This document shows, piece by piece, positions 1 through 64,000 of a stretch of DNA of 64,000 nucleotides; positions within the stretch are counted from its first letter, which is position 1, and each line of letters starts with the position of its first letter. Source of the stretch: Asterias amurensis. Lineage: Eukaryota; Echinodermata; Asteroidea; Forcipulatida; Asteriidae. The stretch spans positions 496,001-560,000 of the forward strand of contig NC_092663.1 in assembly GCF_032118995.1 (NCBI RefSeq), read 5' to 3'. The notes under the pieces were generated by a model. It ran no database searches. It saw only the letters and a program-made list of their open reading frames with translations, and had not been told where the DNA came from. Both the position numbers and the translations under genes were made by a program.

Positions 1-120
1 CAGCAGACTTACCAGGTAAAATCCATTGTTCTTTGTAATGTGCGCATGCTCAGAACTACGTAAACAATAGGAATTAACCTGGTAAGTCTGCTGCCACCTA
101 GCGCCTCAAAGTCTCCCGTT
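1..120. mobile_element. MITE family I (right part, cut by window edge)
   Basis: Inverted-repeat element whose arms read GGCAGCAGACTTACCAGG and CTGGTAAGTCTGCTGCC and which ends in a GTCTCCC motif. Further copies lie at 13829-13960, 36472-36619 and 56948-57094. Fuller copies are about 147 bp with ends AATGGGAGACTTT / AAAGTCTCCCATT. No target duplication could be read. No coding capacity. Confidence 0.75.
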
Positions 121-819
121 GGCAAGTGTGTGGCATAGTTTGTCCCTGTGAAACTAGAGGGTTGGTATATTGCACATTTCTAGAGCATCTTGATAGCTTG
201 AACAGTTTTACCAACAATAATCTTATAATGCATCAAGTGAGTAATAGTATTGTTCCCACCAGTATGCTCTCTGGTACAGTTAGAGCCTTTCCAGTTAACC
301 TTTTGATCGAAAAAAGTTTGAACCATTTCAATATTCCTTATTGTTTCAAAATATTTTCTTGAAGAAGGTCATTTTGGAAAGTTTATTTAGAAAGGTTCAC
401 AATGCATGTTTCTTTTTAGAGATTCGATCATTTTAGGTTGTTTCTATTAACAAATGTTTTAAATGAATTAGCCATTACAAACCAATCCCTATTAAATATT
501 ATATATTTCTTCTTTTGTTCACCACATGTATTTAACAAAAATGTTTGGGTGATGGACTCCCCCTCCCATCCATCCAAAAAATGGGGCGGAGATCTACCAC
601 CCTGCTGCCCACAATCATGTTTTACAATCTTTAAACTTACATAAGATGCTCTAAGCTGGGTTCACTTTTGGCCAGTGACCTTACTACCTTCGCTCCAACG
701 CCATTCAACTCCCTTTGGAAAAAAAAAAAACTTTTATAAATGTGTTATTAATGACTAATTTGTTAAAGTGCTACTGTAACGAGCATGTTATCTTCGATAA
801 TCATACATTTTCAATTTAG

Positions 820-1671
820 ACCTTATTTGCAACAAATAGTTGTGTCAGTTGACTTGTACAAACTCCTGCCAAAACAGCCTTGTGACATCAAAATTCGTAT
901 TGCATTTGTAGGAAGTATGAACCGAGCTTTAAAAGTAAGTCAATTTCATTTACACATTTGAATTTGTTTTCCAAATTTATGTTTGAATCCTTGTGAGGGC
1001 CCAATATGTAACAGTTATTTCACTGCCTCACTGAAAATCACCCTCTAACTACCAAACTTTCAAACAAGTTTTTTTTTTTTTACTTGAAAGTGAAGTGCGG
1101 ATTGCCATAACCAGTTAATGCCATCAAGTTCACTCTGCTTTATGTTTGGCATTTCTGTGTCATAACTAATACGGCGAGCAAAGCAATGTAATTTGTACAA
1201 TTGGTATAAAAGTGAAAGGGACACATTAGCTTCTTTGGCCACAAAAACAGACTCTAAAGCTCTTCCACAACTTGTAAATACTACAATCTTTATCTGGACA
1301 AAATTGTTTCTTGGAGGCTCATCTCCTTCATGGTTTATTTACATCAATCTTTTTATCAAATTATTTGTGTACTTGTCACTAAAGTTAAAAGTATTTATTA
1401 CAAGTTGTAATGAGTACTTTTGTCACTTTAAATAGAATTTCAAAAGCAAAGATTTGAATTCAGAAAGAATTAAGTTCTTTGTTTGAAGTGCTTTCTCACT
1501 CCGATACCCACAAGACTTTCACATTCTGTAGAAAGTTATATTTGGGGTTCATAATATAAACTTTTTGTCAATGGAATATTGAAATATGCTAATTTCCAAC
1601 TTTTTTAGATCATAGAGTCACCCATCAGGCCTCCTCATTGCACCCTGGGCCATAAACATTGGCAAGAATAA
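820..1671 (+). CDS. Last two exons of an unrecognised + strand gene (partial)
   Basis: Two candidate exons at 820-934 and 1609-1671. The first follows a TTTTCAATTTAG acceptor, has 38 open codons (includes VDLYKLLPKQPCDIKIRIAF) and stops at AAA|gtaagt. The second follows a CAACTTTTTTAG acceptor, is in phase with the first and runs 20 codons (includes SPIRPPHCTLGHKHW) to a TAA at 1669. Phase agreement and consensus splice sites support a real gene 3' end whose 5' part lies left of the window. I do not recognise the family. An upstream piece at 184-237 does not join in phase. Could be a chance exon pair; no function proposed. Confidence 0.4.
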
Positions 1672-1940
1672 TGTTTTTGTAAGTGGAAAAACTAAAAGAA
1701 ATTCCCCAAAATGAGACAAACCATTTATAAACGTCCCAGCCGTGATCTCAGTTACATGTAAAAGGAATGTCAATTGGCTACAGCATTGGACAAATGTAGA
1801 AATTATAGGGGATGTGAAAATATGAAGTCGGGAGGATCGAGGGTTACGACTAGTTATGGTTATAGTAGCGTAATCAAACTAACAAGATGGATATGGGATG
1901 TTAACTTTTGTTTGCACACGTAAAACATTTAAATACTTAC
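1672..1940. other. Gap between two genes, nothing recognised
   Basis: AT-rich sequence between the stop of the + strand gene and the donor of the minus strand LRR exon. No repeat or clear signal seen. Confidence 0.4.
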
Positions 1941-2119
1941 AGTGCTGTTATAGAGTTATGTGGTAGAGGTGTTGTTGCGTTGTATGGCGTTTGGCAGGTT
2001 GCTTGGGAAACGCCACACCTACACCCTGCAGGACAATTCACAGCTGCAGTCGTACATATCATCAAATTCAGCATAATCCACACAGTCAGGAATGCTGAAA
2101 GTCCCTGAGGCCAACCCAT
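1941..2119 (-). CDS. Leucine-rich-repeat protein, first coding exon (signal peptide + LRRNT cap)
   Basis: ATG at 2119-2117 opens a 59-codon exon ending at a consensus donor (CT|gtaagt, phase 2). Residues 1-26 are a hydrophobic signal peptide (VWIMLNLMICTTA). Residues 29-42 hold four cysteines in the pattern C-x3-C-x-C-x6-C (CPAGCRCGVSQATC), the classic N-terminal LRR cap, followed by PLPHNSITAL, which matches the start of a first repeat. The protein should therefore be secreted or on the cell surface. No leucine-rich repeats are seen further left on this strand, so the remaining exons lie beyond the window edge. The exact subfamily (Toll-like, SLIT-like, LRR receptor) cannot be told from the cap alone. 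Confidence 0.7.
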
Positions 2120-2320
2120 TGCTAAATGCTTGGTTGTTGGGTGGGGGGATGGGGCGAAGAAATCATAGTTAGTTAGAAAATTGGTAAATAGATTTGGACT
2201 GATATCAGCATTGGAATTTCAAAATAACACACATCTTTTTGTTAATCTGTCATGACTCGACCTTTTGGACTTAATTTTAATGTTTTATAAATAATAGCAT
2301 ACAAATATTGACTGCTGTGA

Positions 2321-2426
2321 GGGGTACAGTTAAAATTATAAGCTCAAGGTGACGTCAAGACCATGACTATGCCCGAAGCGAATGGTCTTGACATCACTGA
2401 GGGCCTATAATTTTAACTGAGCCCCA
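2321..2426. mobile_element. Short palindromic element (~105 bp)
   Basis: Arms GGGGTACAGTTAAAATTATA and TATAATTTTAACTGAGCCCC, with inner arms around AAGACCAT / ATGGTCTTGACATCA. A hairpin MITE; no other copy was noticed in the window. Confidence 0.6.
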
Positions 2427-2438
2427 AGTACTAAGCAG

Positions 2439-2700
2439 GCAATATCACAGGCATGATACTCGGGTGGGATTCGAACCCACGACCTTTACAATTCTAGACA
2501 CTGCTCTAGACAGGGTCGTGGGTTCGAATCCCACCCGAGTATCATGCCTGTGATATTTTTTCACAGGACTCAGGAAAGTACCGAGTGTACAGTGCTAACA
2601 CACATCAGTGCATGGGTAAAAACCAAAATTAATATTCTTTATCCCCGATGCAAATTTAACATCTCAGTCAATGTTTCTTTTATAGACTTAATAAAGATTC
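2439..2700. mobile_element. tRNA-derived SINE family S1, head-to-head inverted pair
   Basis: A + copy of SINE S1 (B-box GGTTCGAATCC, body to ATGCAAATTTAACATC) is preceded by an inverted copy of its own head. The two B-box regions (2461-2490 and 2514-2543) form a near-perfect palindrome around a ~25-bp centre. S1 copies recur at about 20680-20995, 26515-26912, 27430-27950 and 40505-40610. Confidence 0.75.
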
Positions 2701-3685
2701 TTCCAATCAACAAACCCCCGAGTCTGACTACCGTGACACTGAATGCTACACATGAGCGACCCATTTGCGACTGTTATTTTCAGGGCGGGCACAGTCGGTT
2801 GCTATGCCCCGGGCATAGTTAACTATGACATCATCTTGAAAGAAAAAGGGGGCCCAGCTATTTCAATGACCCCATTTTTAACCAATCAGATTAGAGGATT
2901 ATATATTATAGATTAGAGGTATATAATACATTGTACTATGTTATTACACGCCTCTTGCTTGTTCTGTATTCTGGTTGGCTGAAACACGGTCACGTGAGAT
3001 CAACTAATATAGTCTAGTGAGCGAGCACGCGTGTTTGCGGGAACTAGTTCTCGACCGGGCACTAGTCTTTGAAAATAGTGCCCGGTTACAGCACCCTCTC
3101 TTGACTTGAACCGTGAACAGCAACTACAAAAGTTCCTTTCTTTTCCAGATTTCTGTTCTTATTTCACATTTAAGACTGAGCTGTGTTATAAAACACAATC
3201 TAGTATTACTAGTAGGCATACAAGACTATAACTCTTTTTAATGAGTAAAGCACTGAAATTCTTCATACTCGGCATACTGCACCCTAGGTTGTTGGTGTTA
3301 GCTCTCAGTCTCATGTGTCAAGGGAAGACTTGTGATCTTTAGCATTGGCTTGACTAAAACTTGATTGACCAATTAGATTGGTCTTGCAAATGAGTGGCTG
3401 AAAGTTTGGCAGGAGCATAATTATTATTGTCACTTTGTTGCCATGGTTGTCATTGCATAACTTTGTGGAAACTTTGTAATTGTTCAGAGTCACTTTTATA
3501 GAACTATGCGGTTTTGTTATGCTATTTTCTCCCGTGACTTACCTTGCGTTTGGGACAATCGGCATTTGAAGAATGAAGTGTACTGGTAAAACGGAGTAGT
3601 TGGGACTGAATTACGGTAAGAATTTATCATTTTGAAGCATTTTTGAGATTGCGGAGTTGATTTTCTGTCGCCCACAGGGCCAGAT

Positions 3686-3830
3686 TTCTAGGAGTAGTTC
3701 TTTAAGATAAGGCTAAACATGTCGGGCCCTACTCCTACCTACTCCTAGAACTATTTCGGTTTTGTCTGCTATCGTCTCCCAAAGCGGGAGCGGGCGAAAC
3801 CGAAATAGTTGTAGGAGTAGCCTAACTCCT
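3686..3830. mobile_element. Palindromic element, degenerate
   Basis: Imperfect inverted arms CTAGGAGTAG / CTACTCCTAG and GAACTATTTCGGTTT / AAACCGAAATAGTT. Resembles a small MITE; no second copy was found in the window. Confidence 0.45.
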
Positions 3831-4001
3831 ATAAACCATAGAGAAAGGACAATAGAAACAACACTATATTCTCTAGAATAGAACTGTATTACGAGGTTCG
3901 AGACGATAGCGGGACGAACTTCACCATGGTTCTACCATGGTTCTACATGTACATGTTCCTCGGTAGATGGAGTGGACAGGAAGAATGAGAACACATCATG
4001 A

Positions 4002-5031
4002 TACAGTCATTTGACCAGTTCTGGATCACTTTTTGAATTCACATTGTTTTTTGTTGCAATCTCTTTGATATTTTAAACAAAAAAGTTTATCAGTTTACCT
4101 AAACATGACATAAAACTCACCAAGTATTCACTGACACAAAAAGATTAGTTCTTTTGAAGAGGCTTTAAGAAAAGTATTGTCACCTGTTTGACCAGTTCAG
4201 GATCAGTTGAATCTATTCTGAATCAGTAGAGTGCCCTTTATTGCAAACCCATACTCCCATTCATAAAACTGTCTCTCAAGGACACAAAACTTCAGAGGTG
4301 TGTTGGCATGGACTTGGACTTCATTTGTTTAGTGAATGGCATGCAAGTGTCTTCAATAGCAGCGCAAAAACCCAGTGACAAAACCACAAAACAACAGCAA
4401 AGGCAAATGAAAAAGTGAAGCGAACCTAAAAAGCATTATCGACCCCTCCAAGTTTAAATTTCTCCAAAAAAAAAAAATTCTAAAAGAATTTGTTGAAGTA
4501 ATGTTTCTCAAAATCATCTGAATAAACTTTCTACTGCAGTAGTATGATTTTACCATACTTAGTAAGTTAGTGCGGCACCATTTGACGCAATGAGATGTTG
4601 AGTGATCCCGAACTGGTCAAGGGTAAGTTGCCCCCCTAAAGAAGATTTTGGTAACTTCGTCTCCTCAAAAAAACAAGATGTCTGCACAGTATTTACAGGA
4701 ATGTTTTTTTACACATTTTTATCATTTTACATAAATATTTTTTGCCCCCGCACTCCAATTCTAAAGGTAAGAAGTTTTAACAGTGTTTTTCAACCAACAT
4801 TTTTAAACAAAAAAATGATAAATTTCGCAGACAACCTTCAGGAAAACAGCCATAATTTATTTGCTGATGATGTTTGGCACCTTATTTTGGGTTTGTTGGT
4901 TTAATGGGTGTTAATCTTCACATTTATCAACAGAAATTGGTAATAATGAGAAGTGATATAACTATTTGGTTATTGCAAAGTTGAAGTGATCCCGAACTGG
5001 TCAATGATCCCGAACTGGTCAAATGACTGTA
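4002..5031. mobile_element. Non-autonomous Tc1/mariner-like element (~1.03 kb)
   Basis: Ends are TA-CAGTCATTTGACCAGTTC and GAACTGGTCAAATGACTG-TA: terminal inverted repeats starting CAGT inside a TA duplication, as in Tc1/mariner elements. The motif TGACCAGTTC...GGATCA recurs inside (4189, 4600, 4985), giving repeated subterminal binding-site-like copies. The only longish open frame (4602-4904 +) shows no transposase motif, so I read it as internally filled or deleted and non-autonomous. Confidence 0.65.
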
Positions 5032-7113
5032 GTAAATATTGATGGGCTAAAACCAAACCTACCTTTCAATGTCGAGTGGGCTGATATGACACAGTTCATT
5101 AATATACTCAATAATACAATGATAAATTGTCTGTCATGCAGTAAGACCCGAAGATATACATGTATGAAGGAACATCAGCTTGTTTGCTATAGACGTAGAA
5201 TACATCAACCATCAACGTTGTTGTAGCTGGAACTAAAAGTCGTCAACGTCAGTTCGTGATACGTTCGAGTTCTAAATACTCGTTTAAAAACAAAATGTGA
5301 TGTACGCGCATTCCTTTTAAAAACTGCGTCTAAGGTCGATGAGAGAGTGCGCGCAGCAACGACGTCTCTTTCAATGGTGCAAAGTTGTGCGTCCCCACAC
5401 ACGCGAACAGCCGCGTACGTACGCGAAAGGAGGAGAGAACGATGTCGCGCTAAAGCTTTAGACGCGCGGATGTATTGTTTTTGAGAGTACAACTTACTTG
5501 TGCGTGCGTGGATCGATGCGAAAACAGCGTTTAAATTTAAAACCAAACAACAACTGTCAATTTTTTTCGTTTTCAAGATCAATTCATAAAATAAAAGTTT
5601 GTTTTATCCATTATTCTGATGGGTGTCAAATAGCCACTTTTCGGCCTTCAAAGTAAAATTTGATTTTCCGGTATCTGAAAGTAAAGAAGAAAAGTAGATG
5701 GCCGCTTTTCGGCCGCCAGAGTAAAATCTTCTTTTCAGGTGGAAAAAGCAGAGAAAAAGAAAATTGCATTTTAAAAAAACGTTTTCTAATCTGCCTTTCT
5801 ACTAGCTACTCCGATAGCATTAAAAGCAAATGGCCACTTTTCGTCCGTCAGCATAAAGTAAAAGTCCTGCCTTCTGGTACAGAAAAGTAGAGGAAAAAAA
5901 TAAACAGAAAAATGCACTTTCACAAAATGCACTTTCACAAAATGTTCAATCTGAATCAATGAGGGTTGTTGTTTTAAATATCATCCTGATACTCGCTCCA
6001 GAGTTTTGGCAATATCAAAAGAAGTATATAGGAGTGTTTACACGGTAAGACTTCTCAGACTATAAGGATTATTCTTCCTAAAATTCACTCCAGCGTTTTG
6101 GCAATATCTCCATAAAGAAGTATAAGAGGCGTTACCGCGGTAACTTCAGACTGTGTGTTATACAGGATTGTTATTCCTGTGTGAATTATTCGCTCCAGAG
6201 TTTTAGCGATAAAGAAGTACAGCAGCTTTGGGAAATGTTTCATTTCTCAGTACATACATCATGTAGTAATGGCAAAACAATGCATATGTATTTTACAGTG
6301 GGGTGATTCTATTTTTTATTTTATTTTTTCACTGTTCATCCTACATCACACAGTTGTTTCTTCACATGATCAATGTAAATGTGATTAAATGTAAATCTGT
6401 GGACTTGTCTTTTGTGTTACAGAAAGTACCCAGACCCTTAAAGCCATTGGACCCTTTCGGTAAACAGTATTGTCCAAGGCCCACACTTCGTGTACCACAA
6501 CATCTATATCAAATAACAAACCTGTGAAAATTTAGGCTCAATCGGTCATCGGAGTCGGGAGAAAATAACAGGAAAACCCACCCTTGTTTCCGCACGTTTC
6601 GCCGTGTCATTACGTGTTTAAAATAAATCCGTAATTCTCGTTAACGAGAATTGATATTGTTTTACCGTTTTCTCAAAAAGTAAAGCATTTCATGGAATAA
6701 TATTTCAAGAGAAGTATTTCACCACTACCTTCTATAAACCCTGTAAGTTATTTGTAAATCTGTGAACTTTTTTTTTTTTCTGTACCGAAAGGGTCCAATG
6801 GCTTTAAAGACATATTTTAACAAAACTCTGCAAGCAAACAATGCCAAACAACTTTATATCATGTGCCGAGCTCTAAACCAATCACAAGGCAGAATGATTT
6901 TTGTATTAGGGGTTTTTTGTTTTCATAACCTGCTAACTGTAAGGTTTTTCGATTGTTGGTTTTTCAATCCTGTGACATAATACATCGATATCATACTATT
7001 TAAACTTAAATTATAGCAATAATAAGTGATGCAGTGTTCAATGGCGGACACATCTAGATGACCTTCAAAAAGAGCAAAGCTCCTGCTCTAAACGCAATAC
7101 AAAGGAAAGTTTG
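5032..7113. other. Intergenic stretch between the LRR exon and Ly6 gene
   Basis: Holds a CpG-rich block (about 5230-5530, rich in GCGCGC/ACGTACGCG), which could be a promoter or an old repeat, and two sets of degenerate ~100-bp direct repeats. At 5630-5890 a GGCCACTTTTCGGCC motif occurs three times. At 5980-6215 a CTCCAGAGTTTTGGCAATAT motif occurs three times. The MITE pieces at 6375-6807 are listed separately. No exon is supported here. Confidence 0.4.
6375..6807. mobile_element. MITE family C joined to the end of a family B copy
   Basis: Family C copy at 6438-6807: TTAA-AGCCATTGGACCCTTTCGG ... CCGAAAGGGTCCAATGGCT-TTAA. Its left TTAA is also the terminal TTAA of a family B right end (6375-6441, ...AAGTACCCAGACCCTTAA), so C sits exactly on the B terminus. 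A second C copy is at 48434-48787. Confidence 0.75.
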
Positions 7114-7383
7114 CTAAACCCATGATGCCAAACAACTAAAAGCTACCAAAGTGATTCTTGCTAGCGTGTTTGCTGCACTGTTCTTAAGGTCAGATGGCAC
7201 CCATGTTGACTTATAGCTCAGATCATCTGGGTAGTCGGCATTGCAGAGTTCTGACTGGCAGCATGAGCGACAAGATCCAGTGCGAGACAACTCCCGGCAG
7301 GTTGAACCTTCAGTACACTCTAGCTCCGTAGTACAACCTCGTTTCATAAATGAACGAACCCCTGCTTGAGTAAGCACATCAGT
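7114..7383 (-). CDS. Ly6/uPAR protein, coding exon 2
   Basis: Residues 55-143: second half of the three-finger domain with the terminal CCQSELCN motif and the GPI signal. Confidence 0.82.
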   Translation of the reverse strand, partial: TDVLTQAGVRSFMKRGCTTELECTEGSTCRELSRTGSCRSCCQSELCNADYPDDLSYKSTWVPSDLKNSAANTLARITLVAFSCLASWV

Positions 7384-8847
7384 CTGCAAGTGTAAGAAAG
7401 AAGGTGTTTACTTAAACTGGGAAATACAGGGTTCGCGGTGCTCACTCGGGTGAGCCCCTTACAAGAGCTACTCGAAAGATACCACTCGCCCCCTCGTCGG
7501 TGACGGCTAGCACCTCGGGTCACCCCAAGTGACCCATTCCCCAAGTAGGGCACTGAGGGCTGACCCGGGTGAGCCCCTCTGGAATGGCGTCAAAGCTATT
7601 CGAACTCACCGGGGACAGACCGGGACAGACCGGGGTCGACCCAGGGAAGCTAATCGAACGCGCACCCTCAGATACATTGATTGCGTTTGGGTTGGTACAA
7701 TGCAATCATTGGACAACAGTGACTAAAAGCTACCGTAGCTGGGTTTGTTTTGATTGGTCTGTGGTCACCTCGGTTGACCAATCAAACCACAGATATGGAA
7801 CTTTCGGTCGTCTGCATGTACTATGTGTCCACGTGTGTGGTGTTTAGGCATAGGCATCATTACATGCATGTGGATGTATACTTGCATGATGTTGATGTAG
7901 AATTTGTGCGTATCTCTATGAATTGAATGTACTTTTATGTCATTGTATACTTTTTCAAAGCGGGCCGAAAACAATTAGAATTGCAGGCTATGCGTCAGTC
8001 AACAACAATTCAGAGAAAATGTTTACATAAATCGTAAACAAACAAAAGATCTATATTTGACTTTATTATAAACACCGGAAAAATAGCGTGAAAAAAATTC
8101 TTTGTTCCACGTTCTAATTTTGTCACCGACCTAAATATTAGGAATCGTAATAATGTGGAACAATATCAAATTGGATGGCACATAATTGAGGCTACCCTTC
8201 TTCTTTCACAACAAATGGCTGATAGACTCGGTGAGTTTAAAAGACCCGTAAAGATATCAGGGTTTTAACGACGTCCGATACTACGCCTTCGTTTCCAAGA
8301 AGACCCCATCATCCCATGGGCATTCCGCTGCTAAGCTCACTGCCTAATGAATCATTAATGAGATTGCATGACAGAAAGATACATTGGCGAATAATGGCAT
8401 GGGATATTATGTAGTCTTCTTCCCCCAAAGGTGAAATAATCATGCGGGAAAAGACTAATTTTTATCGGCCTTATCTGTTGATTTGTTAGGCTCTTTTTTT
8501 TTCAAACAACTCCGTTGAGAAGGCGGTGTAAATGATGCAATAAAAGCATTCCATTCCTTATTATTTCATTTCTGTAAACTGCGTTTTAATTTATGCTTCG
8601 ATAATATTTTTTATTCATTATTTTTTTGAAGGTTTTGGCTATTATTGTTAGGCATAATATTATAGTATATAATGAATGATCTTACATAGCAGAATGTCCT
8701 GCATGTTGTCGATGTGGTGTTATCGGGTCCAGTTTCGCACCTGGAGTTTAGACTCAATAATGATGCGCAATCATAGCAGTTGAAGGATGCTGTGGCAGCA
8801 ACACCAGCCAGTAAAAGACCTATCAGTGAATTATAGTAAATAAACAT
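7114..8847 (-). CDS. Ly6/uPAR-type GPI-anchored three-finger protein, two coding exons
   Basis: Exon 1 is 8847-8686 (54 codons, ends TAT|gtaaga) and exon 2 is 7383-7114 (89 codons plus TAG), giving 143 residues. Exon 2 opens after a cacttgcag acceptor. Residues 1-22 are a signal peptide (YYNSLIGLLLAGVAATAS). The mature protein starts with FNCYDCASL and carries about ten cysteines, ending the domain with CCQSELCNAD, the CC-x4-CN signature of the Ly6/uPAR three-finger fold. The tail (NTLARITLVAFSCLASWV) is a hydrophobic GPI-attachment signal. It is therefore probably a lipid-anchored cell-surface protein; ligand unknown. The start at 8847 was chosen because a clean signal peptide begins there. 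An in-frame GTG further upstream would add twelve residues but crosses a possible acceptor. A 5' UTR exon upstream is likely. Confidence 0.82.
7428..7672. mobile_element. MITE family K in the Ly6 intron
   Basis: GC-rich inverted-repeat element with GGGTGAGCCCC and an end resembling GCTAATCGAACGC. The best-preserved copy is at 51717-51972 (GGTGGGTTCGATTAGCTT ... AAGCTAATCGAACGCACC); another lies at 41945-42130. Confidence 0.6.
8686..8847 (-). CDS. Ly6/uPAR protein, coding exon 1
   Basis: Residues 1-54: signal peptide and first finger (NCYDCASL ... CRTFCY). Phase 0 donor gtaaga. Confidence 0.8.
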
Positions 8848-10668
8848 ATTTACAGCACTGCAAGTTACCTTCAGAAACTTCACATCACAATACGATAGGA
8901 GACATTAACTATTACAATGTTGAAAATAAATTAAAATGCTACAGAACACTAAAATAATATTATACTTACATGTCATGAATAATTGAGCCATTTTACTTTC
9001 GAATAGAACCTTTCCCTTTCCCATGTTGCCTGCAATCCTCCTACGTAGGTCAAGTTTCCACAATTGACCCGATCGGCGGTATACTTCCTCACGAGTTTTT
9101 GATAATAAACTGGATAGTATTTTATTTTTGTGGATGATTTTGTCCAGTGCGTAGGTCTACCTCGAGATAAAGGTATAAGACGCCCTCCGTGTCACCATCG
9201 GGTAAATCCCAAGACACTAGGGAGGAGCGGCCAAGCATGAGGGTGTGAAGATGCCGTGGCCGAGTGGTTTAATATTCTCCATAATAATAATGATACTTAG
9301 ACAAATAGCATTATGGATGTAGAATACCTCCATGGATAGCAATACTTTGCTTATTGGTTAAAATACTTGAGTATTGCCATGAATAATGCAGTGAAACGAA
9401 TTAAAAATCGAATTTATTTGCAAAAGCTCAACAATAGGGGAAATCACATCCACAGTGGGCAAGGAAACGACTGTGTTATGTTTCAGCAGCCCAAAATACT
9501 TGTGTCTGGATACATGAACAATATATTTGTGACACTAGACACTGTTGATATTTGACCAGTCATCTCACTGGGTGTATCTAAACATAATTATGCTTAAAAA
9601 ATGTGAACATTTGAGCTCAATTGGTCGTCGAAGATGCGAGATATGGAAGAAAAAACACCCTTGTCACACGAAGTTGTGTACTTTCAGATGCTTGTTTTCT
9701 ATACCTCAAAGTCTAATTCTGAGGTCTCGAAATCAAATTCGTGGATAGCTAGTTTTTTTTTCTCGAAAACTACGTTACTTCAGAGAGAGAGATTCGTTTT
9801 CTCACAATGTTTTATACTATTAATCTCTCCCCATTACTCGTTACCAAGTAGAGGTAGCGAGTCAGGTAACGAGTGCTAATAATTATTTTGAGTAATTACC
9901 AATAGTGTCCACCAATAAAGTCAACTGGAAATACAATATGTTTTCCTCAAACATAAGAGTATGTTCATGAACAATAACATATTTTTTTAAAAACACGTTT
10001 TCTCGGTCAATTTCGGTTAATGAGCTGCCAATTTACCCACCAAGCTATTCTATTTCGCGAGAAATCGAATGCTTCTGAAAAGGGTCAATCGATTTGTTTT
10101 AACAAAATTCAACATTTTCTGCAAACTTTCAATTAAGTTAAATTCCTCTAAACATAAGTTGTTTCGTTTTCAACAAAATCAACAAATTTGGTTACATTGT
10201 TACAAAAAATAGTGATCTTTTCTTGAATTCGAGTGTCGGTTCGAATCCCGGTCGTGAGACTTGTGTCCTTGAGCAAGATACTTTACTATAACTGCTTCTC
10301 TTCACCCAGGGGTATAAAATATGGGTTTCTGCGAGGGTAGAGGTTGATATTGTGAATGATGAAGCTTTTGGAGCGATATAAACTGTTGCCCAGGTTGTAT
10401 ACTCCCAAAGGGAGCTGAGAAACATAAAAAGGGATGTTATTGGCCCTATGACCAGGGCACGAATGTAAAGCGCATTTATACGGTTATGGTTCCATAGTTT
10501 TCCAATCTGGGTTGGCAAAAACTCGGGCTGTGTAACACGAATAGCGCCCTCTCGGGTCAGGGCCAACTCTTAAATTTGTAAATAACTATTTTTTTAGAAC
10601 CTTTGTGACAAAACACATATCTACGTGACAAAAACTATTTTGACAAAATACCACTTCCAGCTGACTGT
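8848..10668. other. Upstream of Ly6: degenerate MITE A, THAP-element ends and a SINE S2 piece
   Basis: 9531-9917 is a reverse, worn copy of family A. 9916 (AAAGTCAACTGGAAATAC) to 10668 (ACTTCCAGCTGACTGTTA) carries both ends of family F, the THAP-bearing element, with a SINE S2 fragment (about 10225-10560) inside. 8990-9250 shows nothing recognisable apart from a short tRNA-like GTGGCCGAGTGGTTTA at 9250. Confidence 0.5.
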
Positions 10669-10991
10669 TAGTTTCATCTAGATTGGTTTGTTAACACCAT
10701 CGCACCCCAACCACTCCTCCCAACCCCCTACTGCAGACAGGTCGTGGCGTAGACATCCTACATAAAGAACTACACCGCTGCTGCCTTTAAGAGCTTTTCG
10801 AGGTCATGACCTTGCCTGACCTTGCTGTGGAATGTACATTCATACAATGTCATACGTTTATTATGCAGTGACTAGCACTGCATGAATGTACATGTACTGT
10901 GCACACACACATTGGTTTCCGGCACTGTCCCGAAGACTAGTGGTCTCTGTGTTCTGTCAGAAAACTGGCATTTCTTCAAGATATTGTGACG
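10669..10991 (+). promoter_or_regulatory. Putative promoter / 5' UTR of the integrin gene
   Basis: Non-repetitive stretch directly before the integrin start codon. No TATA box at a convincing distance was seen. Contains a local ACATGTACATGT-like palindrome and a CA run. Assigned from position only. Confidence 0.3.
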
Positions 10992-11218
10992 ATGGGGACG
11001 ATTAATGAATACCGATGGAATTGCCATTTTCCTATGGATGTTTTATTAGTGTTTGTGGTAGTTCTTCAAACTGTTGGAAGGATAGAATGTTCCAATTTAG
11101 AAGTTCGTTTGCCGATGGTGAAAGAAGGTCCAATGGATAGCCTGTTTGGATTTTCTGTTGCTGAACACATTGTTTCAATGAAAGAACCAACACTATCAGA
11201 CAACTACGATGGAAGCTT
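10992..11218 (+). CDS. Integrin alpha exon 1
   Basis: Residues 1-75 plus two bases. Signal peptide (PMDVLLVFVVVLQTVG) then the start of the first propeller blade (DSLFGFSVAEH). The ATG at 10992 was chosen over an in-frame GTG two codons earlier. Donor gtgagt. Confidence 0.92.
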
Positions 11219-14200
11219 GTGAGTACTCCAAATATTTTATGTAAATTGTAAAAGATTAATTAAGGAATAATACTTATTGAACTGACAGTGAGTCAGTGAC
11301 ATCCTGTTTATTTTCATGATTTTTACAAACTTGAACTGAAACATTCTTTTTTATGGGTTCCTCTACAGTACACTACAGTCTACACTTTCACTCCCTGTTT
11401 ACATATTATTATTATTTGTAGGAAAAGTTTCCGTATGGCGCCACCACTTTTTCATTCGATTTGAAATAATATATTATCTAACTTACCACAATGAGATATC
11501 CCTTTTTGTAAAAATGAGTGAAAAAGTGGTGGCGCCATACGGAAAGTTATCCTTTAGTTTATTAATTTTTTTTTTTTTTTGGGGGGGGGTAAGCATTGAA
11601 ATGGGAAAAGTTTCCGTATGGCGCCACCACTTTTTCATTCGAAATAAAATTATATAGTATCTAATTTACCTGTTTGATATATCCCTTTTTGTAAAAATGA
11701 GTGAAAAAGTGGTGGCGCCATACGGAATGTTATCCTTGAAATGTTCCCTTTATTTTACCATTTTGCTTATTTGCCGAAAGACACTGGGATGGTAAAGGGG
11801 GCTTAAAATTAAAAATTCAGCAAAATCAGTCAAGCGGAAATTGCGATACACTTATGAATAATGAGGCGATGTACACATCTGAACAGATTTAGTAATTTTT
11901 TTTAAGCTTTAAAATGTTGTTTATTAAAATAAAATTACTAAAGCAGCTACCCCAAAAAATAATAAACAGTTTATAAAAGGTCTTTGTATATAAAATATAT
12001 AATAATTACAACATTTGAAGATATTACAAGTCCTCATATAATTTTGATTTCATCCAGGCAGTCCTGTATTTTACTAACTGTCTATTAAATATCCAATAAC
12101 TTACTGACCAGCTTCAAATGTTTTGTGCGAGTCGAACGAACAGTTCTTTGTTTACAGTTTGTGGTGTTGGTGTTTACCTCAATCCACTCAATGTCTTTAG
12201 GCCCTATTGTATTATCATGAAAATTACCAAAAACCCCTTTTTCACATAAAGACTCTGATGTTTACACTTTTTTTCTAAATTTGTAGCCTTCGGTTAAAAA
12301 GAAAAAATTTACTTTTTTTTCCAATTTGCTAATTGATTGATTTCAACTACGTGTATAGCAAGCAGGGTTCTTGAGATAAACTGTACTGTCACTTTACTGT
12401 TAAATTTTACTTTTTAAAACCAACTTATACAAAATAATTTGAAATAATGCCATCCTCATTTTACACACTCTACCAATTGAGTCATCTAGCCCCAATATTA
12501 GGGGTCTTCTTTTGAATACATTTCTTTGTTAAATTGTTTGAGGATGTAACGTAATTAGTTGTTACATGTAATTCATGTTTCAAACAACAAAAGCTTTTAT
12601 TGCATCAAATTAACTTGTGTTGAATATTTTTTTACACTGTATCCTCAAACAAGTTCATTCAATTGAAGCAATGTTTTTTTTAACAGTCATATTAAAAACT
12701 CATTAGGCAAAGACAAAATATCATTTTAACAAAATAAACAAAAATTGTGACAATTCCCGTTTTTTGAATTTCAAAGAAAGAAACAGGTGTATGCATTTAA
12801 AGTCACCAGGAAATAGATTTTTTTTTTTTCAAACATTAGAGTATATGTTTCTGAACAATAAAATAATTTTTTTAGTAATTGTTTTTAACGATTTATATGT
12901 TTTTAACAAATAAAAAAGGTTGTGTGGGGGATGACTTCGCCTACCCCTATTGTGACGTCAATCGAGGCAGACTTTGCCTCGATCGAACATCGAACACACA
13001 TACGTGCAAGTACATTCATGTCCTAGTTCATGTAGTTGTGAGTTTGTACGTTTCGAAAAAGTTTTTTTTCTTGCATTTTTTCGGCAATGTCGACCAGGTG
13101 TATTGCTGCTGGATGCAGCATAACAACTAAAGATGGGGTCAGTTTGCAAGTCTTTTCCAGCGCTGTGCAGCAAACACTTTGAGCCATCGTGCTTCGAGAA
13201 TCCAGAATACACTACACATTTTGATATGAAGAGAAAAGTTCTTATGAGAAAAGTTCTTTTCTAAAAACATGATGCCATCCCATCATTTTTTTTTCAGCAA
13301 GTGGGGAAGTCGAAGAAGGTACCTGAAAGACGTAACAAATCTGAAGGAGCATTTGCCTAATGTGAATAAAATCAGGTGTTGTTTCAACTTTGAGGGCATG
13401 TTTTTAGCTTGCACCAAGCGCCACTATCTTGTGTTGGTACTGCATGCGATTCATCGCGCCTCGATTGATGTCTTGAAACAGCACCCTATCGGGTCCGGCT
13501 TATTTTCAAGTTTGTAAATAACATGGAAACTAATTTTGTAAACCTTAGTTTATTGTTTGTTCATATTCCACTCATCAAAACACTATTTTAGTGACAAAAG
13601 CTTTGTTTTGACAAAATACCACTTCCAGGTGACTTTAACTGTTTGTTAACAAATTTGCTTCATTTTAAATGTGCAAATACATACGTATAACTTTGAGGCC
13701 ACAACAGACTTTCACATGGTGTACACTTGATTGAATTGAAACCACTGGTCATAAATCAATGTACATCATGGTACAGTTTATTTGTCAGTAATTAAGTGTT
13801 TTCTTAACCATTTTCTTTCATTTTTATCCAATGGGAGACTTTCAGGACGCTTGGTGGCAGCAGACTTGCCAGGTAAAATCCATTGTTCTCGGTAATGTGC
13901 GCATGCTCAGAACTATGTGAACAATGGACATTTAACTGGTAAGTCTGCTGCCACCAGCACCACCCCAACTCATTTAGAGGTAGTCATTACATGTACATGT
14001 ACACTTAATGTACATGTACATGGTGTTACTGCAAACCTTTCCATATTCGTATTGCCACCATGCAAAGTTTAAAATCTTACTTAGCCTAGTAGTAGAACTT
14101 ATAGACTGAAAATTGTAGGTTGCAGGATCCTTTCATTCTATGTACGCATTGATGAAAGGATTCGGGTACTTTTTCAAAATGTCAAGATTTACATTAAACT

Positions 14201-17200
14201 TACAGGGTTTGAAGATAATGATAGTGGAAAGCTTCCCTTCAAATATTACTAACTTAGGTTGTGTACTTTTTGAGAAATGAGTAAAACAAGTAACAAATAA
14301 TTTTTGTCTCAGGAAGACGAAAATTATTTTAGCATGTAAAATCCCATTAACCATACAGTTATGATATTATACCAAAACCAAAGCATAACTGGTTCAAATA
14401 CGTTTTTACCTGCTAAAACTGAGACGAAAATTATTTGTTTTACTCATTTCTCAAAAACTACAGCACCTCAATAAGTAAAATTTCAAGGTACGCTTTCTAC
14501 TATCATAATCTTCAAACTGTGTAAGTTTAATGTAAATCTATGGATATTGTGTTTTGTGTTAGGAAAAAGTACATTAGACTATAGAGAAACAATCTGATGT
14601 TGTTGTACACTCGGTGCATACAAACTGTACAAGGAAGATACCTACTGCACCAAGACCGAGAGAGATCACTGTTGCCAAATTTGGTGATGCCACATGCAGT
14701 GAAGTTCTTGTATTGAGTGAATGGCATGTATGCTGTACATGTAACATCACTTCATACTGGATTAATATGCTGGCAAGGTCTTCAGGTTTTGTTTTTTCTT
14801 GCTCAGTGGTGTTATTGTTGGTCTTAAAGGCAGTGGACACTATTAATTATCAGTATAAAACCTTACTTGGTAAAGAGTAATGGGGAGAGGTTGATAGTAT
14901 ATATTATTAAACATTGTGAGAAATGGCACCCTCAGAAGTAATGTAGTTTTCAAGAAAGAAGTAATTTTCCATGAATTTGATTTTAAGCAGAATTAGATTT
15001 TGAGTCTCGAAATTAGGCATCTTGAAAGCACACAACTTCGAGTGACAAAGGTGTTTTTTCTTTCATTATTATCTCGCAACTTCGACAATCAATTGAGCTC
15101 AAATTTCACAGGTTTGTTATGTTTCAGATAGACCAAGTGAGAAGACCAGTCATTTACCAATAGTGTCCAGTATCTTTAAGGTTTATAAGATTATGTTACT
15201 TGATTTATTCTGGAGGGTTGTCTTTGGATTTAAACAAAGTGAAACTTCTGTACACCACGCTATGTTTATTGGATTGCTCATATTTATAACCCCATAAAAC
15301 TAGTTATTATAAAACAATAGATTAGTATGCAACGAGGAAGGGTATGGGCTTGTTTGGTGAATTTGTGTGATAGCCTGATGGCAAGCAATTGCTTGCACAT
15401 TCACCAGATGGCTGCATGATCGACTGAAGGTTTTGGGAATGATAGATCACCCATTAGTGAAGTGTGTTCTGGGAACCGTGTGACGGACTCAGAGGTCTGG
15501 CGTAGTACGGTACTCAGAGCTCCGGATTACCAAATGCGGTAATATTACGTCATGCCATGCCTGCGCACACCAAGCGAAAGTAGTCGATTTTAGTGCTGTC
15601 CTGAGTCGACCAAATGTTTCGCTCTACTCGTAGCTAGCTGTCATGGCGGCGTTCATAAGTAAATCGTGTGGTGTGCACAAGTGGAGCGTCTACGACAGTA
15701 TTGCAAAAAAAGTAATCACATAATAAAGTGTTTGAGGAGTGGGAATTACAAAGAAGGTTCTTCTGAAAGCCAGAACAGAAGAGGGTTTTGGGTTGCCTGT
15801 TGAAAAAGCACTCGTACATTAACTAAACAGGTCTCGAAGATTTATTCGATCAGAGATCTGAGAATGTGATTACTGCGTGCTGAAATGCCTGGTGGCGTCA
15901 CCCGGAGCTCTGAGTACGCCGGACGGCTGAGGCCGCGACACCAGGTTTGACACAAATGCTGTGTCCAACTTAAATAATGTGAAGGTCATAAAAAATTCAC
16001 AGACTATCATTCATAAAGCAATGGTTTGAAGAGTCTTCATATACAGTTTCAGCCGTACACTGTATTGTATGCACAATAGAACACACCTTTCGTATTTGTT
16101 GTCAATGAACCACCAACAACACAACAAAACGTAAAATATGTACTGTAGCACTTCCTGTGTGGTTAAACCAGACTGATTCAAGACAATGGCACTATGAGCT
16201 TTAAGTTTCCCATCATAGATTTCACCCTTGTTTGTGCAGTACAAACATTACATTAGTCATGGTTTTAACCATTACTCTATTTAAAAAGCAAAAAATAATG
16301 GAGGTTGAAAAATTTAATGTTTAATGCAGGCTAAATTGAGCCTCATTGGTATTTGTATTACGACATATCAAAATCTAAATTGCCCATTTTAGTAATTGCT
16401 GTTAAAATTTGTTAGTCTGTACTTAATCTTAAAGGATAACATTCCAAAAGGAGATATTATATATTAGATGTGAAATTGATTCAGAAATGAATACAAAATA
16501 GCAATCACTGCATGTCATGTACTTGCACAGTACGTGTATTTCTATTTAGACAGATGTGTATGGTCAGATACCCATCAAAATATGCACGGTTCACAATGAC
16601 ATGTTAGTCATGCAGTGGAGGGTGGCAGCGCACGCATCATGAAGAAAGGAAGCCTTTCTGTAAAATACTGCATAAAGTATTCACATTATGCATAGGCCAT
16701 AATATTGTTAAAGGCTGTGTAATGAGATGATGATTTAGATCTGAGACTCTTGAGTTGATTGGGCATAAATGGCATAAATAAGAGGATTGGTTGAGTGTAT
16801 GACTCGATGGTGACTGTAATAAACTTTAAGTCTGTTTGCTGGACAAACGATAAGCTAAAGATATACGAGTGCAAAATTTATCATTAGCAGTTTCTACGTT
16901 CACAGTGATTAACTGTTTGCTTTCTTTAAGCTATAACACCTTGAGGCCCGTTTCTTACTTCCTTTAACTGGGTGTGGCTGTCTTAAGTGCTATTCACACG
17001 ACAGAAATTTAACTGGGGTCCCTTGCTTTATTGTGACATGGTTTGAACTGTAGCAATGCTTGAAAATATTTCACAAGAGAACTTTGACAGTAGATACAAT
17101 GTTGTTCTTTCACACGAGGAACATTTTGTAAAATTTTACAACCATGCTACAGTCATGGAGGCTACCTCCATGCTACAATGTAGCAAGGGACCCTTGCTAA

Positions 17201-20200
17201 AGTGCTCTCGTGTGAAAGGGGCTTTATACGAGTATGGATAGCCCCATGGTATGAGTCAGACTACATGTACAGGATACCTAGAAAATGATTGTAGGTGACT
17301 CAGAGATTATTCAAGAATGACAGTTATTTTACAACATCCAAGCTACAACTAGCAAGGGAGCCTTGCTAAAGTGCTCTCATGTGAAGGGCCTTTTTATGAA
17401 TGTGGATAGCCCCATGGTATGAGTCAGACTATGTACAGGATACCTAGAAAATGAAAGAAAATACCTAGAACATGTAAGTGACTCGGAGATTATACCAAGA
17501 ATGACAGTTATTTTGATTATTTTTAATCTGAGACATCAGAAGTATTTCGAGCTTCTTCTCCTGAGCAAGTTGGAAAATATAGTCATATCAAACTACATCC
17601 TACTGGATGGATTAAGGAAATCAGCTTTCTCCAGAAGACGATCAGAGCATACTGATTGAAACGTCGAGTTGAAACAACAGTTCTTTTGAGAACCCCCCCC
17701 CCAACTCATTATATATTGTATTTCCACCATTCAAAGTTTCAAATCCTATATAAGAAAACCTTGTCTAAACGTACATTTTTCAATTCAAAGATCTAGTTTT
17801 TTGTAAGATTTGTATATAATTGAATTGTCATTATTTAGCATGCTTGTCTCAGAGGGAAGGTGCTTCTGTTCACCCAAGTTGATAGAAACGTGACACAGTG
17901 TATACAACACATTCCAGAAAGCCTAGTGACATTAGTAACACAATTATGACTCACAACTATTTATCAAAATTACATTTTAAATTGTATTCTTTACTGATTA
18001 GAAATTTATAAATGTTCACATTCCTTTTGCTGTATTAACCACCTGGCCATATAAAATATGTATTGATTTCTTCTACCCAATGGTGCACTGTGCACTGCTG
18101 TGGTTATACATAAATGTATGTAGGATAGGTTGGTCGGTGGCGTTGGTAAGTTTTAGGCCTTGCGCTTTACAGCTTTTTAAAAAGTAGCCCACCAGGCTAT
18201 TAAACTGCCATTTCACTTTCTGCAAAGAAGCTGAATGCAGCCCAGATTGAAACATGTTTTGCCACAAATCTTTCTGATTTATTCATGTTAGGATCACAAC
18301 CAGTTTTATGGTCAATTACATTTACACACTGTATCCAAAATAAATTCATAAGGACGTCAGACAGTTTCGCTATTCCTATTGGTGGAGAGCGCGTCACGTG
18401 GGTGTGTACAATGTATGAACCTTTGTTTATGACCAGTAAAAAGTGTTGAAACATGGGCGTGACACGCGAGCTTGCACCTCTTCTTATAAGACAGTTTCTT
18501 CGTTCCCATTGGTCGAGAGCAATGGCTGAAACAGTTGTGCTACATCACGCGATAAACGCGGCATTCCCTTATAAGGAGTTGTTTACGCGAAGGCGGCGGA
18601 GGGCTTTACCATTTCATAGCTAGATCTTTGTCTTTTTGATTGGAGGATACAACTTTTAAAATAAACAAAGCGTAGGCCAACAATTTTTTATTGTGAAATT
18701 ACACCCGTTTCTTTTGGGTCAGCCTGTGAGATCAAGAATGTGTTGGATTCAACAGTGACAATGTGCGTTCTGTCCAGCGTTTTAGAGACACCCTGACGCC
18801 TAATGTGTGCCTTGCATGTATTAACACTGCTGCGTTACCAAACACACGCGCACGCAGTGATGTATTTACTCCGCGTGCAAGAGTACTTTTCGGATGAAAC
18901 GAAAAATGCACGGTGAGTGACTGGGCTTGCAATAGTACTTTTATTTGCCATCACGTGACATACAATCCTCCAATCAAATGGCAAGGATCTGCTTGGGTCT
19001 TGTATAAAATGTAATAATGAACCCTGTCACATGAGCAGCAGTTAACTCTTTACTTCTGAATGATTCGATTACAATAACATGTAGGAGGATTGGTGTATAA
19101 ACCGACCTCTTCTGTTAGAGTTATCTTCAAAGTTATTTCAAATTATTTCAACACATTGTACAGTTACAGACAAATGTTTGAAGGGTGATTAACGGTGTGT
19201 GTCTTATCTACTATTCAGAATTCTTGCTGGAGCGCCAACATATGATGATCCAGATGCACTGGTAGCTAAGACTGGTGCTGTCTTCAAGTGTCCTCTGAGT
19301 ACATACGTAGATGATTGTCAAGATATGAATCTAGATATTACAGGTAACTATAATAATCTAGTATATATAGCGAACAATTGTTGTGCAAGTTTAACTTTAA
19401 TGTTTTTTCTCAAATTTTGATATATTCGTAGTAAAAACAGTTGTATTTTACTCTTTGTGCATGTGCATGCGCACTTCGGCTTTGGTCGCCATGTTTGCAT
19501 TTTTAATAAACCAATAATAATAAACTTACAGGTTTAAAGGGTCTATGTATTTGTGTTGCACAAAAAACACAATGTCTACAGATTTACAGTAAACTCACCA
19601 CTGTTTGAAGATAATGATGGTAGAATATCCCTGAAAATATTACTTGCTGAGGTGCTTTAGTTTTTTGAGAAATGAGTTAAACAATGTCATAAATAAAGAA
19701 AATTGATCAGTGATCATGAGACAAAAATTATTTTAGCATGTAAAACATTTTTGCATGACATTGTTTTACTCATTTCTCAAAAACTACAGCACCTCAGCAC
19801 CTAAAATTTTAAGATACGCTTTTTACTATCATTATCTTCAAACAGTGTAAGTTTAGTGTAAATCTGTGGACATTGTCTTTTGTGTACCCAAATCCTTTAA
19901 AGGCACAGGACACTTTTGGTGATTATTCAAAATATATATTAGCATCAAAAACTTACTTGTTAACAAGCAAAGGAGAGCTGTTGCTAGTATAAAACATTAT
20001 GAGAAATGACTTCTTCTGGAGAAAGGGCTCTTTTCTCACAAAAATATTTAAATCTGAAAGCGACTTCACGCCCTGAAGCCTTTTTTCAGGCATCTGAAAG
20101 CACACAAAATTGTGCAACAAGGGTGTTTTTTCTTTCAATATTTTCTTGCAACCTTAATGACCAGATACACCAAGAGAGAATTCTGCACAGTGTTTGACAA

Positions 20201-23200
20201 GTAAACAACTTTTCCAGTCCAGCAGTGTCTTTAACAACTGTATAATGCCATCTGGTGATAGGCCATGAAAGTGCATTTATGAACATCTAGTTTCATACTT
20301 ATTGTATGTCAAAAATACTATTATTTTTTTTTACTTTTGTCTATAGGCAATGATGCCACTGAGAATAAAACAGACCAATGGCTTGGTGTAACAGTGAGAA
20401 GCCAGGGGCAAGGTGGAAGAGTTGCTGTAAGTAGTTAAAAACATGAATCAAATTAAACCTGCATCAGGGATAAAGTATATTTACTTTGGTTTAGAGTAGA
20501 TGGATTGCAATACGCGTCATCGACTGCCATCTTTGATGTATTTTACACATGAAATGTGCGCGAGAGTCACACGCAGCGCGTAGACGTGTGCACTTTTCTT
20601 ATGTAAAATGCATCAACGATGGCGGTCCGTGACGCGTACTGCAATCCATCTATTGTGAGCTTGTATTGTAAGGTTGTGGGCTCAAATTTGCCTGTGATTG
20701 ATACACATCGGTGTATGGTTCAACCCAAATTAATATTCTTTATCCCTGATGCAAATTTAACATACTATAAATTGTTGTGGTAGCCGCTGTTAAAATATAG
20801 GATCGAAACTGCCTTTAGCAATCTCGGTGGTCTAGTTGGTAAAGACACTGCTCTAGAATTGCAAATGTCGTGGGTTTGAATCCCACCTGAGTAATATGCC
20901 TTTGATATTGTTCACAGAACTCTGGAAAGTACTGAGTATACAATGCTTAAATACACACATTGGTGTAAGGGTAAACCAAAATTAGCATAATTAACTTAAT
21001 AGCAGACAAAACTTTGACAGGGGCTGATTCACTTGGTATTTGAGAGGTTTTGTAAGTCTATGGATACACTATACAGATACAGATACGTCGACACGTTGTG
21101 TGTTCATGTGACGCGCATCTGCGACTATCGTATTTTGCACACACGTTAGCAATGGATATAGGAGCTCACGACGTAGAAAAACGGAAACTGTTTTGCAGAC
21201 TTTAAGTTGTCTTTTAGTCCCAGATCAAAAACATTTTTCTCGGAATTGCTTGCACTGGTGTCGTGCTTGATATACGTAAGATAGAAAATTGTTAGTCATT
21301 TGCAAGCAAAACGATGATAAAATGCAGTGTATAAAACATGGGGTCTCTATCGGTCATGCTTGTCAGAAAAACACTCATGATGAATGCAAACGCCCTCCCA
21401 AGTGACACATACCTATAGTTTGCGAAACAAAATCCAATACGCAGCTGACATGAACGCAAACAGTCATCATATCCGTACCAGTATCCGCACGCTTGCGAAA
21501 CCTCTATATTGTTACTATGTACCTCACTCTTACAACGTATGTATTTTAAAACTGTTCATTCATGACTTGTATCCACTTCATACCAAATACAGACTTGTGC
21601 TCATCGCTACAAAGTGTTGTCTTCTGACAAGATAAGTGGTCTTGGAAAATGTTACTTGAGGATGAATGATCTTACAGAAGACTTATCCATACCTGGAGCT
21701 TGGACTATGTGCAGAAATATGGAACTTGGAAAGAAGAAATTTGGTTACTGCCAGGCTGGAACTGGCTTCTACATCTCACAGGTAAAGTTAGTAGGCCATC
21801 CTACATGTAACTGAAATATACATGTATGACCCCACTAGAGTAATGAATCACAGAAGTGGAAGGTTGAATATATGATCCCACTAGAGTAATGAATCACAGA
21901 AGTGGAAGGTTGAATTTCTAACTCTTTGGTTCTTTCAAAAACATTTTCTATGATTTAGCAGACATTAACAACCGGTTGTAAATATTTTACTGCTACACTG
22001 TGTTTGGGGTTGAATAAAATACAATACAATACAATACAATGGGCTTTTGTATAGCGCCATTTCATTTAGACCACAGCGTTTTAGACGTACAAAAGCAATG
22101 CAAATATTACAACAAATGAACAAAAAAGCAATAAACAGAACATAAAGAAGAAAAAGATGGATTTGAACAAACCACCTCCAGATTAACTTTCCAGTGCTCT
22201 ACCAACTGAGCTATCAAGCCATTTAACTTAACAAACAAACAAACAAACAAACAAACAAACAAACAAACAAACAAACAAACAAACAAACAAACAAACAAAC
22301 AAACAAACAAACAAACAAACAAACAAACAAACAAACAAACAAACAAACAAACAAACAAACAAACAAACAAACAAACAAACAAACAATTAATTAAACAAAC
22401 AAACAAACAAACAAACAAACAAATAGTAATAAATACCTTTCGGGTATCCACAATGTGTTTAATTTTAAAACCTCGCCTTGAAATCAATTCAAATATTTCA
22501 GAGGGAGCCGTTTCTCACAATGTTTTAAACTATTAACCTCTCCCCATTACCGTTACCAATAGTGTCCATGGTTCACTTTGAAAAAGTACCCAAATCCTTC
22601 AAGGTCAATATTTAATTCTGTAGTCATAAATAATAACATTATTCATAAATAAATTCATAAATACAGTTTCACCATTCCTATTGTTGGAGAGCGCGCCACA
22701 TGGGTGTGTATAAACCTTTGTTTATGACCAGTAAACAGTGTTGAAACATGGGCGTGACACGCAAGCTTGCACCTGTGCTTATAAGACAGTTTCTTCATTC
22801 CTATTGGTCGAGAGTAACGGCCGGGACAGTGCCACATCACGCAATATGCGCGACGCGCACAGCACTCCGTTATAAGGAGTTGTTTACCCGAGGGCCTTAC
22901 CATTTCATAGCTGGAGGGGTGTTGTGTTGAAAAAAATCATAAAACAATTATAATTTTTGCATTTATTTCAGTGTTGCTGTTTTTTGACCGAAAATGTATT
23001 TATGAATGGGACTCAAAGTGTGTTGAATCGGTTTTCAAATGGTGGTTTAAACCCCCAAGGCCTGGTTCTTGATAATTTACCTCAACTTTGTCTCGGTAAT
23101 ATTATCAAGAACCAGGCCTCGTTGGGTTTAAACCATTAGTTGAAAACCTCTTGACCACACATTGATTCCCTTAGTTGAAAACCTCTTGACCACACATTGA

Positions 23201-26200
23201 GTCCCTTAGTTGAAAACCTCTTGACCACACATTGAGTCCCTTAGTTGAAAACCTCTTGACCACACATTGATTCCCTTAGTTGAAAACCTCTTGACCACAC
23301 ATTGAGTCCCTTAGTTGAAAACCTCTTGACCACACATTGAGTCCCTTAGTTGAAAACCTCTTGACCACACATTGAGTCCCTTAGTTGAAAACCTCTTGAC
23401 CACACATTGATTCCCTTAGTTGAAAACCTCTTGACCACACATTGAGTCCCTTAGTTGAAAACCTCTTGACCACACATTGAGTCCCTTAGTTGAAAACCTC
23501 TTGACCACACATTGATTCCCTTAGTTGAAAACCTCTTGACCACACATTGATTCCCTTAGTTGAAAACCTCTTCACCACACATTGATTCCCTTAGTTGAAA
23601 ACCTCTTGACCAAACATTGATTCCCTTATTGAAAACCTCTTGACCACACATTGATTCCCTTAGTTGAAAACCTCTTGACCACACATTGATTCCCTTAGTT
23701 GAAAACCTCTTCACCACACATTGATTGCCTTAGTTGAAAACCTCTTCATCACACATTGATTCCCTTAGTTGAAAACCTCTTCACCACACATTGATTGCCT
23801 TAGTTGAAAACCTCTTCACCACACATTGATTCCCTTAGTTGAAAACCTCTTGACCACACATTGATTCCCTTAGTTGAAAACCTCTTCACCACACATTGAT
23901 TGCCTTAGTTGAAAACCTCTTCACCACACATTGATTGCCTTAGTTGAAAACCTCTTCATCACACATTGATTCCCTTAGTTGAAAACCTCTTCACCACACA
24001 TTGATTGCCTTAGTTGAAAACCTCTTCACCACACATTGATTGCCTTAGTTGAAAACCTCTTCACCACACATTGATTGCCTTATTGAAAACCTCTTGACCA
24101 CACATTGATTGCCTTAGTTGAAAACCTCTTCATCACACATTGATTGCCTTAGTTGAAAACCTCTTCACCACACATTGATTGCCTTATTGAAAACCTCTTG
24201 ACCACACATTGATTCCCTTCGTTGAAAACCTCTTCACCACACATTGATTCCCTTATTGAAACAGAAAGAAGAAGGTATAGCAGGGGAGTTCATAGCAGGC
24301 ATACCAGGAGCCGGTGATTGGAGAGGAGGAATCTTTACTACGACTGTCCCTGATGAAGATGAAATCAATCCTGATTTAAGACGCACAGCATTGGATGACG
24401 AGTCAGCTGGAGTCGGTCTCAACAGCTATCTAGGTAAGTCTAAATTGTTCTCTTAAAGGGTAAATTTTTTTAAAACACAAAACATAATGTCCACAGATTT
24501 ACATCAAACTCACACAGTTTGAAAACAATGAGGATAGAAGGCTTCCCTGAAAATAGTACTTGCTGAGGTGATGTATTTTTTGAGAAATGAGTAAATCAAG
24601 TCACAAAAGGTCAAGTGTATTTCACGAGTTAGCAGGGAATTTTAGCTTCTGTGCTTGCGTACTCCATGTAACTAGGCATTCTACGCTTACACAGCTAGCG
24701 CAAAACTTTGCCACTTGCACATAAGCGGAAAATTCTGATCGTAAGCGCAGAATTCCGTGGTAAGCAGGGCCATGAAATTGGGCCCAGATGTTTAACCACA
24801 TAGACAACTGATGAATTATACACATTCTGTTAAGATGTAAACATTTCCTTCATTACCATCTTTTGTTCTTACAAGGTTTACTACACATGTTCTTTTCTGT
24901 ATTACTGGTGATGTTTATGACATAGGAGTAACTATAAATATGAATAGTAAACTTGTGGGTACAACCATGAGTAAAATATCTTTTGAAGGAGTGGTGGCTC
25001 TGAAAAGAGCCGGTTTGGTCTTGACGTTTTATGACATAGCTTTAACTTTTACAGGTTTCTCAGTCACATCTGGTAAATTTGGGGACAAATTTATGGTTGC
25101 GTCTGGTGCTCCGAGACACAATGCTATAGGAGCGGTCGTTATGATTTCAAAGCATTTCGGTGGCTTGAGACAGGAATACGTTCTTAAAGGAGAGCAACCC
25201 GCAGAGTCTTTTGGTTACGAAGTTTGCTCTGCAGACTTAGACGGAGATGGGTAAGTCAAAAAATATAATACATGTTGCAAGACAGGTTCTCAAAAGAACA
25301 TAATCTACCCATTAAGTAGATACACACATGGTGTAACCGCAAACCTATTATACTTTTAATGTCATTCAATCTTTGTGTTACAAAAACCAAAGAGATTTCC
25401 ACATGGTGTTACCGTAACCTCTCTTACATGTAGTTATACTTCCACCATGCAAAGTTGCAAATTCTACTTAAAGACCTTTCTTTTGTTGATAAACGAACAA
25501 TCCCCTTTGTAGGCATGGAGGGCCGATTGTTTGTAAAACACTCAATCGTAATAACAGATGTTTTAACCAAAATCACGATTTCTGCAAACTTTAAATTAAA
25601 TGAAATAACTCCCATTATTAGTTGTTTTGCTTTCATCAGAATCAGCACAATATTTGAATGTTTGTGCAACATTGTTACAAACATTAATAATAACAATAAT
25701 GATACTAATAATATCAAAGTCCTATATATCGCACGTATCTACCAAACAAGGTACTCAAGGCACGGAGTATACAAACTTTCAGAAAGATAGGTTATTACAG
25801 TGATGAATTCTGAGACCCAATTATTTTGCACTTATACTAATAAATATTTTGGGTAATTACCAATAGTGTCCACTGCCTTTAAGTATTTGATTCTGTTTTG
25901 TAAATGTTACAGTTTTGATGATTTGATTGTTGGAGCACCTATATACTACAATAGAAGTACTGAAGCAGGAGGTCGTGTTTATATCTATCTCAATAAGTAT
26001 CAGAACGTAAGTACATAACTGGCTGACGTGAAGAGTCTTTTTGGTAAGGGTTAGATATTTTATAACATTACCAACAATTTAAATTACATTGCAAATGACG
26101 AGGATTAAAGTCACCTGGAAATATAATTCATTTTCGGCAAACATTAGAGTATATGTTAATGAACAATAAAATAATTTTTTGAGTAATTGATTGGAACGAT

Positions 26201-29200
26201 TTATATGTTATAAATACAAATAGATAAAGCTGTCTGGGGGTGACCCCGCCTACCCCTTTTCTGATGTCAATCGAGGCAGACTTTGCCTCGATCGAACATC
26301 GAACACACGTACGTGCAAGTGCATGCAAGTCCTGGTTGTGAGTTTGTACCTTTCGCAAAAAGGTTTATTTCTTGCATTTTTCCGGCAATGTCGACCACGT
26401 GTATTGCTGCCTGAGTCGTCTCCATTGCTGTGTCTGGATATATGTATAAAATAACAAACCTGTGCGAGATAACAATAAAAGAAAAACTTGTTTTACCCAT
26501 ATACACCGATGTGTGTTAGCACCAGCACTGTATACTCACTACATAGTATGCCTGTGGATTTCTTTCACAGAGCTCGGGAAAGTACCGAGTATACTGTGCT
26601 AAAACACAAAAACATAAACAAATACACTTTACAAATACTGGTATTCTTCTATTTCTTTTTAAAAAATTTATAGAACCCGCTGCTAAACATAGGATTCAAA
26701 CTGCCTCTAACCACTGGGCAATCTTGGTGGTATAGTTGGTAAGACACTGCTCTAGACCTGCAAAGGTTGTGGGTTCAAATCCCACCCGAGTAATATGCCT
26801 GTGATTTTTGTTATCACAAAATCTGGTATACACAGCGCTAACACACATCGATGTATGTGTAAAAACCAAAATGAAAATTCTTTATCCCCGATGCAAATTT
26901 AACATCTACTAATAATTCTTATTGCTCTTCTTAGGGTACTTTTCTTGGTATTGAGCCAACTCGTCTGACCGGTGTTAGAGATTCTATGTTTGGTATGTCA
27001 ATCGCTAACCTCGGAGATCTCAACATAGATGGCTATGAGGGTAAGTATTAGTAGGTTCATCTTGCAACATACAAACTTAGTCATTATCAGGGGTGAGAAA
27101 CTTCAAAATATTATCTGAATTCAGTTTAAAGTTTGCCGGATAAACCAAAAATTATGTTGTTTTTTTTGTGATTTTTAAACAAGTTGTGCTGTTTGATCTA
27201 CTTCTTTGTAAGTGAGGATACTGAGCTGCTTGGAATCTATATCTCAAGGGTTACAAAAACTGGATTTGCCATCATTTCAATATACCTCCTAAGATCTCGA
27301 TCCCAGCTTTAAACTTTTCTTGTCAGCATGGTGTCTCACCCCTGAAATATGAAGGTGGTCTTCAAGTGATTTCAATCATGACTTTTTCACAGGTGAAGTA
27401 AAAGATAAAACAACTTTACCCTTTTTTCATAGGACTCGGGGGAAAGTGCTGAGTATACAGTGCTAACACACATCGGTGTATGGGTTAAAAAAATAATAAT
27501 AATAATAATAATATTCTTTATCCCCGATGCAAATTTAACATCTCTTATATCGTTGCGGTACCCGCTGCCAAAACACAGGACTCGACTGCCTCTAGCTACC
27601 GGGCAACCTCAGTAATCTTGTTGGTAAGACACTGCTCTAGAATTGCAAGGGTGATGGGTTCTAATCCCACCCGAGTAATATGCCTGTGATATTTTCTTAC
27701 AGGACTCGGGGGAAAGTACTGAGTATACAGTGCTACACACATCGATGTAAAGCCCGGTTCATACTTCCTGCGAATTTGACGTGAATTTGGCGTCACACCC
27801 TCCTTTTGCAGCTATTATTGGCAAAGGAGTAGAGCAGAGTGCAACTGTTGCGAATTGTTGTTGCGAATTTGCGACGTCAAGATTCACTTCGCATTGGCAT
27901 TCGCAGGAAGTACGAAGAGGGCTTATGGGTAAAAAACCAAAATGAATAACCTTTACCTGTGACTTTGTAGATATTGCTATTGGTGCACCTTATGAGAATA
28001 ACGGTGTAGGTGCAGTGTATATTTACCATGGTGGACCAGATGGTATTATACAACCAGCCTCTCAGAAGATAACCCCAGCTGATTTACCAGATGACCTTCC
28101 GACAAGTCGAGATATCGGTCAAGCATTTGGGTATTCCTTGTCTGGCGGTCTGGATCTGGACGGTAACCAATATCCAGATTTGACCATTGGTGCTTTTCAG
28201 GCTGATGCTTTGGTTACATTGAGGTAAGTTAAAGTTGTTACACTGTCAAAGATCACATCCCTTGTAATAACAATACAAAGCTCTTATAAAGTGCACATAT
28301 CGTAGATATGGGATCAAGGTGCCGAACAAATGGAGACATTACAATAAACAAATTTATGGGCTCAGCGGCCGATTTCACAAAACGCTAGAATGAATCTGAT
28401 CTAGATTATTACCCTCCTAACTTAGGATGGGTTCAATGTGTCCTACGTCTTCAGATAGGGACCTTAACTAGTCCTAAACCCTAAGATTAATCCTAACTTA
28501 GGATGGGTTCAATGTGTCCTACGTCTTAAGATAGGGATCTTAACTAGTCCTAAACCCTAAGATTAATCCTAACTTAGGATGGGTTCAATGTGTCCTATGT
28601 CTTCAGATAGGGACCTTAACTAGTCCTAAACCCTAAGATTAATCCTAACTTAGGATGGGTTCAATGTGTCCTACGTCTTCAGATAGGGACCTTAACTAGT
28701 CCTAAACCCTAAGATTAATCCTAACTTAGGATGAGTTCAATGTGTCCTACGTCTTCAGATAGGGACCTTAACTAGTCCTAAACCCTAAGATTAATCCTAA
28801 CTTAGGATGGGTTCAATGTGTCCTACGTCTTCAGATAGGGACCTTAACTAGTCCTAAACCCTAAGATTAATCCTAACTTAGGATGGGTTCAATGTGTCCT
28901 ACGTCTTCAGATAGGGACCTTAACTAGTCCTAAACCCTAAGATTAATCCTAACTTAGGATGGGTTCAATGTGTCCTACGTCTTCAGATAGGGATCTTAAC
29001 TAGTCCTAAACCCTAAGATTAATCCTAACTTAGGATGGGTTCAATGTGTCCTACGTCTTCAGATAGGGACCTTAACTAGTCCTAAACCCTAAGATTAATC
29101 CTAACTTAGGATGGGTTCAATGTGTCCTACGTCTTCAGATAGGGACCTTAACTAGTCCTAAACCCTAAGATTAATCCTAACTTAGGATGGGTTCAATGTG

Positions 29201-32200
29201 TCCTACGTCTTCAGATAGGGACCTTAACTAGTCCTAAACCCTAAGATTAATCCTAACTTAGGATGGGTTCAATGTGTCCTACGTCTTCAGATAGGGACCT
29301 TAACTAGTCCTAAACCCTAAGATTAATCCTAACTTAGGATGGGTTCAATGTGTCCTACGTCTTCAGATAGGGACCTTAACTAGTCCTAAACCCTAAGATT
29401 AATCCCTAAGATTAAAGGAAATGAAGAAATAGCCCAAAACTTGACAAGTAATTTTTCGTTCAATTCAACTAAATTTAACTCACATTTATTTCCATACTTT
29501 CTTGAAGAAAAACAAACTTGAACAATGCAAATACGGGAATTAGATATACAGGAATTAGATATAACAAATAATAATAATTCTCTTTTATTAATCTCTTTTT
29601 TTTTAACATGAAGAGCCAGACCAATTATAAGTATCACAGCGGAACTACAGCTACGAGAATCACAGATTGATCCTAATATAACAACTAAAAAAGGAGCAGA
29701 AGCGTTTAGGTAAGATATTGAGTTCTTCAACTTGTTTCTGTGTTGTATAACTGTTGATGAGATTGAGCTCTGAGGAGCTGTCAAGGAACTAAGTCTGCCA
29801 GCAACAAGATAACAAGTACCAAAAACCTATATTTCCTGTTTTAATAACTGATTTTATTTCTTCTTTGTAGGTCCTATGTTCAAGTGCAAATGAAGTACGA
29901 ATGCAACGCAGATAGATTTGACGAGTCCATTCGTAAGTTAATGTCTACTTCTAGCTTAATACTCAATGCAATTTGTTTTAATCTTTACAATGGTTGTTAT
30001 GTGCGTAAAGCGCTCCCCTCTCACCAAGGTGACCCCAGTTCAATTCCCCGCCATGGTCATGTGGGTTGAGTTGTGCGTTGGTTCTCTACTGCGCAACAAG
30101 GGTTTTCCAGACCATCAGTTCTTCCTCCCTTGTGAAAAACCAACTTTTGGTCTCGGGCTTTGCATCAAGGTCATAATGGGTTGATGTGGCTTTCTCCCAA
30201 AGGCGCCCTTGCATGCCTACTTCTCAAAAAATTGCGAGTAAGGATGATTAGCCTCCCAAATTATTATTATACAACTATTTGTGAGGAGTAATGCTAACCT
30301 GTTTACATCATTTCTTATTCAGGAGTTGAATATTCCATCGAAGCAGAGGAGGAGAGGCGTGATATGGGTTTAACTTCAAGAGTAATCTTTGAAGCGTCCG
30401 ATTCCTATGCCATCCGTGACCAGACAATTCTTCTTCAACCTCAAAGTAATGAAGAGACTGTAGAATCAACCAGATTTTGGTTCACTCTTAGGGTAAGGTT
30501 ATTATGCTTATTCTTTTTATATTAAAGGGTCTATGTACTTTTTCCTAACAAAAAACACAATGTTTGGTTTACATTAAACTTACACAGATTGAAGATTATG
30601 ATAGTAGACAGCTTCCCTTGAAATTATACTTACTGAGGTGCTGTAGTTTTTGAGAATCGAGTAAAACAAATTATTTTCATCTCAATTTAAGCATGTAAAA
30701 GCGTACATGTATTAACCAGTTATGCTATGGTTTTGCTATAAATAAAGCAAAAGAAGAAATGCTGGTAATTTTCTACCTTCCATCCCAGTTAGTAGTTAAT
30801 AAGCAGAACTTTTCAGAACTGAGAAGTCTTCCAACTTCCAAAAATCTACTTAGCGGTAGCAGAATATAAAGCATGAAAAGTTCTCATTCATTCATTCATT
30901 CATTCATTCAATTCACATTTTTACCTCCACAAACAAATTTCAACAAATAATACAGAACTACATTGAAATGCATACATGTAAAATAAAATACAACAAGATA
31001 ATAAATTAGAGGAAGGCGCATGGAGGCAAGGCCCAAAGTAAGCCAGCTAGATGGTAGCAGCTTGCCTTTTCATAACAAAATAAATGATCAAAATGTACAT
31101 GCTTTGGACAATACAAAGACGAAACATACAGACAGGCGGACAAACTACTGGAGAAAGGGACAGTGACAGAGTAAGCAAACTTAAAGGGAAAGAACAGTAT
31201 AGAAACTATGTTACATGCTGGGAAATAAGGAACTTTTTATAAGATGTTTTGAACCTAGCCACAAAGGATATGAGGCTTTGATAGTCTGGTCAACCTAATT
31301 CCAAAGATGAGGACCAAGTAACGGAGAGTATTTGATGTGCGTGCAAATGGTACATGCAAAAGAACATAGTCAGCCTAGTAGGTAGATGCACACGTGGTAT
31401 TGCTGTAAACCAATTTTTTTTTAAATATCATTTAAGTATTTATTGCTTTGCCCTACAGCCTGGATTTACGGATATCTTTCGCAAGATACCCTTCAAGTTA
31501 AACTACAAATTACCTGATGTGGAAGTGACGACCCCTACCCCAGGTGAACCAGTACCTGATCTCAACAAGTTTGCGATTCTGAACAGTCAGATGGATCCGT
31601 CTAAAGTTGCTGAGGTAAGTTACTGGTGTTATTACACTTCAAGTTTGAAGGAGGTTGTTATCTTTTAGTGTCCCAAGTTTTATTTGCTGCTTGTGTTATC
31701 CAAGAGATGTTGTGTCACATGGCTTGCTTGATCTGTTTGTCACTCCCTATTACTGAAGGCACTCAAGGATAATTATTGGATTTTTAAAAAATTTCCTCTT
31801 TAAAGACACTGGACACTATTGGTAATTGTCAAAGACTAGTCTTCTCACTTGGTGTATCTCAACATATGCATGTTTTTAACAAGCATGTGAAATTTTGAAC
31901 AATTGGTCGTCGAAGTTGCGAGATAATAATGAGAGAAAAACACACTTGTCAGACATAGTTGTGTGCTTTCAGATGCTGTATTTCAAGACCTCTAAATCAA
32001 ATTCTGTGGTCTTGAAATAAAATTTGTGGAAAATTACTTTTTTATAAAAAACCACGTTACTTCAGAGGGAGCCAGTTCTCACAGTGTTTTATACTATCAA
32101 CAGCTCTTCACCACTTGTTACCAAGTATTAGGTTTTGAGCTTATAATTATTTTGAGTAATTACCAATAGTGTCTACTGCCTTTAAAGTCCTCACTTTTCT

Positions 32201-35200
32201 TTTTTTGCTTGTGATATTCAAGAGAATGTTGTGTCACATGGTTTGCTTGATCTGTTTTTCACTCACTATTATAATCATGGAAAATTATTGGAGTTCTAAA
32301 TATTCCATTATAAATGGATAATCATAAAATCTTTCTATTCAGATATAAAGGTTAGAGGCACTGGACACTATTGGTAATTACTCAAAATAATTGTTAGCAT
32401 AAAACTTACTTGGTAACGAGTAATGGGGAGCTGTTGATAGTTATAAAACATTGTGAGAAACAGCTCTTTGAAGTGACGTAGTTTTCAAGTTTCAAGAAAG
32501 AAGTAATTTTCCATGAACTTGATTTTGAGACTTCAGATTAGATTTTGAGGTCCCAAAATCAAGCATCTGAAAGCACACAACTTTGTGTGACTAGGGTGGG
32601 TTTTTTCTCATTATCTCGCACCTTTGACGACCAATTAAGTTCAAATTTTCACAGGCTTGTTATTTTGTGCATATAATGTGGAGATACACCAATTGAGAGG
32701 GTTAGTCTTTAACATTTAACAAAGGTGTCAAGTGTCTTTAACTCTCCTGATTTTATGTTTTTGATTTCTTTGTTCCAGCATTGCACGTACATGTACATGT
32801 GTTATTTGGTTGTACATTTTGCATGTTTTGAATTAAAAGCAACAGTTAGGGTTTGTATATTGCCATGATTTATTCATTTATTTGCGTTACTAATTTTGAC
32901 AGGATGGATTCTCAAGCGTAGACTTCCAGGTGACCAATTATTACATCTAATTCTAATTCAATGTATTAAATATGCACCATATAAAGGTCACTAGAAATCA
33001 CACACTATCACAGTTTTACTATAATCAGACACTAATTACCAAAATAGTTATAATTGTAGTAACATAATAAACAAACTTCTGGAAACTACATATCCTCATT
33101 AATCATTTTAGATTTTAGATTTTTCTCTAAAAATCTTAACATAGTCTTTCACATACATTAATGTCTCAATATCTACCTATATAAACGTACACAATTTACT
33201 ACTTTTTCCCTAGAACAAAATCTGCCATTTTTTTTATTGATTTTGTTTTTGTGAGAGTAAGACTCAACATGATGCAAAAGAGGCATAGTTAACATAGTAA
33301 GGGTTCAGTATGCTGATATAATCAAGAATAATGGGGCAAACAGCTGTTGACAATGATGACTAAAATCCCTCAATACACTGCGAAAACCATTTGTTTACAC
33401 CACCTATTTAATATCAAAGTCTTATATAGCGCATGTATCTACCAAACAAGGTACTCAAGGCACTGAGTGTATACAAACTTTCAGAAAGATAGGTTATTGC
33501 AGTGATGAATTCTGAGACCCAATTATTTAGTACCATACAGAGGTTTACAAGGTGCTACGGCGCATACAGCAGGCACAGCCAGGAACACCGGGGCCAACCC
33601 CTTGTCTTTTTGATAAGTGCACTTTTTTTTACATGCGTTACACAACACATGGGACCAATGGCTTTACGTCCCATCCAAAGGGCGAAGCAATGGTAAAGTG
33701 TCTTGCTTAAGGACACAAGTATCACGGCTGGGGAATCGAACCCACACTCTGCTGATCAGAAACACCAGAGTTTGAATTCGATGCTCTTAACCGCTCGGCC
33801 ACGACACTTCCACATAATTGATACAGCTACGTACACTTGATTTACCCGCCAAATCTTTTTTTCCAGTTCAACAATCATACTCAATTTCTTTAAAGGTAGT
33901 GGACACTATTGGTAATTACTCAAAATAAGTATTAGCATAAAACCCTATTTGGTGACGAGTAATGGAGAGAGGTTGATAAGTATAAAACATTGTGAGAAAC
34001 AGCTCCCTCTCAAGTGACGTAGTTTTCGAGAAGGAAGTAATTTGCCACAAATTTGATTTTGAGACCTCAAGTTTAGAATTTTAGGTCTTGAAATCAAGCA
34101 TCTGGAAGCACACAACTTCGTGTGACAAGGGTTTATTTTATTTCATAGTTATCTCGCAACTCCGACGACCAATCAAGCTCAAATGTTCACAGGTTTATTG
34201 TTTTACGCATATGTTGAGATTCACCGAGTGAGAAGACTGGTCTTTGGCAATTACCATTAGTGTCCAGTGTCTTTAAAGGAATGTTTTTGCCAAATATATG
34301 CTCACTCTTTGATGGTTTATATGTGAAATAATGACTAAACAAGAGTGTATTTAATGAAGACTCATGTACTGATACATGATTCGTTGTAGCTATTGATACA
34401 GACATGTATGATTACAATGTTTAAACGCAGTGGACACTATTCTTGGTCAATACTCAAAATAATTTTAGCATAAAAACTGACTTGGTAATGCTGTTGATAG
34501 TATAAAACATAATGAGAAACGGCTCCCTCTAAAGTAATATAGTTTCTGAGAAAGAAAGAATTTCTCATGAATTTGATTTGGAGACCTCAGAGAGACTTTG
34601 AGGTGTCGAAATCAAGCTTCTGAAAGCACACAACTTAGTGTGACGAGGATGTTTTTTCTTCCATTATTATCTCGCAACTTTAAATAGCCAATTGAGTTAT
34701 TTGGTGCATATATTGAGATACATCAAGTGGGAAGGCTGGCCAATTACCAAAGGTGTCCAGTGTTTTTAAACAGCATTAGAATCATTCACCATGTCTGAAC
34801 GAATCAAAAAAAGTCAATTAGTAATCATCTTACTCTACAAAATCATCTCTGTAGTTAAATAAAGTTTATCTTCTTTTGTAATCTTGTGCATTTCATCAGG
34901 CCGTCTGAACCATCCCAAACCTCCACTGTCACAAAGATGGCGTGGTTATACAGTGACGTATACATGTTTAGCCGTGTTCTCATTGGAGTTAAAATTGTTA
35001 ACTTACTGTCGCAAATTGTTAACTTACCGATATTTGATGAGATATACTGATCAATTTATTGACTAATATTTATAACAAGTACTATGTTTGAAAGCAATGT
35101 TTAACACCAAACTAGAACATTGAAGGCATGTGAAATGTCAGCTTTAATCGATTCTGCTTTTTTAAATTTTTATTCTTAATTCCATTACATGAGCTTGTGT

Positions 35201-38200
35201 GGCTTATAAAAGCTTGGCAATTATAATATACAACTACAATAATGTGTGATAAGCCTAGTTAATTTAATAATGGGGTTTCACAATCAGACCACTATAAATG
35301 CGTGACATGCGCTCACTTGACGTTACACTGTCATTCTAACATCATGTATAATAATTACAGACTTATACCGTGCTCATATCTGTCTGAATAAAGACACCAA
35401 AGGTGCATGTGTTGTTTCAGCCACTTTTTTTAAAGGGTCCACTCACAGGCCTGTACGCCTTTCTTAATATTTATGCATGAGGCGATTGGCGCAACCACTG
35501 CAAGTGATGGGGGACGTGGGCCCATAGCCTCATTTTGGGGAAGAAATGTGATGTCATGCATGCATAAATATTAAGAGAGGCGTATTAGGTGGTTGATATA
35601 CGATGATGTATATAAGATTTATTGATTGATATACTGATTGATTTTTTCTTTGTTTCTCTCTCTACAGATCGATTTCATCAAGGCGTGTGCCCAGCTAGAT
35701 GGAGAATGCATCACCGATCTAGAAGTTGCGGCCTACTTGCATCTAGACGATCAGTAAGGCCATTTTAGTTTCAATTAAGTGTCCTTACTTGGTGTATCCC
35801 ACCATAAGCATAAAAAAAACCTGTGAAAATTTGAGTTCAACTGGTCATCGGAGTTGCGAGAAAATGATGAAAGAAAAAACACCCTTGTTAGACGAATTTG
35901 TGTGCTTTCAGATAGGAATAAATTAATTCTAGCTAGAATTCTTTTATTATTTTAGTGAGAAGTTACCTCTTTTTCAAAAACTACGTTACTTCAGTGAAAG
36001 TCGTTTCCCACAATATTTTATATTACCAACAGCTCCGCATTGCTCATTACCAAGTCACTTTTTAAGTGAATTTTTGTTTTGAGTAGTTGCCAAATGTGTA
36101 CCTTCCCTTTAACGCTTTGTTTTAATGGATTATTTACAGGGAAAAACCAGTTCTACGTGTTGGAGAACACAAGAATCTATTTGTAACCGTTACGGTTAGA
36201 AACAACGAAGAGCCAGCGTATGATCCTAAACTGACGATAACATTCCCAGAGATGCTGGAATTCAGTAAGATTGAGGACGATGCTTCCCAGGTATTCAAAA
36301 CCTCACTTTATTAACTTTGAAATTTGGAAAACTCTCTGTATCACACCACCACTTTTTCACTCATTTTTAGAAAACGTTTTGAGAACAGATTTGAATGTTG
36401 TGGTACAAAGACAAGATCTAGGATTTAGTGGTCATTTGTAAGCAGACCTATGTGATATTTCTGGTTGAATAAATGGGAGACATTTGGGATGCTTGGTGGC
36501 AGCAGACTTACTAGGTAAAATCTATTGTTCTCGGTCATGGTCGCATGCTCAGAACTACGTAAACAATGGTAATTTACCTGGTTAGTCTGCTGCCACCTAG
36601 CGACCCAAAGTTTCCCATTGATCTGTTCTTTGTATAACAAAAGAAAAGAAATGAAGTAATGAGAAGATTGTTTTCTTTTCTTGTAGCTTATTCGCTTTGG
36701 TTGTAATCTGTTAGAAGACAACACTACGGTGATAGTTTGTAAGTTGGGCTACCCCTACAAGGAGAAGCAATTCGTGAGTACTTAAAGGAGTTGGCTACTT
36801 TTTGTAATCACACGCACGCTCCTGGAATACGGGAAAATAAAGCGCTTCTGCGTCCCATATCCAGTGAGGCCAGAACAAATTTATCTTTGAAGCCTCATTT
36901 AAGTCAACCTTAAACAGCGGCTACAGGATAATCTCAATATTCAACTATTGCCCTTTTTGGGCCAACAGACATCTTAGATACTGATTTATAACCATTTTAC
37001 GTTTAAAATTTGCATTTGGTTATAAATATGTCAAGTCAAAAACGCTTTTTCAGTTGAGAGTAAAAAACGGCTTATCTTTTATAATCACCCCTTGACGTCA
37101 GTGACGATTTTCCCCAAACTGTGTGTTTGAACACAGTTCTCCAACTTTGTCAAACTGAGGGTGCTGTTTTCCACATCAAATAGCTGCCAATGACATCACG
37201 ATTCTTTTGTCGCGTGGGTTTGTTACACCTCACATTCTTTAGAATTTTGGCTTGTAGTGTTTCAAGGAAAAACCATTTTTACCATGTTTTAACGTGAGGT
37301 ACGAGACTCGTTGAATGTTTTTTTCTGTTTCCCGTTGACTGCATCTATTACAAAAATGTAACAACTATATATTCCTGAGCATTCTGTAGCCGCTGTTTAA
37401 GTTTAAAATTTCAGAGCGTTATTAAATGGCGAACGCACAAAATTTAGAATGTAATTTTTACACTAATTTAAGGTGGAGCGTGATGCACTGACACTCACAA
37501 TATGCAGAGTGCAATATGAAAACTGGGAGTAGGTTATGGGTAAATATCATGCTCTGGTTTGAGCATCTGATTGTTTTAACTGTCTGCAAGCACTTGAATT
37601 ACCCTTTTTGGGATCCAATAAAGATTATTGTATTTTATTGTATTTGTAATAGCGCGTACTGGAAGATAAAACACTTAATAGATAGTTCCCTCATAATGTA
37701 AATCAGCCAGCTTTACGGGCAATTTGGAATACAATGCCATGTGTTTTTTGCGCAAGAATAACGTGCAGCACGCGCACATTTCACAAAACTCGTTGCCTGA
37801 CTGGTTACTTGACACGCCTGCAAGCCAAAATGCAATTTGCCCGTAAATATAATAATAATAATAATGATTAATAATTTGGGGGGGGGGAGGTAATAATCCT
37901 AACTTGCATCTAAGAGCTGAATTGCGAAGGACGCGGCTACAAGGTGTTTGAGAAGCAGGCATATAAGGGCGCCCATCAACCCATTATGACCACAAGGAAC
38001 AGCCAATGGCGGTTATGCAACTTATCGTTACAAATTGTGTTTTATTTTTGATAACAGGAAGCATTCACGTTGAAGTTTGACACAAGGGACGTTCCATCTG
38101 ATGCTAGTAACTTTACCATCAGAATGTCAGCAACATCGTAAGTCACTTAATCGAGAGTATTGAAGTTTTTAAATTCAGTTTTTAAATTCAGCCCTTGTGG

Positions 38201-41200
38201 TTTATATTGATTTCAGGCCTTTTCATGATTGTATAGACACATGTATCTGTTGTTGTTGTTGTTGTTGTGGTTTTTTGTTATCTCCTGCCCTTATTTTCCA
38301 TCATCAATATTAACCACAAAGGAAACTGACTAAGTAAAATTTTAAATGATTTTTTGGGTGAGACAAAGAATTTACTAGCGTGCTTTGCTCTACCAACTAA
38401 GCTACATGTATCTAGCCCTCTAGTGGCGGTGTCCCTATTTTGTCAATATCTTTGTTCGGGGGTGCCAGTCAGAAGCCATACAACCGTTAACTGCCGTGTA
38501 GCCGGGGATCACACCCAAATTACGATACAACTTGGGAAGCGGCTGCCAGGGGATCACCTTAAGGGGATGCGACTTTTTGTTTCAGATATCAATATAAACC
38601 ACAAGGGAAACTGACTGGGTGAAAAAAAAGTTTCCATTCTTAAATTTTTCTTTAGGAGTTAAATCTTGGCGTATGTCTCATTTAACAAGGATGTTATCAG
38701 TGGTCAAAGCTGGCCTGTTTTACATTTCACTTACCTATGCATTTTTAAACATTGCATATTTCTATATTTGCTTGTCATTTTTTGTTTGTAATTTTATGCT
38801 GAATTGACACTGATTTTTATAACTTCCTTGTTAATTCTGTAATTACTTTGTGTTTAAAGAGATTTTTTTAATGTTCCTCTGCAAGCGCCATGAAGCATGT
38901 TTATCATTATTTGGATTATAATTTTATTCAGGACTAACCGAGACGCTAATCCCGATGATAACCAAGTCAGTCTCTTTGCTGAAGTACAAAGCATCACAGA
39001 TATTCAAATTATAGGGTAAGTTATTGGATTTGTGTATTGTCTGAAAACCTCTTTGGTGACTCCAACATTACTGATCCCACTCATTCATTCATTCAGTATT
39101 GGTTTGTTCTTTAAAAAAACAAATTCCCATGGCAACCGTAGGTTGAATTACAGGAAAATATACTAAGACTAAAATTAGAACAAAATTACTTGTTAAAGGG
39201 TCTATGTCGTTTGTGTAGGACAAAAAACATGATATCTACATTTTTACACTAAACTTACACAGTTTGAAGATAATGATAGTGGAACGCTTCCCTGAAAATT
39301 TTACTTGCTGAGGTGCTGTAATTTTAGAGAAATAAGAACAACAATGTAATGAAAATCATTTTCATCTCTGTGATCATGAAACGGAAATTATTTTAGCTTG
39401 TAAAAGACATTGTTTTAATCATTTCTAAAAAACTACAGTACCTCAGCAAGTAATATTTTAAGGAAAGCTTTTATTTCTACTATCATTATCTTCAAACAGT
39501 GTAAGTTTAAAGGGAAGTTACCTGTTTGGTAATTATCAAAGACCAGTCTTTTCACTTGGTGTATCCCATCATATGCATATAACAACAAGCCTGTGAAAAT
39601 TTGGGCTCAACCGGTCATCGAAGTTGCGAGAAAATATTGAAAGAAAAAACACCATTGTTGGATGAATTTGTGTGCTTTCAGATAGAAATAAAAGACTTCT
39701 AGCTAGAAGTCTTTTACTATCGTTTCCCACAATGGTTTATACTATCAACAGCTCTCCAACGCTTGTTACCAACTCAGTTTTTAAGTTAATACTTGTTATG
39801 AGGAATTACCAAGCGTGTACCATCCCCTTAATGTAAATCTTTGGATGTTGTGTTTTGTGTTACAAAAAGTATCCAAATCCTATAAGGAGAGACAATATTT
39901 AAATATGTAAAAGCAAATTGTTTTTCATAGGACAAAGTGTATTGCTTAGGGGTGTCATAAAGGGGGATTCGAACCCACACTCTGGTGACTTAGCACCATA
40001 ACTTGAATTCTATGCTCTTAACCACTCAGCCATGACAATCTATATAAGAACTAGTTATTATTATTAAACACAATATGGTTTTCTTATGACAGTGAGACCA
40101 ATAAGGAGCAGTACACATTTGAAGGAGATGTAATTGGAGAGAGTGCAATGACCTACACAGATGAGATTGGTGATGAAGTTATACATACCTGGACTGTGAG
40201 TATAGTTTAGTTGCTTGAGCAACAGTAATTTGCTATTATGACTTTAATGTACCCATGGCCAAAATCAAATTCAAGTTCTGGTGGTTAAGTCATTGTTTCT
40301 CTTCACCCAGGGGTACCTACGAGGGTACAGGTTGATATTGTGAATGAAACAGCCTTTGGAGCGGTAAAAACTGTTGTATACTCCCAACGCAGCTGAGAAA
40401 CATTTTTTAAAAAGGGATTTTGGACTTATGTCCAGGGCACTAATGTAAAGCCTATTGATAGGGTTATCGTGAAATGCGCTATATAAGAATTTGTTATCAT
40501 TAAAACATAGGATTCAAATTGCCTCTAGCTACCGGACAATCTCAGTAGTCTGGTTGGTTAGACACCACTCTGGAATTGCAAGGGTCGTGGGTTCGAATCC
40601 ACAGGTTCCAACAACGAGAACGAAAACGAGAATGTTAACAATGCACACCCTCAGTTGGTTGGATGAGCGTGGGTTTATTCTGCAGGGAGCAATTCAACCA
40701 ATAGAATGCATTCTCTTTGCGTCGTGATCGTTGCAGTGTGACTCGGCCTTAAAGGGTCTGGGTACTTTTTGTAGGACGAAAAACACCAAGTCCACAGATT
40801 TACATTACACTTACACAGTATGAAGATAATGATGGTAGAAAGCTTCCCTGAAAATATTGGTTGCTGAGGAGCTGAAGTTTTTGAGAAATGAGTAAAACAA
40901 TGTCATGAAAATAATTTTCATCTCACTGATCATGAGACGAAAATTATTTTAGCTTTTAAAAACGTTTCTTTTTTTCATGACATTGTTTTACTTGTTTCTC
41001 TAAAACTACCGCACCTCAACAACTAATATTTTAAGGGAATATTTGTATTATCATTATCTTCAAACTGTGTAAGTTTAATGTAAATCTGTGAACATTGTGT
41101 TTTGTGTTAGAAAAGTACCCAAATCCTTTAAGTCTATGGAGTTTATTCATTTTTCTTTTTATAATTACAAATCTTGTGCATATTACTGGAGTGTTTGTGC

Positions 41201-44200
41201 ACCAATGATCCCAGCCGTGGATTTCACCAAACTCATTCTAGCTTAGGATTAATCCTAGGACTTAGGACGTCTTAAGTTCCGTATCCTTATACGTTAGGAC
41301 ACAATGTGCCCGTCCTAACTTAAGACGGGTTACCCGTCCTAACTCGAGATAGGATTAATCCTAGTGTTTCGTGAAATCGGCTGCAGGCACTTTGAGCTCC
41401 TCCCATGGTTTCTCTGACACCCAACTTCTAACCAAACATTTCAACAGTGGGTGATAGACCTTGTCCCGGACAGTACTTATCCGTTGGTCGTCCTGTACTA
41501 ATTTTGTCACGGGCCCATTTTCATGAAGCCTGCAGGCACAAAAAATTGCTAAACACAGAAAAGTATACGCCTCTCTTAATACTTATGCATGACGTCATAA
41601 TTCTCACCCAAAATGAGGCTATGGGCGCACATTCCCCATCACTTGCAGTGGCTGCGCCCATTGCCTCGTTTTGGATTAACATTGTAACGTACCTTATGCA
41701 TAAATAATAAGAGGGCGTATTGTTTAGAAGAATCAGGTTACCAGCCCAAATTATGTTTTGTTTGCATTGTTGTGGCTGGTGCCCAGCTCAATTTATGCTT
41801 AGCAAAGAAATTTGTCAAGCAGTATTTGCTGCTTAACAGCTTTATGAAAATGGGCCGTCGTCTTTAATCAATGTGATAGTTTAAGAGACATGGCTTGAGG
41901 TGGCAAGGTGGTTTATAAGTCAATTATAAAGTGCTTTTGATTAGCTTTCATGTGTCAACCCTGCGGTGCTTACTCGGGTGAGCCCCTGACAAGAGCTAAT
42001 CGAACAATCACCCTCTCATGGTGACAACATGCACCTGGGGCCAGCCCCAAGTGACCCACTCCACAAGCAGGGCACTTGGGGCTGACCCGGGTGAGCCCTT
42101 GGAATGACGTCGAAGCTAGTTGAACGCACCCATTGCTGAATGATCTTTGTGTTATGCTTTATGCAGGTGTATAACAATGGATCTGGTATTGTCGCAGAGT
42201 CTGTGGTGACCATTAGTTTCCCTTATGAAGTAGCCAATGGTAAATGGCTCTTATATCTGACACATAAACCAGTGGTTGAAGATAACAAGGGCCAATGTGA
42301 GATTGATCCAATCTATGTGAATGAACTCCAACTTGAGGTACGTTCTCCATCAGGTTTTTATTTGTTAACTTTGTTTTTATTTGTTAACTTTGTTTTATGC
42401 ATGTCGCCAGACACACAAGGCCTGAAGGCCACTTCAAGGTGAGGGCTACAATTTATTTTTGCCACGGGCCGTTACCACTGACTCCTGGAACAGGGTAACC
42501 CTTTTTACAGTCCATGCGGATGTAGGCTTGGGTATCATCCATCAGAAGCCTGGCTGGTAGCGCTGAAAGCACTACCTCATCAACTTTACAAAGCAATAAT
42601 GGTTAAGTGTCTTGCTGAAGGACAAAAGTGTCACGACCGGGACTTGAACCCACACTCTAAGACTCTGCTGATCAAAAACAGCGGCCAATTTCATAGAGCG
42701 GCTTAAGCACAAAATTTGTTAAAGCACGAAAATTAACTTGCGTATTATACTCATGTTACTGACCAAAATTCCATGCCATATACATTGCTTGTGACTGGTA
42801 TTTAGCTGCTGTTTACTTAGCATAACAATTGAGTGGAGTCTTGGCCAGTAATCTAATTTTACTAAGCAAAGATTTTTTAGCTTACTCAAATTTTGTACTT
42901 TAAGCAGCTCTATGAAGTTGGGCCCAGAGCTTGAATCTGGTGCTCTGAAACGCTAGGCCCTGACACGCCACAACTGTCATTGCTTTATTTCACTCAAGAC
43001 ACAACAATGCTTTTAGACGGTGTCGATAGATGATGTGACATCACATGTTTTGTGGAAGTGTCATGGATGAGCGGCTAAGAACACCAAATTCAAACTCTTG
43101 TGTTTGTGATTAGCAGAGTATGGTTTCGAGTCCCAGTTGTGACATTTGTGTTCTTAAACAAGACACTTAACCATTGCTTGTACTTAGATGGGACGTAAAG
43201 CTGTTGGTCCCGTGTGTTGTGTATCGCAGGTTAAAGAACCCAGTGCACTTATCATAAAAAGAAGGGTTTCGCCCTGGTGTTCCTGGATTGATTGGCTGCA
43301 TATTGCATTATTAAAGGATTTGGGTACTTTTTGTAGGACACAAAACACAATGTCCACTGATTTACATTAAACTCACACAGTTTAAAGATGATGATAATAG
43401 AAAGCTTCCCTTGAAATATTAGTTGCTGAGGTGCTGTACATGTAGTCTTTGAGAAATGAGTAAAACAATGTCATGAAAATACATTGTTACATGCTAAAAT
43501 AATTTTTGTCTCATAATCACTGAGACAAAAATTATTTTCATGACATTGTTTTACTCATTTCTCAAAAACTACAGCACCTCAGCAAGTAATATTTTTAGGG
43601 AAGCTTTCTATAATATCATTATCGTCAAACTGTGTAAGTTAAGTGTAATTCTGTGGACATTGTGTTTTTTGTTCTACTAAAAGTACATATACCCTTTAAA
43701 CACAGTGTCATTAGAAGTCTAGTTATCTAAACATTTGAATGAAATGAATGATTTGATTCTTTTCCAGGAACGTCCAGAAGAACTCACTATCGTTCAACTG
43801 ACCACTGAAGCTTCACCCCTTGTAGGAAGGTCTCAATCCCCTAATGATGAGTCCCCAACAGATGGATCTAAGACGACACGGTCACCTAAAGGTAGAAGGA
43901 GACGCCGAGATGTGGTGAATGAGGAACAAGGTGCACAGAAAAGCAGAGCGCAGGAACAACAGGGGCAGATATTGACACTGGTAACTACAACTACAATCGC
44001 GACCGTATCTCATATATAAATCACTCTCTAACCAAGCTCCAACTAATCTTTGCAACCTTCTCCACACCCGCCAGTCTTTGTATAATTTAAGATCCACTTC
44101 AGCTGTTGTATTGAATGCCCCACGATCACGTACCAATGTAGTATCTAAATTGCTTGTTACCAAGTAAGTTTTTATGCTAACAATTATTTTGAGTAATTAC

Positions 44201-47200
44201 CAATAGTGTCCAGTACCTTTAAGTCATCAACACTTATTGATCAGGTAGTTAAACTCCGTCCAACAATAATATTTCAGTAAATTCTGTTATGGCTGAAGAC
44301 GAGACAGTTCGCATGTCTTTTGTTATTTGTGCTTTTTTATCAATACTTCCATCTTTGATTACAGAATTGTTACGACAAGACGGCCCGTTGCTTTGAATTC
44401 AAATGTTATATGGAGCGTCTTGGAGAAGAAGATGAAGCAAAGATTTATGTGAAATCACGACTTTGGAAAAGTACCTTCCTCGAGGTGAGTGTTGTGTTAA
44501 GAATTTTGAATCGATAATATCAGTATTTTGTTCTGCAAATTTAAGACTGATCTGTAGGATTTGAAACTTTGCTTGGTGGAATGTAGACTGTTAGTCTAAC
44601 TAAGAGAGGTTTGTGGCGTGTCCTGGCCTAGCGGTTAAGAGCATCGGACTCGAGCTCTAATGTTCAGCAGAGTGTGGGTTGGTGTGTCACCTGTGACCTT
44701 AAGCAACACACTTAACCATGATGCTTTTTTCCTTCAGATGGGACGTAAAGCCTTTGGTCCCTTTTGTTGTGTAACGCATGTAAAAGAACCCAGTGCACTT
44801 ATCGAAAAAGAAGGGTTTGCCCCAGTGTAACCTGGTCTGATCAGCAGCAAATTGCGCCACAGCACCTTATAAAACATTACATGGTGCTCTAAAAAGATAA
44901 GGTCTCACAATTCAAACGTAGTCCCACATCTTGCAGGAAATACTGTATGTTACAGTGCTATGAGCGTCGCTGAGTAACGGATGCGCAACACCATGTGAAT
45001 ATCTCCTTGGAGTACTGTTGGTTCTGAATAGAACTGGTGGTTGACAACCCAACGTTACAATCAGTATGCTCTGATTGACTTCAGAAGAATGCTTTAAAAC
45101 TGATTTGTTTTTATGTTACAGGATTACATCAATGCTAAAGAGGTGTTGGTTACGTCTGTTGGAAAAATAGACATCCTGAATGCTCCCTTTTTGACTCAAA
45201 GTAATGATGACAACGATGTGTTCAATGTAAGAATTATTCCTTTGTTTCAGTAAAATCAAGTTTCAATCAATCAAATTATTAATATGGGTCTATATTTCCA
45301 TTGATCATTGCTCATGTAGCCAAACTGTAAGCTCTTGTAAATAGGTGAGATTTGAGTGACGTCTTAAAAGTAGGGGCGCGGTAACCCCAACTGTGTTTGC
45401 TTCTAGGAATAAATAATGCAGACATGTACGAACAGGAGCGCAAGTTATGAGATGTTTTATGGAAGGTCAGTAGGTTGGTCAGTTACGGTCAGTCACATGA
45501 ATTCAGACATTGGTACACGAGCAGCATGATCTTGTAATGAATTCGTGTCTTAAAGGCAGTGGACACTATAGACCTTATGCACATGACGTCATTTCAGTAG
45601 GGCACCCTAAACCTAGAGGTCAAAAGGAGGTTGTTCATTGGCCAATACTGTGCGCCGCGCGTACAAATCTGTGCGTCTTGATTGTTTCGTCACCATTTTT
45701 CCTCTTAGATGGCGGCTGGATGACGTCAATGCATAAGGTCTATTGGTAAATACTCAAAATAATTGATAGCATAAAACCTTTCTGGGAAAACTGTTGCATA
45801 TCCTGTTGCATATCCTGACTATTGATGTGTTTTTGTTGACCTTGTATTATTACAGTTGACAATGGAAGTAAAACCTAGCAGTGTGACCCTACCTCCACCA
45901 GAACCCTTAGCTTGGTGGATCATCCTAGTGGCTGTCTTAGTTGGTATCATCATTCTTATTATTCTCATTATTTTACTATGGAAGGTAAGTCAGATTTTTA
46001 TTTTTTTATTTTTTTATTATTTTTTATTATTATTCAATGGTTTATTAAACATTTATTCAATGCCAGCAGCAGAATAACATGAACAGTTACATATCAAAAG
46101 TTTGGAGTAAAACATCACATTAATAATTAAAATGGCCTTCAATCTTACAAAAAACGGAGATGAACTGTTGGCTCTAAATGGGAAGAGAAAAGTTACATCA
46201 TTAAAAAACTTAGTAAAAGTTTACATATAACAATCTATAGCTATGGTTACAGAAATGATAAATCTAGTCATGCGAAAGTTGTTGTGAACATTTTATGGGA
46301 CTGCAGATTATTTTATTTAATTCAATTTTGTTCGGGAGGGGGGTAAAAGCTTTCAAATGAGCTCGTATATGTTCTCATGTTTTTTATGTGTCAAGCCTGA
46401 GATTTCTTAATCCATGCGCCATATTTTACCGCGCGAGGGCGCTATAAATATTTTTTATCACCTCCTGGGGTATACGCGATTTGCCGTGCACAGATTAATA
46501 GAAGTTTTGTCAGTTTTGTTTCGCTGTAGTTTAAATTTGCTTTAGAGGTGGAGTACAACGGCTCCTTTAAAACTCTTATTGTTCGTGATGGATTAGATGT
46601 TTGTGGACCAGTCATTAAAAAATGTTTTGGGTATGAATGAATACGATTGAGAGCGCCCTCAGGCGGTCAAAAATAGAGGGAGCAAGGCCATTTTCATTTA
46701 GCAAAAGGCATATCCGTTGGAAAATCTTACGTTGCCTTGGATCGGTCTTTGAAAAGTGTTGTAACCGGGTTTTTTTGTTTTTGGTTTTTTTTTTGGTAGA
46801 AAGATGTTGTAAAAGTAGAGTACAATGATCCACACAAACATGCCTCGAAATTGCATGGTTTTCCTTTTACCTCGTCAACTAACACGGTCTGCCATTTATG
46901 GGAGTCAAGGCCTCTATGTGAAAATTTTCTTGTGAAAATGGCATTGTTGTTCAAGTTATCAGAGTGTAGGTAAAAGGAAAAGAGTCAATGAAGTAATGCT
47001 GTTTTGCTCTTTGTGCAATTTCTGGTCTTTCAATTCAATTCAATTCATCAACATTTATTTACACCAAGGATAATCACTTTAGAAAAATCAAACGTCTGAA
47101 AGCACACAACTTCATGTGACAAGGGTGTTTTTTCTTTAATACTTATTTATAATATATATTTTTTACCCTAACTAAACATTATTTACACAAAATTCTTTGT

Positions 47201-50200
47201 GCTCACCAGTAAATACTACAGCTGGCCTGTCGTGCAATATTTTCCTTCTTTAGCCATTGCCACGTAGCAAGTTTTAATTGAGGTTGTCTTGGTAATATGA
47301 GTATTAATGACAATGGACACTATTGGTAATTATTCAAAATAATTATTAGCATAGAACCTTACTTGGTAACAAGTAATGGGGAGAGGTTGATAGTATAAAA
47401 CATTGTGAGAAACGGCTCCCTCTGAAGTGACAAAGTTTTTGAGAAAGAATTAAGTTTCCACGAATTTGATTTCCAGACCTTAGATTTAGATTGTGAGGTC
47501 ACAACTTCATGTGACAAAGGTGTTTATTCTTTCATTATTATCTCGCTTCTTCGACGACCAATTGAGCTCAAATTTTCACAGGTTTGTTATTTAGTGTATA
47601 TGTTGAGATACACCAAGTGAGAAGACTGGTCTTTAGCAATTACCAATAGTGTCCCTTGTCTTTAACAGACTTTAGTTAGAGTGTAGTACCGGTAGTAACC
47701 ATTCCCTATTTAGTATTAGTAATTCTTCCCTTTTTAATTTTAGTAAACCTTCCCTCTTTAATGTAGTAACCAATGGGTCCCTGTGGTTTATGCTGCTCTC
47801 ACACTGTGGTGGATATGCTAGCCAATGTGCTTACCAATGGAAATATTTGACAATTGCTCAAACTTCGCAGCATTCCCCATGTCTTCGTAAGGGTTGGTAA
47901 CAAATTCTCCACCTCCTTAGGAAGATTGGTCAATTTAGGAAGCGCCCCCTAAATTTCAGTAAATATTGTGAAGACAGTCATTCGCCGTCGATTTTTGTAA
48001 GCATTGTAAAGCCATTGGCAACATTGGTAAAGCGTGCGTTAGCTCATTTGCAACATTGGCAACAGTCGTTAGCTATTCGTAAGGCATCGACAAGCATTAG
48101 CAAGCTTTGGTAAGCATTTGTAATATATTCGTGAGATATTGGTAAGGAGAGGTCGAGGGACGACCGAGGGGTGACCGAGATGAAAATACTCACTATCCAA
48201 TCGCAATTTTTGGGCGAATTCACTGCAGAATTCAAATATTCATATTCACAAGAATATTGGCCATAGTGTGAGAGCAGCATAAGAATGATGTATTGAATTA
48301 ATTGACTGTTTATAGGCTTCTTTGCATAATGTAACTCCAATCCATTAATATAACAAGAAATCCACTGATTCTACATCTATAAATTGCCTTTTTTATCCAA
48401 AATGTCTTCTAGAAATTGTTTCCCATAAATTGTTTAAAGCCATTATACACTTTCGGAACAGAATTACAACTTACTTACAGGGTTTACAGAAGGCAATGGT
48501 GAAAGACTTCTCTTGAAATATTATTCCATGAAATGCTTTACTTTTTGAGAAAACATTAAAACAATTATCAATTCTCGACATCGAGAACTACGGATTTATT
48601 TTAAACACAATGTCATGATACGGCAAAACATGCGGAAAGAAGGGTGGGTTTTCCCGTTATTTTCTCCCGACTCGGATGACCGATTGAGCCTAAATTTTCA
48701 CAGGTTTGTTATTTCATATATAAGTTGTGATACACAAAGTGTGGGCCTTTGGACAATACTGTTTACCAAAAGTGTAAATGGCTTTAAAATCACATTCCCC
48801 TGATGTAATGTGATAATAATTGTAATTGCTGAATAACTAATGCCACTATCCTTTTATTTACCCCATATCTTTTTTTATTTTCAATGCTCCATGTGCATGC
48901 GTCCAGGTTGGATTTTTCCGTCGACCAGGAACAAGATCGGGTGGCCCAGTGCGTACTAAATAAACTACCATAAATAGTGACAATATTATGTAACTAACCC
49001 ATGATAGTGTGGAATTGCACATTGATTTATGCCTTGATATTTGCTTTACGATTGGTTTGAAACTCCACTGCTGCACACCATATTCTTGTTTTTGTTTAAA
49101 CCTGTTTGAATTTGCACATTTTACTAATTTGTGTTTTGCTTTATACAAACTGAAACTGATGAGACCAATGATAGATTTGAAAGGTTCACCAGTCTTTTAA
49201 TTCTGAAACAGATGTTTTGATGAGTTAAGATAGACTTCTGTCTCATGTTAACAACTAAACCTGTTTTTTGACAGGAAATTGAACGATGTCTTCCCACGAA
49301 TGACATTGATAGCTTGGAGATAATATCTTCTTTATTATTAGAAGTTATCTCTCCAGCGAGTGGAATACTGAAAAATATAGCACTTCTGCAGCCCAGATCT
49401 TCCACGAGCGCGCATGTTATATCGAATTTATCTTCCAGTCTCACGTGCAACGCGCAAAGTTTAAAATTTCAGGACGCTATTTCGTGCACAAAGTTTAGAA
49501 TGCGGAGCGTGGCGCATTGACACTCGTAATATGCACTGTTCAATTTTATAAACCACCCTCCAGTTCGAGCATCTTATTGGTGGATTATCGCGTAACATGG
49601 TTTGAGAGGGTGACTAGCCGATATTACCTCCCCGATCAATAGCACCTGGAGATGACGTCGCGCAAATAGCTCTTGGGGAACTATTACTTGTCACGCGCAT
49701 TTACCACTTGCCTGAATACTCACGTGTGCGCATTGTAATTAACATCTGGCACGTGGTGATGAATGGACCAATGAGAACTTGACTCTCGGTCATGAATATT
49801 TATGAGGTATTGTAAAACTTTATACTACACCTTTGCCCGGGTAATAGTTAAAAATGCAGGACGGTTCTTTTCAGAACTGAAAAATTAACCTCGGAACATC
49901 CGATAAATCTACTCCGCGATAGTAGAATAAAGAAAGACAATTTAAGAACAAACTTTTCTTGGCAAGTAGATACACACATGGTGTTACTGCGAACCAAATT
50001 TTTATGTTTATCTTTACCATAAATACTGTTGTTAGGTTTTAGTATGGGTAATGTTGTTTACAGTGACTGTTACAAATCTCTCTCATGTGGTTTCCTCAAG
50101 GACCTGTACTTTTGCAATCTTGTAATGAAGGTCTTAGCATCTTAAGTGTTTTCAATCTATAAGCATGAGTTTCTTCTAGCGGTTCTGATTTGGAATGAAT

Positions 50201-51010
50201 TGTCTTCTGGTTTTCTTGTTTTCAATAACTTTTCTATTATTCTTTATTGGTAAATGGAGGTTAAAAAAGTTACACATTAAATTATTCTTTCTTCCCACAA
50301 TATTTTGTTTTCTTTTTCTACACAACAATACATGAGTAAGTTCAAAAGATGTTGTGTTTAGGTTAGGTTTGTGAACATAAAGCAAATTCAGGTTTGCCCT
50401 GCCTTTTTTGGTCTCTATTATATAGTTTCCCTGACAACAGAAGTAGCAGCATGTCTGACTACTCCTTGATATTTGACAAAATATTCAAAATGTTGTGGAA
50501 AAGCTTTTTCTTGAAGTTGCTCTGCACGAATTAGGGTGATGGTTTTGTGCCATACGGCAGATACAAAAAGCTACTTCAGATGATGCCTAATGATGCCTGT
50601 ATTTACTGCACTAAATTTTGTATAGAGTGGTTCAATCAATCAATCAATCGTGGCCGAGCGGTTAAAAGCACCGCTATCGAACTCAAGCTGTGACCTGTTA
50701 AAGGGAGTATGGGTTCAGGAGCCATGACACTTCACCACTGCTTCATCCTTCGGATGGGACGTAAAGCTGTAGATCCTGTGTGTTGTTGTAAAAACTATTC
50801 ATAAATACCTCAGACAGTTTCGCTATTCCTATTGGTGGAGAGCGCGTCACGTGCTTATGACCGGTAAAAAGTGTTGAAACATGGGCGTGGCACGCGTGCT
50901 TGCACCTGTGCTTATAAGACAGTTTCTTCATTCCTATTGGTCAAGAGCAACATCAGGGACAGCGAGTATAATCTTTCATTATGAAGGCTGCACTAGAAAG
51001 GAAGAAGAAG

Positions 51011-51057
<47 letters not shown>

Positions 51058-51695
51058 AGAATTGTGTCATTGCTTGATATCCACAGTTTAGGAAATTGAA
51101 GTTTTAATCCATAGATTCCATGATGTGTTCTAGATATCTTCTTGAATGTCATTCCAGTTGTTATACATGTAGTTAAACGAAAATCATCATTCCAGTAACA
51201 CACTACATGTAAACACGAACAATATCACAAATTTAATGTGTGTGTCTTTTAGCATTGGTGATACCATGAACGTTTGGTTTGTGTTTTTGGTGACCGTTGA
51301 CCTTTGTCTGCTTTGACCTATTTCAGGTCAGGACAGAATCAAAGTGCTTTTGGCTGAGTTCCATTATGCAATGTGCATGAAACAATAGAATGTTATACAG
51401 AAATGTATAATATTTCTGTATAATATTATACAGAAATATTACACATTTCTGTATAATATTTTCCATTCTTGTTCTTCATTTTTCTCTTTTATCTTCTGTT
51501 CTTCTTCTCTTTTCAATGTAGCAGTGATGAATTCTTATCAAATGACATTGTTGTTGTTCTGTTTTGTTTCTGTAGTGTGGATTCTTTGAGAGGAAGACCA
51601 TGGGATACAAGTATGCAACAGTTACACAGAAGACTGCTGGTGGTAATGCAGCTACTGAAAAGACTGCTTACTACGATGAGAAATACTTCACATAG
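10992..51695 (+). CDS. Integrin alpha subunit, laminin-binding (alpha3/6/7, PS1) type; whole gene
   Basis: Type I membrane receptor subunit that would pair with an integrin beta chain and bind extracellular matrix. Twenty-five constitutive exons, all with consistent phase, encode residues 1-1084, followed by one of two alternative tails (18 or 39 residues), for 1102 or 1123 residues in total, typical for the family. Seen: signal peptide; NLEVRLPMVKEGPMDSLFGF opening; FG-GAP repeats with calcium loops DLDGDGFDD, DLNIDGYED and DLDGNQYPD; no inserted I domain; furin site RRRRRD (about 938-943); membrane helix about 1061-1082. From family knowledge, WWIILVA, LLWK-CGFF, NGKWLLYL and SRLWKSTFLE match vertebrate alpha6 most closely, which suggests laminin binding (inference). 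Introns hold many MITEs and two minisatellites. AATAAA signals at 52780 and 55029 could end the long form. Confidence 0.95.
11421..11735. mobile_element. Two MITE family H copies, 132 bp each, in intron 1
   Basis: Copies at 11421-11552 and 11604-11735, with arms GGAAAAGTTTCCGTATGGCG and CGCCATACGGAAAGTTATCC. The second copy is flanked by a perfect 8-bp duplication TTGAAATG (11596-11603 and 11736-11743). Other copies are at 60245-60376 and 63567-63690, with a piece at 36329-36378. The 8-bp duplication suggests the hAT superfamily. Confidence 0.85.
12797..13638 (+). mobile_element. Family F: THAP-bearing TTAA element, probable Kolobok remnant
   Basis: Ends TTAA-AGTCACCAGGAAATA and TATTTTGTCA-like inner right arm closing ACTTCCAGGTGACT-TTAA. 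At 13088 a frame starts MSTRCIAAGCSITTKDGVSL, the beginning of a THAP zinc-finger domain (C-x4-C and following), and breaks after about 31 codons. A further piece reads PSCFENPEYTTHFDMK, like the HFE-SCF part of THAP domains, then DAIPS. THAP domain plus TTAA target fits Kolobok transposons. The body is missing, so it is non-autonomous. Other pieces: 9916-10668 and 26105-26435. Confidence 0.7.
13829..13960. mobile_element. MITE family I copy
   Basis: AATGGGAGACTTTCAGGACG ... GGTAAGTCTGCTGCCACC; the right tip is missing. A TACATGTACATG palindrome follows at about 13985-14020. Confidence 0.75.
14150..14578. mobile_element. MITE family B copy, long hairpin
   Basis: Near-palindromic element: TTTACATTAAACTTACAG in one arm, TGTGTAAGTTTAATGTAAAT in the other, with central GACGAAAATTATTTTAGC. 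Other B copies: 19533-19900, 24453-24610 (half), 30522-30755 (part), 39193-39885 (interrupted), 40749-41131 and 43311-43698. Confidence 0.8.
14824..15179. mobile_element. MITE family A copy
   Basis: TTAA-AGGCAGTGGACACTAT ... CCAATAGTGTCCAGTATCT-TTAA type ends. Interior with CTCGCAACTTCGAC and TGAGAAATGGC blocks is shared by all A copies. Family A is the most abundant element in the window (about a dozen copies). Confidence 0.85.
15480..15945. mobile_element. Inverted-repeat element, intron 1
   Basis: TACTCAGAGCTCCGG near 15512 and CCGGAGCTCTGAGTAC near 15902 form inverted arms around a GC-richer interior than the surroundings. No second copy seen. Confidence 0.5.
15946..18349. other. Intron 1 interior with a local tandem duplication
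   Basis: 17130-17515 holds two copies of a ~175-bp unit (both include GATAGCCCCATGGTATGAGT and AAGAATGACAGTTATTTT). The unit contains a CCCTTGCTAAAGTGCTCTC motif that recurs in the element at 62885-63010. The rest is plain AT-rich intron. Confidence 0.5.
18350..18610 (+). repeat. Dispersed ~270-bp repeat (family Q)
   Basis: Shared with 22650-22915 and 50800-50990. Common blocks: CTATTCCTATTGGTGGAGAG, GTGTTGAAACATGGGCGTG, GCTTATAAGACAGTTTCTTC, TTATAAGGAGTTGTTTAC. Carries ATTGG and CACGTG-like motifs. Superfamily not identified. Confidence 0.6.
19219..19343 (+). CDS. Integrin alpha exon 2
   Basis: Residues 76-117. ILAGAPTYDDPD ... VFKCPLSTYVDDC, the first FG-GAP strand and disulfide loop. Acceptor attcag, donor gtaact, phase 1 at its end. 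Confidence 0.93.
19533..20234. mobile_element. Family B and family A MITEs joined at one TTAA
   Basis: B spans 19533-19900 and A spans 19897-20234. The TTAA at 19897-19900 is at once the right end of B (CCCAAATCCTTTAA) and the left end of A (TTAAAGGCACAGGACAC). Confidence 0.8.
20347..20426 (+). CDS. Integrin alpha exon 3
   Basis: Residues 118-144. NKTDQWLGVTVRSQGQGGRV, matching the conserved WLGVxVxSQGPGGKV blade of integrin alphas. Ends in phase 0. Confidence 0.94.
20497..20652. mobile_element. Palindromic MITE, 156 bp
   Basis: TAGATGGATTGCAATACGCG ... CGCGTACTGCAATCCATCTA, near-perfect inverted ends with a GC-rich interior. Only copy noticed. Confidence 0.75.
20680..20995 (+). mobile_element. 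SINE S1: tail fragment plus fuller copy
   Basis: 20682-20765 is a tail (ATGCAAATTTAACAT end). 20815-20995 is a copy with A-box GGTCTAGTTGGTAAAGACAC and B-box GGGTTTGAATCCCACC. tRNA-derived. Confidence 0.75.
21040..21505. mobile_element. Inverted-repeat element, diverged
   Basis: GAGAGGTTTTGTAAGTCTAT near 21043 and CGCTTGCGAAACCTCTAT near 21488 form imperfect inverted ends about 450 bp apart. Confidence 0.5.
21593..21781 (+). CDS. Integrin alpha exon 4
   Basis: Residues 145-207. TCAHRYKV start and GYCQAGTGFYISQ end; matches the C-AH-Y and FGxCQxG region of the propeller. Donor gtaaag, phase 0. Confidence 0.94.
22150..22422. repeat. (AAAC)n microsatellite beside a tRNA-like SINE head
   Basis: 22231-22422 is about 48 units of AAAC, with one TTAATT interruption at 22386. 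Directly left, on the minus strand, is a tRNA-like head (GATAGCTCAGTTGGTAGAGC and TTCAAATCC, about 22226-22150), called S3. The AAAC run sits at the 5' side of that head rather than at a poly-A tail. Confidence 0.85.
22650..22915 (+). repeat. Dispersed repeat family Q copy
   Basis: Second copy of the repeat at 18350, about 80% alike by eye. Confidence 0.6.
23008..23170. mobile_element. Hairpin MITE that seeds a minisatellite
   Basis: Arms GGTTTAAACCCCCAAGGCCT / AGGCCTCGTTGGGTTTAAAC and outer arms GGGACTCAAAGTGTGTTGAA / CACACATTGATTCCC. Its right terminal ~35 bp is the unit of the array that follows. Confidence 0.8.
23136..24259 (+). repeat. 35-bp minisatellite, about 32 units, ending at integrin exon 5
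   Basis: Unit begins TTAGTTGAAAACCTCTTGAC and continues CACACATTGATTCCC. Left units are mostly GACC...GAGTCCC, right units mostly CACC...GATTGCC, so variants are spatially sorted. A few units lack the G of TTAG. The last partial unit (CCCTTATTGAAACAG) contains the splice acceptor of exon 5. Confidence 0.95.
24265..24433 (+). CDS. Integrin alpha exon 5
   Basis: Residues 208-263. EFIAGIPGAGDWRGGIF, a FG-GAP strand, and ends SYLG. The acceptor lies inside the last unit of the minisatellite. Donor gtaagt. Confidence 0.93.
24453..24785. mobile_element. Half family B MITE plus a family N-related piece
   Basis: TTAAAGGGTAAATTTTT at 24453 starts the left arm of B, which stops near 24610. 24620-24785 shares GCCATGAAATTGGGCCC and AAGCGCAGAATTC with the element nested at 58755-58925. 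Confidence 0.6.
25055..25250 (+). CDS. Integrin alpha exon 6
   Basis: Residues 264-328. FSVTSGKFGDKFMVASGAPR, then SFGYEVCSADLDGDG: the first calcium-binding loop, completed by the next exon (FDD). Confidence 0.95.
25251..25912. other. Intron 6: SINE tail and MITE A fragment
   Basis: 25715-25800 matches the 3' tail of SINE S2 (reverse), shared with 33410-33525. 25845-25881 is a right end of family A. Remainder AT-rich. Confidence 0.5.
25913..26006 (+). CDS. Integrin alpha exon 7
   Basis: Residues 329-360. FDDLIVGAPIYYN ... GGRVYIYLNK, FG-GAP/calcium blade. Donor gtaagt, phase 0. Confidence 0.95.
26105..26435 (+). mobile_element. Family F (THAP element) 5' fragment
   Basis: TTAA-AGTCACCTGGAAATATAA, the same GAGGCAGACTTTGCCTCGAT block, and a start codon followed by STTCIAA before the copy breaks off. 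Matches 12797-13110. Confidence 0.65.
26515..26912 (+). mobile_element. SINE S1 copies
   Basis: 26515-26610 is a partial body (ATGCCTGTGGATTTCTTTCA). 26700-26912 is a full copy with A-box GGTATAGTTGGTAAGACACT, B-box GGGTTCAAATCCCACC and tail ATGCAAATTTAACATC, ending just before exon 8. Confidence 0.75.
26935..27040 (+). CDS. Integrin alpha exon 8
   Basis: Residues 361-395. DSMFGMSIANLGDLNIDGYE: the second calcium loop and FG-GAP strand. Donor gtaagt, phase 1. Confidence 0.95.
27430..27955 (+). mobile_element. SINE S1 copies, one split by a palindromic MITE
   Basis: 27430-27545 is a tail. 27600-27748 is a head and body that resumes at 27924 (TATGGGTAAAAA). Between them, 27750-27923 is a ~174-bp palindrome (AAGCCCGGTTCATACTTCCT ... 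AGGAAGTACGAAGAGGGCTT) inserted at a TA. Confidence 0.75.
27971..28223 (+). CDS. Integrin alpha exon 9
   Basis: Residues 396-479. IAIGAPYENNGVGAVYIYHG and FGYSLSGGLDLDGNQYPDL: blades 6-7 and the third calcium loop. The TTGAG|gtaagt donor ends in phase 2. Confidence 0.95.
28371..29413 (+). repeat. 76-bp minisatellite, 13 units, in integrin intron 9
   Basis: Unit includes CCTAACTTAGGATGGGTTCA, TCCTACGTCTTCAGATAGGG and AACTAGTCCTAAACCCTAAG. Units are almost identical (a few C/T and G/A changes), so the array is young. The flank GCCGATTTCACAAAACGCTA and the unit itself match one arm of the MITE at 55342-55507 and 41221-41390 (family M). Confidence 0.95.
29614..29709 (+). CDS. Integrin alpha exon 10
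   Basis: Residues 480-511. ARPIISITAELQLRESQIDP: end of propeller (VxRSRPVI motif) into the thigh domain. Acceptor catgaag after a long T run. Confidence 0.92.
29871..29932 (+). CDS. Integrin alpha exon 11
   Basis: Residues 512-532. SYVQVQMKYECNADRF, thigh domain. 62 bp, donor gtaagt. Confidence 0.9.
29995..30285 (+). mobile_element. SINE-like dispersed repeat
   Basis: Contains CAGTTCAATTCCCCGCC (B-box-like), CTCTACTGCGCAACAAGGG and a TTATTATTAT end. Reads like a tRNA-derived SINE; no second copy in the window, so identification is tentative. Confidence 0.4.
30323..30492 (+). CDS. Integrin alpha exon 12
   Basis: Residues 533-589. VEYSIEAEEERRDMGLTSRV matches the alpha6-type thigh (LEAEKERRKSGLSSRV). 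Phase 0 donor gtaagg. Confidence 0.94.
30522..31458. other. Intron 12: MITE B part, (ATTC)n, possible LINE 3' tail
   Basis: 30522-30755 is the left arm of family B. 30881-30910 is an (ATTC)n run. 30910-31350 reads, on the minus strand, like the 3' end of a non-LTR retrotransposon, but only weakly. Confidence 0.45.
31459..31614 (+). CDS. Integrin alpha exon 13
   Basis: Residues 590-641. FTDIFRKIPFKLNYKLP and NKFAILNSQMDPSKVAE (alpha6 has LPILNSDEPKTAH here). Phase 0. Confidence 0.94.
31800..32185 (-). mobile_element. MITE family A copy
   Basis: TTAA-AGACACTGGACACTATTG ... AATAGTGTCTACTGCCT-TTAA. Inverted relative to the copy at 14824. First of four A copies in 3 kb. Confidence 0.85.
32351..32741 (+). 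mobile_element. MITE family A copy
   Basis: AGAGGCACTGGACACTATTG ... GTGTCAAGTGTCTTTAA. Left TTAA decayed to TTAG. Confidence 0.8.
32903..32929 (+). CDS. Candidate 27-nt integrin microexon (DGFSSVDFQ)
   Basis: Follows a TACTAAT branch-like motif and a ttttgacag acceptor, is open and phase 0 on both sides, and ends CAG|gtgacc (a weaker donor). It would add nine residues between VAE (exon 13) and IDF (exon 15) in the thigh/calf-1 region. The protein reads well with or without it, so it may be an alternative cassette or a false positive. Confidence 0.4.
33410..33812 (-). mobile_element. SINE S2, reverse copy
   Basis: 33600-33812 carries, on the minus strand, GTGGCCGAGCGGTTAAGAGC (A-box) and TGGGTTCGATTCCCC (B-box). 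33410-33525 is the tail. S2 heads resemble a class II tRNA (Leu/Ser type). Confidence 0.75.
33890..34276 (+). mobile_element. MITE family A copy
   Basis: TTAA-AGGTAGTGGACACTATTG ... TAGTGTCCAGTGTCT-TTAA; both TTAA intact. Confidence 0.85.
34421..34769 (+). mobile_element. MITE family A copy
   Basis: TTAA-ACGCAGTGGACACTATTC ... GGTGTCCAGTGTTT-TTAA; slightly shortened interior. Confidence 0.82.
34770..35667. other. Rest of the intron before exon 15
   Basis: 35446-35595 is a palindromic MITE (family L: GTACGCCTTTCTTAATATTT ... AATATTAAGAGAGGCGTATT), shared with 41566-41720. Otherwise plain AT-rich intron. Confidence 0.55.
35668..35753 (+). CDS. Integrin alpha exon 15
   Basis: Residues 642-669 (numbering without the microexon). 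IDFIKACAQLDGECITDLEV matches the alpha6 HFLKEGCGDDNVCNSNL disulfide segment. Phase 2. Confidence 0.94.
35775..36114 (-). mobile_element. MITE family A, subfamily A2
   Basis: TTAAGTGTCCTTACTTGGTG ... GTACCTTCCCTTTAA. Shares interior TGCGAGAAAATGATGAAAG with the A2 copy at 39507-39831. Confidence 0.75.
36140..36290 (+). CDS. Integrin alpha exon 16
   Basis: Residues 670-720. LFVTVTVRNNEEPAYDPKLT, calf-1 beta sandwich. Donor CAG|gtattc is less standard than the others. Confidence 0.92.
36472..36619. mobile_element. MITE family I copy
   Basis: AATGGGAGACATTTGG ... CCCAAAGTTTCCCATT; full-length hairpin. A short family H piece sits at 36329-36378. Confidence 0.8.
36687..36773 (+). CDS. Integrin alpha exon 17
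   Basis: Residues 721-749. FGCNLLEDNTTVIVCKLGYP; conserved cysteine pair of calf-1. Donor gtgagt. Confidence 0.93.
36910..37400. mobile_element. MITE family G (TTAA), ~490 bp
   Basis: TTAA-ACAGCGGCTACAG ... CTGTAGCCGCTGT-TTAA. 37405-37540 to its right is a separate repeat shared with 49440-49570 (AATTTCAG, GAGCGTG, TTGACACTC blocks). Confidence 0.75.
37712..37848. mobile_element. Small palindromic MITE
   Basis: TTTACGGGCAATTTGG ... GCAATTTGCCCGTAAAT ends. Confidence 0.6.
38058..38137 (+). CDS. Integrin alpha exon 18
   Basis: Residues 750-775. FTLKFDTRDVPSDASNFTIR, calf-1. Phase 2 donor gtaagt. Confidence 0.93.
38932..39015 (+). CDS. Integrin alpha exon 19
   Basis: Residues 776-803. DDNQVSLFAEVQSITDIQII, calf-1 to calf-2 link. 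Confidence 0.92.
39193..39885. mobile_element. MITE family B split by a family A2 insertion
   Basis: B runs 39193-39510 and resumes at 39828-39885. The A2 copy occupies 39507-39831 and is bounded by TTAA on both sides, whereas intact B copies read GTAAGTTTAATGTAAATC here with a single TTAA. 39935-40045 (minus) is an S2 SINE fragment. Confidence 0.9.
40093..40195 (+). CDS. Integrin alpha exon 20
   Basis: Residues 804-838. FEGDVIGESAMTYTDEIGDE matches alpha6 FGGTVVGEQAMKSEDEVG. Donor gtgagt. Confidence 0.95.
40290..42130. other. Intron 20: SINE pieces and several MITEs
   Basis: 40290-40490 S2 part; 40505-40610 S1 head; 40749-41131 full family B (TTAA both ends); 41221-41390 family M (GATTTCACCAAACTC ... 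GTTTCGTGAAATCGG), the source type of the 76-bp minisatellite. 41510-41850 is an N element (GGGCCCATTTTCATG ... ATGAAAATGGGCC) with an L palindrome nested inside (41566-41720). 41945-42130 is a family K copy, ending 36 bp before exon 21. Confidence 0.65.
42167..42337 (+). CDS. Integrin alpha exon 21
   Basis: Residues 839-895. ANGKWLLYLTHKPVVEDNKG; NGKWLLYL is identical to alpha6. Donor gtacgt. Confidence 0.95.
42440..43698. other. Intron 21: S2 SINEs, an N element, a family B MITE
   Basis: 42440-42680 reverse S2 fragment; 42685-42935 N element (CCAATTTCATAGAGCGGCTT ... AGCTCTATGAAGTTGGGCCC); 43055-43310 forward S2; 43311-43698 family B with TTAA at both ends, sitting at the truncated end of that S2. 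Confidence 0.65.
43768..43980 (+). CDS. Integrin alpha exon 22 (furin-site exon)
   Basis: Residues 896-966. A polar, low-conservation linker carrying SPKGRRRRRDVVNEEQ: five arginines at 938-942, a strong proprotein-convertase site that would split the chain into heavy and light parts, as in I-domain-less integrin alphas. Donor gtaact. Confidence 0.93.
44000..44222 (+). mobile_element. LINE 3'-ORF fragment followed by a MITE A end
   Basis: In one frame reads APTNLCNLLHTRQSLYNLRS then VVLNAPRSRTN, the C-terminal region typical of CR1/L2/Jockey-like ORF2 proteins. Truncated on both sides, beginning about 20 bp after the exon 22 donor. 44160-44222 is the right end of a family A MITE. Confidence 0.6.
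44365..44484 (+). CDS. Integrin alpha exon 23
   Basis: Residues 967-1006. NCYDKTARCFEFKCYM then VKSRLWKSTFLE (alpha6: LRSRLWNSTFLE); calf-2 cysteines. Confidence 0.95.
44614..45065 (+). mobile_element. SINE S2, longest copy
   Basis: Head CTGGCCTAGCGGTTAAGAGC, body ATGGGACGTAAAGCC and AAAGAACCCAGTGCACTTAT, then an extended tail. Lies just before exon 24. Confidence 0.75.
45122..45226 (+). CDS. Integrin alpha exon 24
   Basis: Residues 1007-1041. DYINAKEVLVTSVGKIDIL, end of calf-2. Donor gtaaga. Confidence 0.94.
45550..45790. mobile_element. MITE A fragment with a TA-flanked MITE inside
   Basis: Family A start TTAAAGGCAGTGGACACTA is interrupted at 45569-45740 by a palindrome (GACCTTATGCACATGACGTC ... 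TGACGTCAATGCATAAGGTC), then resumes TATTGGTAAATACTC. Host site CACTATTGG has a duplicated TA. Confidence 0.8.
45856..45984 (+). CDS. Integrin alpha exon 25 (membrane exon)
   Basis: Residues 1042-1084. Short extracellular stalk with PPPEP, then WWIILVAVLVGIIILIILII and LLWK, the membrane helix and its basic stop. Ends in phase 0 with AAG|gtaagt, so the GFFxR motif must come from a separate exon. Confidence 0.96.
45985..48906. other. Intron before the first tail exon
   Basis: 46732-46970 is a half copy of family D. 47304-47665 is family A (TTAA both ends). 47789-48284 is a ~495-bp inverted-repeat element (TTATGCTGCTCTCACACTGT ... ATAGTGTGAGAGCAGCATAA) with a loose internal TTGGTAAGCATT-like tandem. 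48434-48787 is family C (TTAA both ends). No further exon seen. Confidence 0.65.
48907..48963 (+). CDS. Integrin alpha alternative last exon a (short basic tail)
   Basis: Acceptor gcgtccag, phase 0, then VGFFRRPGTRSGGPVRTK and TAA at 48961. Joined to LLWK it gives K-V-GFFRR, the canonical juxtamembrane motif that binds the beta chain and talin-related regulators of activation. The rest is 12 residues, basic, without tyrosine. An AATAAA (48959-48964) overlaps the stop codon. Confidence 0.75.
   Translation, partial: VGFFRRPGTRSGGPVRTK
48964..51575. other. Stretch between the two tail exons (3' UTR of form a or intron of form b)
   Basis: 49440-49570 repeat shared with 37405-37540; 50647-50790 S2 SINE fragment; 50800-50990 repeat Q; 51012-51056 (AATC)n; 51392-51465 a perfect-looking hairpin of ACAGAAATGTATAATAT type. 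Otherwise unremarkable. Confidence 0.5.
51576..51695 (+). CDS. Integrin alpha alternative last exon b (long tyrosine-rich tail)
   Basis: Acceptor gttttgtttctgtag, phase 0, then CGFFERKTMGYKYATVTQKT and 19 more residues to TAG at 51693. With LLWK it gives K-C-GFFER, where KCGFF is the alpha3/6/7 signature. Five tyrosines (tail positions 11, 13, 32, 33, 37). Probably the conserved main form because it has the stronger acceptor and longer tail. Confidence 0.9.
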   Translation, partial: CGFFERKTMGYKYATVTQKTAGGNAATEKTAYYDEKYFT

Positions 51696-54600
51696 ATACT
51701 CTACACAAGTATCTATGGGTGGGTTCGATTAGCTTCCCTTGGTCGACCCCGGTCTACACCCGGTACAATCAAATAGCTTTGACGTCATTCCAGGGGCTCA
51801 CATGGGTCAGCCCCAAGTACTCTGCTTGTGGAGTGGGTCACTTGGAGGCTGGCCCCAGGTGCATGACGTCACTACAAGAGCGGTGAGTGGTCGTTCGTTT
51901 AGCTCTTGTCAGGGGCTCACCTGATTGAGCACTGCGGGTTTCACCCTGGAAAGCTAATCGAACGCACCCTTAGTTTGAAATGTTGTGGTCACCTGTGTGT
52001 TATTTATTTTAGTATTCTTGATGTTTATTTCTGTTCATGACCAAACTTTGTCGGATGTGTAGGACGAGATGTGTCATGAACTTGAAAGGAAATTCAACCT
52101 TAAAGAAATGCCACTTCAATGATAAAAAAGGGACATGTTTTTGTTGATTATTAGATCCACTTGTTTGTTGTAACTGTTTTTTTTTTTGCTTTAAAGATTT
52201 CAGCATTATAGCACATTGGACCATGACATGTATCTGTGTCAATGTGGCATTAACCCTTTGGTGCACGTGGCAGTCGCTAGTGACCACCAAAAACATGTCA
52301 AATTGGACTTTTATAAACAGTCATAACTTAAAAGTTACAACCCCCATATATATACCGCCTTCATTTGGTTGTTTAGAGAGATTATTGAGCTTTCTTTTGG
52401 TGTGATGTTCAAGAGAGGGTGCTATTGAACAATTTTGAGAAAAACAGGGTTGAACACGTTATTTTTTTGCTCTCTTTTTTTAAATTAATTTGTGCACCAA
52501 AGGGTTATGCAATGTGACTGGAGGAATTGATTTTAATCATTCTCAAATTCTAAAAACTTCAGTTAGTTTTTTTCAGTGAAGGTTAATCATCAGAACTTCT
52601 GAAGATAACAGAAAGGTGAATTTGAATGAAATTTCTACTTCAATTCACTTATAATTATGCAATCGTCTTTGTGTTTATTACGTGTAAATGAATAATTCAT
52701 AGCTTTTTTGATTATTCGTTTGTCTTTGGTATAACGTGAAACTGTGCGAAACAACGATTACTGAAAACAGCAAGCAAGTAATAAATGTTTGTAAAAATGC
52801 AATTTGTAGTTTAGATTATCAGTTTTTGATAATGTTGTAAAGTACCAAGTTTAATGGGTATTGCTGGGTATGCTTCAAGTTATTTTACCATTGTAAGCCC
52901 AATTTGATGCACAATCAGACCCTGGTTTATACCCGTACATCATGTGTGTTAACCACTCTATACTCAGTATCCCATTTGTATTTTGTGGTTTGGATTTAAA
53001 GGCACTGGACACTATTGGTAATAACTCATAATAATTACTAGCATAACAACTTACTTGGTAATGAGTAATGGAGAGCTGTTGATAGTATAAAACATTGTGA
53101 GAAACGGCTCCCTCTGAAGTATCGTAGTTTTCAAGAAAGAAGTAATTTGATTTTGAGACCTCAGAATTAGATTTAAGGTCTCGAAATGATGCATCTGAAC
53201 GCACACAACTTCACCTGACAAGGTTAATTTTCTTGCATTATTATCTCGTAACTTCGACGTCCTATTGAGCTAAAATTTTCACAGGTTTTGTTATTTTATG
53301 CATATGTTGAGATACACCAAGTGAGAAGACTTGTCTTTGACAATTACCAATAGTGTCCACTGGCTTTAAACCTTTGCCATTCTAGAGAAGAGGTGTTTTA
53401 TACATGGTTCCGATATCATGTTGACATTGATGTTGCCTGTACTTATCAAATGAAACAATGGCTTCCATCAGTGTTAATGGTAGTGAGATGGTTTTGATGC
53501 TTCCAATGTGTTTCAGTATTTAACAACTCAAACTGTTTTATTTTTATCAGTGTTACTTTAATTTGTAAATAGGATTAACAAGATACTCCTAATATTATTG
53601 TAATTCTGATGGTAAAAAGCTGTTATTAGAGTACTAGGTATGTTCTGTTATAGTACTTATACATGTATCATCTTTAAAACGGTATATTGATATAGCAGTG
53701 ATATAGCCTTGATATAGCAGTGGTATAGCACGTACATAGAACTGATATAGCAGTGATATAGCAGTGAGATAGCAATGATATAGCATTGATATTGCACTGA
53801 TATAACATTGATATATTATTGAATGATACAATCAGTACATACAAGTTTTTTTGCATTAATATATTAGTGATGATAAAGACACTCTTTGTGAAAACATAAC
53901 AGACTAAATAATAGTTGTAACTTCTTTGTATTGATATAGCACTGGCAGTACTAACAGTAAGGAAAGCACTGATAGCAATAGAGCCAACTGTATTTGTAGA
54001 AATCAGAACAGCATTTTTGTAAATGATCCGTACTAACGTTCTGCCTTTTGATGCCTGCAGTACTAGTTATTATAAAGTACATGTGTAACACATGTTTGAC
54101 TTTTGTACTATATTATCTTTTTATGTTTTACAATTTTGCGTATTTATTTAAATTCCGTCTTATAGAATTTTGAATGCATTTGGCACCTTTAGCAACAGAT
54201 TGTGGCAAACTAAATTGATGTTTCAACTAGGCCTGGGCGACTAGTGCGACTAGTGTCATAGTCGCGACTATTGATTGCTTAGTTGAGTCGCAATTAGTTT
54301 TTCAACTACTCCATTAATCGTGACTTCTAAAATAATAGTCGCGACTACCTGTTGGTGAACCAATTGTGTTGCTCATGACTATTCACGGCAAAAATTTCAC
54401 GCCAAGCAAATTTTGTGCTTAGCAGCTCCATGAAATTGGGCCCTGTTCACCCCAGAGAAACCTTTAACTGCACCCATCCAATTTGGTCTCCCCTCACCCT
54501 AACCTCACCCCTTTTAATCATGCTACCCCGCCCCGCTTTGATCATGCTACCCCGCCCCGCTTTGATCATGTTACCCCGCCTTTAATCATGTCACCCCGCC

Positions 54601-55680
54601 ATTAATCTTTTACCCCTCCCTTCGCTTTTAATCATGTTACCCCGGCATTAATCTTTTAGCCTGCCCCGCCTTAGCCCCGCCCTGCCTTTGATTATGTTAC
54701 CCTATAGCACTTTCCATAGCATCATCAGTCACCTGTTCCAAAGTTTCACACATAGAAAGCCGGTTATGTCTTCAATGCGCCATTTTTTATTGTACTTTTT
54801 GCAATAATCTAGTTTTACTAAAGAGTGTTCTAAATTTTTTATAACAGTATTTACCTTGCATATATTATCTCTGTGACATCCATGTTTTATTTTTACAATT
54901 AATTTGGATGAAACATAAACTTCAATTGTGCATTTTTAAATATAAATACATGTAGTTCTTTGCAGAGTTTTAAATGTCTAGGTTATGCGCATGATGTTTT
55001 TACTTAAACGAAAATTGTGATATTAAAAAATAAAGTCCTTTCTTTTGGCAAACAAACATTTTTTTGTATGTTTTCCTAATCTACTGAAATCCCAAAAATT
55101 CAGTCCATATCAAAACAACCACTTTTGTGGGTTTGCAAGTTCGCAGCTGTGCAAGTTTTACTTGTGGGGTTTTAATTTGCTCCCTGGTAATTTAACATTG
55201 TAAAGTCTAATTATACAAATTGAATATTATGCTATGAAATGATAGATGTGAACAAAAAATTGAAATTTCAAATATATTTACAGCCCTTTGAAATTGGTAA
55301 ATAAATTAAAATATATCAGTAGTTACATGGTTTTTACTCCTGCCGTCGATTTCACCAAACTCTTCCTAACTTGGGATTAATCTTTGGACTGGTTCAGTTC
55401 CGTATCCAAATACATAGGACGCATTGAACCCATCCTAAGTTAGGATGGGTTACTTGTCCTTACTCGAGTTAGGATTTATCCTTGCGTTTTGCGAAATCGA
55501 CGGCTGGTAATTAATTGGGGGTTGATGAACTATCAACAGTTTGTGATTATCCTAACAGTTATTTGCTACATCATCGAATATTAATTTATAGAAACACTTA
55601 TGAGGCATATGTGGCAGGTAAACATATTTAAGTTTGTTGTGACACAGCGAGATTTCCAGCCAGAATCTTAGACATATCGG
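51696..55680. other. 3' region between the convergent integrin and glycosyltransferase-like genes
   Basis: 51717-51972 family K MITE within the likely 3' UTR; 52248-52508 palindromic element (TAACCCTTTGGTGCAC ... GTGCACCAAAGGGTTA); AATAAA at 52780; 52996-53369 family A (TTAA both ends); 53680-53830 tandem GATATAGCAGT-type 11-mers; 54230-54370 TAGTCGCGACTA-rich block; 54478-54715 tandem CCCCGCC...TTTGATCATG units of about 25-30 bp; AATAAA at 55029; 55342-55507 family M. Confidence 0.6.
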
Positions 55681-56259
55681 TTATAATTTCTTTTGTAACA
55701 TCTTGGCTGGATCGAACTCTTCTTTGGGTGGATTGCAACGAAATGACCAAGGTAGTTCATGAATAGGATCCCCTTCATCTAAGACTACGTACAATCTTTT
55801 CATCAGTCGTCTTACATCATCTGAAGGTGACCAGTTTTCATTATACGTCTTATACATCATCGTTGATAATGCCGAGAGGTCAAAATGATGAAGATGTAGC
55901 TTCTTACTCGGTTTCTTGAGTCTCCACACTGAGCCAGGAGGACTTATACATTTAGCTTTCAAGAAACATTTTCTTAGATTTGGAATAGCTTCATTGAACA
56001 GAGTTGAATTCATAACAAAGAGCAGCATATCCCCCGATGCAATAGGGCCTTTTGATTTACTCTTACTGAGTTTTGTTGTTGATACTTGCATGTGTCTTAG
56101 CATAGTGGCATGTGTGGCTTGTAATAATGAATAATCATCTGTCATACTTGGAATAACTCCATGCATTTGTTTAATGAATGGAAAAAGGATGTTAATTGGC
56201 GCTCTGAATCGCAGATGAGGGTGTGCATAAAACACAGAACCAAACTCCTCCAGTGTTTC
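55681..56259 (-). CDS. DUF1647-like protein, exon 5 (last)
   Basis: Residues 200-391, from ETLEEFGSVFYAHPHLRF to PAKMLQKKL and TAA. Acceptor ttttttacag. Confidence 0.85.
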   Translation of the reverse strand, partial: ETLEEFGSVFYAHPHLRFRAPINILFPFIKQMHGVIPSMTDDYSLLQATHATMLRHMQVSTTKLSKSKSKGPIASGDMLLFVMNSTLFNEAIPNLRKCFLKAKCISPPGSVWRLKKPSKKLHLHHFDLSALSTMMYKTYNENWSPSDDVRRLMKRLYVVLDEGDPIHELPWSFRCNPPKEEFDPAKMLQKKL

Positions 56260-59197
56260 CTGTAAAAAATAGTCAAGAAATGGAAAAGTCATTTTAAAGT
56301 GGTATTCATAAACAATGTTGTTTTAAAAAGTGATCAATACAACATTTATTTCTTTGCATTAAAGGCCCTGTACACACTTGGTAATTACTCAAAATATAAA
56401 TTAGCATAACCTTACTTAGTAACGAGCAATGGAGAGCTGTTGATAGTATAAAACATTGTGAGAAACGGCTCCCTCTGAAGTAACATACTTTTTTAGGAGG
56501 GGGGAATTTCTCACTAAAATAATAAAAGACTTCTGGCTCTCTAGAAGCCTTTTATTTTTATTTGAAAGCACACTTTTTTGTACAAGAAGGTTTTTTCTCA
56601 TTCATCATTTTCTTGCAACTTTAATGAACAATTGAATCAAAATTTCCGCAGGCTTGTTATTTTATGCACATGTTGGGATACACCAAGTGAGAAGACTGGT
56701 CTTTGACAAACGTGTTAATCAGTGCCTTTATGGACAAAGGACGAGAAAGTGTAGATTTGTTTGATACTTACTGTAATAACGATCAACTTCCAAGCATTGT
56801 TTCTTAGAATTCTTACATGGGCAGGGTAAAGTGTGAAGTTAAATTTTCTTACTTCCACATTACACAGAGGAAGAAGCTGTAGAAAGTAGTCAAAATATAA
56901 AGCAATTAACAACAGTGATTATTATAATTAGTGAAGCTTTGTTATCCAATGGGAGACTTTGAAACGCTAGGTGGCAGCAGACTTGCCAGGTAAATGTCCA
57001 TTGTTTACGTAGTTCTGAGTCTGCGCACATTACCGAGACGATGGATTTTACCTGGTAAGTCTGCTGCCACCAAGCGTCCCGAAAGTCTCCCATTGATGTA
57101 TATACAACAACTTATTATTTATGTTCATAGTGATACTATGGTAGTGGAACTGGACGTGTCGTGGTAATCAAACTCTGGTGTTTCTGATCAGCAGAGTGTG
57201 GGTTCAAGTCCCAGTCGTGACACTTGTGTCCTTAAGCAAGTCACTTAACCATTGCTTCGTCCTTCGAATGGGATGTAAAGCCGTTGGTCCCAGTGCACTT
57301 ATCGAAAAGAGAAGGGGTTCGCCTTGGTTTTCCTGGCTGTGGCTGCTTAATGTGCTGTAGCACCTTGTAAACCCTTATAGGTGCTTCATAATTGGATCTT
57401 GGAATTTATAACTTTCAATAACCTCTCTTTCTGAAAAAACTGTATCTACTAAGTGCCTTGAGTACCTTGTTGGTTGATAAGTGCGCTATATAAGACTTTA
57501 ATATTATTATTATTAATCCTACTTACTCGTTGTAATGTTCGCTTCTGCAATCCTAAGTCATAGATAATGATCTTCTTGAAGGGCATGTGTATTTGTGCTG
57601 AAGCCACGAGACCAACACCTTCTTCTTCAGTATATTGTGAAAGGCCAGTAACTATAACAGTCTGCTGGTCAAGATCACCAAGATCTACATCACCCCATGA
57701 AATGTCCACATCAATACCTTCAAAACCAAAAGTAAAGTTATTGTACACTGGAAATTATTGGTAATTGTCAAAGATTAGTCTTCTCACTTGGTGTATCTCA
57801 ACATATACATAAATAACAAACCTGTGAAAATTTTAGCTCAATTAGTCATTGAATTTGGAGATAACAATGTAAGAAAAACACCCCCACTTGTGTTTCATAC
57901 TTTATCAAGATGGTCTTAGGGTCGTCTGAGAGTGTTGGGGTTACCCTGGTTATTTATTTATGTGGTTATGTCCCTCATACGGTTATTTTGATGTTTTGAT
58001 GAAATAAATAAATAAATTACCAAGTTTTTATGCTAATAATTATTTGGAGTAATTACCAATAGTGGCCACTGCCTTTAAACAAAACACCATACACCCCAAC
58101 AAACAAACAAGTTTAAGTAGGATTTGAAACTTTGCATGGTGGAGATAAGATATAGAAGAGTTTGCGGTAACACCATGTAATAACACGTTTAAAACATATG
58201 TGTTTACACAACCTATGGAACAAAGATTGTACATAATTTACTTGTAATTCTTTACCTTTCTTTGAGGCATTGATCATTCGCATGTAACTTGGTACTTGAA
58301 GTAGATGTCTAGGGGGTGCTTGTTTAGCAAATGGTAAGAGTAAAGTGTCTTCGTTGCCAACATGTTGAGGTGAAACGTCTTTAGTCTTGACTGAACGTTC
58401 CTTGACGATGTTGTCAATTCTTTCTCTGAAACTTGCTTCTGTGGTCTGACTCTTGGCTTTTCCTGTTTCATAATATAGATAGTGCTCGTTAATTTATTGT
58501 TGTTTTAATGGTAATTTGATTAATAACATGTTTAGGGGAAAAAATTACAATAAGAAACTAATACAAATATGGAGCACTGACTTGGGTCCAATTTCATAGA
58601 GCTGCTTAAGCACAAAAAGTAACTAAAGCATAAGAATGCGTACCAGAAATAGGTTACCGGCTAAACTACCATGTCACATGTACATTTTGTGACTGGTATC
58701 CTGCAAATTTCTGTTTAGCAGACAAATGTTGAGCAATATTTTCTGCTTAAGCAGGGCCAAATTTCATGGCTTTGCTTACCGCTGAATTCTGCGCTTACGA
58801 TTACAATTCCCTCACGTGTAAGCGCCAAAGTTCTGCGCTAGCCTTGTAAGCGTAGAATGCCTGGTAACGTGGAAAATGCACGCGCAGAAGCCACTAACCC
58901 AGGAAATACGCTTGCCACGAAATTGGGCCCAGCTCTATGAAATTGGGCCATGGCCTAACTGAAAATATGAAAATTTGATTTCAGTGTTGATTTTGAACTA
59001 TTAGTTGAATGTTTTAGCAGTTTCTAAAATACTTAATATTGGTGACATGTACATCCTAATTGTTATGCTTATATTGATCTCAATTTGTCTGGAATAAGCT
59101 TGCCTTTTTTTGGTTCCTGGAATGCAACATATGTTGCAGAGAAAAGGAAAAGAGCAATTCCACATATCATTAGGTTTGTCAGCTTCATAAGTCGCAT
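55681..59197 (-). CDS. Type II membrane protein with DUF1647/glycosyltransferase-like domain, five coding exons
   Basis: Exons (minus): 59197-59104, 58462-58256, 57717-57527, 56876-56772, 56259-55681; 391 residues, phases 1, 1, 0, 0. Residues 10-27 (MICGIALFLFSATYVAF) are a signal anchor, so the rest should be Golgi/ER luminal. Family-like motifs in order: TVIVTGLSQ, HMPFKKIIIYDLGL, VEVRKFNFTLYPAH, NNAWKLIVI, SVFYAHPHLRF, HHFDLSALSTMMYKTY. These follow the order seen in nematode DUF1647 and related animal proteins, as I remember the family. Related proteins usually have an acidic W-x-D-x-S-x-R-F where this one has YAHPHLRF, and HxxDQSA where this has HHFDLSA, so activity may differ. Substrate unknown. 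Intron 1 starts with GC. Convergent with the integrin gene. Confidence 0.78.
56359..56731 (+). mobile_element. MITE family A copy
   Basis: TTAA-AGGCCCTGTACACACTTG ... end GTGCCTTTA; right TTAA lost. Confidence 0.75.
56772..56876 (-). CDS. DUF1647-like protein, exon 4
   Basis: 35 codons, LLPLCNVEVRKFNFTLYPAH and NNAWKLIVIT; acceptor tttctacag, donor gtaagt. Confidence 0.85.
56948..57094. mobile_element. MITE family I, complete hairpin
   Basis: AATGGGAGACTTTGAAACG ... CCGAAAGTCTCCCATT, about 147 bp; best-preserved copy in the window. Confidence 0.85.
57147..57510 (+). mobile_element. SINE S2 copy with full tail
   Basis: GTGTCGTGGTAATCAAACTC ... GGGTTCAAGTCCCAGTCGTG ... GCGCTATATAAGACTTTAAT and a (TTA)n end. 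Confidence 0.75.
57527..57717 (-). CDS. DUF1647-like protein, exon 3
   Basis: IDVDISWGDVDLGDLDQQTV to IIYDLGLQKRTLQR. Acceptor ggttttgaag, donor CGA|gtaagt. The following intron holds an S2 SINE (57147-57510) whose tail reaches the donor. Confidence 0.85.
57745..58078 (-). mobile_element. MITE family A copy with unrelated interior
   Basis: Ends match family A (ACTGGAAATTATTGGTAATT ... GTGGCCACTGCCTTTAA). About 57880-58000 is not family A and ends in an (AAAT)n run, so it is probably a short inserted retro-copy. Confidence 0.6.
58256..58462 (-). CDS. DUF1647-like protein, exon 2
   Basis: KAKSQTTEASFRERIDNIVK to MRMINASKK: stem region, polar and low in conserved motifs. Acceptor gaaacag, donor gtaaag. 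Confidence 0.8.
58590..58945. mobile_element. Family N element with a second palindrome inside
   Basis: Outer ends CCAATTTCATAGAGCTGCTT and AGCTCTATGAAATTGGGCC. Inner element 58755-58925 (GGGCCAAATTTCATGG ... CACGAAATTGGGCCC) has similar tips, so related MITEs nest in each other. Confidence 0.65.
59104..59197 (-). CDS. DUF1647-like protein, exon 1 (signal anchor)
   Basis: MRLMKLTNLMICGIALFLFS, membrane anchor, ends at AAAAAAG|gcaagc. A ttttgttttgcag acceptor sits 3 bp before the ATG, so an untranslated exon lies upstream. Confidence 0.75.
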
Positions 59198-59270
59198 TGT
59201 CTGCAAAACAAAACAAACTCAAATTAGTTCAAACCACAACAGCAAAAGTGACAGAGTGTTGTTGAATTAA

Positions 59271-59614
59271 TTAAAGATGCTATGTCAGATTTTTGGCTGA
59301 TTTGACCCAAAAGGGTTGATGGGGGTCGAGAAAATTACAAGCTTTCATTTGAGCCATTGCTTGAAAAAGTCGGCCAATTATTAGTAGCAGTGAAATAAAG
59401 TGCTCAAAATTAGTTTTTGTCGGATCCCGACAATACATCACGTGACTAATTCTTATGTGTTTTATAAGAAACGTTTGAAATTTTTGTCATGGTTCCTGAC
59501 CATTAAAAGTTAAACTTGTTTTCGTTAGAGCGGGTGATACTCTGTGAAATACCATTCACTCAAAAGATCTATCTTATAATGTTTGGGGCCAAAAATCTGA
59601 CATAGCATCCTTAA
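59271..59614. mobile_element. MITE family E (TTAA), ~340 bp
   Basis: TTAA-AGATGCTATGTCAGATTTTT ... AAAAATCTGACATAGCATCC-TTAA. Lies 74 bp upstream of the DUF1647-like start codon, in its likely promoter/5' UTR side. Confidence 0.85.
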
Positions 59615-60244
59615 ATTAATCAAAATGCCAACGATGTTTTGAGTTTGTCCATGATTCTATAACTTCATGAATCAACAATAACTTTTGTTTTAGTGTCCAT
59701 GGAATTGGAGACAGGGGTTAGGCATAGACATCTTCAAGCGATGTACACATTGAAAAACAGTTCAGTACAGAACAACTTACGTATTGGAAGTAGTCCCTAC
59801 TTTGAGAATCCCATGATACACAGAATAAACCAACTAACTAGTATTTTATAACAACAGCTCACAAAACAACACAGTCGATCCACCGAATCAAATGCATTTT
59901 AGCATAAATCATCGTCTGGGAAATTCTGCTTAGCCGAAGATGGTGAGTTTTCTAAACTTCTGATAATGAGTGGGCCTACTATATAGATGACACAAATGTC
60001 TGCTCTTGTTTGAACTACCTCAATTGGCTGAACGTGTGATGTGGAATATTTTAGCATAGCACACCCTAAAGTAAACTTACTCTTTGCACTATGTGTATTT
60101 GTATTTAGGCTTTATGTAGACTGTTTCCGAGGTTTGCAAACGTTGTATTCTGTTCGAGCGTGTACCCGGATGATTGTAAAGTTTCTTTTTCTATCTTGTG
60201 AAAAAATCTTCATGAACTTTTATGAGCATTCCATAGATCCTGTG

Positions 60245-60376
60245 GGATAACTTTCCGCACGGCGCCACCACTTTTTCACTCATTTTTAGAAAAAGGGATA
60301 TATCAATCAGGTAAATAAGTTCCTACATTATTTCATATCAAATGAAAAAGTGGTGGCGCCATACGGAAACTTTTCC
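60245..60376. mobile_element. MITE family H, 132 bp with 8-bp duplication
   Basis: GGATAACTTTCCGCACGGCG ... ATACGGAAACTTTTCC flanked by ATCCTGTG at 60237-60244 and 60377-60384. Confidence 0.9.
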
Positions 60377-60722
60377 ATCCTGTGGAAATACTTAGTCAGT
60401 TTCTAGGTCAATGAAGAAAAAGGGTGATGATAATGAAAGACAGAGAAGTAATTTTTAGGTAGGCCCCCTACTTTTTAACTTACCCTCATTTTGATATTGT
60501 TGGTTTCTCTGGTTAATTACGGCACTGCGTACCGTGTCGGCCTACTGAGGGAATGTGTGATAAGGCATTCGTATGTAAAGTGGTGACTGTCAAACTCAAC
60601 AATCATGGAGCCTATGGAATGTAGAATGAAACGACCAGGAGTTCAATCGTATTGAACTTCCATTGATTATTCTTTCAACCATAACCACGGTTCTCGTTGT
60701 GTACGTCACATAAAAAGCGCAG

Positions 60723-61117
60723 TTAAAGGAACACGTTGCCTTGGATCGGACGAGTTGGTCTATAAAAAGCGTTTTGTAACCGTTTGTTATAAAATGCATA
60801 TGGTTGGAAAGATGTTGTAAAAGTATAATACAATGATCTACACAAATATGACTCGAAATTGCGTGGTTTTCTGTTTACCTCGTCCAATAACACGGTCGGC
60901 CATTTATGGGAGTCAAAGTTTTGACTCCCTCCCATAAATGGCCGACCGTGATAGTTTGCGACGTAAAAAGAAAACCGTACAGTTTTGAGTGATACTTGTG
61001 TGGATCATTATATTCTACTTTTAAAACATCTTTCTAACCATGTCCATTTCGTAACAAACGGTTTCAAACGCTTTGTATAGACCAACTCGTCCGATCCAAG
61101 GCAACGTGTTCCTTTAA
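60723..61117. mobile_element. MITE family D, full-length 395-bp palindrome
   Basis: TTAA-AGGAACACGTTGCCTTGG ... CCAAGGCAACGTGTTCC-TTAA; the arms run almost to the centre (GGGAGTCAAAG/TTTGACTCCC at about 60910-60925). Confidence 0.9.
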
Positions 61118-61439
61118 AAGGTGTATTAATAACCAAACTTTAGTATCACCTGATGTGCAATTTGCAACAACGGCTAGCCGGCTGTTATATAGGCCTATGT
61201 TTATAACAAGTTTGTGTTCACAGTCAGTGCACTAAAATGTAGGCCTGTTACAAATTGTCAAGTACCCAAAACTTGGTCGGCCGTTGGCAATTTTTCCAGA
61301 GTTTTTAAGGATTCCTTTTTTGAAAAACCTATTTAGAAGAAACAACTTTCTCATTGGAAAGCACTACTTCGACAGTGGAAATTGCGTAGCGCAGAAATGC
61401 GCGCTTTCATTCTGAACAAAAAATATCACGCTTCCGTGA

Positions 61440-61700
61440 GCGTCATCTAATTCGTTTTGTTGTTGCTGTTGTTTATGCCTAGATTGTGAATGTAATTACT
61501 TTTAAGATTTGGTGGGACTTGGAATCTATGAGGGATTGTTGAAGATTATTCCATAATTTTACTGTCTTGGAAAAAAGATTGTTCGTATATATGGTAGATG
61601 AGATGCTGGGTATTTTGAATTGATTGTCGTTGCCCTCTTGCCCTCTTGCCCTCTGTGGTATAGATTCTAAAATGTGGCTGATCATCTTGTAAAGTGTTGT
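61440..61700 (-). mobile_element. LINE ORF2 3' fragment, minus strand
   Basis: Frame 61685-61479 reads IPSISSTIYTNNLFSKTVKL then WNNLQQSLIDSKSHQILK, the WNxL-x-SL-x-FK-like C-terminus of Jockey/CR1-type reverse-transcriptase proteins. 5'-truncated. Confidence 0.6.
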
Positions 61701-61709
61701 TAGCTGGTG

Positions 61710-62425
61710 AATCTGAAGTGTGTTCGAACCACAGACATAAAGAACCTACACAGGGATACGAGCATGCTGGAAACCTCTGAAAGCCTGCTGACAGTCGGCC
61801 ACCTGTTATATAAGGAAAGAATCTGTTTCAAAATGTTCACTCTGATTTGCAAAATTCTTCATGCTCAAGCTCCCTCGTACCTTGCTAATCTGATTCACTT
61901 ACATGGTATTCTGATGCACATAGCCATCGACTTAGTCTTGGCCCAAGACGATGGTGCTTGATTCTGGATATACTACGCGCGGTTGAATCGCCAAAGCGCG
62001 CCCGCCACGGTATGATTTAGTTACGTGGACGGCTCGAAATCTAGACTACACTCTGCAAGTCAACCGCGCGTAGTACACTATCCAGAATCAAGCACCATCG
62101 TCTTGGGCCAAGACTACCATCGACTCCGCTCCTCATCAGATTTGACCCGGCCTAGATCCCGGAGGAAAGCCGGGGATATGGCCTTTGCTGTTGCTGCACC
62201 GCGCTTGTAGAACGCGCGGCCAGCGAGTCTGAGAGGGGCTGCGTCGTTGGCTGTGTTTAAACAACGCCTCCTCAAGACCTTTTTATTTCCAGAACCATCC
62301 CAATTTGCTCCTCTTTTTGTTTCTCTATTATAGCCTGTCGTTGGTCTGTTTTTTTTTTGTTGCCCTCCCTTTGTTAATGTTAGGCGCTCTGTTCTTTGTA
62401 TAGCGCCTTATAAATGCTTTGTATT
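61710..62425 (+). mobile_element. CR1/L2-like LINE 3' end, interrupted by a palindromic MITE
   Basis: Reads LLYKERICFKMFTLICKILH, then QAPSYLANLI, and after the insertion RLRSSSDLTRPRSRRKAGD, MAFAVAAPRL, SLAVFKQRLLKTFLF: the typical C-terminal wording of CR1/L2-like ORF2 with one stop after APRL and an ending GCGCCTTATAAATGC 3' tail. Dead, 5'-truncated copy. Confidence 0.75.
61933..62116. mobile_element. 184-bp palindromic MITE with 9-bp duplication, inside the LINE
   Basis: TAGTCTTGGCCCAAGACGAT ... ATCGTCTTGGGCCAAGACTA, flanked by CCATCGACT at 61924-61932 and 62117-62125. The 9-bp duplication suggests a Mutator-like (MULE) mobiliser. Confidence 0.85.
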
Positions 62426-63303
62426 ATAGTGTACGTCTTTTCTCCTCCTCGCATTGACCACCAGAAGAGGAGCCTATTTCCTCCTCCCCTCCCGACGGCC
62501 GCACAGGGGGCGGGGGGGGGGGGGAGGAGGGTTACGTTTCCGACGCAACTAATTTCCCTTGGCATTCGGCCTCAGGAAATAGGTCTCTCCTGGTCACTCA
62601 CAGTCCCTTGGGGAATAGACGTACACTGGTCCTTTGCTACAAAATTTACGAGCCTGGATTGTTTATTTGTTATCATTGTGTGGGACTGATTTTGTGAGCT
62701 TTCCCACTGAAGTTAAAAAACTAACAACCCTTGTGCGACATTATGATGAATTGGTAATCCTGATCACCTTGATTGGACAAGATAGCACCCACAATATCAT
62801 GCGCTGTATGGGCATTTTCTCCTAGGACGTCGTTCAATAAACAAGGATTCCTTCTTGGTCTGTCTTGGACAAGATTTGACAAGGGACCCTGGACACTCCA
62901 AAAAATGGTGTCCTTTCACATGAGGTACATTTTGTAAAATCTTACAACCATTGCTACAATTTAGCAAGGGACCCTTGCTAAATTGCTTTCATGTGAAAGG
63001 GGCTTTAATCGTTAACTCGCTACCAGTCAATATGTGTATGAATAGTGTACTTCAGGCCCAGTGACCAGCAGGGGTAATAATGTTGGAAGCGCTTTGAGAT
63101 CACCCTCGTGAAAAGCGCTATATAAAAACTGACTATCGACTTGTACACAAGTCTACCATTGGCTGGTTGTTGACACGAATTGCGAATTAAACCATGAGGG
63201 CGCTATTGACTCAATTTCTTCATTTCTTCGTTCGACGATTCGGTATTACTTGTCGAAATTCTTGGTTTTTCCCCCAGAGCCCAGTAAAAAGTTTACAAAC
63301 AAA

Positions 63304-63364
63304 ATGTTAGCTTCAATGTTGAAAGAACACCAGTCAAAGCAATCGTCTAAGAAAGATCAGCAAG
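63304..63364 (+). CDS. Probable first coding exon of a + strand gene (partial)
   Basis: ATG at 63304 in an ACAAAATG context opens MLASMLKEHQSKQSSKKDQQ, ending at a CAAG|gtaggc donor, phase 1. The upstream 130 bp (about 63170-63303) is non-repetitive and pyrimidine-rich, fitting a 5' UTR. The N-terminus is charged and not recognised; the rest would lie beyond the window or in later exons. Could be a chance open frame. Confidence 0.4.
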
Positions 63365-64000
63365 GTAGGCCTATATAGGTTATTTATAAATTTAGGTAGA
63401 AGAGGTCATTTGTAAATGTAATCAAAATTAAGTCATGACGCCCATTCCCATCTTCTGCTTCTCTACTTCTAAGTTCTAAGGTGATACTCGACAATTTAAT
63501 GTCTGTAATTAAAGTGTAAGTGTAAGTTGTACATATCATCATAGATTTCTCTTGACAGAAGGTTGGATCACTTTCCGTATGGCGCCACCACTTTTTCACT
63601 AAAAGAGATATCTCATTGAGGTAAATTAGATACTATTACTAAGTATATCATTTCATATCAAATGAAAAAGTGGTGGCACCATACCAGAAGGTTTCCGGTT
63701 TTGCTGTCCCCCCCCCCCCCTGTTCAATCTTCCTAATTGGGTAAACAAAATTAAATAAATAAATTCCAAACTCCCACCATAGAGCAAGGTTGCTCTATGC
63801 TCCCACCAAACCTTCAAAAGTAGTTACATTCACAATCTTGGCCTAAACGACAACAACAAAAAACCGAATTAGATGATGTAGGTATGTGACAATCCTGTGC
63901 ATTGCAGTATATTTGTATGGGCCGCGGCGTCCGTAGCGTCCGTGTCACCTTCAATCGTTTTTGGATAGATCACGTCCGAGTATTGCTTTTGTTGACACTT
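63365..64000. other. Right edge: possible intron with a MITE H copy
   Basis: 63567-63690 is a diverged family H element (ACTTTCCGTATGGCGCC ... GGTGGCACCATACC). A C-run at 63709-63720 follows. No exon recognised to the end. Confidence 0.5.

Follow-up and report, generated by a model that had tools for sequence, protein, structure and literature searches.

Two candidate alternative cytoplasmic-tail exons, each with its own GFFxR motif, in a laminin-type alpha integrin gene of the sea star Asterias amurensis

The window, a 64-kb stretch of Asterias amurensis DNA analysed at its full length, carries on its forward strand the extracellular and transmembrane (TM) exons of an integrin alpha gene, followed by two exons that could each encode a cytoplasmic tail (Table 1). 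For this species, the genome paper reports 45,079,838 RNA-seq reads from nine pooled tissues (PMC10625585). The gene model was obtained by aligning an approximate human alpha6 sequence, with splicing allowed, to the 10.9–52 kb part of the window. It comprises 25 exons, 24 of which cover the extracellular and TM part, and the alignment picked the exon at 51576 as the partner of the alpha6 tail. In this partial model the TM exon counts as exon 24 out of 25, but exon numbers are unreliable, because the 5′ end (the signal-peptide part) is incomplete and one faulty junction, at 42296/43826, contains a stop codon. In an 843-residue part of the model, Pfam recognized the FG-GAP beta-propeller (1.1e-23) and integrin alpha Ig-like domains 1 to 3 (Integrin_A_Ig_1, 1.6e-16; Ig_2, 6.2e-21; Ig_3, 1e-15). 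The best PDB match of model residues 1–607 was integrin alpha-6 (7ceb, 321 bits), followed by alpha4 (219 bits), alpha5 (216 bits), alphaV (176 bits) and alphaIIb (144 bits). By these matches the window gene is a laminin-type alpha integrin (alpha3/6/7 group), nearest to alpha6 among solved structures, a class assignment drawn from PDB scores and not from a tree. Two repeats were seen elsewhere in the window: an interspersed one at 24916–25038, in the last part of the intron that precedes the exon at 25055, whose translation finds a match at 137 of 141 listed places, on many contigs, and a simple one at 22227–22391, which translates as repeated NKQT.

The initial annotation had described a TM exon ending with LLWK in phase 0 and two downstream exons starting with VGFFRR and CGFFER, each closed by a stop, which it read as alternative tails, one of 18 residues, basic and tyrosine-free, the other of 39 residues with five tyrosines. 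Translation agreed with the TM boundary and with both tail exons, so named tail 1 and tail 2 here, and in each of them G-F-F-x-R directly follows the TM segment. The residue counts came out as described, with five basic and no acidic residues or tyrosines in tail 1, and six basic residues, four acidic residues and five tyrosines in tail 2. At the sequence level, the proposal of two alternative tails with a GFFxR exon each is supported for this echinoderm-type alpha integrin. The donor of the TM exon scores 7.79, the second highest among the 24 model donors, although comparisons with the model's splice sites, here and below, are not independent, since these sites were partly chosen by the same score matrix. 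GFFx[RK] occurs exactly twice in the six frames of the whole 64 kb, in tail 1 and tail 2, on a common strand and in a common register, and an AG immediately precedes both exons. Pfam contains an integrin tail model; no match to it was reported for the TM exon joined to either tail, nor for tail 2 alone.

Table 1. Features of the integrin alpha gene in the window
Feature	Position	Strand	Evidence
Laminin-type integrin alpha extracellular and TM exons	11094..45984	+	spliced alignment, Pfam, PDB match
TM exon LTMEVKPSSVTLPPPEPLAWWIILVAVLVGIIILIILIILLWK, 129 nt, ends LLWK in phase 0, donor AAG/gtaagt	45856..45984	+	translation
Tail-1 3′ splice-site region: AG-free zone, branch-point-like sites, pyrimidine tract, TGCATG	48773..48906	+	sequence inspection
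Putative tail-1 exon VGFFRRPGTRSGGPVRTK and TAA stop	48907..48963	+	translation, acceptor, AG-free zone, codon score
Possible in-frame donor CCA/GTGCGT, 42-nt cassette if used	48949..48954	+	score 1.05
AATAAA overlapping the tail-1 stop, candidate poly(A) signal	48959..48964	+	
Putative tail-2 exon CGFFERKTMGYKYATVTQKTAGGNAATEKTAYYDEKYFT and TAG stop	51576..51695	+	translation; acceptor rank 6/293 AGs

Two origins of tail 1 were considered and found unsupported. For an origin of either tail exon as a copy of its partner, the best local alignment between the two regions scored 23, a value that 21 of 300 shuffles also attained, and it fell within the pyrimidine tracts, outside the exons. Descent from a transposon was not suggested either, as the segment 48860–49010 matched only itself in a genome search that skipped very common words. 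By eye, an inverted repeat made of TACAGAAAT and ATTTCTGTA copies lies at 51395–51459, about 115–180 nt 5′ of the tail-2 acceptor.

A protein search of the genome with the exon model returned five other alpha loci with weak matches (E from 5e-5 upward), all on contig C16, near 0.89, 14.37, 14.40, 14.43 and 14.53 Mb. A search with the Pfam model Integrin_A_Ig_1, with E values of up to 1 allowed, gave the same five loci only, of which the one near 0.89 Mb (E 0.26) fell short of the cut-off and the other four passed it; the count of alpha loci may be incomplete, because this search missed the window gene itself. All five paralogues have a TM exon that closes on a Lys codon in phase 0 (K/gt), as in the window gene, and an xGFFxR exon follows. 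Three of the five have tails of 18 residues, the length of tail 1, and the fourth residue of the motif is R in two of them (g888 and g14531), giving GFFRR, and K in the other three. Unlike the window gene, each paralogue has a single AG-xGFFxR exon within the 20 kb examined downstream, and none has GFFER; E at the fourth position occurs in tail 2 alone, so it is tail 2, and not tail 1, that is unusual. The intron between the TM and tail exons measures 0.7–1.0 kb in the five paralogues as against 5.6 kb in the window gene.

The integrin genes found, in a count that may be incomplete, sit on one contig (C16, 17.75 Mb of the 491.5-Mb genome), which also holds six beta clusters near 0.93, 5.48, 9.56, 11.71, 11.75 and 11.80 Mb. 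That this reflects confinement of the search was rejected, an RBFOX query having matched many contigs. An alpha gene (~874–890 kb) and a beta gene (~909–930 kb) lie there on the same strand, with less than 20 kb between the stretches found. The four alpha loci at 14.37–14.53 Mb share one orientation, two of them have identical 18-residue tails (LGFFKRKTLDDISPPTAL), and the group looks like the product of tandem duplication.

For tail 1, we asked how often its motif would arise by chance behind an AG. On both strands of the 491.5-Mb genome, the pattern AGNNNGGNTTYTTYNNNMG (AG-NNN-GGN-TTY-TTY-NNN-MG), which omits Lys at the last position and admits two Ser codons, had 460 matches, and a reversed-pattern control had 496; at the genome-wide rate, 0.0026 matches are expected per 5,591-nt intron. 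Markov simulations of orders 1–3 gave 0.006–0.010 occurrences of AG-NNN-GFFx-R/K per intron of that length, and 0.003–0.004 when only Arg was allowed at the last position. No further AG-xGFFxR match was present on either strand of the window, none in 100 kb around the five paralogues (both strands) beyond their five tail exons, and none in 27 other loci totalling 84.6 kb, many of which contain one common repeat. These figures make it unlikely that the upstream tail is a chance match.

The region upstream of tail 1 has features of a 3′ splice site. Scored with an approximate textbook weight matrix, the tail-1 acceptor reaches 3.8 and ranks ninth among the 293 AGs of the intron, eight of which score higher; the tail acceptors of the five paralogues score above it (5.7–7.6), and the pyrimidine tract in the last 25 nt before the AG is not clean. 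Branch-point-like sequences stand at −70 (CTAAT) and −107 (CTGAT). The 134-nt AG-free zone is equalled or exceeded at 2 of the 289 intron AGs, tail 1 included, and a zone of at least 134 nt at 5 of the 3,505 AGs of the window, among which only 48907 also scores at least 3.8; because the thresholds for zone and score were fixed at the observed values, the figures amount to rankings and carry no formal significance. Such a zone is also atypical of the gene (15–112 nt at the 24 model acceptors, 23–97 nt at the five paralogue tails), and the intron AG at 49164 has a longer one (156 nt) yet shows no sign of an exon, so the AG-free zone alone proves nothing. The study of such zones in human genes is said to be that of Gooding and colleagues. 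In the available portion of that work, human exons with AG-free zones of at least 100 nt were alternative in 68 of 235 cases versus 47 expected, under a definition that, unlike ours, disregards any AG within the first 12 nt (PMC1431707). Of 532 open decoys, 14 attained the codon score of tail 1, and 31 did so once the motif was removed, suggesting a modest coding signal apart from the motif. The four lines of evidence for tail 1 (motif, acceptor, AG-free zone and codon score) are only partly independent, and tail 2 does better in both acceptor score and coding score.

The reading frames, the phases and the splice-site sequences of both tails are established, and both tails are probably spliced in vivo; the account that we consider fairly likely is a gene with two alternative terminal exons for the cytoplasmic tail, the upstream one being regulated. 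Use of the acceptor at 48907 would lead to a transcript that ends shortly after the stop, at the overlapping AATAAA, and that encodes the short, basic, tyrosine-free GFFRR tail; when this acceptor is skipped, the TM exon would be joined to 51576 to give the 39-residue GFFER tail with its five tyrosines. A terminal exon is favoured because the AATAAA overlaps the tail-1 stop and no good donor follows the stop. The AATAAA starts 2 nt ahead of the stop codon and the next one lies 965 nt further on; after the tail-2 stop the first AATAAA comes at 1,087 nt, and in the five paralogues at 490–4,245 nt. The best donor between the tail-1 stop and 49500 scores −1.19, under all 24 model donors (minimum −0.57). 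Counting against a terminal exon is the very short 3′ untranslated region, about 20–30 nt, that it implies.

The upstream exon could also be used in other ways. Between the tail-1 acceptor and 49500 there are only two plausible donors, at 48940 (0.53, frame-shifting) and at 48948 (1.05, in frame), and splicing from the latter to 51576 would turn 48907–48948 into a 42-nt cassette that preserves phase 0 on both sides and sets the two motifs one after the other (LLWK-VGFFRRPGTRSGGP-CGFFERKTMG, continuing as tail 2). This donor is the best in 48907–49500 and exceeds 5 of the 24 model donors, but it ranks only 21st among the 351 GTs of the intron, the tail-1 frame continues past it to the stop that overlaps the AATAAA, and tails of exactly 18 residues recur among the paralogues; moreover, an exon of only 42 nt whose donor is weak requires help for its recognition. 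We judge this cassette decidedly unlikely. Still less probable, and to our minds barely credible, is an arrangement of the vertebrate ITGA6 exon 25 type, in which tail 1 would be a stop-containing internal cassette with its own donor and 51576 would serve as 3′ untranslated sequence when it is included. The order of the exons fits, with a stop-containing exon upstream that is skipped to reach the downstream tail, and ITGA6 exon 25 is described, in the part of a review available, as producing a 130-nt difference that contains a stop (PMC5930856), but the good donor that such a cassette needs is missing after the tail-1 stop, where none surpasses −1.19 up to 49500.

All of these readings have the upstream exon in use, whether as a terminal exon, an in-frame cassette or a vertebrate-type cassette, and we regard its use in some form as quite probable from the sequence features. 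What opposes them is the possibility that the upstream motif arose by chance, or survives as a dead relic, and that every transcript uses 51576, in keeping with the superior acceptor and coding scores of tail 2. The motif expectation of 0.0026, the long AG-free zone, the acceptor rank of 9 in 293 and the codon score all speak against chance, and a dead relic would not be expected to retain motif, zone, acceptor and coding score together. This explanation appears unlikely to us, and we return to two alternative terminal exons as the preferred reading.

Under two alternative terminal exons, the upstream site would be the regulated one, perhaps through an RBFOX-type protein. A TGCATG, which we take to be the RBFOX motif, is found at 48894–48899, between the pyrimidine tract and the tail-1 AG. 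It was spotted post hoc and is one of 30 copies in the 64-kb window, a density at which a copy so near the acceptor is uncommon. The shorter GCATG shows no enrichment near the tail exons, with 8 copies in 45.5–52.5 kb and 65 in 64 kb. A protein query located RBFOX-like exons in the genome, at 3.36 Mb of contig C11. For ITGA6, the available part of one study names RBFOX2, PTBP1, MBNL1, RBM47 and ESRP as potential regulators of tail splicing (PMC5836074). Control of the tail-1 acceptor by an RBFOX-type protein through TGCATG is a lead and not a result.

As to function, the initial annotation had proposed that exchanging GFFRR for GFFER could make the hold on the inactive receptor tighter or looser. 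The motifs do differ, but the proposal appears weak, because G, F, F and the final Arg are retained in both tails, which differ within GFFxR at the fourth position alone. In alphaIIb, GFF and R995 are membrane-buried and the fourth residue, K994, is exposed, according to the accessible text of one paper (PMC8569584), and the available part of another describes a salt bridge from R995 to D723 of beta3 (PMC3639902). The equivalent of D723 is present in all five beta tails found (HDRREF, HDSREY, HDKREF, LDRREY and HDKREY); the tail search gave no match in the sixth beta gene cluster. With GFF and Arg retained in both tails, the alpha–beta clasp should form with either one, and as the difference in the motif is confined to an exposed position, a larger difference is expected in the distal tail. 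It is possible that E in place of R at this position affects the clasp, but the switch would mainly alter the binding partners of the distal tail and have little effect on the clasp, its most likely consequence being altered adaptor binding or phosphorylation. A bolder version, in which RNA processing selects the clasp motif itself, be it GFFRR, GFFER or the two joined by way of the 42-nt cassette, so that splicing sets the resting affinity and the exposed charge tunes the clasp, strikes us as rather improbable.

Alternative alpha-integrin tails in echinoderms did not appear in the open-licence literature, as judged from titles and the beginnings of abstracts among the matches listed, and the integrin and laminin parts of a review of the echinoderm matrix contain nothing about alpha tails (PMC10381214). 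In vertebrates, A/B tail splicing is also a property of ITGA3 and ITGA7, and GFFKR is located in the common exon, upstream of the divergence of the isoforms, a contrast that the initial annotation had drawn for alpha3, alpha6 and alpha7 alike. The portion of a review at hand bears the contrast out for alpha6, whose A and B cytoplasmic domains have the GFFKR sequence alone in common (PMC5930856), and it is for alpha6 that the contrast stands. The sea star gene resembles ITGA6 in being a laminin-type alpha whose tail would depend on which exon is joined, an upstream one that carries a stop or a downstream one. It differs in that GFFKR belongs to both alpha6 tails, whereas here the common exon ends with LLWK and the two tail exons supply one xGFFxR apiece, and in that its upstream exon, with no good donor after the stop, looks terminal and not like an internal cassette. 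Because the K/xGFFxR boundary is general in the six alpha genes found, an alternative tail inserted there must bring its own motif, which accounts for the difference from vertebrates with no need for the motif swap to have a special function.

Tail 1 also has a likeness to the tail of integrin alpha1, which in the accessible part of one paper consists of GFFKR followed by PLKKKMEK, a very short, basic post-motif sequence with no tyrosine; that tail is the sole one described there for alpha1, whereas the short sea star tail would be one of two alternatives (PMC3639902). We suggest that the sea star gene is a variant of the vertebrate A/B tail switch, with the motif placed inside each tail exon. 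Such a counterpart would suggest that tail switching in laminin receptors predates the vertebrates or arose twice. Since the common exon ends before GFFxR, the two tails would also amount to a natural experiment that parts the clasp motif from a shared TM segment.
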